A DNA stretch of 64,000 bases from positions 3,406,022 through 3,470,021 of the forward strand of contig CM041202.1 in NCBI GenBank assembly GCA_023078555.1. Direction: 5' to 3'. This document shows, in pieces, positions 1-64,000 of this stretch. Under the pieces are notes generated by a model. The model was not told the origin of the DNA, did no database searches, and was given only the letters and a program-made list of their open reading frames with translations. The translations under genes and the position numbers were made by a program. Source of the stretch: Ulva prolifera. Lineage: Eukaryota > Chlorophyta > Ulvophyceae > Ulvales > Ulvaceae. Every line of letters begins with the position of its first letter. Within the stretch, counting starts at the first letter, position 1.

Positions 1-944
1 TCGTTGTATGCAGCTGGTGTGTTTGTATGCACGAGTGCATCTCTACAGCTGCGGCGGCACAGGCCTGCCCATGATGCCTAGGAGCAAGGGCTCAAGCAGT
101 TGGCAAGGCTGCCGCAGGTTGGCAGGCAGCCTTGCACGGCATGGCTGAGCCTCGTGAAATGTCAAATGTATTCTCGAGCACAACAAACAAGTCCTCTTAT
201 GTAGCTCTCTCGTATTCATGGGCGCCCGGCGCCTGTTCACGCCAAGGGAGGGAGCTCTAGAGATCTCGTGGCAGCGCTGGAGTTGTTCACGGTTGCCATG
301 GGGCACGTGGTCACAGCGCCGTATGCTCTCTGCGAATTGGAGGCCAGGAATCGGGTGGTGCAGCGATACGCTTACCGGAGCAGTGTACTCAGAAATCAAG
401 GCAAGAAGGATCGTCTGAGTAGGCGGTGTAGGTGGCACCGACGATGCTGAGAGCGCTGCTGTGCTCAACCTGATCTTGCATGGCCGCGGCAACGCTGTCT
501 GCGAACGGCAATGGCCATCACGCTGCACCGGGCCGAGACTTCTGACACAAGCCCTGCGCACTGGCCGCCAACTCCGGCGCACTGGCAACTGAGAATGTTT
601 CGGGTCGGACTTCAAAGAGATGGGATCAAGAAGTGCGCAGCGAGGCAAGGCCGGCGCGGTTCACGCTGCGAGGTTCGCGGCAGCCGCTGGACAGCTCAAT
701 ATCGACGCGACGAAGGCGGCCTCCTGCAGCTGCAAGCGCTCCATGCGACTCCAGAACGAGGGCCACCGTTGCCCAGGTCGGTATTCGAAGTATGGCAACA
801 AACCATGAGGTACTGGGCACCTTCACGCCCACCTAAGGCGTCTGCGTATTGCAGCGCTCACACAAGTCACCTGCAGCTGTCAGACACGCATCAAACTTCT
901 CGCTATCGAAAATTCTATCGACATCCAGCGCTACAGCTGGGACG

Positions 945-3900
945 ATGAGGACGTCACGGAAGGCCGCAGCTCTGCTGTGGCCACTACTTTTCATCATCGG
1001 CATCGTGGGCGTGGCTGTGGAGGCTGCTTCCGCATCTGGCATGCGCCCGTCTGCGTCGCGAGGCTCTCTCGACCAGGTCCGAAACTGCCCTTCCATCTCA
1101 AAGCTTCCCGCCACCGAAGCCCTCCCGATCCGCCGAGGCAATTCAATCAACTTCAGTTTCAGCATGTTGCACGTCCTGTTCCACTCGTGTGCACTGCTCC
1201 TCCGGGGATCGAGCTGTTTCTGGCTCTGCACCACGCTTGCATGCACAGCAGCCTGACTCCGGCTACGCCGGGTCCGATGGGTGTGCGGGGTGCCTTCGTT
1301 GGCATGTGCAGGGACTGCGGAGACGGCTTGGGCGGTGCGTTGTCCTGGGTGCGGTGCGGCGTGGGCCGGCGAGGCTGCGCGGCGGTGTGCCGGGCTGGCG
1401 TGGTGTGCTGTGGCTCGGTGGGGTGGGGGTGGGTCTTGGGGCTAGGGTGCCCCCGGCAATCGGGCGGCCATGATGGGCGGCCTCAGGCAGCGGTGTGTTG
1501 GGTTTGGCCCTGTCGTGCGGCGGCGGGCGTTGTGGTGTTGGTGGTTGTGATGTTGTGTGTTGGCCGTGGGGTCTGTGCGTGCGTGTGTGGGTTTGGGTTT
1601 GTGGGTGTGTGGGTGTGTGCTTGGCGGTCTGCGGATCTGTGTCTTTTGATGCGCCGGTGGTGGGTTTCCTGGGCGTGGTGGGTGTCGCGTGCGTGCGTGT
1701 CTGTGTGTTTGCTTCGTCTGTTTGCCTCTTCCGCGGTGCTGCCCGCCTTGCTGCCTTTGTCCTTGTAACACAGCAGCCTGAGAGCCGGCCCCACAGGCCG
1801 CAGTACTAGTGCAGCGCCGCACTGAGGTTGACTCATACACGACACTTCAGAGACCCACCTGAAGCTCATAACCTTATCTGTCAGGCTTAACAGCGGTTTC
1901 TGTTCAGTCGTGTTGCATCAAGATGAAGTGACGCCGCGGCCCACTGGCGCACACTCAGAATTGGCACATGCACGCATCTACTCCACAGGCCATGCCATGC
2001 CAGTGTGTGCGTCAAGCTCTGCTTCGCAGCAAGGCTGGGCAAACATTGCAATCAAGGGAAACGATCAACTGCTCATACACATGAACTGCAGTCATGACGT
2101 TCGGCGCCGAACGCCGGCGCTGGCCATCAGCGGAAACGTCCCGCTTTCATCTGCCAGTTCCACTATGTCTGCTTTTCAGCACTGTGCTCGTTCTGCTTGC
2201 ACGCCTCTGATGGCGCCCCAGACCAATGCAGCTTCATCATGTTCTGCATGCACTGCAGTGCAAGGAAGCAGCCCCGCCATCTGCCAGAGAGTGCGCAAGC
2301 CACCCGCGGCCCCTCCCGCGTGGTGGCTGCGGCGGCTCGTGACCACCCACCGCTTCAACCCTATAAGACGTGCAGGAGCCCCTCCTGGAGGCGGCTATGC
2401 ATGTGCGCCGCCTGCGCCAGGCAGCGCCGGAGCAGCGGCCGGTGTATGTGTCGACGCCTCGAGAGCTCGAGGACGCGATTCTGCAGGGCCGCCTGCACAT
2501 CGTCATCACGGCGCACCTTGACATGACGTCCATGCCCCTGCGCGACACATCCATCTGCCCCGACGGCTGCAGCGGGCCCCTCCCCGAGATCCGCGAGACA
2601 GCCTCCATCCGCGTGCGCTCCGCCTTGTGCGCTGCAGCTGCACACCTTGCATGCATGTCGCCCCCCCCCCCCCCCCCCCCCCCTGGCTGCACCTGTGCCC
2701 CGGCATCCAGCGAACAAACTTTTAGCCCACGCACTGTGTGTTAGCTTGCTTGTGCAGATGGGCGCCACCCCACACGGCTGTATGCTGCACACGCGCCGTA
2801 AGATAGAAGCCTTGATGCAGTCAAGCGTCTGGCGCCGTGCCACGCCCATCCCGGCCGGCACGTGCCTGACAGTGTGGCCGTTTGCAGGGTGAGTGCAGCG
2901 CTCCGCCGACGCCGCTGGAGCTGGCCGTCCTGGAGCGCACGCCCGACGCCGTCGCCCTGCTGCCCTTCAACGGCGGCCAGTGCCTCATCCTGTCCCACGA
3001 CGACCTCTTCCCGTCCCTCTCGTACCGGTACGCCCGCCGCCTCTCGTGCCAGTGACCCCCTCAAACCTCATGCATGATCATGATGCACACGCGCGACGGC
3101 CCACAGCAGTGCCGGGCCTGCGTGCACAGCTGCGCCAGTGCAGCATGCATGTGGCGCACAGGCGCCGTCATGCTGCCGGGGCAGCAGTGCTGGCCGACAC
3201 ACGGGCGCCTTGTGCGCGCAGGCTGTGGTTTGACAATCTATACCTGAGGGCCGTGTTCCACAACACGGAGAACCCTGACCGGGGCAGCCACTACATCGGC
3301 CTCGCAGGCATGCCGCCCCTCAAGTGGCCGCTCACCGGCCGCGGCGCGCGCTACGTCACCCGTGTCACCATCCAGGGCGACGGCGTCGGCCCGACAATGG
3401 GCATCTGGGCGGACGAGAACGTGTACGCGGAGAGTGCGCCCCGCTCCCCGCCGCGTGTTGCCCACCCTGTGCCGGCCTATGCATACCCTCACCACCCACC
3501 TTCCGTCCGCATGGCTTGGGCCCCCTGTGCCACGTCCGCTCCCGGAATCTTAAGGTTCCAACGTCCCCATGGATATGCCTGAGTGTTCACGCATGCCGGC
3601 ATATACATGCACATAGCAGATGGTAGACGCTTTTGGGTGCCGCATGTGGGTGTGTGGCCGATGCCACATCTGGTGAGGCACAACCTCCGGTAGCTTGGCA
3701 AATCGGACAAGCACCTCGCTGATGACCCGGGCAGTGCGCTCTGTGTGTGCGCCACGTGACGCACGCCCACCCGCAGACTGCACGTTTGCCAACCTCGGCG
3801 GCGACGGCTTTGACACCAAGGCCTGCGACGTCTGCTCGGCGGCCGTCCTCTCGAACAACGCGACCGTCGCTGTCGTCAACTCCACCTTCATCGACCCCCT

Positions 3901-6749
3901 GCCCCGCAACGGCTCCACGTACGTGCGCGCCTGGGCGGGTGGCGCCGTGCTGCTCTCCGGCTGCAGCTTCGCGCCAACCCCCGGCCTCGCCTTTTCGCCG
4001 TTCTACGCGTACGACAACGCGACCATCTACAGCGCAGACGCCGATATCAGAGTCCGCACGGACGCCCGCGGCACCTTGGCCGCGCCGACGCCGCCCGCTG
4101 CGATCCCGGCCGCAGCCCGCGGCTCCAAAGCCGCGTTCCTACGCCGGGACGACCCCTGGTTCCGAAGCACTCGCATCGTGCGCCACCCATACGTGCAGCA
4201 TGGGTCAGCCGCCTGCGTGCACTTGCTGCCGGCTGCTTCGGCCATGCTGCGGCCGACGTGGCAGTGATGCGGAAGCATGGCGCGGGGCATGCATTGCCAC
4301 TCCATGCGTGCACACAAAACGGAGGACCAGGCGTGGCGGCAACGCGCGATGTGTGCAGGAGCAGAACGTCACGCTGCCAGTCCAAGCAGCATTTCCGGCC
4401 CAAGCGGGCCCCGTGGCGCGCCTTGACTTTCCCGAGCCTGCCGCCAGCCAGGAGCGGGCGGCGGCCCTCACCGCGGGAGACATCAACTCCGACGGCCCTG
4501 GCGGCGGCAGCGGCGGCGGAGGGGGCCTGGCGGCTGCGGGCATTGCTGGCATTGTCGCGGCAGCCGTGCTGCTTGTGCTGATTGTTGCTGTGGCTCTGCT
4601 CGTGCCACGATTCCGGCGGCACGCCGCTTCCAAAGCGTCCGCCGAGGCCGCCAAGGGCGGGCCACCGCCGGAGGGCGCCCCAGCACCTCCACCAACCTCC
4701 ACAGCATTCGCCTCCGGCACAGTCTGGGAAAAGGGCAGCATCAAGGTGCGCACGTGGCGTCGTGCATGCCCTGCCTTCTCCGTGCATTTACATTCACCTC
4801 GGTGTTCTGCCTGTCCTGCGATGCTCATGGCACCGCCGTCACTTTGCACCCCCCCGGTACGCGCCGACATGCTGTGTAGAGCGCCACTAGCCTCGGGCCG
4901 TCCGCCACCTCCGCCCCGTCGTACGCCACGGCTGCTGCAAGCGTGGGCGGCGCATCGAGTGCTGACCGCTCCACCGGCGGCCCCCGCTCGCACGCCTTGC
5001 CACTCTCGGTGCAGTCCGATGGCATAGCGCCCTCGGGGGGCGCCGTGGCCGCCGCCGCCACAGGCCCGGAGGGGCCGCCGGTCGGCACCTCTCCTGCGAC
5101 GCAGGTTGCCTTCCTGCAGTCCCAACTCGACGCCATCGCCCCGCGGCAGGTCCTGCTGGGGCGCTTCCGCCTACTCGGGGCGTCCGAGCGGCGGCTCGGT
5201 GGTGCGTCTCTTGCACTCACTGCTGTATATCCACGTGCTCGTTTGCGATCCAGGGTTCCGCGAGTTTCGTGGCGGAAGCCGTGGCGTGCGCCGGCATGCG
5301 TCCTGCACAAGTTGCTGCGTGCAGACACTTCGGTGGTGGCTTTTGCCACGGGCGTGCATGGGGGCCTCGGGCATGCGATGAAGTTCTTCGCGGCGCGCGC
5401 CGCCTTTGACGCCGAGGTCGCTCTGTACCACAGCCGCGCCCTCGGGCCGCTCGCGCCCATCATCGATGCCGTGTACGACCCCGATGTCACGCCCGACGCG
5501 CTCTCTGACCGCTTCGGCCGCGCGCTGCCGCCGTGCATCGTGATGGAGCGCGGGGAGAGCCTCAACGAGTGGTCGCGGCGCGCCAAGCCCGACGTCTTCC
5601 AGGCTGTCGCGGTGCGCCTTGCACCGCCCGCCATATGGTGTTCCCACCGTCTCGCTTTTTGCGCTCGTTTGCACATGCCCCTTGACGCTGAGCTCTCTGC
5701 CTGCGAGCTCTGCGTGCAGGGCATTGTGCAACCTCCTTGCCATGCTGGCGCGTCGGTGTGATTGCATGATAGGGCCGGACCGCATCGCCATCACTCCTCT
5801 CAGCCACCCTCACGGACATAACAGCCCCATTGGCAGATCCGATCGCTCACAAGCAGCCAGATGATACGTGGCTACAGGTGATTGCGCATGTGGCGACGCG
5901 GCTGCGGGACATGCACCAAGTGGGTTACGTGCACCGCGACATCAAGCCCTCCAACATCATGCTGCTGCCCCGCGAGAACCGGTGGACGGTGGTCGACTTT
6001 GCGAACGCTGCGCGCATCGGCACCGACGCCCTGATCGGCTCCAATTTGATGTACACTCCGCCAGAGGTTGTGCGCGTGGCCGCAGCCGGCGCCATCACCG
6101 CCGCTGCGGAGCCCGCCATCGATTCCTGGGCACTTGGCATCGTGGCGTTTGAGCTGCTGACAGGCAGGCAGGCGTTTGACACGCAGCGGGACGGCGACGA
6201 CGCGGTGTGTCCGCACATGCATCTTGGCATCTGCCCCTGTGCTCCATGAGTGCAGTCCGGAAAGGTTCCCGCGAGCACCGGCGCCTCCCTTTTCCTGGGG
6301 TCACAGCCAGCCCAGAAATGTATGCTTATGCAAGGTCGCGTGGGCCGGCTGCATGTGAAGACGTAGGACTTGGGGTCTTGCGCTGGTAAGCCCAATGTGA
6401 TTGTCGACGGCAAAGCATACTGTTTGGCACCAGTGTTGCGCTTTCGCCGTACGGTGGCGTGTCTGTGTGACCAGCATCTGGCGCAGGGGCTGCCGCAACG
6501 ACCAGCGAAGTGCTGTGAATGGCGTGCGAGCGTGTGCAGGTGCGGGCGCAGCTGCGGGGGGAGGCGCCGTTGCCGTGGGAGGGCGGCGGAAGCCTGCGCG
6601 CCGATACCCGGCGCAAGCTCGGCATCTTCCAGCAGCCAGTGCTGGCTCTGCTGCGACGGGACCCCCGGGACCGGCCATCGATGGCTGCCTTCTGCGACAC
6701 ATGCAACGACATTGTCACAAGCAGCACCACGGTTGTTGGGGCCCAATGA
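945..6749 (+). CDS. Receptor-like protein kinase with beta-helix-like ectodomain
   Basis: A multi-exon membrane kinase. Exons that join in phase are 945-1076, 2376-2612, 2888-3027, 3222-3433, 3777-4177, 4359-4745, 4880-about 5200, then pieces to 5611, 5878-6204 and 6540-6749 (stop TGA). Exon 1 encodes a signal peptide (RK, then a hydrophobic core, then AASA). Exons 2-5 resemble the secreted beta-helix ectodomains of algal receptor kinases and contain Asn-X-Ser/Thr sites. Exon 6 carries a Gly-rich linker and one membrane segment near residues 430-457, followed by basic residues. The cytoplasmic part is a kinase: AMKFF (candidate VAIK lysine), HRDIKPSN catalytic loop, a PPE motif and a closing helical lobe. 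The DFG motif reads DFA, which is unusual and could lower metal binding. The donor between 5198 and 5254 could not be resolved in phase, so one exon or a sequencing error remains open there. The ligand is unknown. Confidence 0.8.
1239..1775 (+). repeat. TG-rich dispersed repeat inside receptor-kinase intron 1
   Basis: Intron 1 (1077-2375) contains a strongly G/T-biased stretch that opens with CACAGCAGCC...GCTACGCCG and closes with GCCTTTGTCCTTGTAACA. The same opening and closing sequences bound the TG-rich stretch at about 7993-8395, which marks a repeat family rather than chance composition. The closing CCTTGTAACA contains a TGTAA polyadenylation signal, so a retroposed transcript is possible. 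No protein was recognised. Confidence 0.55.
1776..2375 (+). other. Remainder of receptor-kinase intron 1
   Basis: This is the 600 bases between the TG-rich repeat and the acceptor gtgcag ending at 2375. Open frames here have no recognisable domain and no splice support. I see nothing else in it. Confidence 0.5.
2661..2683 (+). repeat. C23 homopolymer in intron 2
   Basis: A run of 23 C lies in intron 2 (2613-2887) of the receptor kinase. Comparable runs recur through the window, several of them inside introns. Polyproline or polyglycine ORFs predicted across them are artefacts. Confidence 0.9.
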
Positions 6750-6894
6750 CGCCATGCTAGGGCCGCACCATCACCGCAACATTATGAACAGAGAAGTGAA
6801 TGACCTCCAATGCATCAAGCCTGATCATCGCGTTTTGCAAGCAGGCCCGTGTCGTGCATTGTGACTCACCGTTGGTGAGGGCAGCCTAGCCGGC

Positions 6895-6899
6895 TGTAA
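6895..6899 (+). terminator. TGTAA polyadenylation signal, receptor kinase
   Basis: TGTAA, the usual green-algal poly(A) signal, lies 146 bases after the stop codon of the kinase. A second TGTAA at 7126-7130 could serve as an alternative. Confidence 0.5.
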
Positions 6900-8666
6900 G
6901 TCCTGGTTGCATATGCGACTCACAGGAATCTTCATCATCTTCTCTCCCTCTGGAGTTGCAGTTGCAGTGTTATGCCTGAAGGTTTTTTCGTCCCGTTCGC
7001 CCGCCGTATGAGGTTGCGGTGTTTGTTATTGAGTCTTGCGGGAACCTCAGGCCGAGAGCAGATGAGTACGTCCGGGAGTCGGAAGAGATTTCTGCAGCAT
7101 CAGTCTGGGCCCCTGATTCAGTGCTTGTAATGACTATATATAAGTTGCTTTTGTGTGAAGTGCAGAAGTGGAATGAACACATATGCATAGCCAGACATTG
7201 AACGCCATAGCCCAATGGTGCGGGTACCATTTTACTCCTGGGGTCGACGCTCCGGTTGATGTGCTCTGAGTGGTCTGATCGAGGAGCGTTGGTGCCATCA
7301 ACTTGATGGTAGTCATGCCGAGGGCAGTTGCCGCGGGTGGTTTGCCCGGAGCCTGTGCTTGTAGTCTGATGTAGTCTGGCTACTCGGCTGCTGTGTGTGT
7401 TTGTGGGTTGCTCCTGTCGATGCTGGTGCTTTGGTTGCGTTGTGTTGGTGCTCTGCCATGCAATGGCCCGAAATCTTGTAACTTATCCCTTCCTGTTCTT
7501 CCTGGTGTTCTACGGACCACCAACCACTCCTTCGTGGGTGGTCCGTGGAGAACTCTCTACACAGGCTGCATGTATGTGAATGTTGTACCGAGAGGGAATA
7601 TTTGTATGGCGCGGGACAACCAGCTGCAAAGACGAACACGAGGTTACACTGACCTTTGCAAGCGGCCGCACCCCACAAAGCAAATTCAACTGCAAGATGG
7701 GCAGCTGCATTGTGCGCAGGTCACAATTTCACTAGCCCACACTGTCCGGGAAGTGCTGTGTACGACAATGTGCAGCTGCAAGCAGGAAGCACATGCACGC
7801 ACACGGGCCTTTACATGGTAGGCACCAGGGTTAGGGAAAACATGGCACAGCTCTGTCCGTGAGCTAAACGGCACCTGCCTGCGCAACTTGTGAGTTTGAT
7901 GACGACTGTCTCCGAACCAGGCAGGGTCTCCATGAAGACGGCAGCCGAATGCAGCTCGGATTGACTGGGCCACCGCGCCTCCGGGGGCTGCCCCACAGCA
8001 GCCGGAGCTACGCCGTGCCTGATCCGCACCATACATGCGACAGCCACGCCGTGGGGTGCGTATGGGTGCGGGTGCTTGCCGGTGTGTGGGCCTGCGCGGG
8101 TGCTGCTCTTGACGTGTGTGGACGGTGTTGGGTGTTGCCACACATGAGCGTTGTTGGATGGGAGGCTTGTGTGTGTGTTGCTGGGTGGGTGTGGTCATGT
8201 GTGTGTGTGTGTGTGTGTGTGGCTGTGGCCGGCGCGGGTGCTGACGTTACATGGGTGTGCGGTTCCCCTGGTTGCTGCTGTGTGTGTGTTGGTGTGTGCT
8301 GCGTGTGGCTTGTTGCGTGGTGTGCGGTTACCCTGGTTGCTGCTCGTGGTGCTACCTGCCTTGCTTGCTTTGTCCTTGTAACACATGAGCGTTGTTGTGG
8401 TTTGCAGCGGTACAGGTGTGTCGGTCTGTGTTGCTTGCCGGTGGTTGCTACAGGGGCGTCGGTGCCCGTGTTCGTGTCCTGCGGTGCTACCTGCCTCTCT
8501 GGCATCCTTGTAACAAATGCGTCAATCAGAAATGACACCCAGAGCATCAATCGCCGGTTGCACTGACGACGTTCGAGGCACAATCCGCCGTCTGCTCACG
8601 GCACATGCATCGGCCGGCATGCTCACACTGCAACACAAGGAAACCATGCACGTCCCTTGCAACTGT
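6900..8666. other. Convergent intergenic region
   Basis: No convincing gene is seen between the kinase 3' UTR and the VPS8-like stop codon. It holds a hairpin at 7512-7546 (ACGGACCACC pairing with GGTGGTCCGT) and a second copy of the TG-rich repeat. Confidence 0.5.
7993..8520 (+). repeat. TG-rich dispersed repeat, second copy
   Basis: It starts CACAGCAGCCGGAGCTACGCC and closes with GCTTTGTCCTTGTAACACA at about 8382. A shortened third ending (GGCATCCTTGTAACA) follows at about 8500, so the copy looks partly duplicated. It contains a perfect TG microsatellite at about 8198-8221. Opening and closing segments match the copy in kinase intron 1. Confidence 0.55.
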
Positions 8667-21006
<12,340 letters not shown>

Positions 21007-22221
21007 GCCAGCACCGCCCTTGTCCGACGGCTATTCCGGACTTGGCTGCCACAAAAGTTCTTCTTCCGTGCGATCGATTCCGAGGCCTATACAATTACCT
21101 ACTGTTCTCGCGGCAGAGGCAGCACATACAGGCAGGATCGACAAATGAGCAGACTGGAGGTATCCGGTGGTAGCCTAGGTATTTTCGGCAAAAACACGAA
21201 ACACTGCCAAACCACTTGCATTCAAGTCCTCATCTTCTGGACTTCACATTGGTGTTTTTTCCGGCTTCAGGTGAGGTCTGTGCACGCAGCCAGATGAATT
21301 TCTCTGTCATGGAGAACGCCGCTTTACGTCGCGCTACCGCTCGAGTACACCGGAGAATGTGCAAGCGCCGCGGTTCATTGTGAAACCCATTCAAATGGAT
21401 TGATGTTGCTGTTGAGTGCACGACTGCGTTAATTGCGCTGCAATTGGAACCATGGTTTGTTGTGGCGGTCTATTCCGCTTACCCGTCCGTACCGCTGAAT
21501 TACGTCGACAGAGCTCGCTCAGGCCTTTGGCCAGCCTGATCGGGCCTCTCTTTGACAGAAGCCATCCACATTTGCTTTCGATATAACTTCAGCTGTGAGT
21601 CTGTATAGTTTTAGGGCCTATGAGCGGCAACTTGGACTGTTCGGGTCTTGTCCACTTACACGGCGTTACTCTGAAAGTACGTGAGGCCGCTCGTAAAGAT
21701 CTGGAAAGGGGACATATGAATCCAGGGATGTGCTCAGAAATTTTTGCAGGACAACATCTGACCATGTGGTCGTGACCGGGGCGTGAGCCAGATCCAGCCT
21801 GAGCACTTTCACACCAAGAATGCTTTTCTGCCCTTTTGCCACGCCGCACAGAGCCATAAATGCCAATGGTGTGGACACGTGCCTTGTTCAGGAGTTTCGT
21901 ATATCTCTTCAAAGCAAACCGGAATCGAGAACTCAACACTCAACTCTTGGAATGCGGTTGAGCATGACATTGCCTCACACCAGACCCAGGCGGGGGTTTG
22001 TTGTCCGCGTCTCGCTGTTTCTTTGTTAGGCAGCCTTGGCTGCGTGTGCTGTCGGGGCTCTTGCGCCCGGCTGGTTCGCGGGATTCGGGTGGGGGTGGGC
22101 GTGTGGGTGTGCTTGTGGGTATGGGGTGGGCGGCTTGTGACAAAGGAAAAAGCCGGAGGGGCCGGTAGCACCGCCAGGACCAAAAGGGAGAGCACGAGAA
22201 ACGCAATGCGCACGCAGGAGG
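21007..22221. other. Upstream flank of VPS8-like gene
   Basis: Its 1.2 kb would contain the VPS8-like promoter. No recognisable coding exon was seen. The part at about 22,030-22,170 is G/T-rich and resembles the TG-rich repeats loosely, without the shared ends. Confidence 0.4.
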
Positions 22222-22245
22222 TGTCACATGATAGCCTTTCTGACA
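22222..22245 (+). repeat. Collapsed 5' LTR of the host copia
   Basis: Only the two ends of the LTR remain: TGTCACA followed by TGATAGCCTTTCTGACA. They equal the start and end of the 356-bp LTR at 23438-23793 with the middle missing. The primer-binding-site-like TGGTATCGATG follows at 22246. Confidence 0.75.
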
Positions 22246-23419
22246 TGGTATCGATGAATGTTTGCGTTGTGTTTTTATGGTCTTGCTCAGGAAGCCGTCG
22301 GCCAAAGTCTGTGCGCAGACACGGCGGGCATTCCACTGTTCTGCCGGCGCTCAGATCGCGGTCATAAGCGCAGGCATCATTAAGCTGTCTCGTAGCACAT
22401 TGTTATTAGATACAATTCGAGAAGCTTGTTTATAATGATTAGCGCCGGGAAAAGCGAATGCGTTAGCTTATTTTCTCAACCAGTCGGCTTGCGAGCCATC
22501 CCATCGGTTAGTTGCTGCGCGCGACAAACCACCACTGTCCTACTGCATGATGTCTAACGCCGATCACTCTAACGCCAATTCTCCTCGCGAGGAGAGGCAG
22601 GACGAGGCTGGCCAGCAGCCAATCGTCGACAGGGACGCTGACCAGCAGCTCCCTGAAGGAGAACAACCCGCGGGCATGTTGCTTCGTGGCGGACGAGTTA
22701 TCCGACCACGTCCCTCTTCCCAGACTGGGCAGAGCAGCCAGCAGGTGCCTTTTTCCTCTCATGTTGTTAACGATCATGATCACACTGAGTCTTTCATCAC
22801 ACTCGAGACGTTGACCGAAGCGCTGCGTGCATCTCGGGGACGTAACGAGCCTGATTTGTCCAAAGCAAAACTGCCTGAATGGAATTTTAAGACCGAAAGC
22901 TTCGTTGCGTACGAGCAGAAAGTCTTTTTGTGGTTAGGTTGATTCGAGCTAGACCATCTATTGCAGCACGCACCGTCCGCGGACGAACAACGTGTCCACG
23001 CTAGAGCAAGGACTCAAGTCCTTATGTCTTTGCCTGACGCGGATAGGACCACTGTCTATCGCATGTCACATCTGTGTGAAGCATGGGCCTATCTGACTGC
23101 AAAGTATAGGCCTAGCACTGAAGCCGAGATCCACAGACTGTGGAGTTTCAATTCATTGTCACAGCGAAATTGACGTTGGGTCTTACTGTGGTGAGGTAAT
23201 GAGTGTGTACACTCAATTGGAGGCACTAGGTGCCGATGTGGGCCAGCGATGGCTTCGTTTGAAACTTGTAGAAGTGGGGGAGGAGTTCAACGCAGTGCGC
23301 GGCGCAGTCCAACACTCCTCCCCTCATGTTATCATTGCACGTTTGACTGAGCATGCTGATTTGCTCAAGCAGCAGCGGCTGCAGGCTAGGTCTGGGGCGC
23401 CCGCGGGCTAGGTCTGGGG
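22246..23419 (+). pseudogene. Gag half of the old host copia
   Basis: The leader and gag sequence match the young copia at 23794-24970. The frame opens at 22547 (MMSNADHSNANSPREERQD), stops at 22942 where the relative has a Gln codon, and is shifted near 23150 by lost bases. It runs to a 22-bp tandem duplication (CTAGGTCTGGGGCGCCCGCGGG) and ends in TGGGG at 23415-23419. The same TGGGG resumes at 30258 and continues into the pol half, so this is the left half of one element. Confidence 0.85.
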
Positions 23420-23437
23420 TGTCACAATGCATGAGCC
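23420..23437 (+). repeat. Left stub of an older LTR
   Basis: These 18 bases, TGTCACAATGCATGAGCC, are the first bases of the LTR family and are immediately repeated as the start of the next LTR. With the fragment at 30013-30257 they look like the two ends of an LTR split by the young copia. Confidence 0.6.
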
Positions 23438-23793
23438 TGTCACAATGCATGAGCCTGCGGGCAGCGGTGTGGTGACAGGTGCACCCATGCACGGACGATC
23501 CGCGGATCCAGTGCAGGGGTAAGCCGCCAGCCGAGATTGTCTCGATGTAGTGAGAGAGATCGTGCGAGGGTTTCCCGCCGTAACCTTGAGTGTTGAGTGT
23601 TCAGTGTGCATATAAGCATGTGCACACTGAGATCTGTAACCATTCTCTTTACTGTTTCCCGGTACTAGCACTTCCCTTCAGCATCTCTCGGTTCTACCTC
23701 TGTGCGCAGCAGGTATGAGATGCTGGCTGTCCTGACCTGACCTGAATGAGGACTGCGCGTCCGCCCCCTGCACAAATGATAGCTTTTCTGACA
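23438..23793 (+). repeat. 5' LTR of young copia (356 bp)
   Basis: It begins TGTCAC and ends CTGACA. A TATA box (GCATATAAGC, TATAAG at 23611-23616) is followed about 24 bases later by TGTAA (23635-23639), so the promoter and polyadenylation signals are close together and the R region is short. Confidence 0.9.
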
Positions 23794-23804
23794 TGGTATC
23801 GATG
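23794..23804 (+). promoter_or_regulatory. Primer binding site candidate
   Basis: TGGTATCGATG follows the LTR directly, with TGG complementary to a tRNA CCA end. It shares TGGTATC with the initiator-Met primer sites of plant copia elements but differs afterwards. Confidence 0.5.
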
Positions 23805-24099
23805 ATGTTAGCGTTATGTCTGTTTATGGTCTTGTTCAGGAAAGCCGTCGGCCAATGTCTGCGCGCAGACACGGCGGGCATTCCACTGTTCTGCCGGCGC
23901 TCAGACTGCGGTCAAAAGCGCAGGCATCATTTAGCTCTCTCGTAGTATATTGTTGTTAGACACAATTCGAGAAGCTTGTTTTAATGATCAGCGCTGAGAA
24001 AAGCGAACGCGTTCGCTTGTTCTCTCAACCTATTTGCTTGCGAGCAATCCCACTGGTTAGTTGCTGCGCGCGACAAACAACCATCTGTCCTGATGCAGG

Positions 24100-27000
24100 A
24101 TGTCTCTCTCGAACGCCAACTCCAACGCCAACTCTCCTCGCGAGGAGAGGCGTGACGATGCTGACCAGCAGCCTCTCGTCGACAGGGACGCTGACCAGCA
24201 GCTCCCTGACGGAGAACAGCCTGCGGGTATGTTGCTCCGGGGCGGCCGAATTGTCCGGCCACGACCCTCTTCCCACACTGGGCAGAGCAGTCAGCAGGTG
24301 CCTTTTTCCTCTCATGTTGTGAACGATCCTGGTCACACTGAGTCACTCATATCACTCGAAACGTTAACCGAGGCGCTGCGCGCATCTCGGGGACGTAGCG
24401 AACCTGATTTGACTAAAGGGAAATTGCCTGAGTGGAATTACAAGACGGAAAGTTTCGTTGCGTACGAACAGAAAGTCTTTTTGTGGTTAGGTCAATTCGA
24501 GTTAGATCATTTGTTGCAGCACGCACCGTCTGCGGACGAACAACGTGTTCATGCTAGGGCGAGGACACAGGTCCTAATGTCTTTGCCTGACGCGGATAGG
24601 ACGACTGTCTATCGCATGTCACATTTGTGTGAAGCATGGTCTTACTTGACTGCCAAGTACAGACCTAGCACTGAAGCCGAGATCCACAGACTGTGGAGTC
24701 GGTTCAATTCTTTGTCACAACACAATAAAGATGTCGCGACATATTGTGGTGAGGTGATGAGTGTTTACACTCAACTGGAGGCACTAGGTGCCGATGTGGG
24801 CCAGCGATGGCTTCGATTGAAACTGCTAGAGGTGGGGGAGGAGTTCAACGCTGTGCGCGGCGAAGTTCAACACTCCTCCCCTCATGTGATAATAGCCCGT
24901 TTGACTGAGCATGCTGATTTGCTCAAACAACAGCGGTCGCTGCAGGCTAGGTCTGGGACGCCCGCGGGCAAACCAGGCCATGGCTGGCGCAAGCAGCACC
25001 GTGGTGATGGCCCTGTGGTCGCTGCTCTCGCAGCTGGCCAGGCTCCTCGCGAGGAGACCAGGACCTGTTTCTTCTGCAAGAAGAAGGGACATTTGCGTGC
25101 GAACTGCCCCCAACGCAAACAGGCTGCGGCCAAAGATGTTTGCACTATAGAAATGCCTGCCAAGTATCCACAGCCGGACGCGTCCCTTCCGTGGAACATC
25201 ATTGTTGATAGTGGGTCGGACATGCATATAGTAGGAAATCGGGAAATGTTCACTGAGTACGGCCCGTGTCAGAAAGTTGCCAATCTCGCGGGACCAGGGC
25301 AGCTTTCTATCATGGGTAGGGGAACCATTCAGGTGAACCTGGGTACTTATGTGGACAAGCATGGGAACACGCACCCACTGGATGTGGAAATCCCTGGTGT
25401 TTACTATGCTCCTGAATGTCCGTACAACCTGCTCAGCACGATGGGTCTTAGATCAGAGCAGATGTTCCTAGACACGCGTAGGAATGTGTTATATGTCCCT
25501 GGTCTGGGTGATATGGCTACCGGCGTAGAAGATGACGTCAAGTATCAGGAACTAGATGTAGACGGTCATCCTGTCTTTGCTTTTAAAATGGCGGTAGATA
25601 CGAAACCCATTCTCGTCGGTGCGCCTGTCAATAGGGGGGTAGTCTGGTCCAACCAGAGCAGTCCGACCTCAGTTATTGAGGATCAACAGCAGTGGCATCA
25701 CGTGGCGGTTGCGGCCATTGACCTGCAGCGACCCAATGCTGGGGGAGCTGAGGTCCCACATGATGCATACTTGGAACCTGCTTTTCTAGCACACTTGTCT
25801 TTTCATCAGTCTAATTGGGTTCTGAAACGTATGCAATCTAACAGTGAATTTTATGGTCCTTTGAATTTGGATGTCGATTCCGAGCCATTGGGGAATCGGT
25901 GTCACGGTTGCAGAATTGGCAAGGTGCCTGCGGGTAAATTCTCTGCCAATGATCGTGAGCTCATGGGTCAGGCCAAGTGGCCTGGTGAGCAACTGCATGC
26001 CGATTTAGCTGGTCCTGTCTCTCCAGTAGGAATTGGTGGTGTGAAATATGTTTTGTTTGTGATGTGTGCCTTTACCCGTTATACTTTCGTGGTCGGTCTG
26101 CGCAAAAAGAGTGAGGCTGCGGCCATGATCTCTTATATTATCGAACGCATTCGGGTGAATGTGGTGAAGCCAGGTGAACCGGGTGTACGCATCCTACACA
26201 CCGACAAAGGGGGAGAGTTCATGGTCGCGGCCTTAAAACTCTACCTCCAGCGTCGTGGCATTACTCACCGTTTGACCCCCACAGCCGCTCATCGCTGTAA
26301 TGGCATGATCGAGAGGAGGATCGGAGTGGCTTTCGAGTCACTCCGTGCTGTGCTGCTCGCGAGCGGCCTGCCTCTGTTCCTGTGGATAGAATGCCTCGCC
26401 AGCGTTGTCCATGGTCACAATCTCACGCCGTCGTCGGCATTGTACCATGACAAACTGGCGAGCATCCTCAAGGGCCTGAAAGCTCAGCATGCTGTCAATG
26501 CGTCTGCGGACGTTGACGAAGCTGAAAAGAGCCTGGGGAAGGGTAAGCGCATGAAAAAGGCCGAGCGCGATAAGTTGAGGGATGAGGAGAAACGCAAGTA
26601 CAAGTTGCTTGCGACGACAGAATTAGATGAGTTTTTAGTGCGGTCTTGTGATAAGGATATCATTCCTTATATGGCCTTCTTCAGAGACACCTCCGTTGAG
26701 GTGTTCCAAGATCTGATGCGGCAGCAGCGTCCATGGGGGGTTGAGGTGTATGCATACCCTAGGGATGACAAGCTGCGGAAGTTGTCCCCCCGGGGTGTGC
26801 CTGCATACTGGGTCGGGGCTGGTCTAGGCCCCAGCATGCAGCGTGTGTACGCCCAGGATGTTCCTGGTGGTAGGGTTTTTGTTGTGCGTCAGGTCATGTG
26901 CACTGCGGATCAGATGATCCGGCACGTACGCAAGTACGATGCGTCCGCCGTTGTGGACAAAAGGGAACCTGCGGAGTTTGCGAACTCCTACACGGTTGCT

Positions 27001-29649
27001 TTTGAGGGGGACGATGAGGGTGAGCGTGTGACTGATGCCGATGTCCCTCCTTTCGCGGCAGAGCATACGTATGATGGGGGAGTGTTGCGCCGTCTGCGTG
27101 ACCAGCTTCACACCCCCCCTGGTCATGGTAGGGTTCCTGTCATGGAAATGACTTTCCGGCAGGATAACCCTGAGCCCAGTCCTGATGTGTACTCTCCACG
27201 ATTTGGAGCTGGCTCCTCTGCGGAGATTATCCGACGTGACCCTGCTAGGGCAACACCGGAAATAGCCAGAGCAGCTTTGCATCGCACGCGTGCAATGTCC
27301 AGAGCTGCTGCTCACCCTGACGTCCCTGTCCCCCATCGTGTGCGCGGCGAAGTGCACCACTCTGTCGCCACGCCCTCCCGTACTGCGCGGTATGTTGTGA
27401 CGCGCAACGCTGTGTTGCACGACCCTGGTGTAGAAGTTGCGTTCCCTGTTCAACTGTCTGTCAGTGCGTCTGACAATGACATGGATGAGGATGACGACGG
27501 TCCCGGCATCTATGATGACGATGACGAACAGCGCATGGACTACACCGTCTCAGATGATGAACGAGCTGCGGCTCATCAGAATCTGGAGGCTCAGCGGGTC
27601 CGTTCTGGGAGTAATTCGGCAGCGGCCTCAGCATCTGGCGCGGGGGCAGTTGCTCAGCCCTTGCGAGGAGCTGAGGCGCCGAGGCCCTTCTGGGAGGATG
27701 AGCCAGATGAGGTGGAGACCGGATCCGAATTAGGGGGAGAGGATCCAGATCCCTCAACCGCAGTCGGGGTTGATTTGCCTGACGAGGTGAGGGCCATTCC
27801 AGCCGCCTTGCCTCGCATAAAAATCAATCCTCTTGTACGCAGACGCCTTGTTCCATTGGCTGCGGATGTAGCAGCTGTGCATATGCATGAGCCTGCGGGC
27901 TCTGACATTGCTAGTAGTGAAACAGTTGTAGCTGCTATTGATGTTTCAGCCTGCCACCAGGACACATCAGCCGCGGCTGACTGTGGAGTGTCCTGTACAG
28001 GCCTGAAGCCTCAGCATGTGGAGTCTGGCGAGCAGCAGAATGCTCAGCGTCGTGGGTCGCGCAGAGCAGCTGCCGCCAGGAAGCAGAAGCCCTCCGACCC
28101 TGATATGCCTTCTTTGAAGGAAGCACTCGCGAGTGCTGACAGGGATGCATGGCTGCGTGCCATGCAGGAGGAGGTGGATGCACTGGGTGAGCACGGAACC
28201 TTCGGGTTGTGCTATCTGCCTGCGGGCAAACGGGCTATCTCGGGCAAATGGGTGCTTAAGATTAAGCGTGGGCCTGCGGGGGAGATTCAGCGCTATAAGG
28301 CACGTTATGTAGCGCGTGGTTTTTCTCAGGTGGAAGGGATTGACTTCTTTGAGACTTGGTCTCCTGTTGGTAGTTATGCGACACTGCGTGTGTTGCTGTC
28401 AGTTGCTGCTCAGGAAGATTTAGAGATTAGGCATATAGACATTCAGTGCGCTTTTCTGAATGGTGAGTTAGAAGAAGAAGTGTTCGTTGAACAGCCCCCG
28501 TTCTTCACTGACGGGACAGCACATGTGTGGAAATTGCATAAAACCTTGTATGGCCTGAAGCAAGCTGCTCGCGAGTGGCATAAAGCTTTAATAAAGGTCT
28601 TACACGAGATGGGATTTGTGTGCGCACAAAGTGATCCCGGACTGTATGTCAGAACATCCGGTCGCTGTTTTATTTTCTTGTGGGTCGATGACTTGTTCAT
28701 TTTTAGCAGCTCTGCGGGACTGCAAGAACTTGTCGACGTCATTCTCACGAAATTCGAAGGCAGAGACCTGGGTGAACTTGCATGGGCACTTGGCACAGAG
28801 ATCATGCTTGATCGCAAGGCCAAAACAATCATCATGACACAACGAAACAAAATTCACAACTTACTTGAAAAGTACAGTATGTCTGACTGTCGCAAGTCTC
28901 CCACTCCCTTAGTGCCGCGGCAACAACTAAGGAGTGCGAAAGAGCATCCTGACCTGGAGAAAGCCAGTGCTGCTGAGCATTCTAGGTTCATAAGTGCTGT
29001 AGGAAGTATCCAGTATATTGCAGGAGTGACACGACCTGACCTGAGCTATGTGGCACATGCCCTGGCCCGGCACATGTCTAGTAGTCTGAAGGAACATTGG
29101 TCTGCCGTGCAACATGTTCTGAGATACCTGCAGTCCACAAGGAATTTAGGAATAAAATTTATAGGCTCTGAGGGACACGGGTATTTGTTGGAGGCTTTTT
29201 CAGATGCAGATTTTGCGAACTCTGCTGATCTGAAAAGCGTGTCTGGCATGGTTATTCGGGTGTATGGGAACTGTGTTCTCTGGCGTTCGAAGAAGCAGAG
29301 TATAGTGGCTGGGGATACAACAGAGGCTGAACTCATCGCGATGAGTGCAACAGCCAACGAGTTAATGTGGGTGAAGCAGTTGCTTCTCGATTTGAAACTC
29401 GTCCCACATAAGCCGACTCTGTGGGGTGACAATAAGAGTGCCAACATATTGGCTGTTAATGCTGTGTCCACTGACAGATCCAAGCACATTCGTGTGCGGC
29501 ACTTGCGAGTGCGGGAATATGTCCAGATGGATGAACTTAAAGTAGCATGGGTAGGCACTGTTGATCAGTTAGCGGATGTGTTTACTAAAGTGCTGCCCGG
29601 ACCTGCTTTGCTAGAAGTTCGTAATAAACTCCAGCTAGTGGAGACGTAG
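24100..29649 (+). CDS. Copia gag-pol polyprotein, intact (1849 aa)
   Basis: A single uninterrupted frame encodes capsid-like gag (residues 1-about 310), a CCHC knuckle (CFFCKKKGHLRANC, 323-336), an aspartic protease with DSG at D370, and an integrase with an HHCC-type zinc region (about 565-610) and catalytic D635, D702 and E738 (DD35E spacing). An acidic, low-complexity linker follows (about 1125-1380). Then come reverse transcriptase (start about 1380, active site W-V-D-D with aspartates 1530 and 1531) and RNase H (from about 1698, EAFSDADFA). The order protease-integrase-RT-RNase H defines Ty1/copia. Gag and pol share one frame, so there is no frameshift signal. ATG at 24100 is the first Met after the leader and matches the old copy. 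The stop is TAG, followed by the polypurine tract. The intact frame and near-identical LTRs suggest recent activity. Confidence 0.96.
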   Translation: MSLSNANSNANSPREERRDDADQQPLVDRDADQQLPDGEQPAGMLLRGGRIVRPRPSSHTGQSSQQVPFSSHVVNDPGHTESLISLETLTEALRASRGRSEPDLTKGKLPEWNYKTESFVAYEQKVFLWLGQFELDHLLQHAPSADEQRVHARARTQVLMSLPDADRTTVYRMSHLCEAWSYLTAKYRPSTEAEIHRLWSRFNSLSQHNKDVATYCGEVMSVYTQLEALGADVGQRWLRLKLLEVGEEFNAVRGEVQHSSPHVIIARLTEHADLLKQQRSLQARSGTPAGKPGHGWRKQHRGDGPVVAALAAGQAPREETRTCFFCKKKGHLRANCPQRKQAAAKDVCTIEMPAKYPQPDASLPWNIIVDSGSDMHIVGNREMFTEYGPCQKVANLAGPGQLSIMGRGTIQVNLGTYVDKHGNTHPLDVEIPGVYYAPECPYNLLSTMGLRSEQMFLDTRRNVLYVPGLGDMATGVEDDVKYQELDVDGHPVFAFKMAVDTKPILVGAPVNRGVVWSNQSSPTSVIEDQQQWHHVAVAAIDLQRPNAGGAEVPHDAYLEPAFLAHLSFHQSNWVLKRMQSNSEFYGPLNLDVDSEPLGNRCHGCRIGKVPAGKFSANDRELMGQAKWPGEQLHADLAGPVSPVGIGGVKYVLFVMCAFTRYTFVVGLRKKSEAAAMISYIIERIRVNVVKPGEPGVRILHTDKGGEFMVAALKLYLQRRGITHRLTPTAAHRCNGMIERRIGVAFESLRAVLLASGLPLFLWIECLASVVHGHNLTPSSALYHDKLASILKGLKAQHAVNASADVDEAEKSLGKGKRMKKAERDKLRDEEKRKYKLLATTELDEFLVRSCDKDIIPYMAFFRDTSVEVFQDLMRQQRPWGVEVYAYPRDDKLRKLSPRGVPAYWVGAGLGPSMQRVYAQDVPGGRVFVVRQVMCTADQMIRHVRKYDASAVVDKREPAEFANSYTVAFEGDDEGERVTDADVPPFAAEHTYDGGVLRRLRDQLHTPPGHGRVPVMEMTFRQDNPEPSPDVYSPRFGAGSSAEIIRRDPARATPEIARAALHRTRAMSRAAAHPDVPVPHRVRGEVHHSVATPSRTARYVVTRNAVLHDPGVEVAFPVQLSVSASDNDMDEDDDGPGIYDDDDEQRMDYTVSDDERAAAHQNLEAQRVRSGSNSAAASASGAGAVAQPLRGAEAPRPFWEDEPDEVETGSELGGEDPDPSTAVGVDLPDEVRAIPAALPRIKINPLVRRRLVPLAADVAAVHMHEPAGSDIASSETVVAAIDVSACHQDTSAAADCGVSCTGLKPQHVESGEQQNAQRRGSRRAAAARKQKPSDPDMPSLKEALASADRDAWLRAMQEEVDALGEHGTFGLCYLPAGKRAISGKWVLKIKRGPAGEIQRYKARYVARGFSQVEGIDFFETWSPVGSYATLRVLLSVAAQEDLEIRHIDIQCAFLNGELEEEVFVEQPPFFTDGTAHVWKLHKTLYGLKQAAREWHKALIKVLHEMGFVCAQSDPGLYVRTSGRCFIFLWVDDLFIFSSSAGLQELVDVILTKFEGRDLGELAWALGTEIMLDRKAKTIIMTQRNKIHNLLEKYSMSDCRKSPTPLVPRQQLRSAKEHPDLEKASAAEHSRFISAVGSIQYIAGVTRPDLSYVAHALARHMSSSLKEHWSAVQHVLRYLQSTRNLGIKFIGSEGHGYLLEAFSDADFANSADLKSVSGMVIRVYGNCVLWRSKKQSIVAGDTTEAELIAMSATANELMWVKQLLLDLKLVPHKPTLWGDNKSANILAVNAVSTDRSKHIRVRHLRVREYVQMDELKVAWVGTVDQLADVFTKVLPGPALLEVRNKLQLVET

Positions 29650-29651
29650 CA

Positions 29652-29666
29652 GGGTTTATGGGGGAG
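29652..29666 (+). promoter_or_regulatory. Polypurine tract of young copia
   Basis: The tract GGGTTTATGGGGGAG abuts the TGTCAC start of the 3' LTR. It would prime plus-strand DNA synthesis. Confidence 0.75.
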
Positions 29667-30012
29667 TGTCACAATGCATGAGCCTGCGGGCAGCGGTGTG
29701 GTGACAGGTGCACCCATGCACGGACGATCCGCGGATCCAGTGCAGGGGTAAGCCGCCAGCCGAGATTGTCTCGATGTAGTGGGAGAGATCGTGCGAGGGT
29801 TTCCCGCCGTAACCTTGAGTGTTGAGTGTTCAGTGTGCATATAAGCATGTGCACACTGAGATCTGTAACCATTCTCTTTACTGTTTCCCGGTACTAGCAC
29901 TTCCCTTCAGCATCTCTCGGTTCTACCTCTGTGCGCAGCAGGTATGAGATGCTGGCTGTCCTGACCTGACCTGAATGAGGACTGCGCGTCCGCCCCCTGC
30001 ACAAATGATAGC
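29667..30012 (+). repeat. 3' LTR of young copia
   Basis: It is identical to the 5' LTR except at 29782, and lacks the terminal TTTTCTGACA because sequence of an older LTR begins at about 30013. Confidence 0.9.
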
Positions 30013-30257
30013 CTCGATGTAGTGAGAGAGATCCCGCGAGGGTTTCCCGCCGTAACCTTGAGTGTTCAGTGTGCATATAAGCATGTGCACACTGAGATCT
30101 GTAACCATTATTATCACTGTTTCACGGTACTAGCTGTATCTTGATTCTCCCCGCATTCCTCGGTTCTACCTCTGTGCGCAGCAGGTATGGAATGCTGGTT
30201 ACCTGACCTGACCTAAGACGGCGCGTCTGACCTGCAGATGCAAACTCATTTCTGACA
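30013..30257 (+). repeat. Right part of an older LTR
   Basis: It resumes the LTR consensus at CTCGATGTAGTG and ends TTTCTGACA, with several differences from the young LTRs. TGGGG follows (30258-30262), matching TGGGG before the left stub at 23420, so this older insertion has a perfect 5-bp target duplication. Confidence 0.8.
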
Positions 30258-31045
30258 TGGGGCGCCCGCGGGCAAACCAGGCCAAGGCTGGCGCAATCAG
30301 CAGCGAGGCGACGGTCCTGCAGTTGCCGCGCTCGACGCTGGCAAGGCTCCTGGCGAGGAGACCAGGACCTGCTTCTTCTGCAAGAAGAAGGAACACTTGC
30401 GTGCGAACTGCCCCCCGCGCAAACAGGGGGCCGCGGCCAAAGATGTTTGTGATGTAGAACTGCCTGAAGAGTTCCCGGATCACGATGCGTTGGCCCCGTG
30501 GAATTTTATAATCGATAGCGGTTCTGACATTCATATTGTGGGCAATCGCGACATGTTCACTGAGTATGGTCCGTGTCAGAGAACTGCCAATCCCGCGGGA
30601 CCAGGCAAGATCCCCAGGGGAACCATTCAGGTGAACCTTGGCACTTATGTGGATGAGCATGGGAACAAGCATCCTCTGGATGTGGAAATCCCGGGTGTGT
30701 ACTATGCTCCTGAGTGTCCATACAACATACTGAGTACTATGGGTCTTCGTCATGAGCAGATTTACTTAGACACCCGTAGAAGTGTGCTGTATGTCCCCGG
30801 TGTCGGAGATATGGCTACTGGTATTGAGGATGCGTCCAAATACCAGGAGCTGGATGAGGATAAGTGTCGTGTCTTTGCTTTCAACATGTGTTCCATCAAG
30901 AAGCCTGTTCTTGAGGGTCATCCTGTCAATAGGGGAGTAGTCTGGTCTGACTAGAGCAGTCCGACCTCTGTTGTGGAGGATCAAAAGCAGTGGTGTCATG
31001 TGGCCGCTGCGGCGATTGACCTGAAGCGCCCCAATGCTGGGGGAG

Positions 31046-31312
31046 TGTTGTGAAAGTGCCTCGTAGCGCACAAGGCAAGGTGCACATGCGAATGCACGCA
31101 CGGGGTGACACGTGGCAGTCACCAACCCGCGAATGAGAAGACACATTCCAGCTCTCTGTATAGGTCGAATAAGGTCATGGTTCAAGATACTGACCATGTA
31201 GGTGTGATCCTAGATCTCAGGCGTCATGTGCTAAGTACTCCGCACACATACTTAACATTTCGCCCAACTAAACTTACGGTACGACGCGTCCACTCGCGCT
31301 TGCATTCGAACA
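31046..31312 (+). mobile_element. Solo LTR of a different family
   Basis: This 267-bp segment is absent from the young copia. It starts TGTTGTGAAA, ends TTCGAACA, and is flanked by GGGAG at 31041-31045 and 31313-31317. TG...CA ends with a perfect 5-bp duplication identify an LTR whose internal part was lost by recombination. Orientation was not determined. Confidence 0.75.
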
Positions 31313-31481
31313 GGGAGCAGAGGTCCCACATGATACTTACTTGCTGGAACCTGCATTTCTCGCTCATTTGTCGTTTCACCAGTCGACTTGGGTCTTGAAG
31401 CGGATGCAGTCAAATAGTGATTTTTATGGTGATTTCAATTTGAAAGTTGACCCTGAGCCAATGGGGAATCGTTGTCACGGC

Positions 31482-31829
31482 TGTCAGAAGCGCTACATCT
31501 TGTCAGGTCAGACGCGCAGTCTCGGTTCGGGTCAGGTCAGGAGGCCAGCGTTCCATACCTGCTGCGCACAGAGGTAGAAACGAGGAACACTGAAAGAGGA
31601 AGATGCTAATACCGTGAAACAGTAAAGAGAAAGGTTACAGATCATAGTGTGCACATCCTTATATGCACACTGAACACTCAAGGTTACGGCGGCAAACCCT
31701 TGCAGGATCTCCCTCACTACATCGAGACAATCCCGGCTGGCGGCTTACCCCTGCACTGGATCCGCGGATCGTCCGTGCATGGGTGCACCTGTCACCACAC
31801 TGCGGCCCGCAGGCTCATGCATTGTGACA
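31482..31829 (-). mobile_element. Antisense solo LTR, copy 1
   Basis: A reverse-complement LTR of the copia family described here (348 bp, plus-strand ends TGTCAGAAG and TTGTGACA) interrupts the integrase zinc region of the old element. Flanks are ACGGC (31477-31481) and ACGGT (31830-31834), a 5-bp duplication with one mismatch. Confidence 0.9.
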
Positions 31830-33143
31830 ACGGTTGCAGAATTGGCAAAGTGCCTGCGGGCAAAATCTCAGCCAATAATCGTGAGCTCTTAGGCCAGGCG
31901 AAATACCCTGGCGAGCAATTGCATGCTGATTTGGCTGGTCCCATCACTCCATTTGGGATCGGCGGTGTGAAATATGTTTTGTTTGTGATGTGCGCCTTCA
32001 CCCGTTATACTTTCATTGTCGGTCTGCGTAAAACGAGTGAGGCTGCGGCCATGATCTCTTACATCATTGAACGCATTCGGGTGAATGTGGTGAAGCCAGG
32101 TGAACCGGATGTGCGCATCCTTCACACCGACAAAGGGGGAGAGTTCATGGTTGAGGCCTTAAAGCTCTACCTCCAGCGTCGTGGCATCACTCACCGCACC
32201 ACCCCCACAGCTGATCATCGCTGCAATGGCATGATCGAGCGGAGGATCGGTATTGCCTTTGAGGCAGTCCGAGCTGTGCTGCTTGCGAGCGGTCTCCCTC
32301 TGTTCCTGTGGATTGAATGCCTTGCCAGTGTCATACATGGTCACAATCTCACGCCGTGCTCGGCGCCGTACCGTGACAAACTGGCAATAATGATGAAGGC
32401 CCAGAAAGCTCAGCGTGATGCCAATACAGCTGCGGATGTCCAGCAGGCTGAGCGGGCCAATAAGCGCATGAAAAAGGCCGAACGTGATAAGTTGAGGGAG
32501 GAGGAGAAGCGAAGGTGCACCATGGGAGTTGCTCACTATGACCGAACTGTATGAGTTTTTGACCAGGTCTTGTGACAGGGATATTATTCCCTACATGTCC
32601 TTTTTCAGAGATACCTCCGTTGAGGTTTTCCATGCTTTAAATTGGTGAAGTAGCAGCGTCCATGGGGGCTTGAGGTGTATGCGTACCCTAGGGATGACAA
32701 GCTGCGGAAGTTGTCCGCGCGGGGTATGGTCGCATACTGGGTTGGTGCTGGGCTGGGGCCCAACATGCAGCGTGTGTACGCCCAGGACGTTCCTGGGGGT
32801 AAGGTTTTGGTGGTGCGGCAGATCATGTGCACCACGGATCAGATGATCCGACACGTTCGTAAGTACGATGCGTCCGCTGTTGTGGACAAGAGAGAACCTG
32901 CAGAGTTTGCGAACTCCCTACAAGTTGTCTTTGAGGGGGATGACGAGGGTGTCCGCGTGACTGACAGTGATGTCCCCTCGTTCGTGACTGACTCCACACA
33001 TGACGGGGGAGTGCTGCGACGTCTGCGCGAATTCTCGCACGCTCCCCCAGGTCATGGTAGGGTCCCTGTGATGGACATGACCTTCAGACAGGACGCACTG
33101 CCTGATGAGGCAGTGTACTCTCCGCGTTTCGGCGCAGGCTCCT

Positions 33144-33493
33144 TATCAGAAAGGCTATCCTTCGTACAGGTCAGACACGCAGTCTTACGTCAGGTCAGGA
33201 GGCCAGAATCTCATACCTGCTGCGCACAGAGGTAGAACCGGAGAGATGCTGAGGGAGAGACAGAGTACTGCTAGTACCGTGAAACAGTGATAGGAATGGT
33301 TACAGCTCTCTGTGTGCACAGCCATATATGCACACTGAATAGTCAAGATTACGGCGGGAGATCCTAGCAGGATCTCCCTCACTACTCCGAGACAATCCTA
33401 CAGGCGGCTTACCCCTGCACCTGATCCGCGGACCGATCGTGCATGGGAGCACCTGTCACCACGCTGCTGCCCGCAGGCGCATGCATTGTGACA
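33144..33493 (-). mobile_element. Antisense solo LTR, copy 2
   Basis: A second reverse-complement LTR (350 bp) interrupts the linker of the old element. CTCCT lies on both sides (33139-33143 and 33494-33498), a perfect 5-bp target duplication. Confidence 0.92.
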
Positions 33494-35820
33494 CTCCTCT
33501 GCTGAGGTGCTCCGGCGTGACCCTGCGCAGGACACACCGGAGGTGGCCAGGCACACCATGCATCGCACGCGTGCGATTGCTCGTGCAGCTGCCCACCCTG
33601 ACGTTGAAGTCCCTCCTCGGGTCCCAGGCCAGGCGCGCCTATCTAGGGCCCCTCCATCGCGCACTGTCGAGTATGTGGTGACTCGCAATGCGCAGCTCCA
33701 TGACCCTGGCATCGAAGCTGCATTCGTCCTGCCTATGCCTCCACCATCATCCGATGATCCGATGGACGAAGATGATGATGATGACGACGGCCCTGGCATA
33801 TATGACGAGGACGATGCATATGAGATGGAGGAGTACACCATCAGCGATGATGCACGGGCTGCGGCTCATCAGAATCGCTAGGCTCAGCGGGAGTAGGGAG
33901 TAATTCGGCCGCGGCCTCAGCATCTGGCGCGGAAGCAGTAGCTAAGCCCCTGTGAGGGGCTGAGGGGCTGAGACCTTCCTGGGAGGATGAGCCAGATGAA
34001 ATTGAGATGGAGTCCGGATCCGAATTAGGGGGAGAGATCCAGGCTGCCCCCTCTGCCACTGTTGGGGTTGATTTGCCTGATGAGGTAAGAGCCATTCCAG
34101 CTGCTCTTCCCCGCATTAAAATCAATCCTCTTGTACGCAGACGCCTTGTTCCTTTGGCTGTGGATGTAGCTGCTGTGCATGAGCCCGCGGGCTCTGATCT
34201 TGCTAGTAGTGAAACAGTAGTAGCTGACATCAAGTCTCCAGGCTGCAATCAGGACACATCAGCCGCGGCTGATTGTGGAGTGTCCGGTGCAGGCCTGAAG
34301 CATCAGCATGGGGAGCCTGGCGAGCAGCAGAGTGCTCAGCGTCGTGGGTCGCGCAGAGCAGCTGCCGCCAGGAAGCAGAAGCCTTCCGACCCTGATCTGC
34401 CTTCTATGAAGGAAGGACTCGTGGGTCCAGACAGGGATGCTTGGCTGCGTGCCATGCAGGAGGAGGTGGAAGCACTGGGTGAGCACGGGACATTTATGTT
34501 GTGCTATCTGCCTGCGGGTAAGAAGCTATCTCGGGCAAGTGGGTGTTCAAGATCAAGCGCGGACCTGCTGGTGAGATTCAGCGTTACAAGGCACGATATG
34601 TAGCTCGTGGTTTTTCTCAGGTGGAAGGGATAGATTTTTTCGAGACTTGGTCCCCTGTCGGTAGTTACGCGACACTGCGAGTGTTGCTGTCTATTGCTGC
34701 TCAGGAGGATCTGGAGATTAGGCATATAGATATACAATGTGCTTTTCTGAACGGTGACCTGGAAGAAGAGGTTTTCGTTGAACAGCCCCCGTACTTTACA
34801 GACGGGACAGCACGTGTATGGAAACTGCATAAAACACTGTATGGCCTGAAGCAAGCCGCTCGCGAGTGGCATAGAGCTTTAGTAAAGGTCTTGGCTGAAC
34901 TGGGGTTTGTGTGCGCACAAAGTGACCCTGGACTGTATGACAGAAAAACTGGTCGATGCTTTGTTTTTCTGTGGGTAGATGACTTATTCATTTTCAGCTG
35001 CTCCGCGGGGCTGCAGGAAATCATCAGTGTCATTCTCACAAAATTTGAAGGCAGAGATCTAGGTGACCTGTCTTGGGCACTTGGCACTGAGATCACGCGT
35101 GATCGAAAGGCCAAAACAATCACAATGACACAACGTACCAAAATCCAGAACTTGCTGGACAAGTACAGTATGTCTGTCTGTCGTAAATCTCCCACTCCAT
35201 TAGTGCCGCGGCAACAGCTAAGGAGTGTGAAAGAGCATCCTGACCTGGAGAAAGCCAGTGCTGCTGAGCATTCTAGGTTCATGAGTGCTGTAGGGAGCAT
35301 CCAGTATATTGCAGGAGTGACACGACCTGACCTGAGCTATGTGGCACATGCCCTGGCCCGGCACATGTCTAGTGATCTGAAGGAACATTGGTCTGCCGTG
35401 CAACATGTTCTGAGATACCTGCAGTCCACGAAGAATTTAGGAATAAAATTTGTAGGCTCTGAGGGACATGGGTGTTTACTAGAGGCTTTTTCAGACGCAG
35501 ATTTTGCGAATTCTGCAGATCTGAAGAGTGTGTCTGGTATGATTGTTCGGGTGTATTGGAACTGTGTTTTCTGGCGCTCGAAGAAGCAGAGTATAGTGGT
35601 TGGGGATACAACAGAGGCTGAGCTCATTGCGATGAGTGCGACAGCCAACGAGCTTATGTGGATGAAGCAGTTGCTTCTCGATGTGAAACTAGTCCCACAT
35701 AAGCCGACTCTGTGGGGTGATAATAAGAGTGCCAATATCTTGGCTGTGAATGCTGTGTCCACGGACAGATCCAAGCACATTCATTCATCAAGCTAGCTAG
35801 TGGGCTGCAGAGCCGTTAAC

Positions 35821-36093
35821 TGTGGAGCACTCAGGTCGTACGTCGGCGATGCACAGATCAGGGGATGTACTGTAATGCAGTGAGGCAATACAAGAACCAC
35901 GTAAGACTGTAAGAGAATGGTTACAGTAGACTTGGAGGCACATGACTATATGCCACCGATCAGTCAAGTCTACGGCGGTCATAATCACAGTGACCGCACA
36001 CAATCCTCACATGGATTGTGTTGGATTATGCTCATGCATATGATCATGCATATGTCCTAACATAACAGGAGTTGGGCCCGTGTACTACGTGGC

Positions 36094-36133
<40 letters not shown>

Positions 36134-36855
36134 AAATGCGCGATTTCTGGGGTGGCCAGATCACCGTCACACTGGTGCTAAATTCACTCGTTTTTTCTAT
36201 CAAATATCCCAATAATCACGTTCTTCAGGGGTGTATGAAGACATTTTCGCGAAATGTGGGCGGTAGGTGAGCTTATGAAGCTGAACAGACCACCGATTAG
36301 CAGCAATCAGGCATGGCACATGTCGTGACGCCTGCGATCACAAACGTATCGACCCCAGGAGACCTCTAAATACAATAAATGGCAGTATGCAGGCCTCAGG
36401 TTGGCCGATGCGCAACCGGGGCGACGGACATGCACTTGCTGCTACTGCATTCGGATGACGCAATGTTGCGGCGATCGTCCATCCGGGCCGCATGACTTGG
36501 CAGGACAACGCGAGCGATGCACGAATACATTTTGAACAAAAACAAACGTGTTTGCTGCAGCCTGTGGGCGCGTTGGGGCTCGATACAGGGCGTGCACCGT
36601 GTCCGCCCCACCATGAAAGGCACGCGTGCCCCCCACACGCCTGGCCGTCACGCGGACATCTGTCATCATACACCTCCGCGGTTTGGTCAGTAATGACGCA
36701 TTCGGGCGTCGATAGGCCGTCACGGCCCGTGGTCAGGCAGTGTTACGGCCACCCCATGATCCCGGGGGGGTTGCCACGTAGTACCGTGGCCACCACACTC
36801 ATGTGCGTACTTGCACGTCATGCATTGTGTCCCAGGATGGACCTCATTTATGACA
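35821..36855 (-). repeat. 3' LTR of minus-strand copia, split by a TIR element
   Basis: On the minus strand it begins TGTCATAAATGAGG at 36855, right after the stop and GGGGAG of the copia pol, and ends GCTCCACA at 35821. Without the 701-bp insertion and its duplication the LTR is about 330 bp, similar to the other copia family, whose TATA and TGTAA spacing it resembles loosely. Confidence 0.7.
36083..36783. mobile_element. 701-bp non-autonomous TIR element
   Basis: Inverted ends TACTACGTGGCAACCCCCC (left, 36083 onward) and its complement (to 36783) are flanked by CCGTG at 36078-36082 and 36784-36788. The left TIR runs into a C37 tract (36096-36132) while the right has only seven G. No credible ORF is present. 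A 5-bp duplication would fit some hAT-like families, but the superfamily is unassigned. Confidence 0.7.
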
Positions 36856-36860
36856 CTCCC

Positions 36861-39516
36861 CTAGAGACTAATCTGGACTGGCATCAGATGAAGTCTCTTC
36901 CGAACATCCTTCAATGCAGGACCTGGTAACATCTTCGTGAAGACATCAGCAAGCTGGTCTTTGGTCCCTACCCATTGTACTTGAATCTCGTATGCCTCTA
37001 CAAATTCACGGACCCTTAGGTGCCGCACTCGAATATGTTTAGACCCATCACTCGAGATTGGGTTTTGTTGGCTAGGATATTCGCACTTTTATTGTCTCCC
37101 CAAAGCATAGGTTTTTCTGGACGAAGATGCTGGTCTAACAACAACTGTTTAGACCACATCAACTCGGTTGCTGCACTACTCATAGCGATCAGCTCAGCCT
37201 CAGTTGTATCACCAGCAGTGATAGGCTGTCGCTTCAACCTCCAAAATACTGTGTTGCCATAGACCCTTAGGACTAGGCCACTCACACTTTTCAGGCCTTT
37301 GTCATTCGCGAAATCAGCATCTGAATAGCCTTCCAGCAAACAGCTCTTTGAGGAGCCCTCAAACACTGGACCTAGTTCCTTCGTGGACTGCAGGTATCTC
37401 ATTATATGTTGCACCGCTGGCCAATGCTCCTTTAAACTACACCCCATATGTTTGGCCAAAACATTGCAGGCATAAGAAATATCAGGCCGCGTAACTACAG
37501 CAATATATTGGAGGCCTCCTACAGCACTATATTGGAGGCCTCCTACAGCACTCATGAATCTAGCGTGCTCAGCCTAGTCTGCTACCTCAAGTTCGGGATG
37601 ATCCTTAGCACTCCTCAACTGTTGCCTTGGCACCAGCGGAGTCGGACTAGGTCGGCAATCTGCCATGCTGAATTTCTCTAGCAGGTTCACTACTTTCTGC
37701 TGCTGAGATAGAGAGATGATTTTCTGCTTCCTATGCTTGGTGATTGAGGCACCTAGTGCCCACGCCAAGTCACCAAGGTCTCTACCTTCAAATGCTTTGA
37801 GGATCTGATCGATCAACTCCTTCAGGCCCGTAGACCGTCCAAAGATAAAAAGATCATCGACCCACAGAAATATGAAACACCTACCAGTTTTTCAACATAT
37901 AGTGCTGGGTCCGAATGTGATCTCACAAAACCCATTTCACCTAGCAAACGTGCAAGGGCCTTGTGCCATTCACGTGCAGCCTGCTTCAATCTATACAAAG
38001 TCTTAAGCAATTTCCACACACGATTTGTACCATCATTCATGATAGGAGGCTGTTCAACGTAGACAGTCTCATTCATTACCCCATTCAGAAAGGCACACAT
38101 GATATCGACATGCTTCATTCCTAAGTCCTCTACTGCAGCGACCGAAAGCAATGCACGCAAAGTAGCATAGCTCCCTACAGGAGCCCACGTTTCAAAGAAA
38201 TCAATTCCCTCTTCCTGGGTAAAACCCCTAGCTACATACCGTGCCTTGTAACGCTGGATCTACCCTGTGGGTCCCCTCTTTTATCTTATAGACCCACCTA
38301 CCAGAAATGGCCTTGGCCCCTACTGGCAGCTCAACGAGCTCATAAGTTCCGTGCTCGCTCAACGAAGTCACCTCCTCCTTCATAGCACCATGCCACTTCT
38401 CGGCATCTTCTCCAGCTAAGGCCTGTTTCCAAGGCGGGCTATCAGGATCAAAAGGCTTCATCTTCTTAATGGCTGCAAGCCGACGGGATGAACGTCGCTG
38501 GGCTGACTTACCGCCACCAAGCTCCCCATGCTTGGTCACCTCTGCACCAGTCACTGCACTGTCAGCCGTAGCCAACATGCTTGATGTGTCGGCTACCTTT
38601 GGTGCTACTGTCTGCTCACTCACTGTGCTATGCTCTATATCAACACTAGCTTCTACGACAGCAACATCTGCATGTGGAATCAAGCGCTTGCGTACAAGCG
38701 GGTTCCATTTGTGTCTAACCGGGGCCGACTGCTCTTCTTGCCCTTGGGCATCAGCAGCAGTGTCATGCAAATCAAAACTAACTTCTTTAGCAGGATGCAT
38801 AGACTCCCCAGCGACAGGTGAGTTTGGGGCCGGACTTGCCTCTCCCCTGGAGATAAATCCACCCAGATGCTCGCGCATGTAGTCCATCCCATGCTCCAAG
38901 CTGCGAGCCGTAGCCCGTTCGCCTGAAGCCCTGGGGATGGGTCCCCCAATATCTCCCATGGCCCCTCGCGGCGGGCCAGCTGATCCCGCAGCGGAAGAGC
39001 TTGGTTGATGTTGTATCTCCATGTCGCGGACACTCACCTCATCTACTCTGCCAGAGTCGCCAGCGAGAGATCTCCCCGGAGATGTGAAGCTCTTCACCCT
39101 CTGGCTGACGTGTGCGGCCGATGGCGACATGTCGATGTTGGAGTGCTCAAGCTCCCGAAAGCGGTTGACGTTGGAGTGATTGTTGACGCGCTCGATGTTC
39201 TCACCTGGCTGGAGGTGCAAATCAGCAGCGCCTCAGCGTAGCTCCTGACTACCCACTACCGCATGGACGTTCTCCACTACCTCAGGAGTTGTCTGTCTAG
39301 ACTTCCGCTGTAGCTCCCCTGAACCGAGGTCATCCCCCAGCCCCAAAACTACATGCTCAAACTCTGCGGCTAGGCTATCGTCGATGTACCCCGAATCATG
39401 CAGGTCAACAAGATTCTTGCCTATGGCCATCCCGTCAAAATCAGACTCAGCAGCGCCGTGCACTTGCATGTACTGCTTGCGAGCAGCAACTGCATCGACA
39501 TCTGACAACGGGGGCG
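36861..39516 (-). pseudogene. Minus-strand copia pol pseudogene
   Basis: Reading from 39516 down are an acidic linker, RT (WVYKIKEG near 38270; VDIMCAFLNG near 38100), the C-terminal RT part (37816-37574) and RNase H (EGYSDADFANDKGLKS near 37300). The C-terminus DQLADVFTKMLPGPAL lies near 36940, with TAG at 36861. Frameshifts occur near 38260, 37890 and 37560, and an SAVGGLQY segment is duplicated near 37540. Gag, protease and integrase are missing because a different LTR starts at 39518. It belongs to a related but distinct copia family. Confidence 0.88.
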
Positions 39517-39517
39517 C

Positions 39518-39862
39518 TGTCACAATGCATGAGCCTGCGGGCAGCAGTGTGGTGACAGGTGCACCCATGCACAGTCGATCTGCGGATCCAATGCAGGGGT
39601 AAGCCGCCAGCGGGATTGTCCCGGTGTAGCGAGGGAGGTCCTGCGAGGGTCTCTCGCCGTAACCTTGAGTGTTCAGTGTGCATATAAGGATGTGCACACT
39701 ATGATCTGTAACCATTCTTCTTACTGTTTCACGGTATTAGCATCTCCTCCTAGCATCTCCTCGGTTCTACCTCTGTGCGCAGAAGGTATGGAAATGCTGG
39801 CTACCTAACTTGACCTGCATAAGGACTGCGCGTCTGACCTGCATAGGATAGCGTTTCTGACA
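39518..39862 (+). repeat. Copia LTR, further copy
   Basis: A 345-bp LTR of the young-copia family, TGTCAC to CTGACA, with many substitutions. It is followed by TGGTATCGGTG and about 300 bases of matching leader. Confidence 0.88.
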
Positions 39863-40163
39863 TGGTATCGGTGAATGTTAGCGTGTTGTCTGTTATGGTC
39901 TTGTTCAGGACGCCGTTGGCCAAAGTCTGTGCGCAGACACGGCAGGCATTCCACTGTTCTGCCGGCGCTCAGACCGCGGTCACAAGCGCAGGCATCATTA
40001 AGCAGTCTCGTAGCATATTGTTGTTAGATACAATTCGAGACACTTGTTTTTAATGATCAGCGCTGAGAAAAGCGAATGCGTTCGCGTATTTTCTCAACCT
40101 GTAGGCTCGCGAGCCATCAATCGGTCAGTTGCTGCTCGCAACAAAGAATCGTCTGTCTTAATT
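39863..40163 (+). mobile_element. Truncated copia leader
   Basis: The leader matches the young copia from the primer site to about 30 bases before the gag ATG. Similarity stops at about 40163, so this copy consists of LTR plus leader only. Confidence 0.8.
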
Positions 40164-40397
40164 TTACGGGGTGCCCGCCCTGGATATGTGTTCATCGGTG
40201 TATGCATGCGCCAATGTAGGATGCACCCTAAGCCCGCTGTGGCGTGGCATGATGGCAGGCGCGTGGGCTGCTAATGGCTCGGTGCGAGTGCTTGTTGGAC
40301 GGCATCTCGGTGTGAGGACAAGTAGGTGTAATAGTCTGTGATTATTGTGTTGATGGACGTGGTGTGCGCCGCTGTTCAAGTCGCAGCGTTCAATGTT

Positions 40398-40650
40398 TCA
40401 CTGCGTGCTTCGAGCATGGTGTGGTATTCGAGCTGCGACCAGACGTATTGTGGTGCATGTGTCTAGGACGCCATCATCATCATCATCAGCAGCCTCATAT
40501 GCCTCAAGCAATTCATCAGCTTGGCCATATAATTCTATCATTCTATCCTCAATATACTGTGCACGATCTTTCTTTTTAGCCTGCCATGCCTTCAGTGCTC
40601 TCACATTGTGAAATATATAAACTAGTTTGTGAGCCCGGTCCACATGTCAT
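40398..40650 (-). pseudogene. hAT transposase C-terminal exon
   Basis: The minus-strand frame RAHKLVYIFHNVRALKAWQA followed by charged residues and a DDDDD tail matches what follows the dimerisation motif in hAT transposases. The expected preceding motif (ERNWS...RRNRL) lies at 63.7-63.9 kb, and the gypsy and CACTA insertions separate the two. The gene is therefore probably one hAT transposase split at an intron. Confidence 0.65.
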
Positions 40651-41081
40651 GATCTTACAAAGGCCCTGAACCAGGATGGTTCCAAGGCAGCTAGGCATGT
40701 GAGTGGCCTAGACAAGACAAGCTTATGAGCTCAAGTAATAGGGAGTAAGCTGAACTAACTGTCACCATGCGAATTGATACAGTCTTAAGTGCAAATACAA
40801 TGCCCTAAAGTACCTATGAGAACGCCAGTCTTGCTTGATCTTGACTTGGTACTACTTGACTTGAACTCGAATCTTGTATCTTGATATCTTAATTAGTTTG
40901 AATGCACCTTCTTACACTCCCTTTCAACACTGCTCCGCACCGACGCCTTTGCTCCCCCTTACATGCTCATAACTCAGAGCTCTGCCTATTCTTCACTGTC
41001 AGCTCGGCACGTCACAACATAGAGGCCGTTCCTCCCGATGTAATTGATAGTATTTCAATTTCGTTCTCAGCCCCAATCGGC
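40651..41081. other. hAT-side flank of the gypsy element
   Basis: AT-richer non-coding DNA, interpreted as hAT intron or spacer. CATGATCTTACAAAGG occurs at its left edge (about 40651) and again at about 41311, just beyond the left LTR-like repeat. No target duplication for the gypsy was found here. Confidence 0.35.
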
Positions 41082-41305
41082 CGAGCATCCTCAACGATGA
41101 GAAGGCTTATGAGCACTGCAACTACACCAAGCAGTGCAGAGACAAGCGTGCATCAGATCTGATGGCACGGCTGAGCGCAATGTCGTGCATGCATGCATGT
41201 GCAGACGTATGCACGCAGCGTGAGTGCATTTACGGGCAGCCGCGCTGGCTGGAGCAATGCTAGCAACGAGCACGGCTCAGTTACATAGCTAGGCCACGAC
41301 ATTCA
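41082..41305 (-). repeat. Gypsy LTR, 3' copy
   Basis: It shares nearly every base with 63481-63704, including a GCATGCATGCATGTGCAGACG stretch and the TGTCGTGG start, with a few substitutions. The other end does not show a clean CA. Confidence 0.7.
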
Positions 41306-41345
41306 TGGCATGATCTTACAAAGGCGCCGATGGGGATAGCAAGCG

Positions 41346-42893
41346 CTAACTCGTGAGTTGCGCTGCCGCGTGATCGGGCGGTGGCCGCATCGACATGCAT
41401 GAGGCGTGCAAGAGCTTCTCTAACACGTCCGCCACAGTCGTGCATCGGGCCACACGTTCTAAGTGTATTGGAAAGTGGCGCACTTCCTGACCTGGCACTT
41501 GGCGCATTGTGCGCAGGAAAGCCTGAGTTTCAGAAATGCTTTCGACAACAAATGGGCCTGTGACCGCATTTTTCTTGCCCAGTCCGCGTTCTAGGACATA
41601 AGCAAGGTCTCCAGGTTGCAATTTCCTCCCCCTCCTAGGCTTGCGAATGGCCAGAAGGTGGGCTTGCCTGTCAGCATTGCGTTGCTGCGAACGGAGGATG
41701 CGATCGTATACGCGCGCAGCCACAAGCTCTGCGCGGGCGTCGCTCTCACGCACATAATCGTCCTCGGGCATGGCAGAAATCTTGACGGCTGCCATGCAGG
41801 GGTGCGCATCGGACGCGCCCACCGGAGACGGCAGCCGGAGGCGGTGTGCCATCACGAACTCATTCGGCGCATAACCGGTCACTGTATGCCGGCGTTGCAT
41901 GTATTCCATGCGTGTCTGCGGAAGCAGCGCGGGCCAATCATGGATGGCACCGGCAACTTTTGCCGCCAACATGGTCTTCATTGTGCGCACGAGTCGCTCG
42001 GCGGCGCCGTTGGACTGGGGGTGGTACGCTGAGGTCTGGACGTGGTCAATGCCAAAACATTCCAGCTGATGCCGGAAGGCACCGGCAAATTCTGTCCCAT
42101 TATCCGTGGTCACCCATTCCGGGATTCCGTAGCGCATGAACCAGAAGTCATGCACGGCACGAGCGACTGTATCGGCACTCTTGTCTCGCAGCGGTACGAA
42201 TTCCGCTACCTTTGTGAAATAATCCACCATTAGGCACACATACCCTTGGCCGGTCTGTGCCGTGGACAAGGTGGCTTTGGTGCGCCCTGCCTTGCCACGC
42301 ACTGGCGCCGCTTTCACCTCACGGAGGGGAAACGGGCCAGCAAGGTCAATGTGCACATGGCAGAACGGCTTGTTCATGCGGGGAAGCTGCACATCTGCCA
42401 CATGTTGCAATTCCAACCGCTTGACTTGGCAAGCATGGCACTGTTCAATATAAGCTGCTGCATCCAGCTTGATGCCTTGCCAATGGTAGTGCTGATGTAG
42501 CACGGCCAGTGTTTGGCTCACGCCAGCATGTCCCATGCGATCATGATACGCTCCAATCAGTCCCCAGCGGAATGCCACAGGGGGCACCGCTAGCCACAAA
42601 CGGTCGCCTGTGCGCAATTGCGTATGCTCGAGCAGCCATTCCGGGCGATTCGGATGCAATCGCAAGGTGGCAGCCTTCTTACGGACTTTGCGTTTCAGCG
42701 CTTTGGGCATATCCGGGTGGAACACTGCTTCCGCCGCAGCACGCGCGTGCTGCGACGCTGCTTCCGGGTAGCGGTCACCGCTTGATGCGTGGGAGTTCAG
42801 GGACGCGACCACGGCACGCTCCTGATGTTGAACATACGCACATACCAAATCCACCACATCTGGGTGGTGCGGATATCCACGCCGCAACACCAT
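41346..42893 (-). pseudogene. Gypsy integrase fragment
   Basis: An open 515-codon frame with an HHCC zinc region (HDRMGHAGVSQTLAVLHQHY...CHAC), a core with DLAGPF, TDNGTEF and GAAERLVRTM carrying the three acidic residues, then a GPY/F-like module (PGDLAYVL...VTGPFVV). This is the C-terminal pol of Ty3/gypsy. The frame is intact, but RT and RNase H are missing upstream. Confidence 0.85.
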
Positions 42894-43534
42894 GTGAGTA
42901 TAGTGTCTGTGAGCTGGTCGCTCGTGACTTGAGCTACCTCCGTTGTGGCACTGGCGAGTTGTGCTTTCTCGACCGCGGCTCGGCGGATACTCCCTTCTGT
43001 GCGCAATTGCCTTTGCCTCAGGTGATACTGAGTACGCCTACAGAATGTGCGGGGCACGCCTGAATGCTCCGCGCATGAATCTGCTGCAGATTTCGGCAGT
43101 TCCGCGACATTATTTCCGAGAGGTGCAGCCTCGATCAGGACACGGTGCTCCTCCGGAATTGCACTAGGGTCAAAACCCAGCTTCTGGTCGTGTGAAGGGT
43201 CAGGCACACGTAACGACGATTGTGTCGCAGTGTCCTCCCCCTCCTCCGGCGTGTTACACATCGTGTGCGACCTGCAACACGAGTTTACGTGGGCGAACTC
43301 ATCACCCACTAAATCGCCACCGTCGATGACTGGTGTAATAACGAAGGGCAAGGGGCGGCTTGCAGAAAGCTTTGCTTCCCAAGGACATATCCACAAGGGC
43401 ACTGCCTTGAGAGTCCGTGGAACATGTGTATGTCCCCTTTGAAATGCTATCGAAAACCCCTGCCAGTGCAGCATTTGTGGGGGACGGGTCTTTAAACGAG
43501 CGGACCCAGCGGCGTGCAGACACTCTCAACTCAG
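42894..43534 (-). pseudogene. Collapsed pol region of the gypsy
   Basis: About 640 bases lie where roughly 2 kb of RT and RNase H would be expected. Short frames (for example FKDPSPTNAALAGVFDSISK near 43480) may be RNase H remnants. No RT active-site motif is visible. Confidence 0.5.
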
Positions 43535-45783
43535 TCATTGAGATGAATCGGTGACGGCGCCACTGAGTTGCGTGGGCGTGAGGCGTTTGCCGGTAACATT
43601 CCATATCATCCACGGGGTCTGGAGATGGAGAATCTGGCAGAACCCAGCATCAGTGGGGTCGCGGCCCCGTAACAGATTCTGAAGCCCTTTAGGGAAATAC
43701 AACCCATATCCTTTCGGCACACCCAGGAAGATGGAAGTAACTCCCATTGACGTAGACAAGGGGTATGGCGGCGGATAGGGGGCATTGAATTTCCTGCGGA
43801 ACCTAAGTCCGAGGACAACGTCTGCCGGGGCGACGTCGACGAGCGTACAATACACCGGATAGCACGTGCAACCAAGGCGCAAGTGAATCAACACCATGTG
43901 GTCATGCCGCGTCGCGTCCCCATGGAAACCGGTGAGGGTGACAGGCCGCTTCATTTTGATACCATGAGGCTTGCCTATGTCACGGTTGTCATTGAACGCA
44001 GGGTGACCCTTTTCCCAATCTGCTTTGTGCTTCTGCCAAGCAGATTTGGTTATGGTGTTGAGTTCTGCGCCCTCATCGAAAGCGACTTTCAGCCCCTGAG
44101 GGTGATTTTTCGCGCCGGCGCGGGGAACGCTAGATGTCAAGAACCCTGTGCACTTCCGCATCTCGGCGAACGGAACGTTAAAGGTGGTTGTCTTGCCCGG
44201 CAATTTTGTCCATTCTGCACTGGAACAGAGGATCTTGGACCACGGAGCGGTGGTAGCGCTAGGGTCAGCGCCAGGGTCGCGATCACCACGACCACCGCCA
44301 CGGCCACGGCCGCGACCACCACGACCACCGCCACGGCCACGGCCGCAACCTCTGCCGTGCCCAGTGGGAGTGCCACGCTCCGTTGGAGTAGCACCACTCG
44401 CGGCGACAGCCGCAGACGCAGCTGCCGAGGCAGCACGCCGGGGCTGTGCTGAATGCTCAGCTTGCTCACGGTCAAGCATATGGCACAACGGCCGATTGGG
44501 CTCTAGATCCCCCAAGTTATACTCGTCGGACGTCTCTGTGACGCCCTGCTCAAGCAAGTGTTTGCGAGCCACAGTATGGAAAACGCGACCGAGCGTGTCG
44601 GTGCAATGTGTACCCCCAAATAACGTTATGTACAACACCGGGGTAAGTTTGGCGCGCACGTTGTGCAATCTATACACACGCACATTATCATCTATGTGAC
44701 GCGTGAACAGCTTGTCTGGCTTTTGCATGTGCCGGTCTGGTAGCACAGTGAGGCTTGTCGACAACTCCGAATGTTTGTCTAGGAAGTTGGACCGCACTAG
44801 ACGCAGCAAGGTGTCCGGGGTGCGATTCGCATCGCTGGACGCGCTCAGGTGCACGTGGAATTCTACAGGGAACATGGCCAGCAAGCGGTCATGTGTCCAC
44901 CTGTCCGAAATCACCCCCGGCAACCGTTCAGCAAACGCGCGAAACTTCACAGATTTCTCGTGGGCGCGCGCCAGCCAGTTACCCATGTCCGTGACGCCAT
45001 GCACAAACTGCAACGACTTGTCCACCAGAGTTTTCCCCCAAAATTCGGCCAAAGCTAGGCGTTTGGTAGGATTTTTCTCCTCATCCGCGGAGTCGAGCAT
45101 TGTCATGAGTTCCGTAAAGGCTGCGTCTGAGGTGATACCAGCAGCAATCGACGAAGCTTTAGCCTCTGCTCGTGTGCCTTTGTCTTCCGCGTGGAAGATC
45201 GCAGCTTCACCTGGTGCCGGTGGCTTTGATGCAGCGGCAGGCGCCGGAGACGCACATGAGGCCTGCGAAAGCACACGCGGCGGCAACACCGCCGACACCG
45301 GCAGGTGGTGCGCCAGCAAGCCGGACGACGCACGTGGCAACCCACTAGAGAAGTCAAGAAGATCAATGTCTGTGACCAAAGGGGGCAGGCTAGTGCCGGA
45401 TGCATATGGTGCGGACGTCGACGAGGACGAACTAGTGCTGACGTGGGCCAGTGCCTAAACTCGTGCGGACACCGCTGCCAGTACATACCGGGACTCTGCT
45501 TGGGCGTTCATTTCTGCCGCTGCAGCTCGCGAAAGAGTAGTGATGTCGTTGCGGAGAGCACGAATCTCCTCGAGCAATTCATTGTGCAAGTCACGGTGCC
45601 TATCCTCACTCTGCTGAAGGACAGTCCTGATGCTGGCTTGCTGCTCACTCACACGAGTAAGAATGCCAGTATGCGTGGTGGCCTGCGCCAACAGTGTCTG
45701 AATGGACTGCGTCAACTCAGCGCGTGCAGCTTGTGAATCCTGTACAATCGCACGCAGGAGCTCTTGCTGTGATATCTGCTGTA
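43535..45783 (-). pseudogene. Gypsy gag-protease, one in-frame stop
   Basis: A long frame of about 749 codons. From the insertion point at 45783 it gives a coiled-coil N-terminus (QQISQQELLRAIVQ...), one in-frame TAG at 45455-45457, then in the same frame the gag body, an RG/GRGRG-rich nucleic-acid-binding stretch near 44300, and a retropepsin-like domain (FDEGAELNTITK near 44070; VVLGLRFRRKF near 43800). The active-site triplet is DEG instead of DTG/DSG, so activity is doubtful. The start codon lies on the other side of the CACTA element. Confidence 0.75.
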
Positions 45784-45801
45784 CACTAGGAGAATGGCGA
45801 C
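45784..45801 (+). repeat. CACTA left terminal inverted repeat
   Basis: CACTAGGAGAATGGCGAC. The next bases contain GGATCCGG, GTCCGAC and TTCGGA motifs, probable transposase-binding subterminal repeats. A partial repeat of the terminus (CACTAGGAGAAT) recurs at 46750. Confidence 0.93.
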
Positions 45802-46023
45802 ATTGCGAGACGGATCCGGGTGTCGTCCGACAGATTCGGATAGGCCGTTGACTCTCCGTCACCTCTCGACAGCGTTCCGATGTCATCGGAACCGAGGTGC
45901 CAGAAAGACGTTGGACTTTGGCGCCGTATTATCCGTTGACGCGAGCATTATCTGCCGGACCGTGCTCGTACACATGGCATCTGCAGGTCAGTGCTGGCGA
46001 GTCTGTCATGCTACGAGGCCACG

Positions 46024-47300
46024 TTGGACCACGCCATTGCGCACAGTGGATCGGCGGATACAATATTACTACGATCCGTTTTGCATCTTTGATGGCTAGT
46101 ACCAACTACGGTGCTATCGCATGTTCGAGTTGGACGGGCCTGAACCAGACTTTGGGCAGGTGACGTTGTGGCCAGAACTTGGAGGTGGCGGGCACTGTAT
46201 TCTTGGATGCAGTATTTGACCATGACAAGAGTAGTCTGCAGTTTTGGCGCGGCAGCAGGTAAAACAGTGTTATGCGAGGGTCGTCGCCCTGCGAATGCCA
46301 TGCCATTGGTGCTGAGGAGGTTCCAATCTTGTTCCAATCAACGCATGCATGCGCTGGTCCAGTGTGGCCATTCGCCGAATGGCCACTCTGGTGGAATGAC
46401 GTCATCCACCCATCCGAGAGAGCACGATGCAGCTGCTTTGGTGCCCTCGAACCTGACTCTTGCAGAAGGATAGGATAGATCTATCTAGAGGCTCTTGAGT
46501 CAGGATTGTGTTGATCGCGTGTGTTCTCAGCAGACCTGGTGTTGCCGTCTGAGGCAGTCGGAAGGACGTTGAATTTAGACGCATATCTGCGCATCTTGGG
46601 AGTAGTTACCGCTTTCGGTAGCCGTTTGATTACATACTGTGGCCTATATTCATGGATCCGTGCCATTCTGCAGCAGTGGCAGGTCTGCCAAGTACCCAAC
46701 ATGGTGTGACTTCCGTGCGCAGCGCAGACTCACTGGTAGGCCGCATGCGCACTAGGAGAATCCCAGTAGTGGGATCGCTGATTACTAGAGACGGGCGCTT
46801 TGCGGACCGTGCCCGCGTCGGTGGCTCAAGTGGTCCAGCATCCGGGCCTGGGGTTGCGGTGTGGTGGGGCCTGGATTTGGTCATGCGAGACGACGTGGTG
46901 GTCAGTCGGGAGCAAGAGATGTGTACGGCCAAGGAAGTGGTCATTACAGCCTGTCTCTTGTTCGCCGGCTGGCTCCACGAGCAGACTCTCCTCGTGTCCT
47001 CGTGGGAGGGGAATGGGAAGACCCCAGTTGGGTGCACGGAGCCCCGGATGTGGAAGCCTCTGATGGGAAAAACGGAGGTGTGTGCCTGTTGGGCTGGTGG
47101 GCCGTATCACATGGTCAGCTATCCTCGTTCTGCTGCAACCGCCTGTTGACTGACTAGGGGCCCAGCCTACGTGTGGAGTGGGTGAGGAGTTAGTGCCACC
47201 ACCTGTGCCGGTGAAAGTCACCGGCCAGGTATCCGATTCAGGCGTCCGTACGACAGCAATCACCGAGGCAAGAGATCCGTAGCTGGCCCAGCGCTTTGAG
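46024..47300 (+). other. Left arm of the CACTA element, possible exons
   Basis: Plus-strand frames with some coding character exist, for example LPSEAVGRTLNLDAYLRILG (from about 46540) and a frame from 46652 to 47149. No family was recognised and splice sites are ambiguous. It contains a 23-bp palindrome and, towards its end, a C40 tract. It may be the 5' part of the plus-strand gene that follows, or non-coding subterminal DNA. Confidence 0.3.
46364..46386. repeat. Palindrome, left copy
   Basis: GTGGCCATTCG-C-CGAATGGCCAC. With its flank (CGCATGCATGCGCTGG) it resembles the reverse complement of the palindrome repeats at 60984-61115. Confidence 0.85.
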
Positions 47301-47340
47301 ATTCCACAACCCAACGTGGGGGAGAAGCGCAAAGGCCCGG

Positions 47341-47341
<1 letters not shown>

Positions 47342-47381
<40 letters not shown>
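47342..47381 (+). repeat. C40 homopolymer
   Basis: Forty consecutive C inside the CACTA element, about 300 bases before a G30 run of opposite sense. Confidence 0.9.
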
Positions 47382-47384
<3 letters not shown>

Positions 47385-47680
47385 TGAAGGTGTGCTCACT
47401 TTCCGTCTGTCCATGATTGCGGCAGTAATTCCTTCTGGCGCCACCGCGTGCGCGCCAACACCACCGCGTGCGCGCCAACACCACCGCGTTCTTACATAGT
47501 TGAAGTACATGTAATTCTTTGGCGTGTCCCATGGGTCCTGGATAAGGCACTTAATGTGATGCGTCGGTGCAGTTTCCGGGTGCTCAACACCCCGACACAT
47601 TGTGTGGGCATGGGCTTCGTACGTCTCCGGCCTGTCCCCACATCTCACAAAAATGTGGACCGCCGGGAAGCAGAGTGCCG

Positions 47681-47684
<4 letters not shown>

Positions 47685-47713
<29 letters not shown>

Positions 47714-47714
47714 G
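47685..47714 (+). repeat. G30 homopolymer
   Basis: Thirty consecutive G just upstream of the first well-supported plus-strand exon (about 47757). Confidence 0.9.
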
Positions 47715-47756
47715 CGAGTCAGGCAGGAGCAGGGAGAGACCCACCTCCAACCTTCC

Positions 47757-49140
47757 AGAGGGACTCAACCCTCTGGTAGTGTGGGTCTTGTATGAAAACG
47801 CACACTGCAGCCGTCTCCGCGGCGTGGAGGAAAAGCTTCTACATCCGTCTGAGTCGGTAGCCCGGCACATTGGGGACCGGTGTCACGCGATGCTGGCCAA
47901 CACAAATGGGGTCCCTGCCACCCCGGTGTACCAGCTGAACTCGGGCGCGCCGGTATTAGCGGACATGGACGCCTTCCACTCTGACCTCATCCAGGCTTTC
48001 GTGCGCTCCTGCGACTTTACACAAGTCCGGCGTTGTCTGGCAGAATTGCATGTATGCGTGCGGGTTGTTGTTCACAGGGCCTGCATGCACTCGCGCATGC
48101 ATGGTAGTGGCTGTGGTGTCCCCGTTGCGGGTGATACCTCGGTCCTCCCCTGTCACAGGGCTGCGCTCGAGTTGTCCAGCGGGCCTCCTTGCGTGCAGGA
48201 TGTGAAATGCCTCGGCGACTTCGTCACCGCTGTATCCACTCTAACACCCTGGGTGTTGGCTTCTGCGGCGGAGCACCCACTGTTCGATTGGTCTGGGGGG
48301 GTTCGATGCGCCAATGTTCTGTACGTGACAGGTTGACCTGCGTGACTTTGTGCTGCTATGGCATCCACCAGTCTGTCCATCCCCCCAGGCTGGTTAATAC
48401 CTTGTTCCATCCGTGCAGGGAGACCAAGTTGCCCGAGCCCTCCGCCCCGCGTGGAGCTCTGTCCACATGTTCTACTCCCATATCATGGGAGCATGTGCAG
48501 GGCTGCGGCGGACCACCGAGGACCTGGCGGCATTCGCCGAAAGTGGTGTCCACCTGTTCCTGCATGCCTACCTGCGCCTCGTCGCTGCGGCAGCGACTGG
48601 CGGCCCTGGGGCGCCTGACCTGGAAAGGCGGTGCAAAGAGGACATTCCAGTGATGGAGTCCAGCCTCCTGGGTCCTGCCTTTGCCGCCATCCTGGTGTGC
48701 GTGGTGAATACCAGCAGTGCGCAGTCTGGTTTTATTTTGCCATTGTGCCTGTGCCCAGTGCTGCCCTGTAGTAGCCCCTTGTGTGGGGCAAGCCAATACT
48801 GAGCAGGCATTGCGGACACCTGAAGCACACGGCGCATGCAGGCTTGGTGAAATCGGGGTACGGTCAGCCCGTCAAGAAGTTGGTGGACGAGCTGCTTCCC
48901 TTGTGCCCGTCCCACACGCTGTGGCACTGGGCGCTCAGGAGCTGGCGGCACCTGAGTGTGGCGTAAAAAGTCTCCGCGGGGAGCAGTTCGGGCAGGCCGG
49001 TCTCCACGACCGCCGTTCGCCTAAGGCCAGGGACATTCCCTGAGATCAAGGACTGGGGATACGCCGGCGCTGCGGAACTGGCGAAGCTGTCTATCGCCAA
49101 AGGAATGCAGAGTCCAAGCTGCTGCAAGTGCGCACACCCC
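47757..49140 (+). CDS. CACTA-borne plus-strand gene, unrecognised
   Basis: Exons at about 47757-48051, 48159-48320, 48419-48694 and from 48842 are separated by short GT-AG introns. The product is mostly helical, with pieces such as SESVARHIGDRCHAMLANTN, WSSVHMFYSHIMGACAGL and GYGQPVKKLVDELLPLCP. A further exon near 49030-49139 ends KGMQSPSCCKCAHP before a gtaagc donor, and a following frame reads CYEIPCGHFSAPLC. Together C-x-C and C-x-H would fit a SWIM-type zinc finger, but the exon phases do not close cleanly, so this is tentative. The 5' start was not identified. It transcribes opposite to the transposase. Confidence 0.45.
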
Positions 49141-49202
49141 GTAAGCCGTGTGTTTCTGTACCAGCGGGTCTCTGCTTACTAAATTGCTGTGTCTATTGTC
49201 TG

Positions 49203-50662
49203 TACGAGGTGTTCCAACTTGTTATGAAATACCCTGTGGCCACTTCAGTGCACCTTTATGTGGCGGCAAATCTGGCACCTATGCAGTGCGGAGCTTGTCC
49301 ACATACCCGCGGGCATCCTCGCCGCTCTCCCGGAGGGCAGCCAACACCACCCTGTCATACCGCCAAGTGACGGCGCGGGGGGGGGTCGGCGGCGGGCGCA
49401 GTGCAACAGAGAAGGCTGGAGCTGGCCAGCGCATTCGTGTAGCCGGTGGGAAACCTGGGGTGGGGAGGGTGACCGGCGCGGGAGGCAACACTGCACGCGG
49501 AAAGGCTTTGTTGCTGAAAAAATTGGGCGCCCAAAAAGCCGACAAGGGAGCTACGGCTGCCGCTGCCGCCGCGGACAGCGCCAGCGCCACAGACGAGTCC
49601 GGTGGGCGGGGGGGCACCACACGCCGTCCAACCGGGGGGTCAGTGGCTCCTAAACCGCTCGGCAGCGTTGACGCAGCCATGTCCGGGCAGGGAGGACCAG
49701 CTCCGCAGCCAAGGGGGGGGGGGGGGGGGGGGGGGGGGGGGTGAGGATGGCCTGGTGCCTGATCCTGCAGTACCCAGAGGTTTGCAGCCCACGGCGGCAG
49801 CGGCTGGCGGGCCGCCCAGGACGCTGGCTCCAGTCGAGGCGCCGGGCCTTGCCGCGCCGCCTGCTGAACCTGCAGCACTTCCGTCGGATGGGGCATGTGC
49901 CCCAGACGACATGGGAGAGGGCCTCAGGGACCCGGTCCGCCCGAGCGAGGTGAGCGCCGTGCCTACTGCTGCACCGCCGGGTGGGGCCCCGAGCCAAGTT
50001 GCATCGGCAGGGCCGGGTCCGGCCAACACAGCTTCCCCTCAGGATGGCCCGGGTGTCGTCCTTGTCCCCGTGCAAGCTCCCGTGGTGACACCCGGACCCC
50101 CTGCGTTAGGGTCAAGGGACGCTGTCTGTGGCGATGGCGATGGTGTTGGTGCAGATGGTGCTATCACCGACTATGCATCAGCCCTCGCCTTCGCTGTTCG
50201 TCTTACAGATGACGCGTCGGATGGTCTTTCCAGTCTGGGCCTTGAAGGTGAGCCGGATGATGATCAGCCGGGTGAGGAGGTTGAGTCGGATGATGATCAG
50301 CCGGGTGAGGAAGTCGTACCTGGGCCCCCGCCTTCCCAGGTCATCCACCTGCAGGATGATGAGGGCAGCCTACAGCTGACTGTGGACCAGTGTCCCGCAG
50401 CGCAGCAAACCCACGTGCGGGTGGACGCCTACTTAGACACCACGCAGGCACCTGGGATAGGGCGCCCTGCTCAACTGCGGCTCATCGTGTTAGCCTGCGA
50501 GTTCATGATGTTGAGCAATCCCAGGCTGCGCTCGGATCCGCATGCGCTGTCCACCAGCCTGCAATCGGTTGTTCAGCTGTATGGGCTTCAGCCGGACAAT
50601 GCCACTGTCAATGAGATCCTCGTGCTTTTCCAAAGAGGATGCTTCGTCAAGTTTCTCTACCT
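49203..50662 (+). CDS. Continuation or second plus-strand gene, low-complexity
   Basis: A Gly/Ala/Pro-rich frame crosses a G29 tract (49713-49741) and continues after it as a Pro/Ala-rich linker, then an acidic tandem repeat (EPDDDQPGEEVESDDDQPGE near 50255-50310) and a helical segment (LRLIVLACEFMMLSNPRLRS). It closes at a gtatgtgac donor at about 50663. A further exon may start at about 50891. It may be the C-terminal part of the preceding gene. No family was recognised. Confidence 0.4.
49713..49741 (+). repeat. G29 homopolymer
   Basis: Twenty-nine G in a plus-strand reading frame. Any length change alters the frame, so the real protein across it is uncertain. Confidence 0.9.
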
Positions 50663-51324
50663 GTATGTGACAGTTGTTTGCCCTTGCCCCCCACTGGCTA
50701 TGGGGCCCATGCGGGGGGGTAGGGCTGGGGGGTTTGTGTGTGAGAGCAATCTCGTATCTCCGGTGTGCGGTTGTGCCTTGTTTTATTGGGCGTATGGATG
50801 CAGTCATGGGGTGCTGTCATTGCCGGTTTCCCAATTTGTGATGATGGTCCTTGGGGTATTAACGAAGGCGACTTGTTGGCATGCAGTACAGCAGTATGTG
50901 ACATATCGCAGGCGTGAGCCTGGGTATCAAACGTTGATCTGTTTCTTAGACTTCCATAGACCAGCTGTACTCAAAACTTTGAGTCAAAAGACTACGAACC
51001 AGCCACCCTTTGTCGTTTACATGATAGCCCCATCGCCAGGGGGGCCCTGTGGCCACCACCCCATTGTATCTGCATTGCTATGGCGTTGCGTAGCATTGGC
51101 GCATACATGACCCCCGCCACATGACTGGTGAGCACACCACCTGGAGCTTGGCGTTGACTGCGATCCTACCGGCGACGATCTCCACTTCTACATGACTCAG
51201 CGACGCAGCTGCAGGTTCTTGGCCATTACCCGGTTGTATTGCCCGCATAGGGTTCTGACGTACGGTTGTGCCTCCTCCATGAAGGCGTCGAAACTCGCTT
51301 GGAGATACCACTGCCTGCAGTCAG

Positions 51325-54300
51325 TTAGTTCCTATTGTGAGACGTTCTTGCTGCTGCGGTAGGGGCGGGCGGGGTTGGTCCTCTGCAGAGGTTCTGAAGA
51401 CGTAACGGGACTGCAACCCCTGAGGAACCCCACTGCGACGAGATGCAACGAGGCAAACAGGTTGCCTTGCTCATCACATATGGGTGTGGAGGTGCATACC
51501 TCAGCTCTTCTTCGGACTTGTCTGAAAAGGGCGGAGACTGGAGGTGGCGGTCCCACCTCGCGTCGGCTAGAATGTTGGTGGCATCCTCCTCGGATAGTTG
51601 GCCCAGCACATCGCCACCTCTCCCGCCCCGGTGCCACTCTTGTATGAGTGCCCGGGTCAAGAGGATACGGTACAACACCGCGTGTTGCATGCTGATGCGG
51701 CTTGTGCGCTTTAGGACCCTTCGCGTTACTTCCACTCCGTGCAGATCACTGGGCACCATGTCTCCCCCCTCCTGTTGCATTTCGCTCATAGCCTGGCATA
51801 CCGCGTCGGCCATTAAAACAGTGTATACCCCGCAGTCGTGGCCGTTCGGTTGCTGCGGGACTCCGGCGACCTGGACCCCACAGTGTGTTGTGGGGGACTG
51901 AGGTGACATCGGTTAACTGACACAACGGTTGGTCCAGTACGATGCTATGGCACAGTGAGGTGCTGTCAGGGGTGGGGCCGGGCAGTGGGATGTTGACGTG
52001 GCTACAAGGTCATGTGATGCATCGTGCTACTCACGGTACGCAGATGACAGCGATTGTTACGCCGCATTCTAATGAGCATTCAACTGTGAGATTCGAACCT
52101 TCGCAAACTTCAGCAATATCCTCGCGGTAGATTTTGTCGGTCGGGTGGCCAATCTCAGGTTGTGTCGCTGGAGCTGTCCTGCCGACAGTGACAGGGACTT
52201 TGGGGGCGGGGGGGGGGGGCTGGCAGTGCGGCCTGTCGCGGGGGCCCTGCCCTCCGGGCTGTCGAGAGCCCTGCACAGGGCCTCACTTAGGGCGTTCTGC
52301 ACCCGCTCACCTGTGCCCGGCCCGGCTTCCGTGAAGCTGTCAAAAAATACCATACTCGGGGTCTTGTCTTGTAGCATGAGCCCTGCATCATGACGACACC
52401 ATGCGTGTTGACAGTCAGGAGGCCGCCCCACCGGGTGAGAGGACGAGAAGCCCACCTAACACTCTGCACAGGCATGGTCAGCCGAGGGGAGCGTACATGG
52501 ATGCCATATGACAGCCAGTGCCCAGTGGCCGTTCCGCGGGACTGGGACGAGGATGCATTCCTGTTCGAATGCATGAGCTTGTTGCAGCCAGCTCCCCAAT
52601 GCGTCTGTGCGGCGATCAGTCCATTCTAATCCCGCATCCTCAATGCACACCACAGCCATGTTCTGGCTAGGCACTGCGATGACACCCCGACCTGCCAGCT
52701 GCACAAATCTAGAGCACGCGTAATCTACGTGGGGTGACTCCTGCCACTCCTCGGGCCAGCCTCTCCCGAGGGCACCCAAGCTCACTACCACAAATATCCT
52801 AGCTTCCCCAAAGTGACCCAGCTGCACCGTCACTTCCCCTGTCGGGGGTGATGGCTCCTCTTCGTCGGAGGAAATCTCCGTCGCAGGATCCCCCGCATGC
52901 GACGTTGTGGCGCCTTTCTGACCAGCTCCTGGAGCACTGGGCGACCACAGCTGCTTCAGATTCCCCTGAGGATTGGCTGGCAGATTCGAAAGCCACGCCG
53001 GAGGATCAGGCGGAGGCGGGGCCAGGTGTGCGACGGACAACACACCGCCACCTTCAGCCATGGGAGCAGCTTCTTGGCCGGCCGTTCCCGGGAGGGGGGC
53101 AAGCAGCCAGGGACCCACCAGTCCGGGGGTAGCCCTGGACGGCTCGGCGGATTGCTGCGCCGGGGGGACATCACCGCATGGGATGGGGCTGACCGCGCTG
53201 TTCCCGGCCGCAATGGGGGGAATGGGGCCAGGCCCGGCAGACGTGTCCGCGCGCGCAACCACCCCTCCGTCACGGTGGTGGGGGGAGCCACTGTGACCGT
53301 CGTCCTCTCTTGCTGCTGGGGGAGGATTGGCGTGGATGACGGGCCCTCCCGAGCACCAGCCACCGGCCGGGGGGAGGTCACTGGGGTATTCCCCAGGTGT
53401 GGGGCTTGTGCCTGTGGTGGACCCACCTGGCATCTGAGACGCCTTAGGCGCTGGCGGGACGGCCTGTGATGGGGCGTGGCACTCCATCGGTGGGGGCAGA
53501 CATCCGGTGGTCCTGGAGGGTGGGGAGGCAGGGGCCTCTGGGGTGCCGGGCCGTAGTTGCTCCGGCGGCTCCGATGTATGGGGACCCCCACCGGCAGGGG
53601 GGTTCGAGTGCTCCCCCGCTGCGGCTGGCTGACTGCCCAAGACCCGCTCTACTGCTGCATACCCCCTCGCCTGCCACGATAGACCCCCCTCCGCGGCTGT
53701 GCGGGCTGTTGCAGGCCATGCCCACGACTAAGGGCATGTCCCCCCCCAACCGCCCTCCCCCCGTGCCGAAGCTGTCGCTGCCCACGCCGGCCACGCTTCC
53801 CCCTTGCCCCGCCCTCCGGTGCACTGTCGACGCTGGAAGCAGCCCGCGCCGAAGTACGGCCCTCATCGGGACCCGATGTTGTGGCGTGCCTCGTGACCCT
53901 CGGCGGACTCGGGCGGGCGGCGGCCCCCTGACTGATCTGCAATGCCATCAGCGGTGCCTGTACTGGGGCCTCCGTTACTGCAGACGGTGGCCACTTCGGG
54001 ACCGGATTCCGCGGAGCCGCGGCCTCCCGCTCTACCCATTCCTTTATCCTCTCTGTCCCGCCTGTGAGCAGCACACGCTCGCAGACGCCGCCAACATCCT
54101 CCACCACTCCCCCCGTGCCCAGGCATGACCTATACAACACAATTTCCGGGGGCTCGCACGGGGCCTCGGTACGGACTGCGCGCTCGAACGCGAGAGCCCG
54201 AAGGTCGTGCCACAAGGACGTCATCTTCCACTCTACGTAGGAGTCGTTGTCCGTCGGGGTCACTGCGTCTGCTGCTTCCTTCATCGCTCTAAGCGAATCA

Positions 54301-54900
54301 AGATATATCTGCAGCCCATCCCCTCCGGCAGCTACCACACATCCCACCATGGTAATGTCTACTGCTGTAAGAACGTAGCCAAGACCCATGAGATCGATGG
54401 GGAATCCCGGGTCCCTGTCGCATAGCGATATCTCGGGGATGGGTTGGCCAGGCGTCCAGTTTCCTCTCTCTGCAGCCTCCACAAAGCGATAGAAAGACTT
54501 CTCATACGACTCATGCCTGTGTAAGTTAGCTAGCAATGTCCTTAAGGCCCCATCCGATATCATACTTGCACACGACAGCAGGAGGCTCCGATTCACTGCG
54601 ACGTCAACGTCAACGTCGACTGGCCAAGACAAATGCGCATTCTGCAGGTAGCAATCTATGCTATGGAGACGATATGCGCATGCGACTACAACGCCGGTGG
54701 TCGAAGAAGGCCACATGTGGCTACACGCGCACCAAGTACGGCGACTGGCTAAGGCAGGCGAGCACCGGTGATGCCATTTCGCTGCAGCTGCACTATACCT
54801 CGTTATCTCGAGCACTGTAGCGCTGCGGGCTGGTGCCAGGGTGGCGCAGCTGACACTGTCCTGAACACAATAGGTACATAAGGCAAGACGCCACGGTTTA
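51325..54900 (-). CDS. Ulp1-type (C48) cysteine protease of the CACTA element
   Basis: The minus-strand exons carry the catalytic elements in family order. His-Trp lies in VPVPRNGHWALAVIWHP (near 52530), Asp in MVFFDSFTEAG (near 52340), and Gln plus Cys in VPQQPNGHDCGVYTVLMAD (near 51830). Upstream are a Pro/Ser-rich linker (about 53.6-52.9 kb) and a helical N-terminal part (LLANLHRHESYEKSFYRFVE near 54500). SUMO-protease-like domains are common partners of Tnp2 transposases in plant CACTA elements. Introns separate the three catalytic blocks, and the start was not determined. It could also be translated as part of a larger transposase transcript, since it lies directly downstream on the same strand. 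Confidence 0.8.
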
Positions 54901-54930
54901 CCTACGGATTCCGACTCATGATTCCAATCG

Positions 54931-55456
54931 TTATCTCCTGTACACATTACTATTCATCCTCAACGGCTTCAACCAGTGTACAAATCTTGACACAGAACCT
55001 GACCCGACTTGGTTCATCTTGGTCCCCAAAGATCCGTGCCCCAAGGTCAGAACGGATAGCTTACAAGCCAACAATGGTCCTTCACACAGTGCGGCCTGAT
55101 GCCTTATTGGCCGTCGCCCAATACTGCACACATTGTACACTACTTCTGACGGGGACTAGTTGGCAGGGCAGAGCATCCACGTCTATTACGTATCTACCTT
55201 CATAGGCCCAGGACCCACGGTGTGCACCCGCGACATAAAAAAATTCGGGGGGCCGCCCCAACACTGAGTCTGGCGCGCGGGCTCCCGGTGTGGCTGGCTC
55301 CGTACTCCTATACAGGTCGGCAAATCCCAGATACAACGGGTCGGGCTCGTGCACACATGACACGCAGGTGACCCCGTCCCGGGGCTGCAACGTCGCCTGC
55401 ATCAAGTACTGCAGTTCCCCTACGTAGTATGTCACTGTCGGTCCGCCCTCTCCCCG

Positions 55457-55495
<39 letters not shown>

Positions 55496-58400
55496 ATGAT
55501 GTACTTCACGAGGCACCACTTATTATCCTTCTTTCCTTGTGTTGATTGCTGTGCACTGCTGAAGACATCCACCACGCGGGACTGCACCCGTTGGAATTTG
55601 CGGAGGGACACTGTGCCCTCCTCGCGATGTGCATCTACAGAACCATTCACCGGCAACCCAAGAGCCCGTGTGATAGCCACCCGGCGGGAATGGCCCGGCC
55701 CCCGGCGACTGTGCGTAGGCCAGCCCTCTTCTCGAGGGAGACCTGGTGGAAGAGGAGGTACGGCAGCCCGGAAATGGACCCTCCTGTGAAATCCATAGGG
55801 AGTTCCTTGGCTGACTCAGAGACAGGTCCCTGCCAGCGCCATGCACCCGGCCGGTAACCCGGTCAATATCACGAGATTGCTCAGGTGCCGACCTGCCACT
55901 GCGCGTTCGCGCCCTCCGGCGTTTCTTAGTGGCAATGGCATCCGACAGAGTTGTCATGGCTGCATCCACTGTGCCAGCATCATGCAGTAACCGCATACAA
56001 GTCCGACGGAGCAGTTCATCGTTCACATACACCTGTTCTGGACAACGAGTGGAACGGGACTTGATCAGCCTCTTCAGGGGCTGGACCATCCGCTCTATCC
56101 AGAATTCGAGACTGAAGAAGGCTGCACCGCAGCACCTCACCTGATCCGGGAGGTGACAAGCCGCCAGATGCAGCTTGTAGGTACGGATAGCAGCTCCCTC
56201 GAATGTCTCCTCCGCCAGCTTGGCGTACTGCAACAGCGTCCCCTGCGCCTCAGTGATCCGGGCTGGTGTGTGCTGCCCGACTTCATACCTGAGGAAATAC
56301 AGGGCCCCTGATCGCAAGAGCCCCCACATCTGCTCAAACACTTTCCGAATTGGCAACTCAGACGGCTTCCACGGGAGATTGTGTAGGAGGTACAGGGAGA
56401 ACGTCTCGGTGAAGGCCAGCCAGTCCTCCATGAGCCACCGACTGCGGTGCCTGCAGGAGACCCTTTCGTTGAGTGATTCATGCAGAGGTGGTGACACGGC
56501 GATGACCAGGTATAGGTGGGCCCCTCCACAGGCAGGGGAAGTGTCGGCACAGCCTAGGAACTGACGACCAAGGTGACGCACTTGGTGATGTCAGTGTACC
56601 TTCTTGAAAAGAGACGTCTGCATGAGATGGGGAGCTCTGGCAGCGATCACCTTGACAACATCCTCCGGCAACCGGTACAGGGCGCAGGGCCCCATCGGGG
56701 GCGCCTTCTTGGATTTCTTCCTGCCTAGGGGAGGGAGCCACTGGTTCCAAAAGTCCATCAGAACTCCAAGCAGGGAGACGTGCGCAACTCCAAGCCGGAA
56801 GAAATGACAGGGACTGCATGCGACGCATGATGAGGTGCACAGAATCGTCACACAGGCAATGCATGGAGCAGCATTCGGCAGAGGTTGCAGGGCGTACTTG
56901 AAGCAGGAGAGGATGCTGAACAGCGGGGACCCTTTCACACTCAGTAGCTTGTACTCGTCCTTCGCGAGCTTAGCCCTCAACTCCGGCGTGTCTTTTTTGC
57001 AGAATAGATCCCAGCTCGGAGCATGCACCTGAACGCCCATCCATGCATCAGGGGTTCCTGCGGGGGTGCAATGGTACTTCATCTGGCCAACCGGCGATTG
57101 CATCGGTCATGCGGCCATCAGGTCGTGTTGGCGACAGTACGGTGAACATCAAGAAGGAGTGGCCACGGAGTGATCAATGCAGTAGTCAGGGAGTGTGCAT
57201 AGGGGCCGAGAACATGAAGCTGCACCTGGGCGGCGATCTTGTCGCCTTTTCTGCCCCTCGCCATGATCTCTGCCGCCGAATATTTCAGTCGGTTGTCTGA
57301 CATCCAGGAACTTGGTGGCACCGGCTGCGGTTCGGTCCACGCGGTCCGCGGCGGGAAGCCACCTGAGTCAGGTTGCACACTCCCGGCCACCATCCGCGGG
57401 GTTGCCGTCGATGCTGCAGCTTCCTCCTCTGGAGTGAGTGCTTTCCCCTTCAGAGGCCCATTGGCATAGCAGGGGGCGTCTGATGCAGAGGGCGATGGTG
57501 TCCCATCCACCTGCATGCATGTGAGGGGTGGTTGGAAGTTAATGTATGGGCCAAGACAGGCAGGTTTGGGATGCGAATGGATGCAAACACTACGCACCTC
57601 ACAGTATTGGCGGAGAACACCCACACGCCGTTCTGCGCACATCTGAAACATGCCCTCTTGGCCGTATGACCGATGTTGTTGGTTAGCTTCTCCAGCCAGG
57701 GGATATCCCCCTCCACACAGCAGAGCACCGGCCAAACGGACAGCTTCTCGCCACCCGGCAGCGTGATCACGATGGGGTCCTTGCGTGGTGTAGTACCTAT
57801 GACCGGCGCGCGAGGACTGGTGACACCGGGCACGGCCGTGGACAGGCGGTTTGTCATGAAGGTGAACGAAGAACTGCAGGCGGGGGAATGGTTGATGACG
57901 CACCCAGATCATGCTCCTTGAAGAAATTCACCACGGACTCGAGAATGCTGGCCATGCATGTCGGCTCGGAAGGACCCTCCACCACACCAAGGGGAATCCA
58001 GGCCTCATTAGTACATGCGAGATGGGGCGGGAGATCAAGCAGGTAGATCCCCCAGATTGTGACGCCGTGCTGTTTGTTGACATACAGTTGTGCAGCATCC
58101 TCCCCTGCAAGTGAGTGGTGAGGCATATGCCGCAAGGGACACAACACTGCGTTCTCCAGTAAGCAGAGCAGCAGGAATGAGGAGGGATGAACACACCGAG
58201 ACCGAACAGCAGAACGACATCTGGATCTGTGATTTTGTTCCCACATGCATTGTCCAGAGCCTTTCCTGCAAGGGAGTTGATGAAGCTGGTCTTGTCCTCG
58301 ATCGCTGCTGCCCTGAATTCTTGGATGCTCATCAGCAGCCCCGGTTGCAGCACGAGGTCCTTCAGTGAGGCCTCTTTACCAAAGTAGAAGACAGAGCAGA

Positions 58401-59602
58401 CTGGGACACCCTTTCCCGTGAGGTCGACGTCGAACCGTGGCTGTGTACATCCAGGGGTGCCACAGGTGTCCTCCAAGTGATGCTGATGGTCACTTGGATC
58501 AAGCTCAGGAAACAGTTTCCAGCACTGGGGACAAACGTGCCGCGTCACAGACGACACATCCGGGACATCCAACACTGCCTTGACGAGGTGGAACGAGGGA
58601 GGGAAAAGGTTGCCATCGGGGAGCATTAGGCAATGTATGAAACGGCACAAAGTGTCGACGACCACGTCTTGTATGCGAAAGAGGCTCTTCAGGTTGGCAA
58701 TCCACATGCACACCGTCAGCACCGTGAGGCTGTTCCCGGTGTAGCTGGGGAGCAGACGTTGCTCGTGCCACCAGGCGCCAGTGCCCTTCCGGGCCCCTGT
58801 GGTGGGGAGGGGGCTGTTGACGTCATCGTCATGCAAGAGGAAGACACAGGACACATCTGAAAACGGCACGCCAGATGAGACACGCTGTAACAGACCGAGG
58901 TTGAAGTTGACACACCTCAGACTCAACCGAGCTGCATTCTGATTCTGACGAGGAGGCAATGGAGGAAGCGTCTGGGAAGTATGAGTCCGAATCTGAATCC
59001 CGGGCGGGGTACTCGGCCTCGTCGATGTCGGAGGGTGGGGGCAGCTGTAAAATCACGCGAATTAGTGCAGTAGCTGCAGATGCAGGTGAGGGTAGCCGCA
59101 CCGCCTGGCCTGGAACAACAGCGGACCCACCCATGGCCCACAACAGTCACTGTCAGACCAAACAACAGCAGGCAAGGTACGCGGGCATAGAGCGCCGGGA
59201 TGCATGGAGGAGTTCGCACAGCGAAGAGGTCGTCAGAGTTGGCGGGATGCTTGGGGTGGCAAGCCAGCGCAAGGGGTATGGGCTGTGGCAAAGAGGGACC
59301 AGCCCCATCGGGAACCCCGCTGACGTCAGCCCCAATGGTAGCGTAGATGGCCGCGAGGATGGACCTGCCCCATCGTGACCACCAGCGGCTCCCTGGGCAC
59401 CGGCCGCGGCCCTCCTCAGGCGCTTTTGGCAAGGCTCATAGTGGTTTTGAGCTGTGGTATGTCTGACGAACTTCTCACCACAGGCTTGACACTGGAATTT
59501 AAGTGTCTCCTTCCCCACACGCTCGGGACGGAGTAGACGCTTACAGTTTACCTCTCCAATCAAGGCATCGACATCCTCCTTCGTCCTTCTGGATGGGGCC
59601 AT
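54931..59602 (-). CDS. Tnp2-type CACTA transposase with N-terminal zinc finger
   Basis: It starts at a Met at 59602 (MAPSRRTKEDVDALIGEVN) and then has a C2H2-like finger (CQACGEKFVRHTTAQNHYEPC). An acidic Ser-rich region follows (near 59.0 kb). Then come the Tnp2 N-terminal part with HVCPQCWKLFP and CGTPGC (near 58.5 kb), an RNase H-like core piece (YVNKQHGVTIWGIYLLDLPP near 58.05 kb), and a GDIPWLEKLTNNIGHTAKRA block with C-x2-C (near 57.7 kb). LGVAHVSLLGVLMDFWNQWL lies near 56.77 kb, and a DUF4218-like block with a conserved acidic residue (KLHLAACHL...FFSLEFWIERM) near 56.1 kb. A DUF4216-like C-terminal piece (YYVGELQYLMQ near 55.43 kb) comes after a G37 run. Introns are numerous and not all resolved. 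The first acidic residue of the catalytic triad is not obvious in the usual DG context. Confidence 0.82.
55458..55494 (+). repeat. C37 homopolymer in transposase gene
   Basis: Thirty-seven C (G on the coding strand), probably inside an intron just upstream of the DUF4216-like C-terminal exon. Confidence 0.9.
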
Positions 59603-59833
59603 CTTCAGGGATCGGCATAAAAGGGTGTAAAGGTTACCTGTGGTGAGTCTCTGGCACCTACAGTGCGGACAACCGCATTCACGTCAAAAGAGTCCTCCGG
59701 CACGTACACAGAACGCCCGGCCGCCACGGCGACGGGACGTGCGCCGGGATATCGAGGCAGACCGGTATTCGAAAGCAGACACCGCAACGACGCTTGACTT
59801 CCTTACCAGTGAAAGCGCGGCACAGCACAGCAT

Positions 59834-61959
59834 GTCAGGACAATTATGTCTGATACTGATTCACAATAACACCTACTGCCGTTGCGTATCTTACTGTCTC
59901 AACATCTACGTCGATTACCGCAGTATGACCAACCTGCAGTTTACATTCCATCGCGCCTCGCCGGTCGTAATCGAGCAAGAAGTTGTGGATGATGTAGAGA
60001 TCGGAGGAGGGATGCTTGATGTGCTGGTGAGCAACGTATGGAGTAGGGGCGCCGGCATCGACGGATTAACTCTGGCGTCGACCGTTGACAAGGACAGCAC
60101 CGTAGACATCGATTGTCAAGAGAAACTGAAGACTTGCGTATTGTACTTCTTCAAGAAAGGCACCATAGCCGGTGTGCTTGTGTCGCCCGTGCTCGTGAAG
60201 CCGCTGGGGAAAGGGAGAGGGAGCAATGCAGCAGTGCCGACAGCGCAGGGCATTGCCTTTTCCACAGCCACGGTTGCGTGCGGCGAGGATGACGTGAAGT
60301 GGGAGCGGATGAAGGATGGGGTGCTGATGTGGACGACACGAATGCAGACCGGAGTCGGTCGCATGGCAGCGGCTGGCAAAGAAGGAAAGCTGGTGAATGC
60401 ACTCATCAACGAGGAGGCCCCAGCCGACGAGAGGATGTGCCCAGGCAGCTTTCTGACGAGAGCTTACGCGGGCGCGCTGAGAAATGCAACATCAGGGGTG
60501 CGACTGCCATGTCAGAATAACAATGTGCTTGGAACATGTCGTCCGCGGCCAGCCCTCCAGCACCTGTGGCTTCCGACCTATTGTGTGAGCTCCTGACTCC
60601 TGTCCGTGATGCCATCTGCATGCAGTGTTTACTGAAAGATGTTGTGTACAGGATGGTAAAATTGGCGCAGCTTACGTCGCTGCGAGGAATATCAGCAGTG
60701 CTTTCTACAGTCAGAGTGGCTGTCTGAGCGACAAGAACAGACAGTGCGCCGCTCAGGAAGCTTACGTTTCCTACTTGTTTTGATGCACATGTGGTGTTGC
60801 GTCCCGGGCCCGATATGGGCAGCCGCTCAGGGGCGTCTACCGAGTGTGCAGGAAGTTTCCGGGACGGGCGTATGACCACAACATGGCGATGCAAAGGAAG
60901 GATCCGTATCGCGAAGCGCCCAAGCTGCTTGCGGCAGTGAAGAAGTTTGTGGAATCCAAGGCACGTCCTTCTCCTTGGTAGGGGCTGGAGTGGCCATTCG
61001 GCGAATGGCCACTCCAGCGCGTCATGCATTGTATTGCACTGCACGCGCACAGAGTGGCCATTCGGCGAATGGCCACTCCAGCGCGTCAGGCATTGTCTTG
61101 CACTGCACGCGACGAAGCAAGAGCCTGTGCATTTCACCATTAGAGGAGACCGGACCCCAATAGACCACGAACCCTTGAAAACGCCTGAGGCATGGGCAAT
61201 GGAGGACGGCGTGTATGTGTGCGAAAATATCACGGCATTCACTGGGGCCCGTCGCGCTCTCGAAGGGACCGCAGACTCGACCGTGAAACCTGGCAAGAGA
61301 CCAAGTAAGAGCGGGAAGGTACACCCACCTGACACCCTGTACTGACTAGGCCACTAATGTGATCTGCCTGTGACATTGACCGAGACAAGCAGGCGCCTGC
61401 AGGCACCTACCGCAAACAAGGCACGAAGACAGGGAGGTAATCCCAACACAGGACGGCGCACGGTGCTCACCGATCTGCCATCTCCACCACGAGCGCTCCT
61501 GCGACGATCAAGGGCAGAACAACATGTTCATGAGAACAGTGAACAGCAGCCGGAAGCGGACGAGGCGGGTCCCGTACCGACGGATGAAGAGGCCGAACCT
61601 GAGGCTTCTCAGCCTCTGGACGCACGCAGCTCCTCACCGGAGATGGAAGTGCAAGCCATGGCACCGGTATGGCATCTCCAGCTACCTGCTTGTGTCTGAG
61701 ATCTCTGTCCGCGGATAATTGCCCCGCCCATTACCCTGCCAGCTGGAAGAGCTCTTGCGCGCTGCAGAAGTCTCAAAACGCGATCGCGAGGCGAAAGGCC
61801 AAGGCCGACAAGAAGGCTGACGAAGAAGCACGTGACGAGTTGAAGAAACAGATTAAGGAGTACGAGACTCGGCTGGCGGAATATCGGCCCACGAGCAAGA
61901 GCTCGGCAGTGCAGAAATTAAAAGCTGATATTGCGCTATTCACGGTACGTCAATCTTGA
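59834..61959 (+). CDS. CACTA-borne plus-strand gene divergent from the transposase
   Basis: Likely exons start near 59834 (MSGQLCLILIHNNTYCRCV), with a frame through FHRASPVVIEQEVVDDVEI and WERMKDGVLMWTTRMQTGVG to about 60490. Others lie near 60836-60960 (GVYRVCRKFPGRAYDHNMAM), 61400-61660 (basic then acidic low complexity) and 61780-61959 (Lys-rich coiled coil ARRKAKADKKADEEARDELK, stop TGA). It shares a promoter region of about 230 bases with the transposase. A DNA-binding accessory protein in the manner of TnpA is possible on position and composition alone. The family is not recognised, and exon joins are guesses. Confidence 0.4.
60984..61115. repeat. Tandem 64-bp repeats with perfect palindromes
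   Basis: The first palindrome (60984-61018) has 17-base arms GCTGGAGTGGCCATTCG around one G. The second (61052-61078) has 13-base arms. The two 64-bp units are almost identical, with about five differences. A third, inverted copy lies at 46364-46386, at the other side of the element. Confidence 0.9.
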
Positions 61960-62901
61960 TTCGATACAGTTGATACTACATTTAACACCAAAGTCTGTAT
62001 TAAAACCAATGTTTGCATATGATTAACCCATACGACGAATGGATCCCAGGTGGTCTGGGAGACACGGACTAATGCCGCAGACTCATGCATCTGGTCATGC
62101 CTGCAGGTGGAGTTGGTGAAGGTTCAAGACTCATTATTGCTTCACAAGTAGCGAAGCCACCTCCTTCAATCGCCCATCATAGATCCTTTGCCCGGTCGGG
62201 TGCATGTCATGTTACGGGATGTTGAGTGTCCCTGTAGGAGTGAATGTTTGCTCTGACTCGAGGTGAATGTGGGAAGTGCAGGCAATGTAAGCACACACAT
62301 CACACAGATTCAGGCAAGCTGCCAATTCCAGTACCGTGTTCACGTTCCCCAAATGGTCAACACTGGGTCCCCAATCAAAGCACGTGCGTGCACGCCGAAC
62401 ACAACACCATGTACATGTCAACTCACGCCCAGCACGCTCTTGGCGACTCATTGATCCGTGTCTACAAGTGCACTGGTCTAGTCACGAATGTATCAGTGTC
62501 CACGAGTAACGAACCATTCGTGACATGCCTTACGAGATGTCACAAGCCGCACGTCAGAAATCACCATGGACTACGGCCCAGCCTACGCTGTCCGTCGCCC
62601 CCTGTCGGATGCCAGACGTATGCGAGCCGGATCAGGCATTTGATGCAAACGTCCGTTCTCCGTCCGTCGGACGGCCAACGGATCCGTGATTTCCTCCGTT
62701 CAATGTCCAATGGGGCTCCGAAGGGAGGCTGAAGGCAACGAGCGTTGCCCTGTGACTCACCGGACGGGAAACGGAACATCCTGCCTACCTCTGCAACATC
62801 GCCCCGATAGTCCGGGCAACCTACGTCCGGCCTCCACCGATTCTCCGAAGGCTCTCCAACTGCCCCTCCGTACACACTACGTCAGCTCTCCGATTCAGCG
62901 C
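61960..62901. other. Right subterminal region of the CACTA element
   Basis: No credible exon was seen. Motifs of the TCCG/CGGA type cluster here (for example CCGTCCGTCGGACGG at about 62663 and TTCTCCGAAGG at about 62841), as expected for transposase-binding subterminal repeats. Confidence 0.45.
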
Positions 62902-62919
62902 GTCGCCATTCTTCTAGTG
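62902..62919 (-). repeat. CACTA right terminal inverted repeat
   Basis: It reads CACTAGAAGAATGGCGAC on the minus strand, one mismatch from the left end, and is followed on the plus strand by the duplicated GTA. Confidence 0.93.
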
Positions 62920-62932
62920 GTAGGGCAGCCAT
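62920..62932 (-). pseudogene. Start of the gypsy gag frame
   Basis: Minus-strand ATG at 62932-62930, then GCT GCC CTA and the first base of a CAG codon whose remaining bases lie at 45780-45779. The frame then continues as the coiled-coil gag N-terminus at 45778 and below. This places the insertion after the fourth codon. Confidence 0.85.
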
Positions 62933-62977
62933 GACAATTAATGGCCGTGTCCGGAGTGAGTGATGTTACACTTTGGA

Positions 62978-63267
62978 CTAGCAGGATGACTCGCCTGACC
63001 CTTCACCACTAGTTGGTTTCAGAGGGTGGTCCAGATAGACTAAAAAGTAGTCGCGCTGGGCCGATGGGCCCCAATCACTAAAACCGACAGGCAACTCCGT
63101 CACCCAATTGAACAATTCGGGGCGGCTGCTCCGGATGGACTGCTGCCAATCCTCCGACAGGCGAACAAAGTTGCGAGGCAGCGCGGTCCACGTCGCCCAG
63201 TCAAATATGCCGTCGGCGTTGACGCGGGCGAAACTTCCCGTCGCTGGAGCTGGGTGTTCGTCGCCTA
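62978..63267 (-). CDS. Upstream ORF or exon in the gypsy leader
   Basis: An open minus-strand frame of about 95 codons without its own Met includes DGIFDWATWTALPRNFVRLS and PVGFSDWGPSAQRDYFLVYL, and stops at TAG (62978), 46 bases before the gag ATG. A ttag acceptor at about 63268 would open it as an exon. Composition looks coding, but I do not recognise it. It could be an upstream gag-like ORF of the element or a captured exon. Confidence 0.35.
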
Positions 63268-63480
63268 ACGTGGCCGGAGACGGCGACTACCCCGCACTCA
63301 CGCGCGCTGGCGCCGGGGTTGAAGGCGGCTGTTGCGGCTGCGTAGAGCGCAAGTACCGCTGCGCCGACCTCTTGTAGCTCCACCAAACCTGCTCAAAGAC
63401 TTGTTAAAAAATTCAGAAGGGATCGACCTCCGGTCACACAAACAGCGATCGCATACGCACTTTCAAGTTCCAGCCACCAA

Positions 63481-63704
63481 AAAGCCGAGCATCCTCAAGG
63501 ATGAGAAGGCTTATGAGCACTGCAACTACACCAAGCAGTGCAGAGACAAGCGTACATCAGATCTGATGGCACGGCTGAGCGCACTGTCGTGCATGCATGC
63601 ATGTGCAGACGTATGCACGCAGCGTGAGTGCATTTATGCGCAGCCGCGCTGGCTGGAGCAATGCTAGCAACGAGCACGGCTCAGTTACATAGCTACGCCA
63701 CGAC
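63481..63704 (-). repeat. Gypsy LTR, 5' copy
   Basis: It starts TGTCGTGG on the minus strand directly after hAT coding sequence, and contains a TATA-like GCATAAATGC (rc of about 63632-63641). A primer-site-like TGGTGGCTGGAACTTG follows on the minus strand at about 63475-63460. Confidence 0.7.
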
Positions 63705-63984
63705 ACACACTCAACCTGTTCCGGCGCTTGCTATGCACAAAGTCGTAAGCAGACCAGTTTCTTTCGCAAGGAGCAGCTGAGGGGCATTGCGCTAGCACTT
63801 TGATGGCAATCGGGCACAGTGCGGTGTACTCTGTACCAAATGCCTTCAACCACAAGTAAGGTTGGTAGCTGTAAACTGCATGTTTTCCCATCTCCCAAGC
63901 ATTGCCTCTTTTAGCCTGAAAGTCTTGCAAGTCAAGCCGCAAGGCGCCAAGGTGCTCTGCACCTCTGCAGTATTTATTGAGCAT
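63705..63984 (-). pseudogene. hAT transposase dimerisation exon (partial)
   Basis: The minus-strand frame contains ALCPIAIKVLAQCPSAAPCE followed by RNWSAYDFVHSKRRNRLS, the C-terminal dimerisation motif of hAT transposases. It runs off the window at the N-terminal side and is cut by the gypsy LTR after the RRNRLS. The next expected segment (KLVYIFHN) is at 40.6 kb. Confidence 0.85.
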
Positions 63985-64000
63985 GATATGAACATGTTGC

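Follow-up and report, generated by a model that had tools for sequence, protein, structure and literature searches.

The window analysed here, a 64-kb stretch of the Ulva prolifera genome, contains a complete CACTA/EnSpm element with genes on both strands and 27-bp palindromes at both sides (Table 1). From left to right, the element carries gene A on the plus strand, an Ulp1-like protease (U) and a Tnp2-like transposase (T) on the minus strand, and gene B on the plus strand. Its termini are 18-bp CACTA inverted repeats of the 5'-CAC...GTG-3' form that is characteristic of EnSpm/CACTA elements, with one mismatch between the two, and they are flanked on either side by GTA.

Table 1. Features of the CACTA/EnSpm element, in window positions.
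Feature	Position	Strand	Remarks
Target duplication	45781..45783; 62920-62922		GTA, left and right copy
Complete CACTA/EnSpm element	45784..62919		17,136 bp; GAATGGC-termini subfamily
Left terminal inverted repeat	45784..45801	+	CACTAGGAGAATGGCGAC
Left palindrome	46362..46388		27 bp, one unit, 12/13 paired
Gene A, orphan	46652..50621	+	Exon edges approximate
Gene A exon cores	46652-47095, 47727-47999, 48199-48315, 48419-48716, 48842-48955, 49031-49127, 50369-50621	+
Gene U	51500..54564	-	Ulp1/C48-like protease 51500-53051; upstream conserved region U1, of no recognised type, 53933-54564
Gene T, Tnp2-like transposase	55086..59588	-	C2HC-like finger 59400-59588; D1 in 57935-58104; D2 and C(2)C in 57620-57743; H(4)H and E in 55820-56449
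Last large exon of T	55086..56449	-	Frame-broken in window copy; poly-C/G tract near 55457-55494
Gene B, orphan	59925..61944	+
Gene B exon cores	59925-60512, 61127-61312, 61750-61944	+	Third weakly supported
Right palindrome array	60988..61078		Two perfect 27-bp palindromes (60988-61014, 61052-61078), 64-bp spacing; between exons B1 and B2
Right terminal inverted repeat	62902..62919	-	CACTAGAAGAATGGCGAC

The element is real, has exact ends and is part of a large EnSpm/CACTA family. The terminus pattern CACTAGNAGAATGGNGAC had 119 forward and 124 reverse matches (243 in total) in the 88.9-Mb genome, whereas the reversed pattern, used as a control, had none in either direction, so the termini are non-random. 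The genome holds many complete copies of about 17-19 kb, and the other full copies are colinear with the window element and share its end positions. Nine fetched copies are 94.6-99.3% identical among themselves and 88.8-89.9% identical to the window copy; a representative of a second subfamily (C1s2) is 67.5-67.8% identical to all other aligned copies, and a third-subfamily copy (s3) spans 18,211 bp with an ATG duplication. To look for unoccupied sites, we joined the two element flanks and removed one GTA, giving a query of 220 bases. This insert-free site was found at 26 genomic places over nearly its whole length, at 74-96% identity, among 33 matches listed. These values, which come from a table of identities rather than base-level alignments, indicate that the element inserted into a dispersed repeat whose unoccupied site is present many times elsewhere in the genome. 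The ends and empty sites thus confirm the CACTA element, one-mismatch termini and GTA duplication of an earlier, sequence-only reading of this DNA. The two checks which that reading had proposed, on the end positions of other copies and on plus-strand conservation between copies, both favour a real unit. Among 18 elements examined, the 3-bp duplication is exact in 12, matches in a thirteenth (C1b) once two altered terminal bases are tolerated, and is mismatched in five (C9b, C1a, C20, C8 and L045). C9b and C1a look as though exchanged with one another.

Exon cores were found with a codon-substitution gene finder, and for each exon the best of the three frames on its strand was the one tested. 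The gene finder also chained over-long genes on both strands; these were dropped and the exon cores alone were kept. On its annotated strand, each of the 25 exon cores has a best frame without stop codons, both in the window copy and in the codons of C2 and C1s2 aligned to it, and the pN/pS of this frame against C1s2 is 0.08-0.63. The remaining two frames of that strand have pN/pS of 0.70-4.18 against C1s2, and stops in most. Introns explain why Pfam scans of raw open reading frames gave few matches. The plus-strand frames of A and B could be shadows of minus-strand genes, or chance, as the opposite strand also shows lowered pN/pS (0.58 against 0.59 on the plus strand for A2, 0.56 against 0.63 for B3) and frequently scores just below the plus strand. 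However, none of the ten exons of A and B has a stop in its plus frame, but seven have stops in their best minus frame, and plus-strand protein searches recover both genes in the third subfamily (29-47% identity for A, 34-41% for B) and among metagenomic proteins. We therefore consider shadow or chance frames hardly credible. Constraint within the subfamily is weak in five exons: against the closer copy C2, A4 has a pN/pS of 1.15 and U3 of 1.10, and the exons of B have 0.60, 0.75 and 1.67.

T is probably a Tnp2-type transposase, an assignment drawn from motifs read by eye. The motifs GxxAQLY, EGDIPW...CFRC, KLHxAAxH and FWIERMVQxLKR are present in the window's own subfamily and in the second and third. 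In all three, C(2)C and H(3-4)H lie between the second D and the last E, as in the DDE motif described in the accessible part of PMC12730594, from which the residue roles are inferred. The sequence-only reading had named a zinc-finger Tnp2-type transposase: the motifs bear this out and the C2HC-like finger is conserved across the three subfamilies, yet the finger stays below Pfam cut-offs and the frame is broken in the window copy. Copies C2, C9b and C1s2 keep the last large exon as a single open frame; with its frame breaks and poly-C/G tract, the window copy thus lacks an intact transposase. Two introns predicted within this exon of the window copy were rejected as artefacts of the frame breaks. 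The profile searches of spliced models suggested in that reading gave a mixed outcome: Peptidase_C48 scored above its cut-off in U, Transposase_21 had no match in the spliced T model, and DUF4218 was found in all five T members below cut-off (best E 0.0013). Scans with two peptide patterns each confirmed no relative of T in prokaryote genomes, and none of T or B in viral contigs.

Gene U agrees with the C48 protease with complete catalytic blocks that had been read from the sequence. Peptidase_C48 (PF02902) matches its joined exons with E 7e-8, SENP2 matches with E 6e-7, and the catalytic H, D, Q and C are all in place as judged by eye. The upstream region U1 may be part of the same gene. Judging from its protease family, U may remove SUMO or a related tag from proteins of the element or of the host. 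An Ulp1 domain in CACTA elements has a precedent in five grapevine families, according to the accessible part of PMC2528002.

Genes A and B account for the two or more unrecognised plus-strand genes noted earlier, and neither has a Pfam match above cut-off. Matches of B below cut-off to PT26-6P_helical (E 0.0073 and 0.012) and FHBP_N (E about 0.09) were discarded. A PDB search with B gave nothing significant (best E 0.42), and two AlphaFold attempts on its main exon reached pLDDT of 35 and 36, so these models show no DNA-binding fold for B. A protein database yielded at least eight relatives of B (among the 7,997 scored candidates sharing most words), five of T and five of A, none of them named or with a Pfam domain. 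The pherophorin family (DUF3707) had no match, and neither did the control of that search. The order and direction of A and B are unchanged across the three subfamilies, so that the genes proposed earlier on both strands are conserved on both, and B is also present in three further end pairs at the same place and in the same direction. This bears on whether A and B are captured host genes, the unusual cargo of the sequence-only reading. Gene capture is known for CACTA elements (PMC2528002, accessible part), and no transposon protein family of Pfam matched A or B. Their constant place and direction speak against capture, and no stand-alone relative was noticed among the genome-wide matches listed (the best 125 of 287 candidates scored for A and the best 122 of 281 for B), with surroundings inspected for part of them. 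The cargo reading is thus disfavoured, and we regard it as very improbable. With A and B, the transposon repertoire gains two protein families that are conserved and have no known relative in Pfam.

The palindromes did not figure in the earlier reading, nor did the broken transposase frame. Across the window's 64 kb, the left palindrome and the two right ones are the only three 27-bp palindromes with at least 12/13 paired positions. Ten other aligned copies have 1-3 units on the left and 4-8 on the right, and every one of the 12 full copies examined has palindromes at both sides (11/11 aligned copies and s3), as do 3/3 further T-type end pairs. The left units lie upstream of A. Those on the right occupy an intron of B at about 1.8-3.1 kb from the element end; as it begins at least about 1.8 kb inside, the right array is not subterminal. 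Among 18 elements, C-type palindromes are confined to the 12 with GAATGGC termini and T-type palindromes to the six with GAATGGT termini, end pieces alone having been compared for three of the latter. In each type, the palindrome half-site has 7 bp in common with its own element's terminus, a match equalled by 165 and 178 of 20,000 mononucleotide shuffles (about 0.8-0.9% each). This core match is modest, and array units and related elements are non-independent. The coupled position is mixed in array L043 (22 T, 7 C, 1 A and 1 G), and in the window copy C follows GAATGG in 10 of 19 occurrences. Palindrome arrays that echo the element's own ends are a new observation here.

The palindromes might be functionless satellite-like repeats spread by slippage, as their number varies by copy, the units appear homogenised, and plant CACTA elements have captured tandem repeats (PMC8978399, accessible part). 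One short element (L048; 3,431 bp, GTG duplication) also has the left array only, so the right array is perhaps dispensable, or was lost after insertion. However, all 12 full copies keep arrays at both sides, as do two short elements of 6,511 and 6,027 bp in which no match to A, the large exons of T, the U domain or the main exon of B was found. The 27-bp geometry is also constant while the flanking unit sequence varies, and array type equals terminus type. Slippage without function is therefore unlikely. The palindromes are likely to be binding sites of an element protein comparable to TNPA or VANC.

We propose that the window element probably belongs to a successful EnSpm/CACTA family, in which a complete element measures about 17-18 kb, comprises the gene blocks A, U, T and B, and has palindromes that are bound by an element-encoded protein. 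T would most likely excise and insert the element and make the 3-bp duplications; this footprint is observed, and the enzyme activity is suggested by the motifs. With its transposase frame broken, the window copy would need the help of other copies to move. B, A or the zinc finger of T are candidates for the protein that binds the left and B-intron palindromes, and this protein would also read the terminal-repeat core GAATGG. Each lineage could then recognise its own copies, comparable to TNPA and the subterminal repeats of plants. More tentatively, one core in both ends and arrays may be read by an orphan protein (A or B), and the GAATGGC/GAATGGT split may keep apart two lineages that share the genome without mobilising each other. 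If true, this would be a private recognition code within one algal CACTA lineage. Alternatively, the arrays could be targets of an anti-silencing protein encoded by A or B rather than parts of a transposition complex. The VANC proteins of Arabidopsis VANDAL elements target tandem repeats located within introns and in upstream sequence, with copy-variable number and C- and T-type versions (PMC5735166, accessible part). The arrays here are similar: they lie in the B intron and upstream of A, their unit numbers differ between copies, and there are two types of them. The right array is not subterminal. The core common to arrays and termini fits transposition better, and A and B have no Pfam match above cut-off, which makes an anti-silencing role rather doubtful.

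VANDALs are Mutator-like rather than CACTA elements and have target duplications of about 9 bp, unlike the 3-bp duplications and EnSpm-type motifs found here. Kyakuja-Dileera-Zisupton elements, with 8-bp target duplications, differ in duplication length too. EnSpm/CACTA elements belong to the CMCT clade together with Plavaka, and compared with their description in the accessible part of PMC12730594, the Ulva element has extra conserved opposite-strand genes and terminus-type palindrome arrays. Its large size, which had been thought atypical, is within the range of plant elements such as Tam1 (17 kb), Tgmt* (20.5 kb; both PMC2613891, accessible part) and grapevine CACTA (10-25 kb; PMC2528002). 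The accessible part of PMC2528002 mentions no opposite-strand conserved pair like A and B in grapevine. In plant En/Spm, according to the accessible part of PMC2613891, a single spliced gene region yields both the TNPA-like and the transposase products, and the subterminal repeats inside the ends are subfamily-specific and bound by TNPA. The Ulva element likewise has repeated motifs inside both ends, and its arrays may be likened to those repeats. Unlike En/Spm, in which transposase and accessory product share one strand, it has separate conserved genes on both strands, and its right array is intronic. In titles, abstract starts and passages of the literature, with Repbase and most subscription journals outside this scope, we found no four-gene algal CACTA element with palindrome arrays. 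Coevolution of CACTA DNA-binding proteins and repeat motifs is named as future work in the accessible part of PMC2613891. The Ulva prolifera genome harbours two many-copy lineages whose termini match their arrays in type, so this coupling is directly testable.

When the element was re-checked, its ends, its termini and its GTA duplication were found again as described in the sequence-only reading. Joining the flanks across the insertion site gave 26 near-full-length matches among 33 rows in the genome; of the remaining rows, two were the window's own flanks and five were partial. To the left of the element is a Gypsy-like integrase frame, which may be part of the interrupted repeat. The table lists these features with others of the window, including two Copia-like sequences.

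Coordinates of features in the window
Feature	Position	Strand	Observation
Copia-type open frame	24094-29646	+	single frame of 1,851 aa; gag, integrase and reverse transcriptase matches
Second Copia-like copy	30256-35793		frames, after the first Copia-type frame
Flanks of the insertion	41349-45783 and 62923 onward		repeat broken by the insertion; site uninterrupted at 26 other places
Gypsy-like integrase frame	41349-43037	-	left of the element
CACTA element	45784-62919		genes A (+), U (-), T (-), B (+)
Poly-C/poly-G runs	near 47343-47382, 47685-47714, 49713-49741, 55457-55494		about 30-40 bases each; one within the transposase region
Segment of about 208 bp	54768-54975		missing from most other copies
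Stretch of gene T	55086-56449	-

Family searches covered a genome of 88.9 Mb in 44 contigs. In this genome the chlorophyll a/b-binding family has 38 matches at the level of single exons; the best of them hits an LHCI-2 chain (9vfj) first in the PDB, followed by numerous chlorophyll a-b binding proteins, which makes a green-lineage alga the likely host. Each element end, used as a query, had at least 40 matches, and these family counts are lower bounds because 40 matches were scored out of 72 and 67 candidates, respectively. The exact terminal pattern occurred 243 times in the genome, versus 0 times for the control. Among 100 ends listed, 37 adjacent inward-facing pairs were less than 40 kb apart, with spacings of 16.9–19.4 kb (17 pairs), 3.4–10.6 kb (12 pairs) or other lengths (8 pairs).

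We compared ten further full copies, a complete representative of a third subfamily (s3; 18,211 bp, CACTAGGAGAATGGTGAC ends, ATG duplication), end pieces of three elements and three short elements. Nine of the ten further copies belong to the window subfamily, being 88.8–89.9% identical to the window copy and 94.6–99.3% identical among themselves. The tenth (C1s2) represents a second subfamily, at 67.5–67.8% identity. Two copies, C9:360494-378281 and C1:4665834-4683436, are 98.8% identical and have apparently swapped flanking triplets (CTG/GGG versus GGG/CTG), which would reflect either an exchange between the copies by recombination or a join made during assembly. Copy C20, whose contig is exactly 200,000 bases long, has its right flank in common with the C9 copy. 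Among the matches listed, G000:C3:6503018-6539806 has the ends most similar to those of the window copy (95%); its length of 36.8 kb appears to result from a nested subfamily-2 element, as ends and T, A and B matches are found inside.

The substitutions that separate C1s2 from the window copy show that either strand carries coding exons. In all 25 exon cores, the best frame on the annotated strand was stop-free (window copy, C2 and C1s2, with codons aligned to the window copy), a count that leaves out insertions with respect to the window copy; once lengths are counted, lesions appear in single copies. Against C1s2, pN/pS was 0.08–0.32 in the nine non-finger exons of the Tnp2-like transposase gene T and 0.44 in its finger, 0.23–0.53 in the Ulp1-like protease gene U, 0.26–0.60 in A and 0.39–0.63 in B. 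Protein searches recovered A, U, T and B in s3 in unchanged order and orientation: six of six pieces of A (29–47% identity), three of three of U (38–43%), the finger (37%) and C-terminal part (50%) of T with all seven of its additional pieces (45–82%), and two of the three exons of B (34–41%), B3 not being found by this search. Genome-wide, there were at least 125 matches for A (125 of 287 candidates scored), 122 for B (122 of 281) and 213 for T (70 of 898), with relatives of B reaching down to 38–44% identity. A, B and T all have matches among metagenomic proteins. Three of these proteins (P0001, P0002 and P0007) are almost identical to loci compared here, so they may derive from this species or one closely related to it.

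In the window copy, A and B have open exon cores. The listed stretch of T is a single open frame in C2, C9b and C1s2 and is interrupted in the window copy. T4, T5b and T7 were flagged in per-copy checks in all nine other copies readable there (C9c was not readable), because the window copy itself deviates in length. Other lesions affect A5a in C9c, U1 in C20 and C1b, U5 in C1s2, T6 in C1a, T5 in C1b, and B1 and B2 in C8; nine exons of C9c are hidden by 4,322 N. The segment of about 208 bp has an 88.7% match inside the s3 element, and may thus be a small separate mobile repeat.

Only three 27-bp palindromes in which 12 or more of the 13 positions pair occur in the 64-kb window, all inside the element. 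Each of 11 aligned copies has one to three left palindromes, beginning 535–761 bp from the end, and two to eight right palindromes. The right palindromes of the window copy are located between B1 and B2, and tblastn positions place those of C1s2 and s3 there as well. Unit sequence outside the palindrome varies from array to array. Elements with GAATGGT ends (T-type) have a different palindrome of identical 13-1-13 geometry, with five left, four middle and seven right units in s3 and left/right counts of 6/8, 12/15 and 9/13 at three T-type end pairs. In most GAATGGC-ended copies, most occurrences of GAATGG precede a C (27 of 30 in C1s2, 19 of 23 in C2), compared with just 10 of 19 for the window copy. 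In s3 the next base is T in 34 of 37 cases, and in element L043 it varies (22 T, 7 C, 1 A, 1 G). For both types, the palindrome arm has 7 bp in common with the terminus, a match reached by 165 and 178 of 20,000 mononucleotide shuffles. As the elements are related, the match between palindrome and terminus type cannot be counted as a large number of independent events.

Two short elements with GAATGGT ends, L045 (6,511 bp) and L049 (6,027 bp), retain T-type palindromes at left and right, 18 and 13 in total, respectively. B2 is the sole exon match in L049; L045 matches B2 as well as U2 (24 residues) and T2 (9 residues), the latter two of which look like chance matches. As their layouts are alike and their right arrays expanded, L045 and L049 probably form a non-autonomous family. 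A third, L048 (3,431 bp), retains exons A1–A3 and palindromes on the left only.

By the definition in PMC12730594, the element is EnSpm/CACTA. Our literature search found no description of a conserved opposite-strand A/B pair combined with terminus-echoing palindrome arrays. Large size and an Ulp1 domain have plant CACTA precedents in PMC2528002 and PMC2613891. Accessory proteins that bind DNA and are paired with diverging repeat motifs have precedents in TNPA (PMC2613891) and, likewise, VANC (PMC5735166).
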